Assembly (NCBI GenBank): GCA_963971535.1
Contig: OZ020589.1
Span: 51,783,952 to 51,847,951 of the forward strand
Length of the DNA: 64,000 nucleotides
Source of the DNA: Notolepis coatsorum
Taxonomy: Eukaryota > Chordata > Actinopteri > Aulopiformes > Paralepididae
Reading direction: 5' to 3'
Position 1 is the first letter of the stretch. Every line of letters begins with the position of its first letter. Position numbers and translations under genes: made by a program. Under the pieces are notes generated by a model that made no database searches, was not told the origin of the DNA, and worked only from the letters and a program-made list of their open reading frames with translations. Below are positions 1 to 64,000 of the stretch, one piece after another.

Positions 1-898
1 TTCAACAAGATCAAGAAAAACATTGTCCACATCTCCATCCCCAGTGACATCACATCTGACATAAATTATCATGTAAGCTTTTCCATGAACTGTGCTTTCA
101 TCCAGTGTTATACTGATACGTGAATCCTGCGATTTGACATGAGAAACAATTTTTTTTTTCATCTCTGTGGCAATGTGCTCTATGATCTGTGCACAAGAAT
201 GATCGGATTGGTGAGCTGGCCCGACTGTCGCACCGTTCAACTCATTAAGTGTCATAAGGGGGTTCAATTTGGTATAAGGCAACCTTTCTTTAGCGACAGT
301 ATATGCTGCCCTGAATGAACTGGCTGTCTCCTTGAGCAAATCAGATGTGATTTCGCTCACTTTTCTTGGAAGCACTTCCTTCTGGGTTTGACATTCTATA
401 GCTTGCTTATGAGCAACGCTATCACTGTGCAAGTATATTTTCTTCCTCAACTTCTTGCTCTGAGAGCTAGTCACAGTCCCATTCATCCACTGCTCTGCCA
501 AATGGGCTCCAAATGATTTATGTAACAATATCTTGGCGTTTTTACATGGAAGGCAGCCAATGCATCCCTCCTTGGCAAATAACCAGCTATATTTATTTTT
601 CCAAAAGATCCACTGACTCGGACCCCAGCATTGTGGTGGTTGAGTAGCAGCGCAGTCCAGGTCTAGTGGTGGAGACTCGGGTCTGGCAGTGGCAAACGGC
701 GCGGTAACAATAACAGGTGCACTGCGCACAGGAGCAGCAGAGCTAACACTAGGTACTAGCACTAGCAGTGTCAACTTCAGTGACAGTAGCGCTGCTAGCT
801 GCTGCACTAACAGCGTCAGACTTTGGCCTTTTTATAAAACCAAAGCTGTCCAGCTTTGTACAGCCTTGCGGCGGGTTGAGCCTTTTTTTTGGCGGCAT
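1..898 (-). pseudogene. hAT-derived, KIAA1586-like coding remnant (N-terminal part, frameshifted)
   Basis: Read on the minus strand, an ATG at 898-896 opens a frame beginning MPPKKRLNPPQGCTKLDSFG, followed by FIKRPKSD, a basic nuclear-localisation-like stretch. This frame stops near 750, and a shifted frame then stays open from about 750 to the window edge at base 1 (about 245 residues). That second frame carries WLFAKEGCIGCLPC, a cysteine cluster like the TTF-type zinc finger of hAT-derived proteins, and later SRISITLDESTVHGKAYMII, which resembles the start of a hAT transposase core (LDEST motif). I take it as a hAT-related or domesticated KIAA1586-like gene copy broken by one frameshift. 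The C-terminal catalytic and dimerisation part would lie left of the window. A live gene with a sequencing error near 750 is possible but less likely in this repeat-filled intron. The family name is recalled, not searched. Confidence 0.6.
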
Positions 899-1168
899 GT
901 GGCGTACTGTTTAGTGTTTATGTTTTCAGTTGCAGCCTGCAGGACACAGACTGACCGGCAGCCTTCTGTTTACATCAGCTGCTTCTTCTTCACTAGGTTG
1001 GAGTAGCGTTAAACTTATGGGGCGACGCTCATGGGCGACACATAGCGGCTTGGAGGTGAAATGCAGCCTATTCCACAACATTAATTACTCTGTTCTTTTA
1101 AAAACTGAAAAGAAAAATATGATCTATTAACAATTTATTTAGGTAGCATAAATAATACTAATTCGTAC

Positions 1169-1338
1169 ATAAAAAAAAAAAAAAAAAAAAAAAAAAGATT
1201 ATATAATTTTTTTAGAGACCCCCACAGGGGGTCTTGACTATGGGGGCTCAGACTATAGCTATGGGGGCTGAGCCCCCATTGGTCCCCTCATAATTCGAAC
1301 ACTAAAGAGATCAATAAGCCAAGGAAGGGGGGAGTATT

Positions 1339-1436
<98 letters not shown>

Positions 1437-1472
1437 CATACGTGCATACGTGCATACGTGCGTGCGTGTGTG
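1169..1472. repeat. Poly(A) run and (TG)n/(CG)n microsatellite
   Basis: A run of about 27 A residues (1169-1196) is followed by a short G-rich hairpin-prone stretch (1215-1290). A TG/GT dinucleotide array starts near 1339, contains a CG block around 1390-1406, and ends in GTGCATAC units to about 1472. The open frames here are only His/Thr repeats. Bases 899-1168 show nothing recognisable. Confidence 0.9.
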
Positions 1473-1587
1473 GTAGGGGGGCGGGAGACTTATGACACAG
1501 GGTCTTAGTCAGGGAATGGAATATAATAAATTACTTCACACTACAAGTGGTTTGAATTGACTTTACCAAGGTAAATACATGAGCTGT

Positions 1588-2528
1588 TTAACACTTTGAG
1601 AGCCAGTCCAGGTTTTCCTTTTTACCCCCTTGAATGCCCAAATCCACTCCAATGTTAACTTAATATCACCTAATCTATGTTTTAAATTATGGCTATGTGT
1701 CTAATCTGCCCGTCGCTTATCAAAGACTCATTTTCCAGTCAACATTGTCGAAGCAGATTGTTTTTTTATCGCTTCATTTCCGTTTGATAGCATTTTGAAA
1801 ATCACTCATTTTCGCGGAAAAAAACAACCCATTCTATGATAATCGCCTTTTACTGGAATATTCTAGAACGTTGTCATTTGTCGGCCTATTTATGAATCAT
1901 TTTCAAATAAACGCTAGATAATCAATAGTATATGTGTGCGCACGCACGCTCGTGCCGCGTGCTGATAATCGCTGCTCTTATTTCCTGATGGCTTTTACAG
2001 TCAAAACAGCTATATCACATATAGGGGAAACGCTTATACATCTGTGAAAACGAGTCTGATTATCCTAAGACTGATAACATAGATTCCTTACCTGAGATCA
2101 GATGGTATCCAAATAGATTATTCCAATTCCTGATCACCATTCGAAAAAATCGATCATTGTATTGATCAACCGTGTGTACAGTAGAACACATAATCCCTGC
2201 TGCTCTTCAGGCTCCGGAGTGATGCCGGTCGATGCCGGCTGCATGAGTGAGACGTAAAATGTGGAGTCAGAAATCCTTTCTCCCATTCACTTTCATTGAG
2301 TCCAATCCAAAAGGGTGATTTACCATCTGGGAGACGATAGGGGGCGCTTTTTTCACATCTGAGAGCCTGGGGTGACTGGATCTCCAACGGTAGGCTCGCT
2401 TGATGCAATATGATTTCAGATAGCTAATAAAAAAAAAAAACGAATAAAACGAATATTCTCGTGAGGTGGGCATTCAACCCGGGGGGTAATAACCAGAGAA
2501 AAGCTGTGAGTGGCATTCAAAGTGTTAA
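1588..2528. mobile_element. piggyBac-like non-autonomous element, copy 1 (TTAA-flanked)
   Basis: The interval begins TTAACACTTTGA and ends TCAAAGTGTTAA, so it has 8-bp terminal inverted repeats (CACTTTGA) inside TTAA duplications, the hallmark of piggyBac-type insertion. No transposase frame is visible. The interior (for example around 1740-1990 and 2080-2350) is clearly related to 21249-22135, which has the same ends, so the two are copies of one family in the same orientation. The two copies have diverged through many substitutions and small indels, so insertion is not recent. Confidence 0.8.
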
Positions 2529-2873
2529 AGAGCATTTCACAAACCCTGGGTCCTTCTTTTTATCCACCCATGGTGAAAATAAACGTTGTTTTACTTTTCC
2601 GTTTACCAGTAATCTTGTCCGTTGAATTGTATGTGGGCTGAGAGGTAAAATGATTGTACGTTTTGTTAACTAGCCTAATTTCAAGAGCCACATTGCTAAC
2701 ACTAAATTACCAGATGTCATTGACCTGATCTGCAATGCGAACAATTCCAGGCAATTTTTGGCTAGAGAGAAAGCAGCCAAAATACATCACCCATGAGAGG
2801 TCTAGAGAGATCAAAGATACACCAAGTCATTTCACTTCAAAGCATGATGAAAGGTCCTCTTTTAATGAGATGA

Positions 2874-3913
2874 TTAACCTCTTAACATCCAAGGGCCCAC
2901 ATGTGGACGATTCCTTGCCGACCTCTAGTGGCTCGGGTGTGCATTTATTTTAATACAATATATAGGTAGAATTAAAGCCCTATTTGTTGCCTGTCGATTG
3001 CCCTTTCAGGTGACAAAGTCCGTTCAGCGGTTCTCGAGTTACATGCCGATATGTGAGGCGTGCCCCAAAGTACGCAAAAGTACACATTACCACCCCCGAC
3101 CAGGGCCGGATTAACGACCGGGCCGTTTGGGCCGCGGCCCATGGGCCTCTAGTGACGAGGGGCCTCCAAATTTTTTTCTTTTTTTTTCTTTTTTACTTTT
3201 TTTTTTTTTGTATTATTATTTTGGAGATCGATGTCATACTGTGACACTGAAATGAAAAAATATTTCATCAACAAAAATATTTAGTCAACAAAAATATTTC
3301 ATCAACTAAAACAGTACGTCACACCCCGTGCCTCTCCCTGCCGTCTGCAAGTGGCTAATCTTGAGTTTCCGACCCCCCAGTAAGCTAACCATGGATAAAT
3401 CCAAAAAAAGGAAAGTCTGAGGAAAATAGAGGGTTTAATTCAGCGTGGACAGATTAATTTGCTTTCACGACTAACAATGCAGGTTTACCTGTAGCCTATG
3501 CCTGATATGTGGTGCGAAATTAGCCAACAACAACGATTACTGTCATTTTGATTACTGTAGTTTGCCTGGTATGTAGTCTTGGTTAGTGGCTGCCCCACCA
3601 ATGTTTTACATGTAAAAACGCCACTATGCGTGCGTGCACATGTATGTGTGTGTGTGGGGGCCTCCATAAGAGTCTGGCCCAGAGGCCTCTGAATTCTTAA
3701 TCTGGCCTTGCCCCCGACTCCCGGGGCTCTAGCTCCGTCAATCATTTGGCGATCTCGAAAATCTTTGCACAGGGTTGTAGCTTTTTGAGTGTGGCTTTTC
3801 AATGATACCCCATGATATGATAATTGGGGATCTAATACGGTCTCTATTGATCGATTTATGATAAAGAAAAGCAGGGTCCCCTTATAGGGGGACCTTAAGG
3901 CTTAACAGGTTAA
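2874..3913. mobile_element. Probable piggyBac-like element interrupted by a hAT insertion
   Basis: Left end TTAACCTCTTAACATCCAAG and right end (reverse complement) TTAACCTGTTAAGCCTTAAG are similar inverted termini with TTAA at both outer edges. Without the nested hAT at 3101-3710 the element would be about 430 bp, which fits a small non-autonomous piggyBac-like element. The termini match imperfectly, so this is less certain than the 1588-2528 copy. Confidence 0.55.
3101..3710. mobile_element. hAT non-autonomous element, 8-bp target duplication CCCCCGAC
   Basis: The left end CAGGGCCGGATTAA and the right end (reverse complement CAAGGCCAGATTAA) are terminal inverted repeats. They are flanked by identical CCCCCGAC copies at 3093-3100 and 3711-3718. 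The 8-bp duplication and the CAGGG start are typical of hAT elements. No transposase is encoded. It sits inside the TTAA-flanked element 2874-3913, so it inserted later. Confidence 0.88.
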
Positions 3914-4439
3914 GAAACAAGAAAAGACAAAGGGACTTGGGTCAGATGACATTGTACAGATGAAAAGAGGTCAGATTATAAAAGCATTCTTGTTTTCATT
4001 ATGTAATGCAGATAATTCATGCTGACCACTAAGCCTTTAATGGTACTACCTCTCCAGTTAAAATAGGTTTTTATGTTGGTGTGGCCCGTCAGGTTGGCTC
4101 TCAGGAATAGCGCTGGCGAGTAGAGGACGTTTTGAGGTCCAGTGTGAAGCTGAGACTAATCTTTCATTGCAATTGTTATTTAGAGAGGATTCCACCCGCT
4201 GTGCATTCTGTGCCAATGTGTTTCTTAATCTCGTTCCAAGTTTCCCAGATATGCTGTGGTTATTGTGCATTCTAATGCTCCACAAGGGGGATTTTCTTTA
4301 TCCTCTCTAGACGGTTTCAAATTGACAACATAAAATGTATCTCATGTTGCAATGTTTGCTATTGAAATAACTGAACTGTTCCCACCAAACCGTTTATATG
4401 TCCCGAACACCTCCACTTGCACAGTGCTGATAATGTTCT
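3914..4439. other. Intron 2 sequence without recognised features
   Basis: About 530 bases of moderately AT-rich sequence ahead of the TTTC tract. I see no convincing exon, promoter or repeat boundary. In particular, nothing resembles the preceding receptor exon (N-terminal ligand-binding region ending in a Met-Asp-Val-like motif). Confidence 0.5.
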
Positions 4440-4576
<137 letters not shown>

Positions 4577-4613
4577 CTCTCTCGCCCCCTCTCTCTTCTC
4601 TACCTACCTGGAG

Positions 4614-4658
4614 GATGAGAAAAATCAAGTCTTGATCACAAATGCTTGGCTGCAGCTG
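4614..4658 (+). CDS. chrna7-like: Nicotinic acetylcholine receptor subunit (alpha-7-like), exon 3
   Basis: A 45-bp exon, phase 0, encoding DEKNQVLITNAWLQL. It is preceded by a pyrimidine-rich tract and AG (4612-4613) and followed by a strong donor, GTAAGT, at 4659. In nicotinic receptor subunits this exon is 45 bp and encodes a segment of the extracellular ligand-binding domain (human alpha-7: DEKNQVLTTNIWLQM). The next exon of the same gene is at 47769 and the frame joins as WLQL-YWTD, as in the family. The product would be one subunit of a pentameric ligand-gated cation channel at the plasma membrane. The paralogue cannot be settled from 51 residues in total: alpha-7, alpha-8 and a fish-specific alpha-7-like subunit all remain open. 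Confidence 0.9.
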
Positions 4659-4983
4659 GTAAGTCTCCTCTCAATACACATTTTGAGTGAACGTTCCATT
4701 TATGATCATTCTGGGGGAATTTTGGGGAGGTGTGTGTGTAATAATAAAAATAATAATAATACACTTTCTTTGTATAGCACCCAGTGGCGGCCGGTGGGTA
4801 CTTCGCCACTAGGGGCGCTATACCAAACATTTTGCAAACATGTACAGTACAGTACCACGCAACAGACTCATGGCAAGACGTGAGCGATTCGACTCACGCT
4901 CACGGCAATGAATCGGCTCTTATGAACGAGTCGCTCAGCTGTTACTACAACAACACACAACCAGTCAAATAAAGTATAGTCTA

Positions 4984-5420
4984 CCCAGGTGGCCAAAAAG
5001 TTCCGGCCCATTAATGGCCTGTATCCGGCAGGCCGGAAGAAATTAGTCGGCCCAAGTCCGGCTGCCAGAGTCGGCCAAGTAGGCGGCAATGACTGACTGG
5101 CCGATTCCGGCCCGAGTACACTGGGCCAGGTCCGGGGTTGCCGGAAGCGGTGAACGTCCGGATCGGCCCAGTAGGCGGCAATGACTGACTGGCCGATTCC
5201 GGCCCGAGTACACTGGGCCATGTCCGGGGTTGCCGGAAGCGGTGAACGTTGGCGGAATCGGCCCAGTAGGCGGCAATGACTGACTGGCCGATTCCGGCCC
5301 GAGTACACTGGGCCATGTCCGGGGTTGCCGGAAGCGGTGAACGTCCGGTTGCCTAAAGCAGCCCAGATGCGACCCACACATGCTGGGCCAGGTTTGGTTG
5401 CCCGAAGCCTAGCCGACACT
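4984..5420. repeat. GC-rich CCGG minisatellite, unit about 107-112 bp
   Basis: About three units containing GGCGGCAATGACTGACTGGC and GTTGCCGGAAGCGGTGAACG run from about 5040 to 5380. The left boundary, CTACCCAGGTGGCC at 4981, is the reverse complement of the right boundary GGCCACCTGGGTAG shared by the arrays at 17585-18440 and 44668-44808. These are three members of one repeat family, this one inverted. Long minus-strand frames are due to unit length, not to a gene. Confidence 0.8.
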
Positions 5421-5439
5421 GCCAATGCAATACTGGTAC

Positions 5440-5544
5440 TACACAGTAAATTACGCAGAGTAGATTTGACTCAAACTGAGTAAAGAAATTTTACTCAGTT
5501 TGAGTGAAATGTACTCAGTTTGAGTCAGCGGAATTTACTGTGTA
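5440..5544. mobile_element. Short palindromic MITE
   Basis: TACACAGTAAATTACGC at the left and GCGGAATTTACTGTGTA at the right pair in 16 of 17 positions. The 105-bp interior repeats ACTCAAACTGAG/CTCAGTTTGAGT in both orientations. Terminal TA suggests a Tc1/mariner-type target, but no independent duplication can be proven. Confidence 0.65.
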
Positions 5545-6366
5545 CCCATCTGCCAGAGCTACTCCACTATCTGCCTATGACCGTACATTACCGGAAATAC
5601 AGTAGGAAATGGTTGATTAGTAATACAATGCCACATATTTAAGGACCCTTCCCTTTACCAATTCAGTATTGGCATGTCCCTCATTGAAAAATTCAGAAGT
5701 TTACATGCTGTCTCCTACCTCACTGAAATATATTCTCAGTGTATGTACACAATATACATCATTCTGCAGTGAAGCTCAAATATCAAGTAAAGTAACAATT
5801 ACCCTCATACATGCTACTTTTTCCAGTTAAAAATGACAACTTGAATAGATATTTAAACATTTATTAACAAAATATCACATCCTCCTCTCTGAACCCAACG
5901 ATAAAGCCTCCAATGAAATGAACCCATTGTTCCCCTGCAACAGCTTCTCCCACAGGGGATCTTTGATTAAACACCTGCTAGCAGAAGAATATAGACAGTC
6001 AGAAAAAAAGTTCACTGTTTACTACTTAAGTACATTTAAAAGTAGAAACTTTGACTTTTACTCAAGTGTGTACTTTCACTTAAACTTTCATGTTAGTCTA
6101 GCTTAGCAACATTTTTTAGGAGAATTAATACAAAAACAAGTGATATGGCCATTCAGTTGTAAATGAAAGCCTGCATTTAGTAAGACGTTGTTTATAAATG
6201 TCTTTTGGTTTGGTTATGAATGAATGACAGCATCTCTATAGCACAGCTCTATTACTAGGACATAAAGTGCTTTGGAATGACTGTATACATCATTCACAAC
6301 GGGTGGCCCCAGCAGGAATCAAACTCCTAACCGTGACAGTGTTAGTGCCATGCTCGGACCCCAATG
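5545..6366. other. Non-coding interior of the giant element
   Basis: AT-rich sequence with no coding signal. The stretch 6300-6360 read in reverse has a weak tRNA-like B box (GTTTGATTCC) and may be a worn SINE. Nothing else is supportable. Confidence 0.45.
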
Positions 6367-6731
6367 TTATGCGGGGCTCTGCTCATAGGCGGGCGGCTCG
6401 TAGTCCTGGTTGTAGAAGCAACCGTCGCCCTCCATGGAGACCCCCCTCCTCCCGCGTCACCCCAGCGAGGTGGCGGGTGGCGACCCTGACGAGGTGAGCC
6501 ATGGTGGGGTGGCGGGGGGCCGGCAGGGGGGGGCTCCGGAGAAAAGCGCCAGGGGGCCGGGCCGAGAGGCGCCCCTGGGGCACCCCGGGAGGCGTGGGCA
6601 TAGCCTTACGGACCACGGGGGAATAGGTGACGTGGGGGCGTAGCGTGGCGGGGGTCTGGGGGAGCTGTCGCCGGCCCCGGCGAGGCGTGCTGGTCCCCGA
6701 CGTGGAGGGGACGGGACTTCCACTCACTGCC
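6367..6731 (-). pseudogene. cacna1a-like: Captured last-exon fragment of a CACNA1A-like calcium channel
   Basis: Minus-strand reading from 6731 gives [20 protein letters not shown], then [20 protein letters not shown] and RKA. This closely matches the C-terminal cytoplasmic tail of the P/Q-type channel alpha-1A subunit as I recall it ([25 protein letters not shown]). It is preceded by a pyrimidine-rich intron end and AG. The exon starts GGCAG followed by TGA, the same arrangement as human exon 47, where inclusion of GGCAG keeps the long tail in frame. The frame later shifts: [16 protein letters not shown] and a stop at 6367 lie in another frame. The fragment is markedly GC-rich against AT-rich neighbours. 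Because intron sequence comes with it, it was copied as genomic DNA and not as a retrocopy. It lies on the strand opposite the receptor gene and is not expected to make a channel. Confidence 0.8.
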
Positions 6732-6779
6732 CTACACGAAAAGTGAAAAAGGCAAATAAAAAGAACGAACCACAAATTC

Positions 6780-6850
6780 AACGACATAAGAGAAGAGGAT
6801 GAGATAGAGAGAGAGAAGAGAGAGAGAGAAGAGAGAGAAGGAAAGCAAGA
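6780..6850. repeat. GA-rich low-complexity tract
   Basis: An imperfect GAGA-rich tract, CT-rich on the minus strand, lying just upstream of the captured calcium-channel exon. It may be part of the captured intron. Confidence 0.6.
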
Positions 6851-6904
6851 TAGCAAAATACAACAAGAGCCACAGTATGGAAGCAAATGAGTGACATAAG
6901 TATT

Positions 6905-7330
6905 TGAATTTGATCAGACACCGAATTTATAGCATTGAAAATAATTACTTTGAAAACATGTATCTGAATTGAATTTATAGCATTGAAAATAATTACTTTG
7001 AAAACATGTATCTGAATTTTTTCAGACACCAAATTTATAGCATTGAAAATAATTACTTTGAAAACATGTATCTGATTTTTGAATTTTATCAGACACCGAA
7101 TTTATAGCATTGAAAATAATTACTTTGAAAACATGTATCTGAATTTTTTCAGACACCGAATTTATAGCATTGAAAATAATTACTTTGAAAACATGTATCT
7201 GAATTTTTTCAGACACCGAATTTATAGCATTGAAAATAATTACTTTGGAAAATGTATCTGAATTTTTTCAGACACCGAATTTATAGCATTGAAAATAATT
7301 ACTTTGAAAATCATGTATCTGAATTTTTTT
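6905..7330. repeat. 60-bp AT-rich minisatellite, about 7 units
   Basis: The unit contains TTTATAGCATTGAAAATAAT and ACTTTGAAAACATGTATCTG followed by AATTTTTTCAGACACCG. Units differ by small deletions (one is about 45 bp) and single-base changes. Short frames through it are repeat artefacts. Confidence 0.95.
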
Positions 7331-7564
7331 GCTCCGAATTTACCTATGTGAAATAAAAATTCAATGTAAAAAATTCGAATGTATAATAAAATTCAATGTA
7401 AAAAAAATCGATGCATAATTGCGGTGTATAAAATTCGATGTAAAAAACCATCATCCGGGCTACCCAGACAGGATAAGCAATCGAGCCTGGATGCAATCGA
7501 ATTGACTTCTGGCCTATCACTGCACGGCTTTGTCAGTCATGTGATCACACCAACCCGGGAGAAA

Positions 7565-8365
7565 GATGGCGGTATATATACATACGTTGGGGAGAGAATA
7601 TACATACGGTGGGGAGGAGACTGTACATTAGGAGGGGGTGGGTGGGAGAGAAATATACATACGGTGGGGAGAGAATATATACATACGGTGGGGAGGAGAC
7701 TGTACATTAGGAGGGGGTGGGAGAAAATATATACATACGGTGGGGAGGAGACTGTACATTAGGAGGGGGTGGGTGGGAGAGAAATATACATACGGTGGGG
7801 AGAGAATATATACATACGGTGGGGAGGAGACTGTACATTAGGAGGGGGTGGGAGAGAATATATACATACGGTGGGGAGGAGACTGTACATTACGAGGGGG
7901 TGGGAGAGAAATATACATATGGTGGGGAGAGAATATATACATATGGTGGGGAGAGAATATATACATACGGTGGGGAGGAGACTGTACATTAGGAGGGGGT
8001 GGGTGGGTGGGAGAGAAATATACATATGGTGGGGAGAGAATATATACATACGGTGGGGAGAAGACTGTACATTAGGAGGGGGTGGGAGAGAAATATACAT
8101 ATGGTGGGGAGAGAATATATACATATGGTGGGGAGAGAATATATACATACGGTGGGGAGGAGACTGTACATTAGGAGGGGGTGGGTGGGTGGGAGAGAAA
8201 TATACATATGGTGGGGAGAGAATATATACATACGGTGGGGAGGAGACTGTCTATTATATGTATATTTCTCTCCCACCCACCCCCTCCTAATGTACAGTAT
8301 CCTCCCCACTGTATGTATATATTCTCTCCCCATCATATGTATATATTCTCTCCCCACCGTTCTCT
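7565..8365. repeat. GGGGAG/TATACATAC minisatellite ending in an inverted segment
   Basis: Tandem units of GGGAGAGAATATATACATAC and GGTGGGGAGGAGACTGTACA run to about 8251. The array then turns: 8254-8365 reads the same motifs in reverse complement (TATATTCTCTCCCCA), making a large snap-back. Frames of 60-173 residues on both strands arise from the repeat. Confidence 0.95.
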
Positions 8366-8815
8366 TGGTGTAAAAAGTTTAAGACCAGGGTGAGGCCAGG
8401 CTATGGATGGCTTTGAAGGTGAGGAGTAGTGTTTTGAAGTTAATGCGTTCCTTGATCGGGAGCCAGTGGAGGGAGTGGAGGACAGGAGTGATGTGTTCGC
8501 GGGACCGGGTGTTAGTGAGGAGGCGGGCAACTGAGTTTTGGACCATCTGCAGTTTATGGAGGGAGCGGGAAGTGATGCCAGTGAGGAGGGAGTTACAGTA
8601 GTCCAGGAGGGAAAAGATGAAGGCGTGTATGAGGGATTCAGCAGCAGGGGGTAGAGGCAGTGACGGATTTTGGCAATGTTGCGGAGGTGAAAATATGAAG
8701 TTTTGACAATGGAGCGGACATGGGGTCAAATGAGAGGGTGGGGTCGAGGATGACACAGAGGTTGCGGACTAGGGGGGAGGGGTGATGGTGGAGTCATTGA
8801 TGGTGAGCGTGATGT
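8366..8815 (-). mobile_element. L2/CR1-type LINE fragment (end of reverse transcriptase ORF)
   Basis: Minus-strand reading gives LIHAFIFSLLDYCNSLLTGI, LQMVQNSVARLLTNTRSREH, then ITPVLHSLHWLPIKERINFK. This is the recurrent C-terminal part of L2-like reverse transcriptase polyproteins in fish. No catalytic RT core is present, and it is truncated at both ends inside the giant element. Confidence 0.8.
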
Positions 8816-8828
8816 AATACAATAATTT

Positions 8829-10493
8829 ATACTGTAGCATTACAAACCATTTGACAGCCAGGTCCTGCACCTCCGTTCTTGTCCTCTAGGAGCCATCGCA
8901 GCATGGCCAAGACCTTCCTCATCCAGCATACTGTCCGCGTGTAACTTATTGCCAGCGGAAGAGTGCAAGAATGCTTCCGCATTCGTCACCGCACGCCAGT
9001 ACGGTAATGCGCCTTTCCTTTCGCCCCGCTCAGACAAATGCATGTAGTACATTGCAACACAACGCAGCATTTCCACGGCTGTCTTTAACTAGCAGGACGC
9101 TAGTGGGCTAGTCGCTAAAATATATAATTGTACCAACACAGATATTAGGCAGTACACACATTGTCCTGCAATACATGTACAGTGAATGCACAGCTACATT
9201 CGCCATATATTTCTATCGCTGCTGCGGTCTACAGTGAAATGCAATATTATTATTATTATTGTAAAGATTATCATTACAATCGCAGCCTGGAGGCAATGTT
9301 ACAAGTGTACGAGGGTTGTGTGCAAAGAGCACAGCCTCTCAATTTGCACAACGTGCACAAAATAATAATTGTAATGATCTTTACAATAATAATAATATTG
9401 CATTTCACTGTAGACCGCAGCAGCGATAGAAATATATGGCGAATGTAGCTGTGCATTCACTGTACATGTATTGCAGGACAATGTGTGTACTGCCTAATAT
9501 CTGTGTTGGTACAATTATATATAAAACGATATATATATTTGAGCGACTAGCCCACTAGCGAGGCAACCTCCTGCACCATCGCAGCAGCGCCGAGCGTGGT
9601 GATACAAGCGGGCTGCTCTGAGGAAAGGAGCCCCTTCACGCTAGTGGGCTAGTCGCTCAAATATATATCGTTTTATATATAATTGTACCAACACAGATAT
9701 TAGGCAGTACACACATTGTCCTGCAATACATGTACAGTGAATGCACAGCTACATTCGCCATATATTTCTATCGCTGCTGCGGTCTACAGTGAAATGCAAT
9801 TTTATTATTATTGTAATGATCATTACAATTATTATTTTGTGCACGTTGTGCAAATTGAGAGGCTGTGCTCTTTGCACACAACCCTCGTACACTTGTAACA
9901 TTGCCTCTCCAGGCTGCGATTGTAATGATAATCTTTACAATAATAATAATAATATTGCATTTCACTGTAGACCGCAGCAGCGATAGAAATATATGGCGAA
10001 TGTAGCTGTGCATTCACTGTATGTATTGCAGGACAATGTGTGTACTGCCTAATATCTGTGTTGGTACAATTATATATAAAACGATATATATTTTAGCGAC
10101 TAGCCCACTAGCGTCCTGCTAGTTAAAGACAGCCGAGGTTGAGTAGTTTCTTCTGATATCACTTTCAAACTCCAAGTGATTTGTTGCAATGTACGCGGAA
10201 ATGCTGCGTTGTGTTGCAATGTACTACATGCATTTGTCTGAGCGGGGCGAAAGGAAAGGCGCATTACCGTACTGGTGTGCGGTGACGAATGCGGAAGCAT
10301 TCTTGCACTCTTCCGCTGGCAATAAGCTACACGCATACTGTCCTTCTGAAGCTCTGAAGTCATTAGTGGCCATGAACCTAAAGAGAGAGAGCGAGAATAC
10401 GTTAGTAGATAGTCTAAGGCCAGTGATTCTCAATATTATTTTGCATATCTAGGACCTCTAATTTAGTCCATGTCATGCACATCTACATACAAT
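8829..10493. repeat. First copy of a duplicated unit, carrying a fold-back insertion
   Basis: The sequence at 8829-8936 plus 10335-10493 matches 10494-10757 end to end, so the unit is tandemly duplicated. The first copy alone contains the 1398-bp fold-back element 8937-10334. Confidence 0.85.
8937..10334. mobile_element. Fold-back (MULE-like) element with long inverted repeats, 9-bp duplication ATACTGTCC
   Basis: Left end GCGTGTAACTTATTGCCAGC and right end (reverse complement GCGTGTAGCTTATTGCCAGC) begin inverted repeats of about 160 bp. ATACTGTCC flanks both sides (8928-8936 and 10335-10343). The neighbouring tandem copy keeps the uninterrupted site at 10595-10603, proving insertion. The middle contains two further hairpins, about 9105-9560 and 9640-10110, each bounded by GCTAGTGGGCTAGTCGCT inverted ends, so four arms alternate in orientation. 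No transposase frame is present. A 9-bp duplication with long inverted repeats suggests the Mutator-like group, but other superfamilies are possible. Confidence 0.82.
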
Positions 10494-10757
10494 ATACTGT
10501 AGCATTACAAACCATTTGACAGCCAGGTCCAGCACCTCTCCGTTCTTGTCTTCTAGGAGCCATCGCAGCATGGCCAAGACCTTCCTCATCCAGCATACTG
10601 TCCTTCTGAAGGTCTGAAGTCATTAGTGGCCATGAACCTAGAGAGAGAGCGAGAATACGTTAGTAGATAGTCTAAGGCCAGTGATTCTCAATATTATTTT
10701 GCATATCTAGGACCTCTAATTTAGTCTATGTCATGCACATCTACATACAATATACAG
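10494..10757. repeat. Second copy of the duplicated unit (empty site)
   Basis: It matches the flanks of the fold-back element and contains an intact ATACTGTCCTTCTGAAGG at 10595, where the first copy carries the insertion. Confidence 0.85.
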
Positions 10758-10776
10758 TAGCATCCATCAACACAGG

Positions 10777-11085
10777 ATGACCCTTTCCAGCTGTTGAAAT
10801 GAAAGTCCCAGATTGAAAAGTATATATATACACAGTCACACACACAATAAAACATTGTATACATCACTTACAAGCATGACCACTTGAAGATCTTGAAGAC
10901 TTGGTAGATCTTGACCGTCTTGGGAGAGAGAGAGAGAAGGCATTACAGGATGACTCTTTGAAAATGATGTCCCAGATTAAAAAGTATATATTATATATAC
11001 AGTCACACACACAATAAAAAAAATGTATACATCACTTACGACCACTTGAAGTAGTTGTTCTTGAGCCGTCTTCTGCGTTCATCTC
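10777..11085. repeat. Two units of a dispersed CACACACAATAAAA-containing repeat
   Basis: The units at about 10777-10900 and 10950-11055 share CCCAGATT(G/A)AAAAGTATATA, CAGTCACACACACAATAAAA and TATACATCACTTA...GACCACTTGAAG. A third copy lies at 44310-44420 in the same orientation, outside the giant element. Confidence 0.75.
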
Positions 11086-11264
11086 ATTGATGAGATACAG
11101 CACTGTAACAGTATATTTGCAACAATGAAATTATATATTTTATTACAACTCTATCAGCTGAGTAACAATATTCATCAAAGTGTTGCGTGTTACAGTGTAG
11201 GTTAGTTTATTAGTGCATGACAGTAGGGTTAGCATACTTTTCACACTATAAGCCCCACCTGAAT

Positions 11265-11670
11265 GATAGCCAGTTAGCAGCTCCGGGTACAGTATGTACC
11301 CCAACGTTAGCTCTCATAACGTTAGCAGCTCCTGGTACAGTATAGGTATCAAAAGTTATCTCTCATAGTCATAACGTTAGCAGCTCCGGGTACAGTATGT
11401 ACCCCAACGTTAGCTCTCATAACGTTAGCCAGTTAGCAGCTCCTGGTACAGTAGGTACCAAAAGTTAGCTCTCATAGTCATAACGTTAGCAGCTCCGGGT
11501 ACAGTATGTACCCCAACGTTAGCTCTCATAACGTTAGCCAGTTAGCAGCTCCTGGTACAGTAGGAACCAAAAGTTAGCTGTCATAGTCATAACGTTAGCA
11601 GCTCCGGGTACAGTATACAACGTTAGCTAGTCATACCGTTAGCCAGTTAGCAGCTCCGGTATTTTACAGA
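11265..11670. repeat. Minisatellite GTTAGCAGCTCC, compound unit about 120 bp
   Basis: Alternating subunits GCAGCTCCGGGTACAGTATG and GCAGCTCCTGGTACAGTAGG are joined by AACGTTAGCTCTCATA. About four higher-order units. Confidence 0.9.
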
Positions 11671-12016
11671 TCCCGCCAGTTTAATAATATCGAGCTAATA
11701 ACGTTACAGTAGTCACTGAAAACACAGACTAAACAGCACTCATTTATATCAGCGGCACGCATTACTTATAAATAATAAAAGTGTTGCACAATTACCTGAG
11801 GAGAAGATGCAATTCCGTTGCTCACGACATGGTGCAGGCTCTGTCTGTAGCGCGCTTCAATTCAAATTTCAAACCGGGATCCCCCACAATGCAACGCATC
11901 AGTGTTGCCAGATTTGAGAGTCAGCCTTAATCTGACAAACCTTTGATAATAATGGGCGGTTCGGATATTGTTAATCCGATCTGGCAACCATGCTATCCTT
12001 GTTTCTCCGCACAGAC

Positions 12017-12800
12017 TGACCACGGTTTTGATTGATTGATTGAAAACTTTGTTAACAGATTGCAGAATGGGTACAATACAGTACAGCTCAATACATACAA
12101 TTGTTAAGGGCATGCAGACCAGAGAAAGACGTTCGTCTTGTTTACATCAGGGACCCCCATTTTCAATTCATCATAACATGACATGTGACATACAGATAGA
12201 CACTTCTATACATTTATGACATACCAGATTTGCAAATACAGTAGGCCTACTGTTTGTGATACAAAAAGAGTCTAGAAAAGAGAGTATATATTTGACGTAG
12301 AACCGTACATTATAGGTGGGGGGGGGGGTAGGAGGGGTGGGGGGGCACACTGTACAATGCACAAGCACAACTGTACATTGGAATATTGACAAAACCATGT
12401 TTGGTACTTTACTGTACATTGGAGGGGGTTGGGTTAGGACATTTACAGGGGCCAGTTTCGAATTGCAGTCTCCCGTAGGTGTTCTTTGAGAGTGTTTTGA
12501 AAGTGGGTAGTGATTCACATTCCTTTACATCTTTGGGTAGGGCGTTCCACATTGATGTGGCATAATTGCGAAACGTGTTCCTGTTTGAGCCGAATCTGGG
12601 TTTAACATGATTTGTGGAGCTCCCTCTATGGTGTTGTGGTCGTGGTATTCACTGACCTTTGGAAAGTATTTTGATATGTACACATATATGGGTACCTTGA
12701 TCGTGTATAGTGTATCTTGTAGACAGGCCCATTGCAAGTTGCTGCGCGCTGTCGTCTACTCTAAGCCGTTGTCACGTGGGCAGGGGCGAGGTGGGTTCTA
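12017..12800 (-). mobile_element. LINE 3' fragment with RT C-terminus and ATTG tail
   Basis: The minus strand reads RNTFRNYATSMWNALPKDVK then ECESLPTF. After a one-base shift it continues LKEHLRETAIRNWPL and a stop near 12447, the typical end of a non-LTR polyprotein. The 3' UTR runs to a (TTGA)n/(TCAA)n tail at 12017. Four other copies of the same 3' end (17425, 18660, 34205, 36845) show it is a dispersed family. Clade uncertain within the L2/CR1/Jockey group. Confidence 0.75.
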
Positions 12801-12854
12801 GGAGTAAGGTCAAGCATGTAGTCTGACCAGTTTGTTTTGAGATGAATTGTGTAG

Positions 12855-13227
12855 CAGGGTCAAGTCAAGTCAAGTCAAGTCAAGAGTTTTAATTGTCACG
12901 GCATACAAGTATACAATGAAATGCGGGTGGTCTTGCCCGCAACGATATGCAATACGTGGTACAACATATAATAGAATCCAATAAAAAAAAAACATTGTGC
13001 AATAAACAGGTAACAGGTAACATATTTGTGACATCTCGGTATCTGTACATATTATTTACAGGGCATATAGGACACGGTCAAAGAACACCAGATCCAGGCG
13101 TACAACTAGAACCACCAGAACAGTGAATACGAGCAAAGTAACACGACTAACTGGTAACGACAGATACAGATTACAAAACATACAATTAAAAACTAAAAAT
13201 CTCTAGAAAATCTAGTCAATTTACAAA
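12855..13227. repeat. (AAGTC)n-headed dispersed repeat
   Basis: CAAGT pentamers from 12860 precede GAGTTTTAATTGTCACGGCA and TACAATGAAATGC, the usual 3' end of a fish LINE read in reverse. A related start lies at 21069. The sequence to 13227 is AT-rich and otherwise unremarkable. Confidence 0.6.
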
Positions 13228-13682
13228 CCAATGAGCTTCTAGATACAGTAGAAAGGATATGCAGCCAGTATGAGCTTCTAGATACAGTAGAACAGATATG
13301 CAGCCAGTATGAGCTTCTAGATACAGTAGAACAGATATGCAGCCAGTATGAGCTTCTAGATACAGTAGAACAGATATGCAGCCAGTATGATCTTCTAGAG
13401 ACAGTAGAACAGATATGCAGCCAGTATGAGCTTCTAGATACAGTAGAACAGATATGCAGCCAGTATGAGCTTCTAGATAAGACAGTAGAAGAGATATGCA
13501 GCCAGTATGAGCTTCTAGATAAGACAGTAGAAGAGATATGCAGCCAGTATGAGCTTCTAGATAAGACAGTAGAACAGATATGCAGCCAGTATGAGCTTCT
13601 AGACAGACAGTAGAAGAGATATGCAGCCAGTATGAGCTTCTAGATACAGTAGAACAGATATGCAGCCAGTATGAGCTTCTAA
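13228..13682. repeat. Minisatellite, 39-43 bp unit, left part
   Basis: The unit is GAGCTTCTAGATACAGTAGA followed by ACAGATATGCAGCCAGTAT. A second unit type has GATAAGACAGTAGAAGAGAT. Eleven or so units precede the LINE at 13683, and the same array resumes at 14702. Confidence 0.95.
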
Positions 13683-14701
13683 GATATTCCTTTATTGATC
13701 CCCTTGGGGAAATTCAGGCATCATAGCAGCATGGGGGGGAGGGGGGGATGGGTACAGGTAGTAAAACAACACAGTATACAGGTAGTAAAAGACAACACAG
13801 GCAGTGTAAACAATTTGATCAATATGGTCAATATAATTTACTATCTGACTAGCTGAGGAATATTCACATTATTCACAGTGTCACATGAGGTGCAGTATGC
13901 AAGAGGTAGTGTTATAATTTACTATCTACTGAGTGTACATTAATCAAAGTACCAGGGTAGTCTACTTTGTCCCCCTTGGGTTCCTATAAGTCCCAGGTCA
14001 ATGTCTGGTAGCAGTCGCTGTCGCTGCCCCCTGTTGTGGGGCCTGGAGGCTGCTAGTCGCTGCCCACTGTTGTGGAGCCTGATGGCCGCTGGTATGAAGG
14101 ACTGTCCGAGGCGGTTAGTTGAGTGTCGGGGGGGGATGAGTCTGTGGCTGAACGAGCTTCTCATCTTGACTAGCTCGTCGTAGAGGGGGTGGTAGGGGTT
14201 CTCCATGATGGCATCCAGCTTCCTTATCATCCCCCTCTCTCCCATCACCTCAAGTCTAGGTAGCTCGACTCCCACCACGGAGCTAGCCTTCCTCACCAGC
14301 TTGTTGAGCTTGTTGGTGTCCCTTGAGTTGATGTAGCCTCCCCAGCATGCCACAGCATAGAAGAGGATGCTGGCCACAACAGACTGGTAAAAAGACTGCA
14401 GCAGTTTGTTGCACACATTGAAGGACCTGAGTCTCCTCAGGAAGAACAGCCTGCTCTGTCCCTTCCTGTAGAGGGCCTCTGTGTTGTCCGACCAGTCCAG
14501 TTTATTGTTCAGGTGTACCCCAAGGAACTTGTATGAGTCCACCATCTCCACATCCACCCCTCGGATGGAGATGGGAATCGGGGGGGGCCTCTTCTTGCCC
14601 CTCCGGAAGTCCACCACCAGCTCCTTGGTCTTACTGGTGTTGAGTTGGAGGTGGTTGCTGTCGCTCCACCCCACGAAGCTCTCCACCAGGGCTCTGTACT
14701 C
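13683..14701 (-). mobile_element. L2/Rex1-type LINE 3' fragment inserted in the minisatellite
   Basis: A minus-strand frame of about 248 residues (14686-13940) begins inside the RT domain: LNTSKTKELVVDFRRGKKRP, then YKFLGVHLNNKLDW, KGQSRLFFLRRLRSFNVC and FYQSVVASILFYAV, ending after LGQSFIPAAIRLHN. The catalytic FADD motif is missing, so the copy is 5'-truncated. The 3' end at 13683 is TTCCTTTATTGATCCC in the plus reading. Identical minisatellite units on both sides show that it inserted into the array. Confidence 0.85.
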
Positions 14702-15270
14702 CTCTAGATACAGTAGAACAGATATGCAGCCAGTATGAGCTTCTAGATAAGACAGTAGAAGAGATATGCAGCCAGTATGAGCTTCTAGATAAGACAGTAG
14801 AAGAGATATGCAGCCAGTATGAGCTTCTAGATAAGACAGTAGAACAGATATGCAGCCAATATGAGCTTCTAGACAGACAGTAGAAGAGATATGCAGCCAG
14901 TATGAGCTTCTAGATACAGTAGAACAGATATTCAGCCAGTATGAGCTTCTAGATACAGTAGAACAGATATGCAGCCAGTATGAGCTTCTAGATACAGTAG
15001 AACAGATATGCAGCCAGTATGATCTTCTAGAGACAGTAGAACAGATATGCAGCCAGTATGAGCTTCTAGATACAGTAGAACAGATATGCAGCCAGTATGA
15101 GCTTCTAGATAAGACAGTAGAAGAGATATGCAGCCAGTATGAGCTTCTAGATAAGACAGTAGAAGAGATATGCAGCCAGTATGAGCTTCTAGATAAGACA
15201 GTAGAAGAGATATGCAGCCAGTATGAGCTTCTAGATAGACAGTAGAACAGATATGCAGCCAGTATGAGCT
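14702..15270. repeat. Minisatellite, 39-43 bp unit, right part
   Basis: Continuation of the 13228 array after the LINE. The order of unit variants (plain, plain, GATCTTCTAGAGACAG, then three GATAAGACAG units) recurs on both sides, suggesting higher-order duplication. Confidence 0.95.
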
Positions 15271-15445
15271 TGTTGCATACTCATGTTAAACAGTTGGCAT
15301 TAGTGCAGAATTGAACTAAAACTGTCTCATAGGAACGGATTCTGGAATGGCATTTTGAATAAATGACTAAATGACATAAATGAAAGCTCTCATCGACTCC
15401 GACAGATTGCTAGTCATTCATAATGGCATCGAAAGACTGTCCAAA

Positions 15446-17030
15446 TGACCTGTGTTGTGTTAGCTTGTGTTAGCTTGGGGAGCTGCGGTCTGTGTTGTGT
15501 TAGCTTGGGGAGCTGCAGTCTGTGTTGTGTTAGCTTGTGTTAGCTTGGGGAGCTGCGGTCCATGTTGTGTTAGCTTGTGTTAGCTTGGGGAGCTGCAGTC
15601 TGTGTTGTGTTAGCTTGTGTTAGCTTGGGGAGCTGCAGTCTGTGTTGTGTTAGCTTGTGTTAGCTTGGGGAGCTGCGGTCCATGTTGTGTTAGCTTGTGT
15701 TAGCTTGGGGAGCTGCGGTCCATGTTGTGTTAGCTTGTGTTAGCTTGGGGAGCTGCGGTCCATGTTGTGTTAGCTTGTGTTAGCTTGGGGAGCTGCAGTC
15801 TGTGTTGTGTTAGCTTGTGTTAGCTTGGGGAGCTGCGGTCCATGTTGTGTTAGCTTGTGTTAGCTTGGGGAGCTGCAGTCTGTGTTGTGTTAGCTTGTGT
15901 TAGCTTGGGGAGCTGCGGTCCATGTTGTGTTAGCTTGTGTTAGCTTGGGGAGCTGCAGTCTGTGTTGTGTTAGCTTGTGTTAGCTTGGGGAGCTGCGGTC
16001 CATGTTGTGTTAGCTTGTGTTAGCTTGGGGAGCTGCAGTCTGTGTTGTGTTAGCTTGTGTTAGCTTGGGGAGCTGCGGTCCATGTTGTGTTAGCTTGTGT
16101 TAGCTTGGGGAGCTGTAGTCTGTGTTGGGTTAGCTTGTGTTAGCTTGGGGAGCTGCGGTCCATGTTGTGTTAGCTTGTGTTAGCTTGGGGAGCTGCGGTC
16201 CATGTTGTGTTAGCTTGTGTTAGCTTGGGGAGCTGCGGTCCATGTTGTGTTAGCTTGTGTTAGCTTGGGGAGCTGCGGTCCATGTTGTGTTAGCTTGTGT
16301 TAGCTTGGGGAGCTGCAGTCTGTGTTGTGTTAGCTTGTGTTAGCTTGGGGAGCTGCAGTCTGTGTTGTGTTAGCTTGTGTTAGCTTGGGGAGCTGCGGTC
16401 CATGTTGTGTTAGCTTGTGTTAGCTTGGGGAGCTGCAGTCTGTGTTGTGTTAGATTGTGTTAGCTTGGGGAGCTGCGGTCCATGTTGTGTTAGCTTGTGT
16501 TAGCTTGGGGAGCTGCGGTCCATGTTGTGTTAGCTTGTGTTAGCTTGGGGAGCTGCAGTCTGTGTTGTGTTAGCTTGTGTTAGCTTGGGGAGCTGCGGTC
16601 CATGTTGTGTTAGCTTGTGTTAGCTTGGGGAGCTGCAGTCTGTGTTGTGTTAGCTTGTGTTAGCTTGGGGAGCTGCGGTCCATGTTGTGTTAGCTTGTGT
16701 TAGCTTGGGGAGCTGCAGTCTGTGTTGTGTTAGCTTGTGTTAGCTTGGGGAGCGGCGGTCCATGTTGTGTTAGCTTGTGTTAGCTTGGGGAGCTGCGGTC
16801 CATGTTGTGTTAGCTTGGGGAGCTGCGGTCCATGTTGTGTTAGCTTGTGTTAGCTTGGGGAGCTGCAGTCTGTGTTGTGTTAGCTTGTGTTAGCTTGGGG
16901 AGCTGCGGTCCATGTTGTGTTAGCTTGGGGAGCTGCAGTCTGTGTTGTGTTAGATTGGGGAGCTGCAGTCTGTGTTGTGTTAGCTTGGGGAGCTGCGGTC
17001 CATGTTGTGTTAGCTTGGGGAGCTGCTAAC
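15446..17030. repeat. 40-bp minisatellite, about 39 units
   Basis: The unit is TGTTGTGTTAGCTTGTGTTA plus GCTTGGGGAGCTGCRGTCYA. Two unit types, GCGGTCCA and GCAGTCTG, alternate in long runs. Thirty-bp units lacking one TTAGCTTGTG occur at both ends, chiefly the right end after about 16800. Near-perfect homogeneity over 1.5 kb implies recent expansion. Confidence 0.97.
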
Positions 17031-17035
17031 TATAG

Positions 17036-17330
17036 AGGCCATAACCACAGTATTACATATACTCTTGTTAGCTTTATGAGGCTACATCAACACGCTCCTA
17101 TGAGTGCAGCATGTTAGCTTTATGAGGCTAAATCAACATCCTATGAGTGCAGCTATAATGTTAGCTTTATGAGGCTACATCAACATGCAGGCTCCTATGA
17201 GTGCAGCTAATGTTATGAGGCTCTGCCCCCCCTCCACTCCTCTAACACCCACCTCGCTCTGCCCCCCCCCCCTCCACTCCTCTAACATTTTATTTATTAA
17301 TTTTATTATTATTATTTATTTGTTGCCATT
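17036..17330. repeat. Degenerate about 55-bp repeat and C/T-rich segment
   Basis: Three spaced copies of TTAGCTTTATGAGGCTA are each followed by CCTATGAGTGCAGC. After this come two near-identical CTCTGCCCCCC...CCACTCCTCTAACA segments around 17220-17287. Confidence 0.8.
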
Positions 17331-17424
17331 AAAATAATAGGCAAGCATAGGGCTAAAACATTTTCATAAACAATAATATAATTTTTTGTTATTTGGTTAT
17401 AATAAGGGCTTTTCTATGCATTTG

Positions 17425-17490
17425 TCTGATTGATTGATTGATTGAAAGCTTTATTGACAGACTGCAGAGTGGGTACAGTACAGCTGTATT
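17425..17490 (-). repeat. LINE 3' tail fragment (ATTG family)
   Basis: TGATTGATTGATTGAAAGCT and GACAGACTGCAGAGTGGGTA match the 3' end at 12017. Confidence 0.7.
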
Positions 17491-17584
17491 CACTTGTTGC
17501 GGTGGTCTCAACGGAACAATTTTGATTGACAGTCGATTCTGCCAATCACACCGCTGTTGTGTGTGGGGGCGGCGTCGCTTGACT

Positions 17585-18440
17585 GAAACTTCGGCTCTGC
17601 CCCGGCAACCATTGCCGAGCCAGAGCCGGTTTATCTTTGGCGAGCCCGAGTCGGCTCTGCCCCGGCAACCATTGCCGTGCCAGATCCGGTTTATCTTTGG
17701 CGAGCCCGAGTCGGCTCTGGCACGGCAAGCCGAGCCGGGCCAGAGCCGGTTTATCTTTGGCGAGCCCGAGTCGGCTCTGCCCCGGCAACCATTGCCGTGC
17801 CAGAGCCGGTTAATCTTTGGCGAGCCCGAGTCGGCTCTGCCCCGGCAACCATTGCCGTGCCAGAGCCGGTTTATCTTTGGCGAGCCCGAGTCGGCTCCGC
17901 CCCGGCAACCATTGCCGGGCCAGAGCCGGTTTATCTTTGGCGAGCCCGAGTCGGCTCTGCCCCGGCAACCAGAGCCGGGCCAGAGCCGGTTTATCTTTGG
18001 CGAGCCCGAGTCGGCTCTGCCCCGGCAACCATTGCCGTGCCAGAGCCGGTTTATCTTTGGCGAGCCCGAGTCGGCTCTGGCACGGCAAGCCGAGCCGGGC
18101 CAGAGCCGGTTAATCTTTGGCGAGCCCGAGTCAGCTCTGCCCCGGCAACCATTGCCGTGCCAGAGCCGGTTTATCTTTGGCGAGCCCGAGTCGGCTCCGC
18201 CCCGGCAACCATTGCCGGGCCAGAGCCGGTTTATCTTTGGCGAGCCCGAGTCGGCTCTGCCCCGGCAACCAGAGCCGGGCCAGAGCCGGTTTATCTTTGG
18301 AGAGCGCGAGTCGGCTCTGCCCCGGCAACCATTACCGCGCCAGATCCGGCTCATCGTTGGCGTGCCGTGCCGGACATATGCCGAGTGTGCCGACCGGTAG
18401 CCGGAATTGGGCCGAGTATGCTGGCCACCTGGGTAGACTC
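17585..18440. repeat. 60-bp CCGGC minisatellite open in several frames
   Basis: About 13 units of exactly 60 bp contain CGGCTCTGCCCCGGCAACCA, TTGCC and CCAGAGCCGGTTTATCTTTG. Because 60 is a multiple of three and the unit has few stops, frames of about 310-320 residues open on both strands (17438-18400 plus, 17677-18615 plus, 18354-17389 minus). None looks like a protein other than a periodic one. Inside each unit CCGGCTCTGGC and GCCAGAGCCGG can pair. Unit variants recur as blocks, the sign of multi-unit duplication. The right edge, GGCCACCTGGGTAGA, is shared with 44668-44808. Confidence 0.95.
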
Positions 18441-18659
18441 TAATTCACAACTTGAAACACAATATATAAATAGAAAAGTTAGAAACAAAACTTGCACGTC
18501 TCCAAACACAGGCAGATCTCTCCCTCTCTCCTTCTCTCTCTCACACACAGCGCGACGTGGAATCGATTCATTACACAATCAGACCTATTATATACCAAGA
18601 ATAACTTCAGTATGAGTACAGGGCTGTACACATATTTTGCATATTGTTAAACGAGCCAA

Positions 18660-18833
18660 GGCTAGCTATTAAACTATCGATATGAATCGACAATCTGGGA
18701 CCCTGATGTAAACAAGACAAACGTCTTTCTCTGGTCTGCATCCCCTTAACAATTGTGTGTATTGAGCCGTACTGTATTGTACCCATTCTGCAATCTGTTA
18801 ATAAAGTTCTCATTCATTCATTCATTCAAACAT
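18660..18833 (+). repeat. LINE 3' tail fragment with ATTC tail
   Basis: GATGTAAACAAGACAAACGT, GTCTGCATCCCCTTAACAAT and CCCATTCTGCAATCTGTTAA, then a (CATT)n tail. Same family as 12017 but in the opposite orientation. Confidence 0.75.
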
Positions 18834-19095
18834 AGACGATATTGAACAAGCCATAATCCACGTATTTTCAATCCGAGAGAGCTGCAGTAGTTAAATCAAT
18901 GAGCCATCGACATAGTCAGTGTGGTAACGTTATTATTGCATCCAAGATTGATACACGGCTGGCTAGGCAGTTGGTAGTCATAGTCTTGTGTTATAAAATA
19001 AATAAACAATCAGCAATGTCTCGCTTCATGAATGGCCAGCAGTAGCCTAACAGTACTGCTCCTAAAAAAAACTATTTACAAACGTTAACGTTAAC

Positions 19096-19099
<4 letters not shown>
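18834..19099. other. Unassigned sequence in the giant element
   Basis: No repeat boundary or coding signal recognised. Confidence 0.4.

Positions 19100-19168
<69 letters not shown>
19100..19168. repeat. (AG)n microsatellite
   Basis: About 34 uninterrupted AG units. Confidence 0.97.
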
Positions 19169-19171
<3 letters not shown>

Positions 19172-19990
19172 CACTGTTTAGTTGAAACGTCCAGGGCAGG
19201 AGAGCTTGATAAACGTGTATAATCCACTGATGATGTATTCCAGACCACTGTCCACTGTAGTCTGTCTCCAGACTGCATCCGCCATATAGCTTGTTAGCCC
19301 AGTGTTAGCTCGTTAGCACAACACAAGTACATTCCTTTGTCCATTTCCGCTCGAACAGACTGCAAACTACCTGGCGTTCTATCGCCATGCTCTAAGACAA
19401 ACTCTAACCTTAACCAACTTTGAAAGAGTGCCTAAGCTTAACAGTCTAAAGAACTTGCAGTCACGGCACGCTCGTCTAAGACAAACAGCTGCCTGCATCA
19501 TTCTCACAACAACACAACTATCTCCACCGACCAACCTAGGAATAACCTAGAATTGGAACATTAGAAATTGGATTCGGCCAATCAGAGATCGTCTCTGTGA
19601 AATTCTGCTACGGAAAAAAATACTGGCGTCGGCCAATCAGAGAGCGTCTCCGCGAAATGCGGCTACAGATATTCTTGACGCTACTGGCTAGACCGCTTCA
19701 AATCGCGCCCGGATTCCAACATAATAGTCATATTTCAACGCACAACGCGTTATGCACTGATTGGCTGTGACGGATACAGCGATCAAACTGTGACGCGCAC
19801 TCAGAGCGCTATCGCGTATAGCCCGGGCCGAGAAATACGAAAAAATAAAAAAAACTTGATGTCACTTCCTGCTCTGGAAAACGAGTGTTTTTTAATTGCG
19901 ATAATAACGTTATATTGTGCATTGGAAATACAAACATACTTAAAATGAGTAAATATTAAAAAACGTATTTTTCTTGTTCTCTCATATAAC
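19169..19990. other. Right interior of the giant element with CCAAT-containing direct repeats
   Basis: TCGGCCAATCAGAGA occurs twice about 60 bp apart (near 19576 and 19630) with flanking similarity. Part of 19380-19440 (TATCGCC...CTCTAA...AACTTTGAAAGAGTGCCTAA) resembles the short interspersed repeat at 20630 and 22270. Inverted CCAAT boxes could drive transcription, but no coding frame follows. Confidence 0.5.
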
Positions 19991-20048
19991 CAGGGTAGTT
20001 CCTGAGGGGGGGCGGCGCCCGAGCGCCCCTAGTGGCGAGCCGCCACTG

Positions 20049-20150
20049 ATAGCACCTTTCATACAAAAATGGCAGCTCACAGTGCTTTATAACAGAAAAA
20101 GACAGGCATAAAATGAGCACATAAAGTGCAGACCTATAAAATCACAGTTT
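20049..20150 (-). repeat. Right half of the LINE 3' end split by the giant element
   Basis: TTTCATACAAAAATGGCAGCTCACAGTGC continues from AATACACTTTCTTTGTATAG at 4758-4777 (the LINE reads on the minus strand). Together they match the intact 3' end at 46612-46670. Confidence 0.8.
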
Positions 20151-20566
20151 TTCACATTAGGATATAACATCCCAATAGGCCACCTTGTTTATGGTTTGAT
20201 GTGTTTTATATAATGGCATGCACATTTCTTGATTCTGATTGGCTGAAACATTTCTCATAACACATGCTCGTGATCCCAGAACCCACCCACAACCAAATTA
20301 CAATCACTCCGCCAGTTTGAGTTTTTATAAATGAAACCAAGATGGCGGACAATAATCTTTACGAATGGATGTGTTGATAGCGTCATAACGACTCATTCAA
20401 AAATAATTCTGTCACGTGGAATGTGTTAGTTTCTTACACAATGTTGGATTATGTAATTGGTTGGTCATGACTCATTGTGGAACAAAATATAAATCGCGGG
20501 AAGTCTGTTGTTAGATGCCATTCGTCAAAAGGACACTCATTTCACGGTTAATAACATTTTCAAGCA

Positions 20567-20809
20567 ATCAATCAATCAATCCAATAACACACGCTCACTT
20601 CATTCTTGCCTTGAAACAGCGCACCTGGAATCAGGGCTGGTGGTCTATCGCCCTGCTCTAAAGATAAACTCTAAGCATAACCCACTTCGAAAGAGGGCCT
20701 AAGCATAACCAGTTCGAAACAAGGCGGACATTAATAAAATGTTCAATCAATCAATCAATCAAACCAATAACACACGCTCACTTCATTCTTGCCTTGAAAC
20801 AGCGCACCT
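20567..20809 (+). repeat. Short interspersed repeat with AATC tail between 46-bp direct repeats
   Basis: The core at 20629-20766 (GGAATCAGGGCTGGTGGTCT, CTAAGCATAACC, then (AATC)n) has relatives at 22272-22420 and 19380-19460. It is flanked by two copies of a 46-bp sequence starting CCAATAACACACGCTCACTT at about 20580 and 20764. The flanks are longer than an ordinary retroposon target duplication. Confidence 0.65.
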
Positions 20810-20929
20810 CCGAGCTGCTTCCACACGCTTTTTTACTACTTTTTCTGCGGATGGTTTTGTCAATAAATCTTCAATTAATGTGTGTTTATTGTATAGCAAT
20901 AAGGTTGGATGAATTCGGTCATTGTATAA

Positions 20930-21050
20930 AAGCATTACATCACGCAACAGAGTGTGTTATAGAAATTAGATCACACCTATGGGAGTCTAACAACCACCCA
21001 TAGGCGTGATCTAATTTCTATAACACACTCTGTCGCGTGATGTAATGCTT
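20930..21050. repeat. Near-perfect hairpin, 54-bp arms, 13-nt loop
   Basis: AAGCATTACATCACGC at 20930 pairs with GCGTGATGTAATGCTT ending at 21050. The arms differ at only two positions, both G:U-compatible in RNA on one strand. Possibly a tiny palindromic MITE. Confidence 0.9.
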
Positions 21051-21248
21051 AAATGGTGTATGTGTGTGTCAAGTCAGGTCAAGTCAAGTGTTGCTTTATT
21101 GATTAAATGCAGGCTTCATGACACTATGGTGGCAGGAGAGGGGAGGTTCAAGTGTAACGGAGGTACCGCAAGTATATCCACAGTCACGATGGACTTCATG
21201 TGTTGTGACTGTGGCACATAGCGGTACTGCAAGTAAAACTCACTCCCC

Positions 21249-22135
21249 TTAACACTTTGGTTGCCACTTGTTAACATGGTAAAATATGGTTGAATGCCAC
21301 CACCCACTTCAATGATAGCATTGTGAACGCATAATCTCTGTCTTAAATGATGGCTGTGTCTAATCTGCCCGTCACTTATCAATGACTTGTTTGCAGTCAA
21401 CATTGTCGAAACGGATTGTTTTTTAATCGGTTAATTTCCGTTTTATAGCATTTTGAAAAGCCCTCGTTTTCTTGAAAGTTTCAGGAAAATATAAAGATTC
21501 CGTGATAAACGGCATTTACTGGAATATTCTGGAATACACAAAAAACGTTGTAATTTTTCTGCCTATTCATGTATAGTTTTCAAATAAACGCTAGATTATC
21601 GATAGTATATGTGTACTTATGCACGCTAGAGAAGCGATCTGAAAAATATATTCTCTCATTTCCTGATCAGCGCGCACACACACACACACACACACATGGG
21701 GCAAACGCTGATATATAGGTGGAAACAGATCTGATTACCCCAAGACTGGTCAAATAAATTGCTTACCTCAGATCAGATGTTCTCCAAAAAGATTATTCCA
21801 ATTCCTGATCGCCATTCCAAATATTGATCGCATTTATTGATTCAGCGTTGGGTACTGTAAATATGTATTCCACATTGTTTTGTGGCTCGGCGATCACTTC
21901 GGTCTCTTCAGATACCTTGACGGAAAAGTAAAATGAGGAGGCTGAACCCCATCAGTCTAATCCAATGGGGTGCAGTTACACAGGGAGAGACGATAGGGGG
22001 CGGTATTTTCCCAATGGAGCTCAGAGAGAGTCGCTAATAAAAAGAAATACGACAAACAAACGCTATAGCGTTGGTGGCATTCAACAGTCGGCATGAACTA
22101 ATGACAAAACGCGTCCGTGGCACTCAAAGTGTTAA
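21249..22135. mobile_element. piggyBac-like non-autonomous element, copy 2
   Basis: Ends TTAACACTTTGG and TCAAAGTGTTAA. The interior matches 1588-2528 (for example CAGTCAACATTGTCGAA and CAAATAAACGCTAGAT). A (CA)n insert lies near 21680. No transposase frame. Confidence 0.8.
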
Positions 22136-22167
22136 AAGGCATCCAGACACATGACCAAGAAGTGAAT

Positions 22168-22240
22168 TCACCTCTTGGTATAGTGGTCTGCGATGTCGCC
22201 TGCAGCACGGGAGACCGGGGTTCGACTCCCACTCAGGGCA
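22168..22240 (+). repeat. tRNA-derived sequence (SINE head or tRNA pseudogene)
   Basis: It has an A box, TGGTATAGTGG, and a B box, GGTTCGACTCC, with GGGAGACCGGGG between, most like tRNA-Asp. The acceptor and T stems do not pair properly, so it is not a functional tRNA. A relative lies inverted at 22841. Confidence 0.7.
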
Positions 22241-22747
22241 TGTCAAATAAGTTGGTTATGCTTAGAGTTTGGAATCAGGGCTGGTGGTCTATCGCCCTGC
22301 TCTAAAGATAAACTCTAAGCATAACCAACTTCGAAAGAGGGCGACTTCGAAAGAGTGCCTAAGCTTAACCAGTTGGAAACAAGGCAGACAGTAATAACAT
22401 TTGCAATCGATCAATCAATCAATTTGTGTGATATTTATTTTGTTCCACAATGACTCATGACCCACCAATTACATAATCCAACATTGTGTAAGAAACTAAC
22501 ACATTCGCCGTGACAGAATCGTTTTTGATTTAGTCGTTATGACGCTGTCAACATATCCATTCGTAAGGTTATTGTCCGCCATCTTGCTTTCATTTCTAAA
22601 AACTCGCACAGCGGATTGATTGTAATTCGGTTGTGGGCGGGTCCTGGGATCAGGAGCAGGGGTTATAACAAATACCCACGTTTAACTTGACTGTTTCAGC
22701 CAATCAGAATCGAGAAATGTGCATGCCATTGTATAACATCCGTTACA

Positions 22748-23019
22748 CTCACCCTCTCAAACTCACTCCACTCCACCCAAGGCATCCGGGTCAATTGGCA
22801 CCATTGTAACGGTTGTGACAACGTCACCTCAAACTTCGATGGCCCGAGTGGGAGTTGAACCCCCGTCTCCCACACCACGGGCAGCAACACAGACCGCTAT
22901 ACCAAGAGGTGAATTCACTTCTAAGTACTGGGTCTATGCGTCTTTTGAGGATGTGAGAGTGAGTTTAACCCATAGCACCACTACTCACCCCAGCCCTTCT
23001 TGACTGCGCTTCACGATAC
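22748..23019 (-). repeat. Interspersed repeat with a tRNA-like segment, 11-bp flanking repeat
   Basis: CATCCGTTACA is repeated exactly at 22737-22747 and 23020-23030. Inside, 22913-22841 reads on the minus strand as a tRNA-like stretch (A box TGGTATAGCGG, B box GGTTCAACTCC) related to 22168-22240. The tRNA-like part is internal, not at the 5' end, so it is not a standard SINE. Confidence 0.6.
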
Positions 23020-23039
23020 CATCCGTTACATATACACAA

Positions 23040-23175
23040 GTCAGTGCCATGTTTAACTTTAAAACCAAACTGGTTATCTGTGGAGTTAATAAACTCATTT
23101 AATCTATCCAGCAGGATTCGTTCTACAAATGTTGACAGTATGCTAGTGGTCTGCAGTTACAGTATTTAGGCTGCT
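23040..23175 (-). mobile_element. LINE reverse-transcriptase fragment
   Basis: The minus strand reads STFVERILLDRLNEFINSTD followed by NQFGFKVKHGTDLCI, a conserved RT segment of non-LTR elements. It is short and truncated on both sides, and from a family different from the LINE that follows at 23235. Confidence 0.75.
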
Positions 23176-23234
23176 TTACCAGCTTTGTCCTCAATGACTG
23201 ACACTAACAGAACAGACAACATTGAGTCTAAAAG

Positions 23235-26200
23235 ATGGCGCCGCTATGCCCGGTCGCCTGTCTGTTCGCTCCGTCGAGATTGTGCTTACTTTTGTTAATA
23301 TTTATAGTTTTAAGAGTTTTGTCTGTACCAACAGTAGGTGCATTTAATGTGTATGACCGTCAGTCACTTATAGACATCGGATTACGGGAAACTTACCGAT
23401 TGGATTACTCCCTGAATCAGCTTTCCGAACCGCAGCAATGGCCTTTGGAAATTCTCAAAACAATGGGACCAGATCCTGATCCCAGGAACAAAGGAATCAC
23501 CAGGCGGCGAGGGAAGAGAGCTGGGATCCGTAACAGGCTGAGATCCAGAAGACACCGAACACCACTACCCAGTATATTGCTAGCCAATGTACAATCAATT
23601 GACAATAAACTGGATGACATCCGAGCAAGGATTCAATACCAAAGAGACGTTAGAGATTGTAACGTTCTCTGCTTCACCGAGACGTGGCTGACGCCGGACG
23701 TCCCAGACCACGCCATACAACCGGCCGAACACTTCTTCATCCACCGCAAGGACAGATCAGCATTGTCCGGCAAACAACGTGGAGGAGGTATTGCCTTCAT
23801 GTTTAACAACAATTGGAGCGATCCAGCTAACGTGAAGGAATTATCGAACCACTGTTGCCCAGACCTGGAATATATAACCATCAAGTGTCGTCCTTTCTTC
23901 CTCCCGAGGGAGTTAACGGCGATCATCCTTGTAGGAGTGTATATTCCACCGCAAGCCAGCAATAGTGCCGCGCTCTCCAGGCTTCACGACGAGGTAAACA
24001 AACTCCAGGCAGCGAACGTTAATGCCGCCATCATAGTTGTGGGTGATTTCAATAGCGCCAATCTGAGAAAGGTATTACCTGACTTCTATCAGCATGTGAC
24101 TTGTAACACCAGAGGCGGTAACATCCTAGATCACTGTTACACGCAATTCAAAGGTGGATACAAGGCTCATTCTGCTAGTGGCTTTGGTAAATCAGATCAC
24201 GCGTCCATTTTCCTTTCACCAAAGTACAAACAAAGAATCAAAAGCACTCCCGTAGTCTTGCGAGAGGTGCAGAAATGGGATTTGACGTCAGAGGAGACGC
24301 TACAGGCTGCGTTTGACTGCACAGACTGGAGCGTGTTCCGCGACACAGATAACATTCATGTCTACACGGAGACAGTGCTGGACTATGTTCGTACTATGGT
24401 GGAAGAAACAATCCCCACTACCAAAATGAGAGTTTACCCAAATCAAAAACCCTGGGTAGACAAATCCGTCCGTGAAGCTCTGAGAGCGCGCACCAAAGCA
24501 TACAACGACGGCCTAGTGGCAGGCAACATGAATGACCACAAGGTGGCGCGATACAACGTAAGGAGGACAGTGACAGAGGCCAAGCGACGCTACAAGGATA
24601 AAATTGAACTCCAGTTTGAACAGGCTGACTCTAGAGCTATGTGGCAGGGGCTCAAAACGATGACAGACTACAAAGGCGCCTCCCTCAAACTGAACAGTGA
24701 CATCTCCTTAGCAAATGACCTCAATACCTTCTATGCGAGGTTTGATGCTGGTAATAACAACACCAGCCCACAAGCCACGGCAATGGGGGGGGGGGGGGGG
24801 GGTCGGCTGCTGATGGAGACGCAGTGTTCAGGGTAACAGAGCATGAGGTGAGGCGGACCTTTAAAAAAGTGAATATCAGGAAGGCAGCAGGTCCGGACGG
24901 CATCCCCGGCCGCGTCCTAAAAGTCTGTGCCAACCAACTGGCCCCAGTATTCACTGACATATTTAACCTGTCCTTAGAACAGGCTGTCATCCCCACCTGC
25001 CTGAAGAAGTCCACTATTATCCCTGTACCCAAAAAATCCAAGCCTGCTTGCCTCAACGACTACCGCCCTGTAGCTCTCACCTCCATAGCCATGAAGTGCT
25101 TTGAGAAGCTAGTAAAGGGCTACATCTGCTCCTCCCTCCCCATCAACATGGACCGCCTGCAATTTGAATACCGCCCCAACAGGTCCACGGAGGACGCCAT
25201 AGCCCATGTGCTGCACACAGCAGCATCACACCTGGACAAGAGGCAGGGGAACTATGTGAGAATGCTATTCATCGACTACAGCTCGGCATTCAATACCATA
25301 GTCCCCTCCATACTCATAGCCAAGCTCAGGGACCTGGGCTTGAACTATGACCTCTGCCAGTGGGTCTTGGACTTCCTGACTGGCAGACCCCAGGTGGTGA
25401 GAGCAGGCAACTGCACCTCCTCATCCATCACCCTCAACATAGGGGCCCCCCAGGGTTGTGTTCTGAGTCCCCTCCTCTACTCCCTGTACACACACGACTG
25501 TGTGGCTCAGCGGAGTAGCAATACAATCATCAAATTTGCTGACGACACAGTGGTGGTGGGCCTGATCTCTGCCAACGACGAGAGGGCCTACCTGGAAGAG
25601 GTCAAGGTCCTGGCGGGATGGTGCCAGGAAAACAGCCTCTCCCTGAACGTCAGCAAAACAAAGGAGATGATTGTGGACTTCAGGAGGTCGGGGGTCAAGG
25701 ACTACAGCCCCCTCAGCATCGACGGGGCACCGGTTGAGAGAGTCAACAGCTTTAAGTACCTCGGAGCCTACATATCCGAGGACTTGACATGGACCACACA
25801 CATTGACAGTGTTGTGAAGAAGGCACGACAACGCCTCTACTTCCTCAGGCGCCTAAGGAAGTTCCAAGTCAGTCAGAAGATCCTTAAGAACTTCTACTCA
25901 TGTACAATAGAGAGCATCTTGACTGGCAACATCATCTCCTGGTTTGGGAATAGCACTGCACAAGACCGAAGCAGACTACAAAGAGTGACACGTTCAGCCG
26001 AACGCACAATTTGAACTGCTGCGGTCAGGCAAGCGATACCGGAGTCTCAAGGCGAGCACAGAAAGACTCAGAAGAAGCTTCTATCCCCAGGCCATCAGGC
26101 TGCTAAACGAACAATGAACACTACACAACAACAACCACCAAACGCACATAGCACACACATCCACACGCACACACTCACTTTAAACAAACACACTGTAGCA

Positions 26201-26618
26201 CCCACTCCACACACTTTATAGCACACACCCACTTTAAACAAACACACTGTAGCACCCACTCCCCACACTTTATATTTATTGATGAAGGATTGCACTACAA
26301 CTCGTACACCTTACTGTAAATTGTACCTAAATTGTACCTCATCCCATTTCTGCTTTGCACTATATAGTACTGTACATTAGTACACTGCATAGTATTGTAT
26401 ATTATATGGTAACTCAGAACATTGTACATATGTCTATACCGAACACTGTGACCTCATTTTCTTCTTCTAAATTACATGCTATACTATGTTATTTGATACT
26501 ATCTTGTCTAGCACAGTCTCTGGAGCGTAACAGTAAGAAGCATTTTGTATGAAAGTATTCTGTACTTCTGTATGACAACTATTAAAGAAACTTGAAACTT
26601 GAAACTTGAACTTGAAAC
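23235..26618 (+). mobile_element. L2/Rex1-like LINE, nearly full length, copy 1
   Basis: The first frame (23235-24836, 533 codons) carries an apurinic-type endonuclease: NVQSIDNKLDDIRA, CFTETWLTPD, IIVVGDFNSANL and GKSDHASIF. It runs into 18 Gs at 24785-24802, after which the reverse transcriptase continues in another frame (24824-26014): [60 protein letters not shown] and [12 protein letters not shown]. Compared with copy 2 (61108-63240) it has lost 101 bp near 26010, which ends the RT frame early. The 3' UTR ends in a TTGAAC-type tail. About 98% identity to copy 2 suggests recent activity of the family. Both defects make this copy inactive. Confidence 0.92.
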
Positions 26619-26836
26619 TAACAAGCCATGAATCACGAAGCCAGTAAAGCAAATAGCAAGGCGAGAAGTTATCATCGGACTGACATATTTAAGGTGTTTA
26701 GCTAGCAGTAATATCACACTGTATATTGTTAATGCCCTTTACTGTTACATTGCACTCAGGTTAGATGCTAACTTATTTGCATTGTATTGTACTGTACTTG
26801 TGCTGTATGATGACAATTATAATTAAGGCTGTCAAT

Positions 26837-27118
26837 TAGGGATGCTCGATATTGGCTTTTTTACCGATACCGATATTCCGATATTGTCCAACTCTTAATT
26901 TCCGATACCGATATCAACCGATACCGATATATGCAGGGTTTCCCCCCCCAAAAAACTGAATAATTTCAGGTAACTAATAATTTCATTGGATATATATATA
27001 ACAAATATTGTTATTGTTTTTTTCTTTTTTTAAACCGATACCGATATTTTCCGATATCACATTTTACTGCCGATATCGGCCGATAATATCGGTCGGCCGA
27101 TAATATCGGACATCCCTA
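26837..27118. mobile_element. hAT MITE, target duplication CTGTCAAT
   Basis: Ends TAGGGATGCTCGATATT and AATATCGGACATCCCTA, with GATACCGATAT repeats inside. CTGTCAAT is duplicated at 26829-26836 and 27119-27126. The flanking TCGATTAAAATATTTAATC sequence looks like a worn second MITE. Confidence 0.9.
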
Positions 27119-27245
27119 CTGTCAATCGATTAAAATATTTAATCTGATTAATCGCATGATTGTCCATAGTTAATCGTGATAAATAGCTAATTAATCGCAT
27201 ATTTCTTTGTTTTTTTGTATTTTGTTTCTGTTGTATACCTTAAAC

Positions 27246-28694
27246 CAGGGGTGGGCAATTATTTTTCCCGGGGGGCCGAATGAGCAACTGAAAATATGTT
27301 GGAGGGCCGGGCCAAAATTCCAAACTCAATTATGCATAATATACATTTTATTTCTATATAAAAAGCAGTAAATGGCATTGTTTTGACCCCTGGTAAGAGT
27401 GTATGTTATTATTTGGCAATTAAAAGGTGAGGTAGCTTTCAAAAATATCATTTATTCAAATAGAATTTATTTCCAAAATGATGAACAAAATGTGAAACAT
27501 TAATAACAAAGGGCATGTATGAAAAAGTGCTATACAAATAAAGTTATTATTTTGAGTTTCATATACTATTGAAACAAGGATTTTCTTAGCTTTCTAAAGA
27601 CATCACATCATCTTATAGCCAAAATAAACAAGACATATCACTGAACTGTGTAAAGAAAAGTGTCCCAGTAGCCTTTTTTACTTTACATGCCTATATTAAA
27701 CATTTAATGTTTTCAGAACTGTGCAAAAAAAAGAAAAGAAAATATCAAGTGTCCCATTTCACTTGTTATATTTCCACATTTTAGTGTTCTTCAGCTATTT
27801 TTTTTTTTCATTCAGTGTGATAAATCCAGTCTCTGTTGAGCTTTAACAAGTCCATCAAAGTCAGGTTGCATGTCTGAGGTGGAGATGCGAAGCACAGCTG
27901 CCAGATGTTCATCAGTGAGAGAGGATCTGTACCTGGACTTGGTAAACGTCATGACTGAGAATGTCTGTTCACATATAGGTGGATCCAAAGAGAACCAACA
28001 TCTTCTGAGCATGTCTCCTCATGTTTGGAAAGTTCTCCTCCTTGAGAGCAGAACTCTAGCAGTGATGCTGACTTAAAGTGCTCTTTCAGTAGTGAATCAG
28101 ACTGCAGGTCAATGAGTTCAAGCTGAACATCAGTGGGTGCACTATCAACACTGCAGGTAAAGGGAGAGGAAACCAGCTGCATTTCATCCTCAACCTTTTT
28201 GAAATCTTGAAAACGTCTTGAAAATTCATCATGCAGTGCTCCCAACATGGATGAGTACCTGTGCCGGTGATCAGCTGATGGTTTGACTTCTTTCAGGGTT
28301 TTCATGTGTTTGAGATTGTTGCTGCCTAGTTGCCTTGAAATTAATTGCAACTTTGTCATGAAGGCTTTCACATGGCTATGCATTTCATGAGCAAAAATGC
28401 CCTTGCCCTGCAGTTGTGTGTTCAGTAGGGATGGGTACCGTTCACATTTGAACCGATACGGTACCGGTACCTGTGAATCGATACCTTTTTTCTGTACTTT
28501 AGTCTCAACATTTTTTATCTACCTACCTCAGTTGTGAAGAAAGAAATCCAAACTTGAACTTGTTGAATCAAGTCAAATCCTAGGTAAGCGTATATTGTGC
28601 GTGTGAACGTTGACATAAAAAAAAATATATATTATCATGTAATCTTTCGCAGGCCGGTCAGAATCATCCGCGGGCCGTACAATGCCCAGGTCTG
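27246..28694 (-). mobile_element. hAT element with transposase C-terminal remnant, target duplication CCTTAAAC
   Basis: Left end CAGGGGTGGGCAAT and right end (reverse complement CAGACCTGGGCATT) are flanked by CCTTAAAC at 27238-27245 and 28695-28702. Minus-strand frames at 28383-27949 and 28012-27812 read SADHRHRYSSMLGALHDEFS, LIDLQSDSLLKEHFKSASLL, then ICEQTFSVMTFTKSRYRSSL and TDEHLAAVLRI. This is the end of a hAT transposase of the GTF2IRD2/EPM2AIP1-related group, including the C-terminal dimerisation region. The N-terminal two thirds are deleted and one frameshift separates the pieces. A further MITE end (TAGGGATGGGTACCG) sits at 28427. Confidence 0.88.
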
Positions 28695-29275
28695 CCTTAA
28701 ACAGATATTTTTCAAGTTGTAATACTCTTATCAACATGAGAGTCGACAAATGCTTGCTTTATGCAAAAAATGCAAGTTTATTTATTGCCACAATGAGAAA
28801 CAGAAGGTTATTTCATAACCTAGTTATATGAATACTGGCTGAGCGTCTCGCTCTGCCAATGAGATAACCTCTTATCTCCACGCACCTAGCGTGCATGTGG
28901 AACAAACAAATGCACCCACTTGCACGTGACCAAGCCACTCCCATGCGTCTCCCTATATGACGCCGGAAATGGTCACGCTCACCCTCCCAGTTTGATTTCC
29001 AAAAGTGGAAAAACATCCAAGGGACCTCAGGGTGTTTGACCTATCGTGTCTCGCTCTGCCAATGAGATATGGTCCAACAAGTGTACCCCCTGAGGGCCCG
29101 TAAGCCCCAGCCATGGAGGAGGGGAGTCCCGTCCACCCGCCCGTCCTAACGAAGGGGGGGAGGCAGTCAACTCCACCAAAGTGCGAAAAAGGGGGAACTA
29201 GGCACCCCTGAACGCACAGCACAGGCGGGACCATGTGTGACACAGCACCCCGTGGCCCACACCCACACACCCCTG

Positions 29276-30259
29276 CTAGCCCACCTGATGGCGGGACGCA
29301 GGAGAGGTCCCATACCTCAGAACCGCCTGAGAGACAGAACCCCCAGTCATGTCCACGAGGTAAAACCTAACGAAAGGACCCGGGGAGGACCAGGAGGCCG
29401 CAGCACAGATGTCCTCCAGCGAGGCCCCCCCTAACAGGGCAGCAGAGGCCGCCACTCCACGAGTCCAGCCAATGTGTAGCAAAGGGCAATGCCCTCGCAC
29501 AACCAATGTGACAGGCGCTGCTTGGACAGCGCCTTACCCGTGCAAGGGGCAACGTAACAAACAAACAGTTGATCGGAAGCCCTGAGATCCTGCGTCCGAC
29601 TAAGGCAAACCCTCAGTGCACGGACAGGACACGACAGGTGAAGGCCCGCCTCCAACCCACTAGCGTGACGAGGTGGATGAAACGCCTGAACCACAATATC
29701 CCTGGAGCGAAAAGAGATCCGGATATTCTTTGGCACGAAGACTGGATTAGGCCTCCCTGGATTAGGTTGCACCGCTATCGGCCCGAATAGACAGGCACTC
29801 AGGCTGCACCGAGAGAGCACACAGCTCACCCATGTGCTTAGCGGAGGTGATGGCCAAAAGGAACGCGGTCTTAAAGGACAGCCGATCCAATGGCGCCTGC
29901 TCAAGAGGCTCAAACGGGGCCTCCGACAACCGGCCCAGGACCAGTTGGAGGTCCCAACTCGGAGACAGAGAACGTTCCACAGGCTTGAAACGCAGAGCGC
30001 CAAGCAGGAAACGTTTCACGAGAGGGTGGCTGAACAATGTTCTGCCCCCACACTCGACCATATGCCACTTCCCAACGTAAGCCGCGGTAGTGGACGGAGC
30101 GCGCGCATTCCGGATGGCGTTAACCACAGAAGAGTCAAGACGCATCCCCACCAGATTCACTCTTTCAGCAGCCAAGCCTAGAGGCTGCCCCAGAACAGGA
30201 GGCAGAACAGAGTTACGCGTGCCTGAGAGAGAAACAGGCCTGACCATGGAACAGGCCAC
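29276..30259 (-). pseudogene. DIRS tyrosine recombinase remnant
   Basis: Minus-strand pieces in three frames read LSPSWDLQLVLGRLSEAPFE, LSFKTAFLLAITSAKHMGEL, ASGLEAGLHLSCPVRALRVC, SDQLFVCYVAPCTGKALSKQ, RLSHWLCEGIALCYTLAGLV, and finally TRGVAASAALLGGASLEDIC with SSPGPFVRFYLVDM. The order and wording match the tyrosine recombinases of fish DIRS elements. The FVRFY tyrosine is kept. The usual H-x-x-R box before GVAAS reads IGWTR here, so the histidine seems lost. At least two frameshifts; inactive. Confidence 0.82.
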
Positions 30260-30539
30260 GGCGGGGCTACCAAGAGCTGAATCAGGGCGGGAACCACACA
30301 GCTGAGCCCCCGCCCGCCGCGACCAGGATCAAAGCTGAGCTATCAGGTGTATGGGGGGGAATGCGTACAGAATCCCGGGCGGCCACGGAATCGGTCCCAG
30401 ACCTGTCCGACTATGTCTGGACATAGTCCCCACTCGTCATGGTGAGGACCGCCCCGCGACATCACATCTGAACCCACATTCTCCCTGCCAGGGATGTGGA
30501 GAGCCCTCAGGCTGCGCAGATTGAGAAACGTTCATAGCC

Positions 30540-31770
30540 CGAGCTCGACCGCCGCCCGGTGCAGACGGGGGGAGCGTACTCCTCCCCGTCTGTCAATATA
30601 CGACCCTGACGTTGTGTTGTCCGTCCTGATCAAAACATGCTTGCCCACCACAAGGTGGCCGAGCCGTTTGAGGACCAGAAGGACTGCCTTCAATTCCAAC
30701 ACATTGAAATGTAGTGCAGACCGGGCACCATGGTCCTGTCAGCTGCCCCCTACTCCGTTGGGCCGACACGTCCCCCCCATCCCGCGAGGGAGGCGCCAGT
30801 GAAGACCGTGACGTGTGACAGCCTGCTGCCCACGGGGACCCAGGCCCCAGGCCCTCCCCATAGGACGAGGTCCCCCAGTACTGACATGGGAACCTTCAGC
30901 CGCTTCCACTTGTCTCTCACCGGGTCCATTTCCATACTGGAAAAACCACCTCTGCATCCTCCTCATGAAGAGGAGGCCAAGAGGGACCACAGAGTGAGCA
31001 GATGCCATCATACCGAGCAGGCGCATCACGGACAGCGCCGTAACCATCCTAGGACGCAACCTCCCGAGCGCGCCGAGAACATCCACTCGCCGCCGCTCTG
31101 AGAGGGATGCTCATATAGACCTTGAGCTTAGAAATAAGCCCAAGTACTTCACCCGTTGACTGGGAAGAGGAGTACTCTACTTCCAGTCTACAGCAAAACC
31201 CAGGCTGGTGAGGAATTCCACCACCTGCCTGGTATGAGACCTGGCGATCTTCTCTGACCGGCCGAGGACCAGAATGTCGTCCAGGGTAAAATAAAATTCA
31301 TATCCCCCGACGACGCAGAGACCTCAGCGCGGTCTCCACGCACTTGGTGAAGATGCGAGGAGCCAGAGAGTAGCCGAACGGCAGCCTCTGGTACCCGTAC
31401 GTTAAGCCCTGAAAAGAAAGCATAGGTATGTCCTAGGAGGGAAGATCGGGATGTGAATACGCATCCTACAGGTCTATGGAGGTGAACCAGTCCCCCACCT
31501 GACAGTACTTAACAGGTGGGTGACGGTCAACATTCTGAACCTTCCATGGGACAAGTCCAGTATGGGTCTGACACCCCCCCCCCCCCCCCCGATTTCTCGG
31601 GCACCAGAGAATATCGGGAGGAAATGCCGCTCATCGCGTCCTCCCATGGGACCACGACGACGGCCTGCTTCGCCGCCAGAGAACGAATCTCCTCGGCCAG
31701 GGCTGTCACCGCCGCGGACTCTGATAATAGAGTCTGTACCAAACCCAAAAACGGAGGGCGGGGGGTGTGC
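30540..31770 (-). pseudogene. DIRS reverse transcriptase and RNase H remnant
   Basis: Minus-strand pieces include GVRPILDLSHGRFRMLTVTH, LPFGYSLAPRIFTKCVETAL (partly in another frame), YLDDILVLGRSEKIA (the catalytic YxDD-type box), SAHSVVPLGLLFMRRMQRWF, then VTVFTGASLAGWGGRVGPTE and a region reading VLKRLGHLVVGKHVLIRTDN (RNase H). Many frame changes. A poly-C run at 31571-31590 breaks the RT frame. Confidence 0.75.
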
Positions 31771-32409
31771 AAACTGTAACACAAGCGCCGCCCTCAGTGT
31801 TCTCTCCATCCACACCGACTGTAGCCATACGTGGTAAAATTCCAAAGCGCCCCCGCCGCCAACTGCCGCTGGTCCGCTTGGAATCGTAGATAGGTGGCCC
31901 GGTCCCTCCCGCTGTGCGTTGTCAACCCTGGTCTCGCCAACCGCGCGAGCAGGGTGTCTCGTGGAGCCGGGATATCGCACCCTGACTATACCAACGAGGC
32001 AATCGCACCCAAGGGGGGGACCCCGACAGCGGTCTGATACGGGGGGAGCGGCCATCACCCCTGGTGACATAGGCTCCCCCGCTGAGCTTCTTCCCGGCTT
32101 AGCTTGCTGAGGACAGCCTGCTCTGCAGCTGGACATGCAAGGCGTGTGGTCCCCACACTGCCCGATAGGGTGGGTCCCGTAGCCCTGTAGTGATATTACT
32201 ACCACCCAAACCACACGTGCCTGACTGACCACCGCCGGTCTTCCGGTCGGGGGAGGCACTAACATGATACCCGGCCTGGTGAGGGCGGGGCTGGGGGAAC
32301 TCACACTGCGACCTCCTGGGCCTCGAGTTCCCCCGCTGACAGCCTTCTTCGTCAACAGACACAACACCAGGCTCACCAAACACAGACGCAGAACGTGTGG
32401 TGTGGGAGC
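31474..32409 (-). pseudogene. DIRS gag/RT N-terminal region
   Basis: A single minus-strand frame (32421-31474) includes the region upstream of the RT (SVWMERTLRAALVLQFAHPP) and VRPILDLSHGRFRMLTV. Its first codons come from the hAT inserted at 32410. The upstream half of the gag region continues on the other side of that hAT, at about 33490-33294. Confidence 0.65.
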
Positions 32410-33285
32410 CAGGGTTTCCATTCGAAAAAATTGTTGCCGGTCTCAGGGTCCGGTAGATTTAAATCTACCGGTCAAATAAGAGAAATTCCGGTCAGAGTTT
32501 ATTGAGCTTAAAAACAATTGATAGGTAGGCTATATAAAGAATAACATCCTCAAGATTTATAATATTTTAACTTAAAACTAGGCTACTTTTGCGTATAGTC
32601 ATTATATTCCAAATAAAATAAGTCCCGAGACTCCGTGCTGCTGCAGACTTTAAATCAAATAGGTGTCTGTGGGCAGTCGCCCGACATTAATAAACAGCAG
32701 TCTGTTATAATCACATTTTTATGAGCTAACGAATTCCGTTATATTGGACATTTGTATTAATTATATCAAGCGAAGAACTAAGAAATTTGGCAGAGAGAGA
32801 CGGCAACATTATCGTGGTTGCGTGATGACTCTCTCCACCTCCCAACAACTTATTTGCGGGAGTAGGGCGCTGCAGAGCAGCAGATTCAGCTGTATTCAGG
32901 CTCTATCTTGGGACCGCTCAACAGCGCCCCCCACCCAACAGCTGAATTGCCAATGGCTGAATTGGAGTACTGCACTCTGCCGGTACAGATGGGTGGGTTA
33001 TGGTGGATTCTGCGGCTCTGCAGCTGCATGCAGTCGCAAATCTAGCAGCAAGTTCCCGCATTATTATACCTGCTTGGTGAAGCAACGATGAAACAAATGT
33101 AATGATTGTTTCGTTCATCGCATAGGCTATTTAATTTTAGCCTATTTTAATACAATTCAAATGATCAAATTGTGCTTAGAGGGAATTATTTTCACCGGAC
33201 ATTAAGACCGGAGAGATTAAATATGTCGGACTTCAACAGATTTTGCCGGTCAAATACCGGTAATTACCGGCTAACGGAAACGCTG
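32410..33285. mobile_element. hAT element inside the DIRS gag region, target duplication GTGGGAGC
   Basis: Ends CAGGGTTTCCATTCG and (reverse complement) CAGCGTTTCCGTTAGCC, flanked by GTGGGAGC at 32402-32409 and 33286-33293. ACCGGTAATTACCGG-type palindromes lie near both ends. No transposase frame. Confidence 0.88.
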
Positions 33286-33293
33286 GTGGGAGC

Positions 33294-34204
33294 CGCTTGA
33301 CAGCACAGCATTCTCACAGGCAGACCCAGGCCTAGTTAGCAACTGGGTGTCAGCCCCTGTCCCCATGAGAAGCGAAACGTGGGGCCGCTTATGCTTCACT
33401 GGAAGCACGCGGCCCGCAGCCAAAGGGAACAAATCAGAGCCTTGTGTCTCGTAGCGTAGCAGGGGGGAGTAACCGGAGAGCGTGCTAGACACAGCTAGAC
33501 GGTGATGGTTTTTTAGGGCATGCTCATCTAATGTAGCCGATCCCTCGGGCCGGCGAGGCTGTCGGCCTTGTGATCACCTGTTTTCTTTGTGTACAGTGTA
33601 TCTCAGTCGGGGGCCTCGCCGCAGCCGTTGGCGAGGCCGTGCTCTCACCTCTGGCTGCGCGGTGTGGGGCAGCATGGAGCCCAGGTCAAATACCGCCTAC
33701 GCCTCCGCGGACAGACCAAGGTCCACCCGCGGAGAGGGGAACCCCGAGGAGGAGACCTCTCCCCTCCTCAAGGGAAGATTGCTCCAACAAAAAATGCCTG
33801 TGAACAACCGTTGACAGCATCCTAGCCCTCCCTGCGGTTAAAGCTGAATAACCTCAAAACCTCACGCGATGGTTTTGACGTCGGCTGGCCCTAAGGCCCC
33901 ACCACCCGACACAATTATTTACAGAAAAACAGCCAATTGAGCAATGTTGCCAGTCGCTGCTAAATTATGTACCGTGGCGATATAGGCTTCATCAGCCCAC
34001 CAGCCACCTGCCGGGCCAACTCGCCTCATAGCGTCTGCCGGGCGGGACACCGTTCCACCATGTCAGGGCAAAAGACCGATGCCGCCTGCTTCACTAAGCA
34101 CGGAACACCAGTGGTGGCTGCAGACCAAAGTCTACTACTAGTGAAACACTGCCTCACTAGTAGTCATGTAACAACCTCCACTGCGGTGTGCACCCATGAA
34201 GGGA
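33294..34204 (-). other. DIRS 5' region, worn coding or leader sequence
   Basis: The minus strand just right of the hAT reads DLFPLAAGRVLPVKHKRPHV and continues the gag-like region. Further right, frames close quickly and nothing specific is recognised. Confidence 0.5.
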
Positions 34205-34345
34205 TAAATCAATGAATGAACGAAAACTCTATTAACATATTGCAGAATGGGCTAGCCCAATACACACACTTGTTAAGGGGATGCAGACCAGAGAAAACGT
34301 TAGTCCTGTCCACATCAGGGACCCCCATTTTCAATTCATAGATTC
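34205..34345 (-). repeat. LINE 3' tail fragment (ATTC family)
   Basis: ATGAATGAACGAAAACTCTA, GCAGAATGGG and GGGATGCAGACCAGAGAAAA match the family at 12017. Inserted in the DIRS element. Confidence 0.75.
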
Positions 34346-35037
34346 ACAAAAAGCACACCTGCCCTGAGCCTCAGCCCATCCACCCATGTAAATGGTAAAC
34401 AAGCCCCCGTTAAACCCCCAACATTAGACACCGATTGACCATCAGCATGAATGGTTAAGAGGAGGGAAGACAGTAAAGACAGCCCTCGGCGGGGAACATG
34501 GGAACGGCGCCCTAACATTGTAGCATTACCATTAGCTGTGCGTGCTAGGATACTTGGAAAACATCCAAAAGAGAGTCATGTTTTCCCAAATATCCAGCCC
34601 CCCGCGCCAATACATCACTCGGTCGTCTCACGAGACAACGAGCAGTATTACCCATGCTAGTATCAATGCCTGATAGCGCAGGCCCTACCTGTGCACGACT
34701 TAGCTCGACTGCTAACCGTCGCGCGACGTCCCTCGGTCCACTGTCACGAGACGAGGAAACCCAGGACAGGACCGCTGCGCTGTTAGGATGTGCCGAGAAG
34801 ATTCCGGGGGCTGGTGAACTTCTGGCGAATACCCAACATTGTGTAATATCTCCCTACTTCCATAACAAGCAGTTCACGAAGTGCACTGCTACTTCCGCAT
34901 TTTTGGAAACGAAATGAGGAGGGTGAGCGTGACCATTTCCGGCGTCAAATAGGGAGACGCATGGGAGTTGCTTGGTCACGTGCAAGTGGGTGCATTTGTT
35001 TGTTTCGCGTGCATGCTAGGTGCGTGGAGATAAGAGG

Positions 35038-35566
35038 TAGGGCTGGGCGATATATCGAGTATACTCGATGTATCGTGGCTTGTTCTACGTGAGATGTAGT
35101 AAATTGCTATATCGTGAACATCGAGTATTAGCCGTCAGTTTGCCGCCGCGGGTAAAAACAAACTATCAACACGGACCGACTTGCTTTAGCGCAGCGTTTT
35201 CCTCTCATTTCATTATAGACACAGACCAATGCGGACCTTCAATGATGAGCAATTGTCATTTCATTAGACATAGACCAGCTCAGACCTTCAATTGAATTGA
35301 ATTGAGCAACTGGCTAACGTTAGCCGCTGTTAGCTTCTCAGCTAACGCTAAACTATCTAACTAACGTGACCCCGCGATACCATTTCCATTAGTGAGGAAA
35401 TGGGGGGGGGGGGGGGGTATATTGATGAGGCTTGACAACAGGTCCAAAGATAACATTTATTGGCAATTTGTTTCTTTATATCGCTTCCTCCAGCTTCCAA
35501 CTGTGGTGACAAAATGCAATCCTGGTGTGGTTAGCTACAGAGCATCAGACCGCTCAAATGCGCTCC

Positions 35567-35608
<42 letters not shown>

Positions 35609-35742
35609 TCTTCTTCTTCTTCTTCTTCTTGTATATTTCCGGCGGACTACACAACTAGGCGTATTGCCGCCCTCCACAGGACAGTGGGAGCACAATAGAT
35701 TTCCAGCCCTCCCTATATGCTGTTATACAGCCCTGTGGCAAG
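35038..35742. other. Probable hAT fragment, poly-G and CT/TTC tracts
   Basis: TAGGGCTGGGCGATATATCG at 35038 is a typical hAT end, but a convincing right partner was not found. Low-complexity tracts are G16 at 35402, (CT)n at 35568-35608 and (TTC)n at 35609-35630. Confidence 0.5.
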
Positions 35743-37582
35743 CAGTGGCGAATTCTCCTGGAAGCCAAGGGAAGCCATGCTTCCCCAGAAAAATATGAAC
35801 AGTAAAACATTTAAATTTAAATTGAAAATTTAAATAAAAATACAAATAATATTTGTTTTATATAGTTTACAATAATAATAAAAAAAATCATTATTTTTCA
35901 TCTCTGTGTTATACTTTTTTTCTTTTTTTTTCTCCCTCTTCTCCTCACTCTCTCTAACACTGTCAGACTCACTGAGGCAGGCTGGCAGTCACTCTGTGCT
36001 CACTGCAGCTTCAGTCACTGCAGCTCAGGCAGAATAGAGAACAGAGGGCAGAGGGGAGGGGGGAGGTATCTTTTTCTAGCTTCCACCATGTGATTCATGG
36101 TTGTGGACTCCAGAACCAATTATTAGCCAATAAGATTCAAGCTTAATAAAGGGGTTCCCACGTGGGATGTATATAATAACCAACATGTATAGACCCCACG
36201 GGCCATCTGACAGCAAAGTAGTCTAGCGTCTTCAAATTTGCCGCCCTGGGGGCGAGCCAGTCCAGAACGTTTCCACCTGATGTCCACCTAACGTGACAAA
36301 CAACGTCTGGACGTCATCCCCTCGCGGGCGCGTTCGAATCCTCTAGTAGTCAAACATTAGCACTTTATTAGCAACTTATTTTTCGCCGGCGGGACATTTA
36401 CTGAGGACCAGCACAGCACACCACTGTGGATATTATGATTTAACAAATCTATCTGTCCAGGAGGATGACCACATTATTGGCCAGGTAAGCAGCCTAAGCA
36501 GTTTCTAGCTTGGATGCTAACTACTAACATTATTGTGCGACGGCTAGCTTGGTTGTAGCTGTTTGTGATAACGAGACAGCAAGCCAGGGGTTCAATACGC
36601 AGTCACTTATTCCTCCATAGTAGCCAGGTTCATTTGCACCACCAAGTACTGCTTAAAAGCTAGCGGTGGGTCCAAAATATATCAGATGTAGATTTCAAAG
36701 GTACCCAGCGTTCCATTAGGGTTTCACACACACAAGCGGCGGGGTTTGAAAGCTCGGCGTTGCTAATAAACATTTTAAATCATTTTTATAAACGAGTAAA
36801 AGAATCACTGAGCTATCGCTAAAATGGCTGCTTCCGCATTTTACAGAATGAATGAATGAATAAAAACTTTATTTAACAGATTGCAGAATGGGTACAATAC
36901 AGTACGGCTCAATACACACAATTGTTAAGGGGATGCAGACCAGAGAAAGACGTTTGTCTTGTTTACATCAGGGTCCCACATTTTCAATTCATAATGACAT
37001 TTATGACATATACAACATACATGACATTTATGGCATAGGGACATACATGGCAGTAGGATTGCTGGGCGCACCAGACACGTGACAATCACAACACGTAAGT
37101 TTCACCACGGACATATGTACCTGTGATGTTTGTTTGGTTTATTTAATTCTTTTTGAGGCGTGCTGTCCTATAAATGCCAAGTAATAGTTGTTTCATGGAC
37201 CAAGACCACAACAGTCTCCTCTCCTATAGTGTCAAATGTTTTATCTGCTGACAAAGCACAATACCTGTTGGTTTTTAGTTCACTCATTGTTCAGGGAAAC
37301 ACATTGTTAATGACATTGACGGATTGTGAATTTTGTGATTGACTCAAATTATATTTATTTGGAAAAATAAATATAGTCACTTTATTTGAAGAGTCAAAAC
37401 TGTTCTCTTGGCTTTGTTTTGTTCATAGTAGTAACGCCGCCGAGCCATACTGTACATGGTGACTGCTTGGCTTAAATATAAAAAAAACAAAAACAAATAA
37501 AAATATTAATAACATAATTATAATTTTTTTTTTATAACTTTTTTTTGGCATCCTCTGTTATTTTACCCACGCGACGCCACTG
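35743..37582. mobile_element. hAT-like element, 1840 bp, imperfect target duplication
   Basis: Left end CAGTGGCGAATTC and right end (reverse complement CAGTGGCGTCGCG). Flanks GTGGCAAG (35735-35742) and GCGGCAAG (37583-37590) match in 7 of 8 positions. No transposase. GAGGATGACCACATTATTGG then CCAGGTAAGCAG near 36460-36490 looks like a small 5' exon with a donor site. The LINE tail at 36845 is a later insertion. Confidence 0.72.
36843..37012 (-). repeat. LINE 3' tail fragment (ATTC family)
   Basis: GAATGAATGAATGAATAAAA, then CAGATTGCAGAATGGGTACA and GGGGATGCAGACCAGAGAAA. Fifth copy of the family seen at 12017. Confidence 0.75.
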
Positions 37583-37595
37583 GCGGCAAGCAGGA

Positions 37596-37597
<2 letters not shown>

Positions 37598-37681
<84 letters not shown>
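37598..37681. repeat. (CT)n microsatellite
   Basis: About 42 CT units between the hAT element and the Tx1-type LINE. Confidence 0.97.
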
Positions 37682-37685
<4 letters not shown>

Positions 37686-37869
37686 GCATGCTGGGAATGA
37701 GATTGGAGAGATTGGAGAGGTTGGAGATTGGAGGTGTAGTGAGTTTTTTTCGATCTTTATCTGTCTATTTTGTTAATTTGTTTATGGGATATTGTATTAT
37801 AAGTGTAGTGTTGGTTTGCTGTGTGTTTTGGTGTGTATAGGGTTAAGTGGGAGTGTTTTGTTTGTTTGG

Positions 37870-39450
37870 CCGCATCGGCCAGGCTGTGCTGCTGGATGAC
37901 GTCAGACGCCAATATGGACTTTTCCAAAATTGGTAGAAAGCATGGTATTAAGATATCTGTTCCTAATGTGTCAGTAGAGGACTGCAGTTTGGCAGTTGGA
38001 AGTATTGTTGGACATAAAAGCATTAAATCAGCTGCGAGAATGAATCAAGGAGTAGTGATTTTTCTTGAGTGCACACACTGGTTCAATCGGGGATAAGTGT
38101 TGGTGGGGCTTTTCTTTCTGTAGAGCCGCTCTCCACACCAGGCAGAAATGTCTTTATTTCCAACGTTCCGCCGTTCATCAGTGACGAACTATTGAGAAGT
38201 CAACTAGCACGACATGGGAGGATAATTTCCCCTATAAGAAAAATTTCGTCTGGATGTAAATCTCCGCTTTTAAAGCATGTTGTCTCACACAGGTTTTAAT
38301 GATTCTAAACAACAGCGGAGAGGAGCTTGAGTTGGTTTTTAAGATAAAGGTTGATTATGTGGTTTTTGTGAGTTCTGGTAATTCGGGGAAGTGTTTCGGA
38401 TGCGGGGAACTGGGTCATATCTCCCGAGATTGTGCGGGGAGAGGGGCAAGGCGACCTCCGCCTCAGCCCCAGGAGAAGCGTGGGGCTGGGATCAGCGCAG
38501 GTAGTGGTACAGAGGAGGGAAGAGTGTTGCAGCGCAGAGCAGAGAGCAGTGACGACAACAGAGTCCCGCTGCAGACTGCCAGCAATGTAAATAGAGTCCC
38601 TTTGCAGACCGACAGTAGCGCAGCAGATAGTATCCAGCTGCAGGGCCACAGAACCGGTGTAGCAGGTACAAAGCAGAGCCTTGGTACAGAGGAGGGAGGA
38701 GTGAGGGAAGCTGCCCCCCCCCTCAACTAGTGGCGACTGTGGGGTAACAGGGGGTGGTGCGGGTGGTGCAGGTACAGAGGAGGGAGGGGTGGGAGACGCT
38801 TTTCCCCCCTTGACCAGTGGTTGTGTAGGTAAGGAGGTGGGAATAAGAGATGCTGCCCCCCCTTCAACAAGTGGCGAGGTAACAGGGGAGAGCAGAGGTT
38901 TTTTTGTCCCCCCAAGCCCAACACCGCGTCAGGGTAAAAAAAGGGATCAAAAAAATATGACAAGTGAAGTAATAGGGGAACATTTGAATGTGGTGGACAA
39001 TGTACACAGTCAGACAGTGGATGGTGTGGTGGGAAGTGATGGAGGGGTGGGCTCTCAGGATAAGGAAGGAGTGACAAGTTTGGTCAAAGAGAGTCAGGAG
39101 GGTGTAGAAGACACAGGTTGAAGTTGAAAAACAATGGGGTGAGATTGAAAAACAATGGGGGGATGACATTTCAAGTGTTGAGGAAGATGAGTTCCCAAAT
39201 GCTTCTCAAGTGTCTGATTCACAACGGAAAAAATGTTATGCAGTCAGGCAGATACAGAATTTCCTGCACACAACAAAAAATTTGAGAAGTGTCAAAGTGG
39301 AAGATTTTTTTGAAGATTTGGAGATGTTTATTTTTTCAGCAAGGACTCAAATGAGGTCGAAGAACAATGGGGGGTACACTTCCCAGGAAGTTTTTAGACT
39401 GAGAAAGATTGTGAAGAAGCTCAGAAAACTGGATAATATAATGTTACCAT
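37870..39450 (+). pseudogene. Tx1-type (L1 clade) LINE ORF1 with CCHC zinc knuckle, frameshifted
   Basis: Pieces in successive frames read MDFSKIGRKHGIKISVPNVS, VEPLSTPGRNVFISNVPPFI, GKCFGCGELGHISRDCAGRG (CX2CX4HX4C, at about 38390-38435), a low-complexity acidic/Gly-rich linker with repeated GTEEGGV, and finally FLHTTKNLRSVKVEDFFEDL with GGYTSQEVFRLRKIVKKLRK, ending at 39452. This is the nucleic-acid-binding ORF1 protein typical of Tx1-like L1 elements of fish. At least two frameshifts before 38300 and one near 39120 break it. Confidence 0.8.
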
Positions 39451-39452
39451 GA

Positions 39453-39778
39453 TAATGGAGCTTCTGATGTGTGGAGCCTGGCTGGACATTCAGGAAGGAG
39501 TAGACCTGGGCTTGGACAGTGTCTGCAAGCAGTTGGGACAATGACACTGAAAGATGTTGTGAATGTAGCCGGGTCAGAGGAAGTGGCTTCTTTATTGGGG
39601 CTGAGGACGGCCTGTCACAACAGGGTCTGTCTGGACGATTGGACTGAAGCGCGGAGCGTCGGGGAACAATACCTGTTGCAGGATTATTTCGGTGGAACGG
39701 AAGTTCCTGATGAAGGGGATCTTTTTTTTCATGAGCTGGATATAAAAACTGACACAAATGGACTGACGGGACCCTTTT
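39453..39778 (+). pseudogene. Tx1-type LINE ORF2 tail piece joined after ORF1
   Basis: The frame reads VWSLAGHSGRSRPGLGQCLQ, MTLKDVVNVAG, LQDYFGGTEVPDEGDLFFHE and LDIKTDTNGLTGPF, which resembles the late part of Tx1-like ORF2. The endonuclease and reverse transcriptase that should come between ORF1 and this piece are absent, so an internal deletion is inferred. It runs into the N gap. Confidence 0.6.
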
Positions 39779-39978
39779 NNNNNNNNNNNNNNNNNNNNNN
39801 NNNNNNNNNNNNNNNNNNNNNNNNNNNNNNNNNNNNNNNNNNNNNNNNNNNNNNNNNNNNNNNNNNNNNNNNNNNNNNNNNNNNNNNNNNNNNNNNNNNN
39901 NNNNNNNNNNNNNNNNNNNNNNNNNNNNNNNNNNNNNNNNNNNNNNNNNNNNNNNNNNNNNNNNNNNNNNNNNNNNNN
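39779..39978. other. Assembly gap (200 N)
   Basis: Exactly 200 N, probably a gap of arbitrary size. Frames crossing it, such as one from 39469 to 40824, join unrelated sequence. Confidence 0.99.
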
Positions 39979-40558
39979 AGGATCAGGATAACAGAACATG
40001 AGCTCAGGAGGACCTTTAAGAAAGTGAATATCAGGAAGGGAGCAGGACCGGACGGTATCCCCGACCGCATCCTAAAAGTCTGTGCCGACCAATTGGCCCC
40101 GATATTCACTGACATATTCAACCTGTCCTTAGAACAGGCTGTCATCCCCACCTGTCTGAAGAAGTCCACCATTATCCCTGTACCCAAAAAAGCTTGCCTC
40201 AATGACTATCGCCCTGTAGCTCTCACCTCCATAGCCATGAAGTGCTTTGAGAAGCTTGTGAAGGGCTACATCTGTTCCTCCCTCCTCATCAACCTGGACC
40301 CCCTGCAATTTGCATATCGTCCCAACAAGTCCACGGAGGACGCCATAGCCCATGTGCTGCACACAGCAGCTTCACACCTGGACAAGAGGCAGGGGAACTA
40401 TGTGAGAATGCTATTCAACTACAGCTCAGCATTCAATACCATAGTCCCCTCCAAATTCGTAGCCAAGCTCAGGGACCTGGGCTTGAACTATGACCTCTGC
40501 CAGTGGGTCTTGGACTTCCTGACGGGAAGACCCCAGGTGGTGAGAGCAGGCAACTGCA
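39979..40558 (+). mobile_element. L2/Rex1-like LINE fragment, copy 3
   Basis: RT fragment beginning [20 protein letters not shown] and passing through [20 protein letters not shown], then [15 protein letters not shown]. The catalytic Asp of FIDYSSAF is missing because of a 3-bp deletion. It stops at [12 protein letters not shown], where copies 1 and 2 continue with [14 protein letters not shown]. Less similar to copies 1 and 2 than they are to each other. Confidence 0.88.
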
Positions 40559-40825
40559 CACCCATGCGTCGAATACGCCCCACAGCGCAAACACACCCAC
40601 ATGCAGGCACCCGCGAGGTCCGTGCGAGAACAGCGTGCGTGGCCGGGCACACCGAGCTCACGCCCCGGGTAGACCAGACGTGCACGAAGTCCCGCGCGGG
40701 TTCCGTACGAGATCGCGCGTGTGTCCTGGCACACCGAGTCCGACTTCAGAGCGCACGGACGACAGACTGCAGCGCGAGCCCTCTCTCTCTCTCCCTCTCT
40801 CTCTCTGTTGTGATTTTTGGTTAGG
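40559..40825. other. CpG-rich unassigned segment
   Basis: A GC- and CpG-rich segment abruptly follows the truncated LINE and ends in a CT tract (40783-40806). Its base composition differs strongly from both sides. No homology recognised. Confidence 0.5.
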
Positions 40826-40859
40826 GCCTACACAACATGCCTATAGAATACAGGCTATT

Positions 40860-41260
<401 letters not shown>

Positions 41261-41349
41261 ATTAGCTCTCAGGAAGCAAATAAAACATGTAAATAAAACG
41301 TTTGTCATTATTAGTAGGTTTGGTTATATAGGTGACAAGGTGGATTGAC

Positions 41350-42260
41350 TTAACACATTCGGGGCCATTGGGATGCGTCTAATAAATCTCTAGAGGACCG
41401 GCAAATGTAAACAGACGTGGGGCTGTTTGTAGAGCTAAATCTATATTTTATAGTATTGCTATCTGTCCATTCTCATTGTCAATTGAGTCCATAAACCGTC
41501 CCTTCAAAATGAATAATCATCAATACGTTCTCATTTTATAGCGCTGTGAATATAAGCGTTATACAGGATTTGGTCTAGTATATTTTCTGGAAGGCTAGAT
41601 AAAGGGCTACTAGCTGCTAACGTTATATCCAATGGCATTTCCGTTATACAGGTGCTACAGTTAAAACTCAAACTGCATATGATCGGCACGATCCTCAAGC
41701 ATGTATGCATGAAAGGGGGGGGGGGGGGGGGGAGGGGGGCGAGGGACGTTGTTTCTTATTATTGATTACCAATAACCGTGTTCGTCTAACTAGCCACATA
41801 GGCCGATCGTATCGTATCATAACAAGGCTCGATCGGGCTGTAATTTACGTGAAAAAGATTGTACCATGAGCCGGTTGGATTCCCCCGAGCATTTCCCCGT
41901 TATCGATCGCCATCTGGTAGATCGATATGTCCATTGGCTGATGATAAATCCCCTTATTGCATAGTGAAATCCGCAATTCAAAACGTATCCCATGCAACAG
42001 ACAATAGCTATCGCTTCAGATGAGTAGAAAACTACATTAGAGATCCAAAAAAGAAAAAGGACAACTTCTGCCACAGGGAACACTCTATTATCGCGATAGC
42101 GCCCCTAAGAGGATCTGGCCGGTAATGCACGTTGGCGAATTCAAAGAGTAGGGTAAATCTGCAGTGCCGCTCGGCGACCTTGAATAGTTATTAAAATGGA
42201 ATAAAAGCAATAACAACTTGCCACGGATATATCCGTGCTTCTGTCCACAACGGGTGGAAT
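41350..42260. other. Possible decayed TTAA element and poly-G tract
   Basis: TTAACACATTCGGGG at 41350 resembles a piggyBac-like start, but no matching end was found. A G-rich run lies at 41717-41740. Otherwise no recognised content. Confidence 0.3.
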
Positions 42261-42261
42261 C

Positions 42262-42310
42262 GACAAACAGATAGACAAACAGACAGACAGACAGACAGGC
42301 AACCAGATAT

Positions 42311-42409
<99 letters not shown>

Positions 42410-42466
42410 GGCAACCAGATATATAGACAGATAGACAAGCAAACAAACAAACAGACAGACAGACAC
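42262..42466. repeat. (CAGA)n microsatellite with mirrored flank
   Basis: About 30 CAGA units. The segment CAGGCAACCAGATATATAGA occurs on both sides of the main run (42296 and 42410), showing block duplication. Confidence 0.96.
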
Positions 42467-42535
42467 TGGGGGTTGGGCGGGGTACTACTAAGTATAGTAA
42501 TATGGTTTATTTGCATTGGGAAAGATACATACACA

Positions 42536-43271
42536 CAGGCACGTGCACACATAGAGGCCAAGGGGTGCCTGAGCACCTGCCTTTTTGAGCCTCATCAAAA
42601 AAGTGCCCTTTTTGAAAAAAAAATTAATAATATTTTTTTTTTTTCGTTAAGCATATAGACTGCCCTTCCAACTGAAAAATGTCAGGATAGAATCAAAATA
42701 TTAGGTAAACAGAGAGAGATGCCCCATATTCCATTGCAGTTTGCAGGGCCTCCTCAGCGTGCCTCTCCGCGGACCTATATATTTTATGCATAGCGTGGGT
42801 GGTGATGATGATGATGATAGAAACCGCTGTTGAATGCTGGTATTTCACTCATTGAGGGACACGAAGAAGTCAAGTCCGATGGGATTTGGGAATCTCAAAT
42901 ACAAATCGGGATTGGAATAAAAAATGCATTTATATTAAACAATACAGAATATACAGCACTTCTTGGGGTCTGTAGGGTAAGCACTTATTCCCTCCCCCCT
43001 GAACATTTATGGAGATGTATGGGCCTTTTAAGTCAGTGATAAAAGTGTCTTTCAAGGATAAGTGAGCTCCTGCACTGATTATTATAGTTCAATATTCAAT
43101 ATTTGATCACCATAACCCCCCAAAAAGCATAAAAAGGGGGCCCCCGCCCGAAAAGGGCCCTTAAAAATCGCGCTCGCGCGTTACGCGCGCTCGGTTAATA
43201 TATACACACAAGTGTAGTGCCCTTTTCAGCCTTTGAGCACCTGCCCCTCTAAAGTCCTGTGCACGTCCCTG
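42536..43271. mobile_element. hAT element, 736 bp, target duplication CATACACA
   Basis: Ends CAGGCACGTGCACA and (reverse complement) CAGGGACGTGCACA, flanked by CATACACA at 42528-42535 and 43272-43279. Subterminal TGAGCACCTGCC occurs at both ends in inverse orientation. No transposase. Confidence 0.88.
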
Positions 43272-43279
43272 CATACACA

Positions 43280-44085
43280 TTAGCTGGTTGAACAACATCG
43301 ATATGTGTGGTAATAATGCAGATATTGAGTGTATTTCAGTGAAAATGCGCGCTGCCTCGAATCCAACCAAAGCGGAAATTATCGCTTCCGCCCCGCGAGG
43401 CGCGCGCGCGCTTGCGGCCAGTGTGCACAGCTATGTCCGTTAACATGGGAGCGGAAGTGAAGCGGCGGTCGCCCGTCCGTCCGTCCGCCTTGAATCGCGT
43501 CTGGTCTGCCGAGCGGTGAAAGTGCACGGAGGAGAAAGGCACATTTACAGCTGCAGGGTCATTACAGTTTTCTTTCGTTTTCTTGTGCGCCCAATAACGT
43601 TAACCAAATTAAACCAATGGAAAGAAACACACACGCGTCGCCGACACTCACACGCGCGCGCCAACAAACACATCAACATTCTTCCCCGCCGGACTCGCAG
43701 GCACAATCAAATAAAAAGAAGAAACATACTTTTCCAGACAGATCATCTGAGCTCCACTGTGTTTAAATCCAAATAATCCTCTGCCATTGTTGTAATAATG
43801 TCATCTGTTCTCTAGTATTCAGTCTGGTCGTGAAGTAAAATTCTCTCTGGAAGTGAAACTGAAACTTAGCAAAGATAAGTTTAAAGGGGCAGTAAGCAAG
43901 TGGATGCCTGAACACAGAATGACACCAGTATCACTAATTACCACGGCAAGCCCATAGAAAATTATTCTATTTAATAATAATAATTATAATAATTATCATA
44001 AATATAATATATAAAAAATAAATAATAATAATAATAAAAATTATATTAATAATAATTCTTATAAATAATTGTTTTCTGTTGTACC
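43280..44085. other. Unassigned intron sequence with a CpG-rich patch
   Basis: 43375-43510 is CpG-rich (GCGCGCGCGCG, CCGTCCGTCCGTCC). The remainder is AT-rich. No exon or repeat boundary recognised. Confidence 0.4.
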
Positions 44086-44160
44086 GAACTCGTACCGAAC
44101 CGTGACCCAAATACCGAGGTACGTACCGAACCGTGGCTTCTGTGTACCGTTACACCCCTA
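44086..44160. mobile_element. hAT MITE end fragment
   Basis: Reverse complement starts TAGGGGTGTAACGGTACACA and continues CGGTTCGGTACG, a common fish hAT terminus. The partner end is missing. Confidence 0.6.
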
Positions 44161-44185
44161 GTAAAAATGTATATTGTCTGTACAC

Positions 44186-44311
<126 letters not shown>

Positions 44312-44322
<11 letters not shown>

Positions 44323-44808
44323 AATAAAACATTTTATACATCACTTATAAGCATGACCACTTGAAGTAGTTCAGTTGTTCTTGACTGTCTTCGGCTTTCA
44401 TCTCGTTGTTGAGATCAAGCACTTGTCACAGACCGTTGGGATTCAGGGCTCATCAGTATATTTCCTTTGTGGAATTGTTGTCCATCAGGGTCTATTCTTC
44501 ACAATATCCAGTTGTCATCACATTTAGCTGGAATAACAATAGTTGCTATTAGTTATTTGATCATGGGTAAAACAATTAACGGCTGAAGCATAAACAAGAA
44601 CTGTCATACATATAAGCATAATATAATAACACAAATGATATCACATACTGTATATAAATATGAGTATTGGCGAGCCGGAGTCGGCTCTGGCCCGGCAACC
44701 ATTACCGGGCCAGAGCCGGCTCACCCTTGGTGAGCCATGCCGGAACTGAGCCGAGTGTGCCGACCCGTAGCCAGAATCGTCCCGAATAGGCTGGCCACCT
44801 GGGTAGAG
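44312..44808. repeat. Segment sharing repeats with the giant element
   Basis: 44312-44420 matches the repeat at 10860-11060. 44668-44808 matches the right part of the CCGGC array (18330-18437) and has the same edge, GGCCACCTGGGTAGA. The order is the same as in the giant element, so this may be a deleted relative of it or independent copies of two families. Confidence 0.65.
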
Positions 44809-45658
44809 ACATGGCTTGTCACTCAGCTCTTAGCTCTGCTGTTACTTTACTAAAAGAGGAACAATCTATCAATTCTTGCTCTCAAGGAAAATCAGAATAC
44901 CAGCATCAGACTTTGGTGGCAGTTCTATTGAAGCCTGAATCAAAATATACCCGCTATCTGAGGAAATATACATCAACCAATATATCAAACGTTAGCTTGC
45001 CAATGATTCTGACATCCGAGGTAATAACCTGTTTAAATTACATAAACAGGTCATAAATGAGGAGATGGATCCCATTCAACTCAATGCCAGACGAATCAAA
45101 AGTTTCCACAATTGGCACCAATGTGTGTTCACGTGCTACACAGTGATGCGAGGACCTTCCTTCTGTTATAGTTTCCTTGCTTGCTGTCAGAAAGCAATGT
45201 ATTGTTGTCCTATATTCTCCAAACATTCTCAGGATGCCAGAACTATTCTGTTCCCCAAATCCAGCCAGACAGACACACTATTTTTAATCAGGGATCTCAT
45301 TGTCTCAAATTAGTGACGCTTTCTTGAATTCCTATTACGTAACTCCCCAGCCTATTCTTAGAGAGTGCTGCTGCCTGTCACTTGCTGACAGACCTGGTGA
45401 AAAGCCAATGCATCCGTAGCTCTGGTTAGCTGTGACCGGTCCTGGCGCCGGGAAAGAGGAGGCGGTCTAGTGGTAAACGGCTGTGGTCCCGGAGACGACA
45501 AGTGTAGCGATTAAGTGATTCGGTCCATGAGTCAAAGCATATGTCAAGAGAAAGACTTTAATGGATGGCATTGCTTTGATAAGAGCAAATCGGTGGCTTT
45601 GACGGGAAGTTGGCTTGGCATGAAGGTCACACATGCATCGGCGTAGGCACATACACAC
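44809..45658. other. Unassigned intron sequence
   Basis: Balanced composition, with a small palindrome (CCTGTTTAAATTACATAAACAGG) at 45028. Nothing else recognised. Confidence 0.4.
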
Positions 45659-45659
45659 C

Positions 45660-45742
<83 letters not shown>

Positions 45743-46016
45743 GAACACACTTAGGCAAGCACAAAAGCAGACATGAATAGACGGGCGGGAACACACAAGC
45801 TACACATAAACACACACACACATACAAATGTGCCCAGTGTACTGGCAATGAGCATCAGTGCCCACATCAGTAGTGGGACTGTGTGCGCTCTATAGGGAAT
45901 ACGCCCTATGGCTACAACATCTGAGTGCCGGGGACTATACATGCAGTACATCTGGCTGAACACACACACACATGCACACACGTACACGCACACACGCGTA
46001 CATGCACACACACCCT

Positions 46017-46054
<38 letters not shown>

Positions 46055-46055
46055 C
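45659..46055. repeat. Two (CA)n microsatellites
   Basis: (CA)n at 45661-45740 and a compound CA array at about 45959-46053. The sequence between them is unassigned. Confidence 0.95.
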
Positions 46056-46599
46056 CACAGCAATGAATCTGCTTGCATGACGAGGTACAAAACACACATA
46101 TATGCCACTCCATATATATACAGCACACATGAGCTGTTTCTGGCAGACATATGTCACAGAAAGACATGGATGCATGTACTGTACATACATAAAATCACTC
46201 GTACATACATAAAATCACTCACCTCTCTCTGTGCTTTGATACTGTGGTACGTTAGCCCCCCTATACAGTTCAGGAGCTCACTGACGAGAGGGGTCAGTAT
46301 TTCATCTCCGGAGCTGGCAGTGGTATTATGACTATTAGAGTATGTAATATGGAAGGTTGTTTGATTTCTGACGGTTTGAAGTCGGTCAAAAGTGTTAATG
46401 AGTGAACTGATGCGTGTTGGCCACACGTGCCTTTGTGTAGGAGGTTGGTAAGTGACTTTGAGTTCTAGAAAAGCCCTATATAAATCTAATTTATACTCTT
46501 TTTACTATTGTCTATTTTTTTAACTGCAATATAATCTAACCATAAAAAAAAACCATGTGAAAAACTGTCTGCACTTTATATGCTCATTTTATGTCTGTC

Positions 46600-46890
<291 letters not shown>

Positions 46891-47132
46891 TTGTTATTAC
46901 TGTAGGCAGCACAGGGGACATACACACGCTCACCACCCCATCAGCGCATTATGCAAGACTTTGATTAGACTTTGATTCACAGATAGTGAACAGGTCATTT
47001 CACCAACACTACTGAGGTGTGTGTGTCCCTTTCCCTTTTATTATATACCATTATTATAGTACTCATTTTATAATGCTTTGGTTTGTTTTATCGTGCAAAA
47101 TCCTGCTTTACCTATATGGTAGTATTTTATTT

Positions 47133-47449
47133 TTAACACTAGCACAGCCGACAAGGGGTCAAATGACCCCTAGGCATTTTCAATAAATATATCCTTGTTA
47201 CTCGGTTGAGCTCCAGCTCTGTCACTCAATGACTTTTCCTAAAAGTACCCAGTTGTATCTGGCACGGTTTCTGTAATTTCAAAATGACTTCAGGAAAATG
47301 TAATTAGAACGTTCATATTTTTATATTCAGAGGTAATTATATAGTTTACACTGTTTATTTTTCTCATATTTCTCATATAAGCTGTCGGGTTATCTGACCC
47401 GTTCCGGTGGGAATCAGTGACATTTTCTCCATGGCTGTGCTAGTGTTAA
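47133..47449. mobile_element. piggyBac-like MITE, perfect 13-bp terminal inverted repeats, TTAA duplication
   Basis: TTAACACTAGCACAGCC at the left and GGCTGTGCTAGTGTTAA at the right are exact inverses, including the TTAA target. GGGTCAAATGACCCC lies just inside the left end. 317 bp including both TTAA, no coding capacity. It ends only about 320 bp before exon 4. Confidence 0.9.
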
Positions 47450-47768
47450 TGTGCTTCCTCCTGGCATATATATTTCCAAGAGGCTATAACCTTTCCATAA
47501 CTGTCCGTCCCAACTTTTCACATTACTAATTCAGCATAGTTGCCAAAGGAGATATTAACAAGTTGGCCAGAACCCAGACAGGCTGAGGGAAGCAACGTTT
47601 ATTTCACACACAGCTCCTTTCTGCTTACTGTGTTGTTGGAGGAGGCTCCACTCTTTCACTGTGCTGTTGGTCTGAAGTTGTGCTTTTTTCTCTCTTTCCT
47701 TGCTTGCTCTCTCCTTGTCTCTGCCTGTCCTCTTTTTAAACCCTCTCTCTCTCATTATATTTCGCCAG

Positions 47769-47878
47769 TATTGGACAGATGTCTACTTGACATGGAATCC
47801 TGACAACTACCCGGGGGTTCAGAACCTGCGATTCCCCTCTAGCATGGTGTGGGTCCCTGACATCCTCCTCTATAACAG
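47769..47878 (+). CDS. chrna7-like: Nicotinic acetylcholine receptor subunit (alpha-7-like), exon 4
   Basis: A 110-bp exon reading YWTDVYLTWNPDNYPGVQNL then RFPSSMVWVPDILLYN plus two bases. It is preceded by a CT-rich tract and CAG at 47766-47768 and followed by donor GTAGGC at 47879. The 110-bp length equals the conserved exon 4 of nicotinic receptor genes. The residues match the loop D region and WxPDILLYN (loop A approach) of the extracellular ligand-binding domain; human alpha-7 reads WTDHYLQWNVSEYPGV and IWKPDILLYNS here. It continues exon 3 (4614-4658) in phase 0. The next exon would begin by completing the codon after LYN and is not in the window. The subunit forms homo- or heteropentameric acetylcholine-gated cation channels. 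Exact paralogue uncertain. Confidence 0.96.
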
Positions 47879-47883
47879 GTAGG

Positions 47884-48235
47884 CCATCTCATCTAATCTC
47901 ATCTCATCTCTTCTCTTCTCTTCTCTTCTCTTCTCTTCTCTTCTCTTCTCTTCTCTTCTCTTCTCTTCTCTTCTCTTCTCTTCTCTTCTCTTCTCTTCTC
48001 TTCTCTTCTCTTCTCTTCTCTTCCCTTCCCTTCCTTCCCTTCTCTTCTCTTCTCTTCTCTTCTCTTCTCTTCTCTTCTCTTCTCTTCTCTTCTCTTCTCT
48101 TCTCTTCTCTTCTCTTCTCTTCTCTTCTCTTCTCTTCCCTTCTCTTCTCTTCTCTTCTCTTCTCTTCTCTTCTCTTCTCTTCTCTTCTCTTGTCTTGTCT
48201 TGTCTTGTCTTGTCTTGTCTTGTCTTGTCTTTTCT
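47884..48235. repeat. (TTCTC)n microsatellite starting a few bases after the exon 4 donor
   Basis: About 65 pentamer units with a few CCTTC and TGTCT variants. The tract begins only about 20 bases after the donor site. Lys/Glu/Arg frames on the minus strand are artefacts. Confidence 0.97.
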
Positions 48236-48242
48236 CCTCTTT

Positions 48243-48625
48243 GGGCGCCACGGTGGTGTAGTGGTTAACACTGTCGCCTCACAGCTAGAAGGTCCAGTGT
48301 TCGATTCCTGCTTGGGGACCAGGTTGCCACGTTGCCAGGTATCCAGGTGGGGTATCTCCCGGGCCTTTCTGTGTGGAGTTTGCATGTTCTCCCCGTGCTC
48401 GCATGGGTTTCCTCTTCAGAATATAAACCCAATGGAAAAACATGCAGAACAGATCGTTAATGCTTCGTCCCTGACGAAGACGGACAGGAGCACTTGGATT
48501 GGTCCCCGGGCTCTGCCCCACGCCGCAGCCCATGTCTGCTCCCGGTTGCCCTTGGGGGAAGGACGATGGGATGGGACAAGCGCAGAGACGGAATTTCATT
48601 CGGCGACCCAAAAAAATAAATGTAC
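48243..48625 (+). mobile_element. DANA/V-type tRNA-derived SINE
   Basis: The tRNA head has A box GTGGTGTAGTGGTTAAC and B box GTTCGATTCC, followed by the conserved core TTTCTGTGTGGAGTTTGCAT and GTTCTCCCCGTG. This core is widespread in fish SINEs of the DANA group. The tail half differs from classical DANA and ends GGAATTTCATTCGGCGACCC plus A-rich sequence. Confidence 0.85.
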
Positions 48626-48927
48626 ATGTGTGTGTGTTCCTTTGTGTGCTGCCCATGGCATGTGTGTGTCACTGCATGACGACATTGTCAATGGGTCTAA
48701 TTCACTAACGGACTTAAGACAAAAAATGTGCTCTTAGCACCATTTAAGACCTTTTCGGGACGATTTTGGGATTCACCAACCGTCCCTTGCCTTGGATTCG
48801 GCCCTGACTAAGGGCATGATTTAGGAGCGCTGAGGAGTAGTCTTAACTTGACAGACTGGTGTGATCCGTGTTCTTAAGGACTTTATTTGGGAGGAATCAT
48901 AGTGACTCTACAGGCCTCCGTGGAATA

Positions 48928-49124
48928 AATTATTATTATTATTTTTTTTTTAGCATTTTTACAGTTTTATTGGTCACGCAGGACCGACAGAGGAGAGGGC
49001 AAACAGGAGGAGAGGTGGGGAAGACATGCGACAAATAACGACAGGAGCTGGGATCTAACCCGGGTCGGCCCCGTAGGTGCGCGAGGCAGCCGAGGCACTA
49101 TGGTATGCGCCACGAGGGCGCCCC
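48928..49124 (-). mobile_element. tRNA-derived SINE with A-rich tail
   Basis: On the minus strand it begins GGGGGCGCCCTCGTGGCGCA, has a B box-like GGGTTAGATCC and ends ACCAATAAAACTGT, an A run and (AAT)n. The flanks TGGAATAA and TGGAATTAA may be its target duplication. Confidence 0.75.
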
Positions 49125-49407
49125 CTCCTTGGAATTAATGAATCATAATTTAAATAAATATGACAATATTTGTATGATAAAAAATTACACATTTGATGTC
49201 AGAAGAATAAATAATATGGATTAATTTGATCACAGGGCAGCTGGATGAACCATATCTGAACCAGCTATTTTGGACAAATGTATAATTACTTAATTACTCA
49301 GATATTCAAACACAATTATGCAATTATTGTGAAATGATTGAAAATAATAATTATTGAATGCCTTCTGTGACATTAGAATTTCTTATTTGTTAAATATCTG
49401 TTTTATT

Positions 49408-50489
49408 TAGAGTTGTTCCGATACCGATACCAGTATCGGAAAAGCCGCCGATACTGGCTAAAATGCTGGTATCGGTATCGGCGAGTACCCTCTAATGCTG
49501 CGCTCCGATACCATATGACGTAATTTATCAACAACACTGTGGTCTGTTGAGTAAGCATTATAAAACAAACTGGTGCTTAATCGATTAAAGTGTCAATGCC
49601 ATTTGTCATTTTAACAGCAGATACTTTCTTAAATGTCATCGTCCCGACAGAGCGGTGTTGACGGGGAGCTCATGGGTTCGCTTGGTGGCTGGTGTTATTA
49701 GCATTGAACAGCTAACCGAAAGCTAGCTTTAACATTACCTTGGCTAAAGTTGGGGCTATTCATATAATCCAGCAATAATGGCTGCAGACCTGCAAGCAAA
49801 GTACAGCAAGTTGGCAAAGGAGTATTCGTTAAATCACAATGTCACCAGTAACGTTACAGTCTTTTCATAATACCGGCAGCTCATGCTATGCTAACTTAGC
49901 TCACGTTGTTGACGTCGTCATTGAGACCACCTCGCGTACACAATTAATGACATGTTGCGGACAGCCATATCGGTGACAATGTTTAGCTTTTAGTGCCAAA
50001 TGATAAGAGTCTGAGGCGGAGTCTCAAAAGAGAATGTTGAATATTTATTGTGCAAAAATCACAACAGATCCGACTGCTACTGAAACGGAGCCTTGTAGAC
50101 AGACTGAGTAGGGTATATCTGCAGAGCCAGTGGGTAGCGAGTGCAGCAACGTATAATGTCCGTGTGGATCATTGGAGTAGGGTATATCTGCAGTGCTGAA
50201 GCCCCATACTCATTGATTAATGATACTAATACAAATCTATACAATCACCTGTTGTTGAATAAATACCATTACTTTCTAGTTATTACTAAAAAACAGTATA
50301 TATAAAACAGTATTTGTTAAAAAAAAAAAAAAAAAAACGTATATTTATAAAAAAAAATATATAATATCGTTTTTTTTTTTTTTTTTTATGTATGCACTGG
50401 TATCGGATAAGTATCGGTATCGGCCGATACCCAAAGCTTAGGTATCGGAATCGGATCGGAAAGGAAAAAATGGTATCGGAACATCTCTA
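49408..50489. mobile_element. hAT element, 1082 bp, target duplication GTTTTATT
   Basis: Ends TAGAGTTGTTCCGATACC and GGTATCGGAACATCTCTA, flanked by GTTTTATT at 49400-49407 and 50490-50497. CCGATACCGATACC-type repeats lie near both ends. The interior has no transposase. It inserted in the arm of the palindromic MITE that continues to 50640. Confidence 0.9.
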
Positions 50490-50650
50490 GTTTTATTGAT
50501 TAATTATACATTTGAAAGAATGCAGGTTATAGCCAACATGCAATATATCCTATTGATTGGTACAATGGGACAGACATTTGTTGTTTTATATAGCTATAAC
50601 CTGCATTCTTTCAAATATATCATTAATCAATAAAACAGATATTGAAATAC
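50490..50650. mobile_element. Palindromic MITE, copy 1 (split by a hAT)
   Basis: TTTTATTGATTAATTATACA, TTTGAAAGAATGCAGGTTAT and AGC on the left, mirrored by GCTATAACCTGCATTCTTTC and ATTAATCAATAAAACAGATA on the right. The left outer end (ATATCT) lies at about 49394, beyond the hAT. Confidence 0.85.
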
Positions 50651-51028
50651 ACTATGTAGCTGTTATGTGTTTTGTGCCCTGATCAGGCGCTCCTAGTGTG
50701 ATGTGTCGTGTCTAGTTGTAGTTCCCTGTTGTGGTTTTGTAGTCCTTATCGTTTTCCTCTCCAGCTGTACCCATTTGTAATTAACCGAGGTGTGTCTTGT
50801 CATTCCCTCATGTATAAGTATTCTGTCTCTTCCCTTTGTCTGATGCTGATCCCGTCTGTGCAGTATGTGTTCTTGTTTGTCATTACTTTAGTTTCTTCTT
50901 TATTCCAAAACCATGGTAATTATTCATTAAATATTCTTTGTGATTACTTTGGCTACATCTCCTTATTATGTTACATTTACTCGACATCGAGCCTGCTAAT
51001 TGTCAATGATAACGTAATAGTAGCCTAC
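50651..51028. other. Unassigned T-rich sequence, perhaps a solo LTR or SINE fragment
   Basis: The composition and phrases such as TATAAGTATTCTGTCTCTTC resemble a worn LTR, but no boundaries or target duplication were found. Confidence 0.3.
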
Positions 51029-52350
51029 TACACCAACACTGCATATGACAGTGGATAAATAAGAACTAAAGCTAATCGCGTGGATATATCTATAGTGGAA
51101 TAGACTGCATTAATATTTCATAAGTCTTGTTGCGCCACACACACACGCACACATGCACACTGTATAGCCTGTGTCTAATGAATTAACAGTAGTTATATTA
51201 TTCTAATGACTTGTTTCATTTGGATTTAGTAGATACTATTATGCTCTGCCCTATACGTATAGTAAGTACTACAGTACACATATTAAGGCCGCCAGAGTCG
51301 GGCGTACCATGAGCGGACTGGTGGACTGTACTACTATAGGGCAGCGCAGTATCTGTGATCTCCTAATAAAACAAGTCATTAGAGGGCGGTCAGGTGGCGT
51401 AACGGAGATTGCGTTCGTCACCAAACCCCGGAGCGGCTAGATTCGCCTGTTCGAATCCAGCTCACAGCTCCGGGGTTGTCACCAGCTTGGCTGGCCGTTC
51501 ACACTAATACAATTGGCAGTATTAGAGGGTGGGAGAAGCTGGCGGGGTGGGTCCGGGTCGTTGTAAACAGCGACTCCTACAGTTCGGTCGGGGCGCCTGC
51601 TAAGCGCGGATAGGACTTGAGTGGGATAGTGTGATCCTTCCACACGCTACGCCCTCTCAATGAGAATCCGCGCTGCCAGGTGAAAAGAAGCGGTTGATTG
51701 GCTGGACGTGTGTCGGAGGAAGCACGTGATAGCCTCCACTCTCCCAGACCGACTGTGGGGGGTAAGTGCGCAGCGACCAGGAAGGGGATTGGGAATTGGC
51801 ATAATGACTAACATTGGGATGGGAGAAAATCGGAGGAAAATGGAGGGGGAAAAAGATTAAAAAAAAAAAAATCATTAGAATAATATAAGCCTACTGCGTT
51901 CATTCATTACGCACATAGACTATACAGTACTGTGTGCGAGTGTGTGTGTGTGCACGCGCTCGCTGCGGCAGGTGGCCACGAGCTGTTGATGACAATACAT
52001 TAATCTAATCTCATTTTGATCGGTCGCAAAGCGCTTCCGCTACCTATATCGGCAACCATTTCCACACGGCTGCATCATCAGTTGCATTATAATGAGCTGG
52101 ACAGGTGTGTCTAAATCTTGTCATACTTTTTGCGATTTCATTTGCACACAGTCTGTTTGCTCGCTTTTTTTTAAGGAGCTGCCAGAGGCGTGTCTGTATG
52201 CAAATTACCTAAATGAGAACGCAACTTCATGTTTGTCAATGAGTGACATTCCTCATTGTCGGCATCCCAGCTGGGATCGTTTTGGCCACTTAAGACAGTT
52301 TCTCCACTCGTTGGTGAATCCGAGTGTACTTGTCGGTGATTTTGTCTTAG
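51029..52350. repeat. Duplicated 1.3-kb segment, copy 1
   Basis: Near-identical (about 98%) to 52758-54088 in the same orientation. It contains a fold-back repeat with a SINE inserted in one arm, so both insertions preceded the duplication. Confidence 0.95.
51384..51871 (+). mobile_element. tRNA-derived SINE, target duplication TCATTAGA, copy 1
   Basis: It begins GGGCGGTCAGGTGGCGTAAC with A box-like GGTGGCGTAACGG and B box GTTCGAATCC, and ends in an A-rich tail. TCATTAGA flanks it at 51376-51383 and 51872-51879. About 490 bp, long for a SINE. It lies in the right arm of an inverted repeat (TTATATTATTCTAATGACTT against AAGTCATTAGAATAATATAA). Confidence 0.85.
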
Positions 52351-52386
52351 GCCATTTAAGACATTAGATTTTGGGATTCCCCAACC

Positions 52387-52553
52387 GTGTTAAATATGCG
52401 TTTTATTGATTAATTATACATTTGAAAGAATGCAGGTTATAGCCAACATGCAATATATCCCATTGGGACAGACATTTCTCGTTTTATATAGCTATAACCT
52501 GCATTCTTTCAGATGTATAATTAATCAATAAAATAGATATTTAACACATACTG
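52387..52553. mobile_element. Palindromic MITE, copy 2
   Basis: GTGTTAAATAT...TTTTATTGATTAATTATACA is mirrored by GTATAATTAATCAATAAAAT...ATATTTAACAC. Arms of about 70 bp and a short loop around 52465. Same family as 50490-50650. Confidence 0.88.
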
Positions 52554-52757
52554 GACCTTATGTTAGCCTTAAGAAAGTCCAGAAAAAGACTGCGACACAT
52601 CCTCAAGACCAAAACATACATGTGAGCTACCTGCGGCTTCCAAGAGATTAGTAAGTGTCAATCAAGTAAAAAACAACTCCATCCTTAGCTCTAAAGCTTG
52701 GTCATAGTCTCAAGTAGATTGCAGACATTCTGGGGTGTGAAGCCAATATGGCAGAAT

Positions 52758-54088
52758 TACACCAACACTGCATATGACAGTGGATAAATAAGAACTAAAG
52801 CTAATCGCGTGGATATATCTATAGTGGAATAGACTGCATTAATATTTCATAAGTCTTGTTGCGCCACACACACACGCACACATGCACACTGTATAGCCTG
52901 TGTCTAATGAATTAACAGTAGGCTTATATTATTCTAATGACTTGTTTCATTTGGATTTAGTAGATACTATTATGCTCTGCCCTATACGTATAGTAAGTAC
53001 TACAGTACACATATTAAGGCCGCCAGAGTCGGGCGTACCATGAGCGGACTGGTGGACTGTACTACTATAGGGCAGCGCAGTATCTGTGATCTCCTAATAA
53101 AACAAGTCATTAGAGGGCGGTCAGGTGGCGTAACGGAGATTGCGTTCGTCACCAAACCCCGGAGCGGCTAGATTCGCCTGTTCGAATCCAGCTCACAGCT
53201 CCGGGGTTGTCACCAGCTTGGCTGGCCGTTCACACTAATACAATTGGCAGTATTAGAGGGTGGGAGAAGCTGGCGGGGTGGGTCTGGGTCGTTGTAAACA
53301 GCGACTCCTACAGTTCTGTTGGGGCGCCTGCTAAGCGCGGATAGGACTTGAGTGGGATAGTGTGATCCTTCCACACGCTACGCCCTCTCAATGAGAATCC
53401 GCGCTGCCAGGTGAAAAGAAGCGGTTGATTGGCTGGACGTGTGTCGGAGGAAGCACGTGATAGCCTCCACTCTCCCAGACTGACTGTGGGGGGTAAGTGC
53501 GCAGCGACCAGGAAGGGGATTGGGAATTGGCATAACGACTAACATTGGGATGGGAGAAAATCGGAGGAAAATGGAGGGGAAAAAGATTAAAAAAAAATAA
53601 AAATAAAAATCATTAGAATAATATAAGCCTACTGCGTTCATTCATTACGCACATAGACTATACAGTACTGTGTGCGATTGTGTGTGTGTGCACGCGCTCG
53701 CTGCGGCAGGTGGCCACGAGCTGTTGATGACAATACATTAATCTAATCTCATTTTGATCGGTCGCAAAGCGCTTCCGCTACCTATATCGGCAACCATTTC
53801 CACACGGCTGCATCATCAGTTGCATTATAATGAGCTGGACAGGTGTGTCTAAATCTTGTCATACTTTTTGCGATTTCATTTGCACACAGTCTGTTCGCTC
53901 GCTTTTTTTTAAGGAGCTGCCAGAGGCGTGTCTGTATGCAAATTAACTAAATGAGAACGCAACTTCATGTTTGTCAATGAGTGACATTCCTCATTGTCGG
54001 CATCCCAGCTGGGATCGTTTTGGCCACTTAAGACAGTTTCTCCACGCGTTGGTGAATCCGAGTGTACTTGTCGGTGATTTTGTCTTAG
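52758..54088. repeat. Duplicated 1.3-kb segment, copy 2
   Basis: Same content and order as 51029-52350, differing by scattered single bases and small indels (for example in the SINE A-tail). Confidence 0.95.
53115..53609 (+). mobile_element. tRNA-derived SINE, copy 2 (by segment duplication)
   Basis: Same SINE with the same TCATTAGA flanks as 51384-51871. The shared insertion site shows it was copied with the segment, not newly inserted. Confidence 0.85.
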
Positions 54089-54182
54089 TCGGTTCCAAGA
54101 TGGTTGCCCTAAGAGAAATCTTTTGGCAATGTTGGTGAATGAGACCCAATGTGTGCAATGAATAAAGACTTCTTCAAAAGTC

Positions 54183-55455
54183 CAGTTTAATCTTTAATCT
54201 TAATCTTAATCTTAACCTTCCCTTCCATTCCTTTCCCTTCCCTTCCCTTCCCTTCCCTTCCCTTCCCTTCCCTTCCCTTCCCTTCCCTTCCCTTCCCTTC
54301 CCTTCCCTTCCCTTCCCTTCCCTTCCCTTCTCTTCTCTTCTCGTCTCTTCTCTTCTCTTCTCTTCTCTTCTCTTCTCTTCTCTTCTCTTCTCTTCTCTTC
54401 TCTTCTCTTCTCTTCTCTTCTCTTCTCTTCTCTTCTCTTCTCTTCTCTTCTCTTCTCTTCTCTTCTCTTCCCTTCTCTTCTCTTCTCTTCTCTTCTCTTC
54501 TCTTCTCTTCACTTCTTTTATCTCATCTTCCCTTCCATTTTCTTCTCTTCCATTTTCTTCTCTTCTCTTCTCTTCTCTTCTCTTCTCTTCTCTTCTCTTC
54601 TCTTCTCTTCTCTTCTCTTCTCTTCTCTTCTCTTTTCTTCTCAATTCTTCTCTTCTCTTTTCTTCTCACCTCTTCTCTTCTCTTTTCTTCTCACCTCTTC
54701 TCTTTTCTTCTCACCTCCTCTCTTCTCATCTCCTCTCATCTCTTCGCTTCTCTTATTTTCACTTCTCTTCACTTCTCTTCTCTTCTTTTCTCTTCACTTC
54801 TCTCCACTTCACTTATCTTCTCCTCTCTTCTTCTCACCTCTTCTCTTCACTTCTCTTCTCTCCTCTTCCCTTCTATTCTCTTCTCTTCTCTTCACAGATC
54901 TTCTCTTTTCTTCTCACCTCCTCTCTTCTCTTATCTTCTCTTATCTTCTCTTCAATTCTCTTCACTTCACTTCTCTTCACGTATCTTCTCTTCTCTTCAT
55001 TTCTTTTCTCTTCTATTCTCTTCTCTTCTATTCTCTTCACTTCTCTTCTCTTCTCTTCTCCCTTCTCTTCTGTTTTCTTCTCACCTCTTCTCTTCACTTA
55101 TCTTCTCTTCTCTTCACGTATTTTCTCTTTTCTTCTCACCTCCTCTCTTCTATTCTCTTCTCTTCAATTCTCTTCACTTCACTTCACTTCTCTTCTCTTC
55201 ACTTCTTCTCTTCTCCCCTTTTCTCTTCTCCTCTCTTCTCTTCTCACCTCTTCTCTTCACTTCTCTTCTATCCTCTTCCCTTCTCTTCTCTTCACGTACC
55301 TTCTCTTTTTTTTCTCACCTCCTCTCTTCTCTTCTCTTCTCTTCTCTTCAATTCTCTTCACTTCTATTCTCTTCACTTCTTCTCTTCTCTTCACTTATTT
55401 TATCTTTTATTCTCTTCACTTCTCTTCTCTTCTCTTCTCTTGTCTTGTCTTCTTT
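54183..55455. repeat. 1.27-kb pyrimidine tract, (CCCTT)n then (TTCTC)n
   Basis: Homogeneous CCCTT units (to about 54328) and TTCTC units (to about 54640) pass into a degenerate CTTCT/CACTT mixture. Almost purely C+T on the plus strand. Frames through it are artefacts. Confidence 0.97.
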
Positions 55456-55825
55456 TATCTTCTGTTATTTTATTTTATGGATAAGCATGTCATGGATAAT
55501 GAACACACACACACTTCAAGTCAGTCTTTGACAAGAACACAATATTGTTCTGGTTTACTCTCATTCACATAATTCCACGTGTTTTCCTTTACTGATGGGA
55601 ACTTTCCACATACACAAAGCACAAAACAGAACGGTTACCAAAGAGATAGACAACCATCGATTCTCGGTTTCTGTATTAGCATAGTTACATGTGGTTCTGT
55701 TCCACACCTAGCTCACGCTCAGCGTTCATTGCATATATCTCGCTTCAGCATATATACACTGAATAATTTCACAATGTACCTTTAAATGCCAGCATTCATC
55801 TGGCCACACCCCCATCCGCTTACCT

Positions 55826-55840
55826 ATATAAGCAGGGGTG
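55826..55840 (+). promoter_or_regulatory. TATA-like box in the left inverted repeat
   Basis: CTATATAAG at about 55831 sits about 30-60 bases before a pyrimidine-rich region, and the element's length follows downstream. The right inverted repeat holds the mirrored copy (60793). Likely the element's promoter; inference only. Confidence 0.5.
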
Positions 55841-56040
55841 GTGCCACACACTCATCTCCTTCTCAAATTTCATCACAAGCAACGTGTTGCTCATATGCCC
55901 ACTTGACGTGGAGAAAAATATTGTTTACAAGGAGAGGAAGAACAAGGAGATACGTTGACATCATATCTTTATTTTCTCTCTCACTATTTTCGAGAAAATA
56001 CGGCAATGTTGTCTTCGTCACTGGAGTGTCTGGAAGATGG

Positions 56041-59000
56041 TGATCATTCTAAAAACCCTCCACCGGTTTTCGTATTGGGAGCACGCCGCTGCATGCTTCT
56101 CAACTGCAGTTCCTTGCTGTGTTTGTTGGGGTGAAACCTTTCAGGCCACAGCTGAACTGTAAGACGTGCCGCTGTTGTGAGGAGCGGTGGGTTTCAGGTT
56201 GGGTGAGTACTGTCGCTGGCAGGCTTCACTTGTCTGTTAGTGCTATGGGGGCTACTTGACAATGTTTATGAAAACCGGCCCCAGGCTAGGGTCCTTCGTT
56301 CAGCCACCTAGGCGACAGAAGACCTTGGTCTGAAGACCATTGTAGTTTTAACTAGTGGGCCGCGACCATTAACACTGGTGATCCCTGTGTTTTCTGGACG
56401 AGTGGGTATCTCCCTGTCACCGTGTAGCCCCTTCTTTCATATCCAAATGAGAGTATTCCTTCACGAGGAGATATGTGCATGGATGTTCGTTAGCGGAAGA
56501 TCCATGTTCAAGTCAGCTACACAGGCCAGTTTGGTATTGTGCTGATTCCGTCGGGTGTTGGTAAAATCACCGTTGTAAAGCTGTGTTGACATCTTGTTTC
56601 TCTTTTCTCTTAAAAAGTGAGGAGGGTTTCAGAACGACGGCCTGTCTGGGTGAGTGTTATATCATTGTGTACAAATTCAGGTGATAGCTGCTTAGCTTAC
56701 TGTTAGCCAGTCAGCTGTTAGCTGCGGCGCTAGCTGTTGTGATCACTAGGAAACGTTAGCTTGCTGCTATCGGACAGGGCCAGCGCGAGGTAGCTTCGGT
56801 TACTCGCGCGCCGCCGTGAGCTCCCCTCTGGTCGCGTGCGCCGTTCGCTCGGCGTCTCGCGAGCAGGGGTAATAGCGACCGACGGTTGGAGCGGCCGTTA
56901 GCTTAATGCTACTCTGTTGAACATGCTTTGATTATAACATGTTTTACACTCTTGACTACGACGTCGTCTTTGACAGGGGATGTTCGTCGACCCTGCCCTG
57001 AGCCAGGACGGCAAGGTTTGCGTCAACAAAGGGACTGTTGCGACGGGTAGAGCGGCGACGCTGCCCGGATCGAACAACACAGGACGGCTGTGTTTCTACG
57101 GTGTCTTGTGACTGCACTTCGCTGATCTACGTTCCGGGTAGGACAAGGTTTGACCAGACCTTATAACACGTCTTCTGGTTTTACTTTTCTAAATGTTTTG
57201 TGAATGACGATGTTTTCCCAAAACGTGTGTTGCTGCAATGCATTTAGGATACGACGCGAGTTATGTGTGAACTGTCTTTGTCACTGGCAGTTAGCTTCTC
57301 CATGCAAATCGGGTTGTTACAGATGTGAAAATGATCTGTTGTTGTGTGAGGAACATCATGTGTGTTTATATGTACCGTGTACTCACAACTAAGGTAACTA
57401 ACCTATGAAGCTATGCTTAGTGACAAGTGAGTAAAAAAATGTTCTTTTCTCAGCCTGTGATGACAATGATCAGTGTGTTCACATATTAACAGGGTTTCCT
57501 GTTTTAACTGGCCGTATTAAGGGTAAAATAATAGGATTGTGTTTCCCCCCGGTTCCCTGGGGACTTTTTCATCCTCCTATCAGACATGTTGTTGCACTAT
57601 ATTGTGTCTTTTGTGTGGTAGGGATGCGATGTAACCCTTAGCTTGATTGCTGAGGTTGTGCTAAAACTGCTGGAGAAACTTTATTTTCCTAAAAGAAAAG
57701 ATTGTTTGGTCGCTGTCGTGTGTGCTTAGCAAGGCCTGTGGCCGATACTAATCGAGAATTATGTATTCTCTCATTATGAAAAACGGCGTTCCTCTGTAGA
57801 GTGTTTTTGCCATTTTTTGTAGGTGATGATGGGTTGTGTGTGTCATGTGACCTACAACTGGGTTGGACTGGCCACAGAAGCAAATGTGTATGTTGGACCG
57901 GGGCTCTTAGAGCCCTCTCTATTCTGTGTTTTTTCCTTAGTAAAAATCAGATAGCAGGTTAGCTCATGCGCTGTGTGGAGCTGTCAAACGCTTCATAGAG
58001 CTGACTATGACTGTGTCATATTCTCTTTTTGTCATTACATCGTATCATGGGTGTGGGGTTGTTTCTGTCGGTCAGGGGTACACCCCCTGTCCTTCAAGGT
58101 TCCCGTCACGTTGCGGTTCGGCACGTTACGGGGGGGGGTTTCCTGGTACCACGGCCTGGAATATTGGGCGTGTGCACCGCAGAAATTCCCCCGCCATGGA
58201 GTACGTCACCGTGCGCGTCTCTGTTGGTAGGACTTCCGTGTGCTGTTCAGGTCCATGTGATGGATCTGTTTCAGGGGGGTGGTCAGGGCTCCTCCTCACC
58301 AAGCGCCTATTCGGGCCTTCTGTGAGTTCGGACTCCTCCTTCCATGTGAGGGAGCCTCCATCAGAGTACAGAGCCTTCCTCCTCAGATTGTCAAAGTGAG
58401 TGGACCCTCTAGAAGGTGTCCTATTCTATTGTATATGTATTCGATTCAATTCGATTATTGAGTGTGTATGGGTTCAGTGCCTCTTCCCCGGAGAGCCCTA
58501 AAACCAATTTTTTACATGGCTCAAGGTGCAATATATTCTTTTCAATCTGTACAGCTCGCGTGGGAAGTCTCTCTGGGGATCCCCGTCTCCTTCCTATGGG
58601 AGGGTGGTGGGATGTAAAAATGTGAACGATTTTTACCCCCGGCTGTGTAGACTGGGATACATACTGTTGATGCTTCCTTCTTTTCTATTCAAAGAGTGTT
58701 GGAGTTAGGAAGTGTCACACCCCTCTTGTCGTTCCCCTGGGCGCCTTGGGGATTCAATGACAGGTCTAAATAGCCTGTTCATTGATGGGGGTGTGTCCCG
58801 ACGCACGTATAGTGCTAGCTCGCTGTAAACAGGCGACTGACTGGCACGCCTTGGTTGCTTGTGGTTAAAACAGCGTTTTTATAAAGCAACTGAGATGGGG
58901 GTTTTTCCTCTTCCGACGACCACATTCCACGACCTGGGTTGGTTATCGACGGATTCTCGTTCATGTCTGGGGGATGATGACGGAATGGATCTGAACATAT

Positions 59001-59335
59001 CTAGAGGGGTCTCACGCCCTTGGGGTGGGCCACCAGGCGCGGTTCGCCCGAACGTCTGGGTGGCGCCTTCTTTTCATGTTAAGATCGACACGCATATCTG
59101 CCCTTTCTCCTGGAGTAGGCATGTCGGCGTGGTTAGGGCACGGGACTGGTTCTGGTCACGCTGGTCCGGATCAGTTGAACCCGTTGTCCGCCGGGGATGC
59201 AGATCTGCTGTTCTGGTACCCTGAGGGACTTGGGCTTTTTTTAGGGGGAAAAATGCCGGGTCGGTCCGGGTGTCACAGGGTTAAGCGCTATGGAGACCCT
59301 GGTTGGGTACGTTTTTACTCAGCACTGTCGTAATG
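56041..59335. other. Interior of the DIRS-like element, left part
   Basis: GC-moderate sequence with frames no longer than about 130 codons and none recognised. Short runs such as GGGGGGGGG at 58132 occur. Whether it is a decayed coding region cannot be decided by eye. Confidence 0.45.
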
Positions 59336-59454
59336 GCTTACGGCCATGCCAACCTGTACACGCTCGATCTCGTCGGATCTCGGCCGCTACACAGGTTGGT
59401 CCTGGTTAGTACTTGGTTGGGAGACCGCCTGGGAATACCAAGTACGGTGTGCTT
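59336..59454 (+). rRNA. 5S rRNA-like sequence (probable pseudogene or 5S-derived insert)
   Basis: GCTTACGGCCATGCCAACCT opens it, GATCTCGT and GATCTCGG follow, and TGGTTAGTACTTGG with GGGAGACCGCCTGGGAATAC matches the internal control region (C box) of vertebrate 5S genes almost exactly. The length is about 119 nt, as in 5S rRNA. The A-box region (GCTACACAGG) departs from AAGCTAAGCAGG, yet CCAACCTGT and ACAGGTTGG pair perfectly, an altered but paired helix. It lies inside the DIRS-like element in its sense orientation. Confidence 0.8.
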
Positions 59455-60608
59455 AGGGGCTGGTTCTCCATTCTTTTTCGCTCCTCTCTCACGCATGGCG
59501 AAGAGGGGCCTGTTGGGGTGGTCTTTGGCCTCCTCTGGTGACCCTGTGCTTCCCGTATCGCCAGGCCCGGTCCGAGGTAATGTTTCGTCGACCCGTAGGC
59601 CTGGGTTAACCCTTTTTTGAAAACTGAAACACTTTTACTGCGGTATAGCCGGTGTATACCCGCAGGTGTGTTTTGGAGTTTTTTCTTGAGGGGTTATAGG
59701 AACAACCACGGCATTGGGTAACGCCAAGGTGGTTGATTCCCTGGTGTGTTGGAGCAGTGTCAACTCTCGGGTTCACCGGTTGAGGGTGCCCCTGCACGTT
59801 CATGACATCTGCCAATCGTGTCAGCCTTCTCTGCCTCAACCCCTCTGGGTGGGGGTTTTTAAATGGAGGCTTGGTCATGCAACGCCGCCAGCTTCCGCTC
59901 CTTCCGCCGGGGCGGCTGTGTTCAGCTGTCCCCTCTGGCGCCTGTCTCGTCCGCAGTCTCCAGGCTAGGGTTAATAGCCTGTTGCCTGGTTTTTCCCCGG
60001 TGCGCTGCCTGCTTCCGTTGGTTAACCTTTTTTGTGTGCTTACGGCCATGCTGACTGCCTGTTGCAGGGTCAGTGTGCCAGGCGGTGTACTATTGGGGGG
60101 ACAGGGCCCGCTCGGCTGAGGGGCTTTTGTCCGAATACGCTGGCGATGTGGGGGGCGCGGCACTACGTGCCCACCTGGTGAGGTCTTGATGCTGGCATCA
60201 TGGACTTCTCCGGGCCCCCATTCCAGGGAGTCCAGTCCTTTTGGTGGGTCTGGGTCTTCCTTCGCGCTCCGCTGCTACGGCCTTGCCACGGGGTTGGGTT
60301 TGCCCTTGACCCCGTGATTCTGGGGGCAGTAACGAGGTTGTTTCCCTCCGTTCGTTCCCGGGTGGCATGCGGGTTGTGCGTGTGTGTAGTCGTGGGGTCA
60401 AGCCACGGTCTGCTCACCCTGTGCGTTGAGTTGCTTGAGTGCCTCTTCGCACGGTCGGGTCCGTCGCCCTCCCGTGAAGCCACCAATAGGGGGGGTGCCC
60501 TCCATTAGGGTGGGTCGGGGGGGCTCGGCCCTCCCTGGTCTGATGGTTGTGGGGGGCCTCAGCAGGGTACATTTGTCGAGCTTCTAGCTCCCGCTCAGCT
60601 CCTATTAT
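59455..60608. other. Interior of the DIRS-like element, right part
   Basis: GC-rich, with several frames of 60-185 codons on both strands (for example 60163-59606 minus). None has recognisable motifs and no codon pattern stands out. Confidence 0.4.
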
Positions 60609-61107
60609 GCAATGAACGCTGAGCGTGAGCTAGGTGTGGAACCGAACGTTAGGTTATGACTATAACCAAGTTCTGTTAACACTTAGTGAACGCTCAGCGG
60701 TTAGACGACGCTGCAGGCCCTTGATTTTTCATTCATTCATTGTGATGAAATTTGTTGGGAAGGAGATGAGTGTGTGGCACCACCCCTGCTTATATAGGTA
60801 AGCGGATGGGGGTGTGGCCAGATGAATGCTGGCATTTAAAGGTACATTGTGAAATTATTCAGTGTATATATGCTGAAGCGAGATATATGCAATGAACGCT
60901 GAGCGTTCACTAAGTGTTAACAGAACTTGGTTATAGTCATAACCTAACGTTAACCTTTGTAGGGCAGAGAAGCGCTTTGTTTGTAGGGCAGAGAATTACA
61001 GAGACATCCGGGGAATAATATTGTTGGCAGGAGTTCTGCTATTGATGCATATCAGATGTCTTTTGGCACTGGCCTGATAACCCCCATGGTTAATCCACTG
61101 CCGTTTG

Positions 61108-63240
61108 GACAGAGGCCAAACGGCGCTACAGGGACAAAATTGAACTCCAGTTTGAACAAGCTGACTCTAGAGCTATGTGGAAGGGGCTCAAAACGATGAC
61201 AGACTACAAAGGCGCCTCCCTCAAACTGAACAGTGACATCTCCTTAGCAAATGACCTCAATACCTTCTATGCAAGGTTTGATGCTGGTAATAACAACACC
61301 ACCCCACAAGCCACGGCAATGGGGGGGGGGGGGGGGGTCTGCTGCTGATGGAGACTCAGTGTTCAGGGTAACAGAGCATGAGGTGAGGCGGACCTTCAAA
61401 AAAGTGAATATCAGGAAGGCAGCAGGTCCGGACGGCATCCCCGGCCGCGTCCTAAAAGTCTGTGCCGACCAACTAGCCCCGGTATTCACTGACATATTTA
61501 ACCTGTCCTTAGAACAGGCTGTCATCCCCACCTGCCTGAAGAAGTCCACTATTATCCCTGTACCCAAAAAATCCAAGCCTGCTTGCCTCAACGACTACCG
61601 CCCTGTAGCTCTCACCTCCATAGCCATGAAGTGCTTTGAGAAGCTAGTAAAGGGCTACATCTGCTCCTCCCTCCCCATCAACATGGACCCCCTGCAATTT
61701 GCATACCGCCCCAACAGGTCCACGGAGGATGCCATAGCCCATGTGCTGCACACAGCAGCATCACACCTGGACAAGAGGCAGGGGAACTATGTGAGAATGC
61801 TATTCATCGACTACAGCTCGGCATTCAATACCATAGTCCCCTCCATACTCATAGCCAAGCTCAGGGACCTGGGCTTGAACTATGACCTCTGCCAGTGGGT
61901 CTTGGACTTCCTGACTGGCAGACCCCAGGTGGTGAGAGCAGGCAACTGCACCTCCTCATCCATCACCCTCAACATAGGGGCCCCCCAGGGCTGTGTTCTG
62001 AGTCCCCTCCTCTACTCCCTGTACACACACGACTGTGTGGCTCAGCGGAGTAGCAATACAATCATCAAATTTGCTGACGACACAGTGGTGGTGGGCCTGA
62101 TCTCTGCCAACGACGAGAGGGCCTACCTGGAAGAGGTCAAGGTCCTGGCGGGATGGTGCCAGGAAAACAGCCTCTCCCTGAACGTCAGCAAAACAAAGGA
62201 GATGATTGTGGACTTCAGGAGGTCGGGGGTCAAGGAATACAGCCCCCTCAGCATCGACGGGGCACCGGTTGAGAGAGTCAACAGCTTTAAGTACCTCGGA
62301 GCCTACATATCCGAGGACTTGACATGGACCACACACATTGACAGTGTTGTGAAGAAGGCACGACAACGCCTCTACTTCCTCAGGCGCCTAAGGAAGTTCC
62401 AAGTCAGTCAGAAGATCCTTAAGAACTTCTACTCATGTACAATAGAGAGCATCTTGACTGGCAACATCACCTCCTGGTTTGGGAATAGCACTGCACAAGA
62501 CCGAAGCAGACTACAAAGAGTGACACGTTCAGCCGAACGCACAATTGGAGGGGGGCTCCCCACCCTCCAGAACATTTACAACAAGCGTTGCAAGGGCAAG
62601 GCTAAGAGAATCATTAAAGACTCCAGTCACCCGAACAACTGCCTCTTTGAACTGCTGCGGTCAGGCAAGCGATACCGGAGTCTCAAGGCGAGCACAGAAA
62701 GACTCAGAAGAAGCTTCTATCCCCAGGCCATCAGACTGTTAAACGAACAATGAACACTACACAACAACAACCACCAAACGCACATAGCACACACATCCAC
62801 ACGCACACACTCACTTTAAACAGACACACTGTAGCACCCATTCTAACACACTTTATAGCACACACCCACTTTAAACAAACACACTGTAGCACCCACTCCC
62901 CACACTTTATATTTATTGATGAAGGATTGCACTACAACTCGTACACCTTACTGTAAATTGTACCTAAATTGTACCTCATCCCATTTCTGCTTTGCACTAT
63001 ATAGTACTGTACATTAGTACACTGCATAGTATTGTATATTATATGGTAACTCAGAACATTGTACATATGTCTATACCGAACAATGTGACCTCATTTTCTT
63101 CCTCTAAATTACATGCTATACTATGTTATTTGATACTATCTTGTCTAGCACAGTCTCTGGAGCGTAACAGTAAGAAGCATTTTGTATGAAAGTATTCTGT
63201 ACTTCTGTATGACAACTATTAAAGAAACTTGAACTTGAAC
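61108..63240 (+). mobile_element. L2/Rex1-like LINE, 5'-truncated, copy 2
   Basis: It begins within the region between endonuclease and RT (GACAAAATTGAACTCCAGTT). After a run of 17 Gs at 61321-61337 the RT frame is open to 62753: [63 protein letters not shown], then the C-terminal [15 protein letters not shown] region missing in copy 1, ending [12 protein letters not shown]. The RT and C-terminus look intact (catalytic FADD kept), but the endonuclease is absent and the G run shifts the frame. 3' tail TTGAACTTGAAC. Confidence 0.93.
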
Positions 63241-63346
63241 TCTCCTCTCCTCCTCTCCTCTCCTCCTCTCCTCTCCTCTCCTCTCCTCTCCTCTCCTCTC
63301 CTCTCCTCTCCTCTCCTCTCTTCTCTTCTCTTCTCTTCTCCTCTCC
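63241..63346. repeat. (CTCCT)n microsatellite
   Basis: CTCCT/CTTCT pentamers directly follow the LINE 3' tail. Confidence 0.95.
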
Positions 63347-64000
63347 ACTGCATTGGCTATATATTTCAGCCAATAAACCAACATTAGTTGTTATTGTGCC
63401 TTTGTGGCTTGGCTTACAGTGTTTTCTCTGTAATACATGGATACATAGATTGCCTGCACTTTGTTTACCCAATAATAAACTGTCTAGGCAAATACAAATG
63501 CTCGCTGCAGGCTAAGCTAATCCCATGATTGAGCTGATTGCCTGTGGGGGTATACACCATAGCTTCCATGGGTCTTTGCATCCGTTGCCCAGTTCCATAA
63601 TTGAAAGTGGCTGCATATTAACAGTAACAGTTACTATCTTACCACATCTTATGATGGAGTGAACTACATTTTCATTATAATTTATTTGTGTAACTTGCAC
63701 TCCTTTAATTAAATGATCTCAAACACACATTTTCCTTTTGCTCATACACAGGCCTACTGTTTATCTTTAAAGCATGACTGTAGTAATAGTTTGCTCCTCG
63801 ATATCGATCTCTAGAAGTCTCACCTGGCCAGGTTGATTTCCTCTTCTTGCTCAGGGAGTGGTATTTTCCATGGAGACAAACAGAGGTAATCTGCTTCCTG
63901 AGCACCTCACTGCCCTCTCTGATTCAGAACATGCCTCCCACCCAGGTCAGACATTTTGGCTCTGAAACTGCCAGGATGGAGATGAATTCCCTCTCCAGTT
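63347..64000. other. Intron 4 sequence without recognised features
   Basis: No repeat boundary seen. I looked for the next receptor exon (about 80 bp, expected to start with Ala-Asp-Glu-like codons after the split codon) and did not find it. Confidence 0.5.

Follow-up and report, generated by a model that had tools for sequence, protein, structure and literature searches.

The locus

In the window, that is the whole 64-kb stretch of DNA analysed here, the minus strand holds a copy of the start of the last exon of a cacna1a gene together with the end of the intron before it. This fragment lies within an element with terminal inverted repeats (TIRs), called the carrier below, and the carrier is in turn inserted in a larger hAT-like element. 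The features are given with the evidence for each, where TSD stands for target site duplication.

4774 to 4781, no strand: 8-bp TSD ATAGCACC of the outer element, left (repeat pair)
4782 to 20048, no strand: outer hAT-like element, target of the carrier insertion, with outer parts 4782 to 4983 and 18434 to 20048 (TSD, inverted ends, empty site)
4982 to 4983, no strand: TSD (TA) of the carrier, left (ends compared among copies)
4984 to 18433, no strand: carrier, a 13.45-kb TIR element, apparently non-autonomous, with ends CCCAGGTGGCC...GGCCACCTGGG (common termini and TSDs)
6371 to 6875, minus: captured cacna1a fragment, short form, internally deleted, made of the intron 46 end and the 5' part of exon 47 (alignment to parent L050, 635 to 1253)
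6371 to 6731, minus: exon 47 part, starting GGCAG/TGA, frame broken by an 8-nt and other deletions (parent alignment)
6732 to 6875, minus: intron 46 end, CT-rich tract and acceptor (parent alignment)
6900 to 7342, no strand: 60-bp tandem repeats of the carrier, adjoining the captured intron end (also in other copies)
17591 to 18366, no strand: 60-bp minisatellite adjoining the carrier right end (right-end search)
18434 to 18435, no strand: TSD (TA) of the carrier, right (ends compared among copies)
20049 to 20056, no strand: 8-bp TSD ATAGCACC of the outer element, right (repeat pair)
46567 to 46687, minus: empty paralogous site lacking the outer element (92% over 121 bp spanning the join)

The fragment comprises 144 bp from the intron and 361 bp from the exon, its limits being set by the parent alignment. 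A preliminary description, made from the letters alone, had put a captured CACNA1A-like last exon at 6367 to 6735, and captured sequence does lie there but extends from 6371 to 6875. On the minus strand a Cav-like tail peptide of 43 residues is encoded at 6730 to 6602. A 61-residue window peptide, run with phmmer against PDB chains, has human Cav2.1 as its top match (8x90_A, residues 2308 to 2355, E=3e-16), with Cav2.2 (5.6e-7) and Cav2.3 (2.5e-5) weaker, and this match and the parent found on contig C32 bear out the proposed cacna1a source.

Human CACNA1A has an alternative GGCAG acceptor, with a GGCAG/TAG isoform in which an in-frame stop follows at once. In the window the acceptor reads TTTTTCACTTTTCGTGTAG/GGCAG/TGA upstream of the tail peptide, with tgtag before the exon, and was judged good; the exon starts at 6731, GGCAG occupies 6731 to 6727 and TGA 6726 to 6724. 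The GGCAG and TGA named in the preliminary description are thus present, but the TGA was not inherited: the parent reads GGCAG/TAG, and the stop of the window copy was created in the copied fragment by an 8-nt deletion just after GGCAGT. Past the acceptor the three reading frames of the short form run for 41, 114 and 1 codons, and it cannot encode a channel tail.

With an acceptor and a conserved tail in place, the sequence might be taken for a cacna1a gene's own last exon at its native site, the intron before it having been invaded by transposons. Exons 37 to 46 of Cav2.1 are however missing from the 64-kb window (tblastn with the last 660 residues of the human C-tail, a query checked against 8x90_A, which finds this last exon alone), the frame is broken and about 400 copies exist, and these three observations refute the resident-gene reading. 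The last exons of two cacna1a-like genes are moreover located elsewhere, the parent's being open to DDDWC, so that a resident gene has a negligible probability here.

The parent gene and its paralogue

The genome containing the window (3.42 Gb, 4,787 contigs) was searched in full. Of the several Cav genes returned by a protein search, two are cacna1a-like and lie on contig C13 near 94.54–94.59 Mb (paralogue A) and on contig C32 near 83.62–83.65 Mb (paralogue B). A query made of the distal coding end, absent from the copies, returned two matches among 21 candidates (E about 0.005 each), and these are the last exons of the two genes. The segment that is parental to the window fragment lies on C32 at 83,648,247–83,648,865 (locus L050, 635 to 1253). 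Against it the window aligns as an intron block of 46 bp at 97.8%, a block of 484 columns, 14 of them mismatched and 42 gap positions, and a third block of 31 bp at 100%, and the last 45 nt of intron ahead of the exon are identical; the C13 gene is only 72% alike. An intron-level match to a cacna1a paralogue, the test set beforehand in the preliminary description, was therefore found, in that the intron end matches paralogue B.

Exon 46 of both cacna1a-like genes (L036, L037, L049, L050) ends HRQ/GTGGG in phase 0, and both have the letters GGCAG/TAG at the start of exon 47. The parent reads on from there as GSSSVSGSP, in the same frame as human Cav2.1 (8x90_A), and is open through ETDDDWC to its stop; when GGCAG is skipped an immediate TAG results. 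Judging by the parent, the alternative acceptor with its immediate in-frame stop is hence retained in this genome. All 13 aligned copies agree against the parent at four sites (L050 942, 948, 981 and 1035), and since at 942 and 948 they carry the base of paralogue A, the parent was probably mutated there after the capture. On a separate contig, equal-scoring Cav-type exon matches in opposite orientation lie 15 kb apart (L034/L035, C21:140523411 on the minus and 140538037 on the plus strand), and reflect either a Cav2 gene end that was duplicated in inverse orientation or an artefact of assembly.

The high identity to the parent would also suit a retrocopy made from processed RNA, or a segmental duplication that simply took in the end of the gene. 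Processed pseudogenes have their introns removed, whereas here the 144-bp end of intron 46 is retained and exon 46 is not joined to exon 47, which excludes an RNA route and upholds the preliminary view of a capture at the DNA level with flanking intron. Against duplication stands the recurrence of the same fragment limits within a terminus-bounded repeat, on many contigs and with different TSDs. Either form of this explanation appears very improbable.

The outer element and the carrier

The outer element is 15.27 kb long and has inverted ends (CAGTGGCGGC..., CA..TG) and an 8-bp TSD, as hAT elements have. The match of an 8-bp TSD with a 12-bp TIR is weak alone, such a match having turned up in 3 of 20 Markov shuffles too, but that the insertion is real follows from its longer inverted ends and from the joined flanks, which add up to a single copy of the repeat present whole at 46567–46687. 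No transposase domain was seen in six frames of 4782–20048 (Pfam, 12 half-length frames), and the element is on that account called hAT-like only. The single Pfam family above cut-off in this interval was ALKBH8_N, taken as a LINE tail, and a PCF11-repeat match just under cut-off is located in a minisatellite. A search around the exon for other nested elements, with TSDs of 2–7, 9 or 10 bp, produced three unconvincing matches (one of 3 bp, two of 5 bp).

Elsewhere in the window other features were noted by eye. What looks like a hAT/ZNF862-like transposase, its N-terminal half only, runs off the left edge (1–1010, minus strand), and long open frames of apparent LINE type occupy 23232–26014 and 61248–62753; two 300-bp stretches of these frames are 98% alike (family D14). 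A run of 200 N lies at 39779–39978.

The preliminary description had the exon inside a hAT-like element, and it does lie within the 15.27-kb insertion, but the element that carries it is the nested one at 4984–18433. The left terminus CCCAGGTGGCC is common to 11 of 11 carriers (the window copy and ten others), the flanks of which differ, and two more copies have the flank of one of the 11. The right end gave 40 scored places out of 610 candidates, window included, all 98–100% alike. Where both ends were read the flanking 2 bp agree in 8 of 8 carriers (TA, TA, TA, AA, AT, TT, AC and AC), and as the two AC copies have common flanks these are seven independent insertions; of the eleven carriers with an inspected left end, six had the right end read as well. 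In one copy (C6:198.8 Mb) the left end is absent at the predicted place, in the C1 carrier it lies about 3.4 kb farther out than expected, and the copy on C45 has an additional 7.2 kb with a LINE reverse transcriptase.

These termini bear on the idea that the hAT-like element 4782–20048 itself captured the exon. The exon does sit inside the 8-bp TSD and inverted ends of that element, but all eleven carriers end at the position equivalent to 4984 with differing flanks, carrier TSDs are of 2 bp in 8 of 8, and contig C43 holds the outer element without the carrier. That empty copy comprises most of the element, aligns across the join at 95.6%, and misses 7 bp besides the TSD at the carrier insertion point. 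Capture by the hAT-like element is refuted by the common carrier termini, and is given only a slight residual probability. The order of insertion in the window is thus repeat, then hAT-like element, then carrier with exon.

To which family the carrier belongs is a matter of its ends and TSDs. Tc1/mariner elements duplicate TA, found at only three of the seven independent carrier insertions, and do not fit. Helitrons, which have no TIR, no TSD and TC..CTRR ends, do not agree with the inverted CCCAGGTGGCC ends and the TSDs. CMC (CACTA/Mirage/Chapaev) elements end in CACTR, while the carrier ends are CCCAGG. Published TSDs are 5–8 bp for hAT, AT (target A/AT/T) for ISL2EU (PHIS) and 2–4 bp for CMC (PMC4482050); the 2-bp TSD of the carrier (8 of 8 copies, 7 independent) falls outside the hAT range and inside the CMC range, and the series TA three times, AA, AT, TT and AC speaks against ISL2EU. 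The carrier is therefore non-hAT, its mixed 2-bp TSDs misfitting hAT, ISL2EU and Tc1/mariner and its ends being unlike those of CACTA. The available part of a review of giant transposons (PMC6431247) contains no element matching it, and no relative was found in IMG/VR. With no recognisable transposase of its own the carrier presumably depends for its movement on an enzyme supplied from outside, and its transposition is read from its ends and TSDs. A PDB search with six carrier frames for other pieces of host genes returned the Cav2 piece only.

Within the carrier two exon-like stretches were seen by eye at 10,850–11,130, and a LINE-type fragment lies at 13231–15271 in a 39/42-bp minisatellite. 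Three carriers (C6:144.90 Mb, C6:148.14 Mb and C8:35.27 Mb; L016, L059 and L057) have a common left flank ..GAAAAGGGCACTAC, which in L057 and L059 also includes the hAT-like CAGGGACGTGCACAG; here it seems that a carrier sits inside another hAT-like repeat and the composite was then copied.

Copies of the fragment

When up to 3 mismatches are allowed, a 37-nt stretch of the exon matches 405 places in the genome, one of them the parent. The exact pattern with the 8-nt deletion (short form) occurs 194 times and the exact undeleted exon start 81 times, the latter including the parent and so 80 non-parental copies; each of the three patterns, reversed as a control, gave 0. With the window fragment as query 40 of 40 scored places, window included, were 98–100% identical (444 first-look candidates). 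The captured fragment is thus a family of about 400 genomic copies, in which the short form now outnumbers the long. The preliminary description had suggested looking for the fragment in further copies of its element, and they exist, in the carrier family rather than in the hAT-like element.

When the parent was the query, 40 scored places among 1,298 candidates comprised the parent and 39 copies at 85–96%, some covering the parent from 620 past 1253 and others 635–1253. The long form covers parent 620–1397 (about 778 bp). Gene sequence from downstream, used as query, is matched over its positions 1–144 by 11 copies, and four more places reach that end piecemeal; all 15 places (at least 81% alike) reaching the 3' end of the long form stop at parent 1397, and the parent alone continues. 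Three weak matches at 69–79% (C9:175.5, C27:1.6 and C29:91.1 Mb) cross this boundary and are provisionally taken as proline-/histidine-rich low complexity.

Eleven of 11 aligned short forms have in common deletions of 8, 11, 18, 30 and 37 nt and two of 1 nt, and homopolymer assembly errors were for this reason dropped as a cause of the broken frame; one short form (C45, L008) was left out of the alignment, its anchor letters not matching exactly. Two long forms only were read as sequence, L051 (parent 620–1349) and L052 (parent 620–1397). Neither has the 8-, 11-, 18- and 30-nt deletions or the two 1-nt ones, and they have some deletions of their own; in the CT tract a 54-nt gap of L052 overlaps the 37-nt gap of the short forms. 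They share the intron-side carrier flank, and L052 is bordered on each side by carrier sequence known from the window, in the expected order (8392–8364, 29 bp; 6071–5957, 76% alike), and so seems to be an older representative of the carrier family. In one long-form copy (L051 800–1001 and C21:74321063–74321118) an insertion after parent 1349 interrupts the fragment, and beyond it the parent sequence recurs from 1341, a TSD-like repeat of about 8–9 bp.

Of 40 scored places from 2,551 candidates, 13 share the 3' junction together with 270 bp of carrier. In the remaining 27 the match sets in at the junction, and as 25 of them show an inverted copy of query positions 51–91 beside it, something else follows there; these 27 could be another repeat rather than carriers without a capture. 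The intron-side junction is crossed by 35 of 40 scored places (1,482 candidates), a crossing tested by 10 low-complexity nt only, and of the remaining five two reach query position 201 and three stop at 196, the junction itself. For fifteen of the 20 best intron-side places an exact undeleted exon start lies no more than about 400 bp away. Among 11 short-form carriers mean divergence is 0.57% (0.13–1.56%) over about 1,545 bp, a figure biased low because only top-scoring copies were taken. The simplest account is a single capture of parent 620–1397, then trimming, then spread of the short form, and the order can be read because parent, long-form and trimmed copies survive in one genome.

Origin and mechanism

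Overall it is probable, at roughly nine chances in ten, that a TIR transposon took a piece of the C32 cacna1a paralogue by DNA copying and then transposed to hundreds of copies. Counted as established in this account are the parent, the copying at the DNA level, the shared junctions and deletions, the TIRs and TSDs, and the copy number. An apparently non-autonomous TIR element would have captured about 778 bp across the boundary between intron 46 and exon 47, and then have been transposed, presumably by a transposase supplied elsewhere, to give hundreds of copies. In one lineage the fragment appears to have been trimmed to parent 635–1253 and to have lost further short stretches, including the 8 nt after GGCAGT; a recent burst of this short form may have followed, and the window copy would have jumped into the hAT-like element.

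The capture itself probably came about by template switching, either while a break in the element was being repaired, a gap filling as for Pack-TIRs, or when a replication fork changed template, perhaps at a hairpin. One such hairpin (-18.2 kcal/mol, z -2.59, with 3 of 200 shuffles as good) has the 3' junction of the long form at its foot, and the copying could have begun there from a break or a stalled fork. For animal Pack-TIRs gap filling is proposed for single-copy cases, and replication-fork switching with transposition for multicopy ones (PMC8277862, as far as its available text goes). The present case fits the multicopy group, its many copies lying mostly far from the parent and having distinct TSDs.

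Possible consequences

The effect of the fragment, if any, would likely be exerted through the intact splice acceptor or through RNA homologous to cacna1a. A non-hAT giant TIR transposon might so have made the alternative acceptor of the last exon of cacna1a, a P/Q-type calcium channel gene, a dispersed splice acceptor at about 400 sites, with intronic carriers acting as exon traps or carrier RNA feeding back on the parent, a speculative and rather improbable proposal. That the acceptor or exon is active today, intronic carriers trapping upstream exons or carrier RNA yielding small RNAs that match cacna1a, is likewise doubtful. The window copy with its parental 45 nt before the exon, and the 194 short-form and 80 non-parental undeleted exon starts that match exactly, are consistent with such activity, but recent copies would look intact even without function. 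Apart from function, a vertebrate TIR element of the cut-and-paste type can capture a host exon with its acceptor and spread both to hundreds of sites.

Comparison with known systems

In the literature searched no report was found of a cacna1a fragment inside a transposon. The nearest relatives are the animal Pack-TIRs, of which the available part of a survey of 100 animal genomes, 81 of them vertebrate, counts 370, with 208 hAT (PMC8277862). Given 208 hAT cases, the opinion in the preliminary description that gene capture by hAT elements is rarely noted in vertebrates has to be revised. Multicopy captures are the scarce ones, four (1.4%) in the same survey, one example having three insertions (PMC8277862). 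As in Pack-TIRs, host DNA lies between the two TIRs of one element, the parental copy is outside the element and is not intronless, and capture was at the DNA level; in contrast to them the carrier is a non-hAT element of 13.45 kb with about 400 copies. It exceeds the 100–5,000 bp to which the published screen limited internal sequence (PMC8277862), a rule of method and not of mechanism.

In bats the Helitron HelibatN3 holds a NUBPL fragment, and promoters of 15 genes reached 4,690 copies, splicing from the captured NUBPL fragment having been shown (PMC4778049, available part). HelibatN3 and the carrier are alike in that a captured gene fragment with a splice signal was amplified in a vertebrate, but the former is a rolling-circle Helitron with a promoter and splice donor, whereas here a carrier with TIRs and TSDs holds a last exon and acceptor. 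The platyfish texim case similarly has a host-type gene mobilised by a fish DNA transposon, there as a whole expressed gene in a Helitron and here as an exon fragment in a TIR element (PMC4021074, available part). Pack-TYPE elements are likewise non-autonomous DNA transposons by which coding DNA is taken up and dispersed, and on the available account (PMC8903248) they are elements of plants, whereas the carrier described here belongs to a vertebrate.
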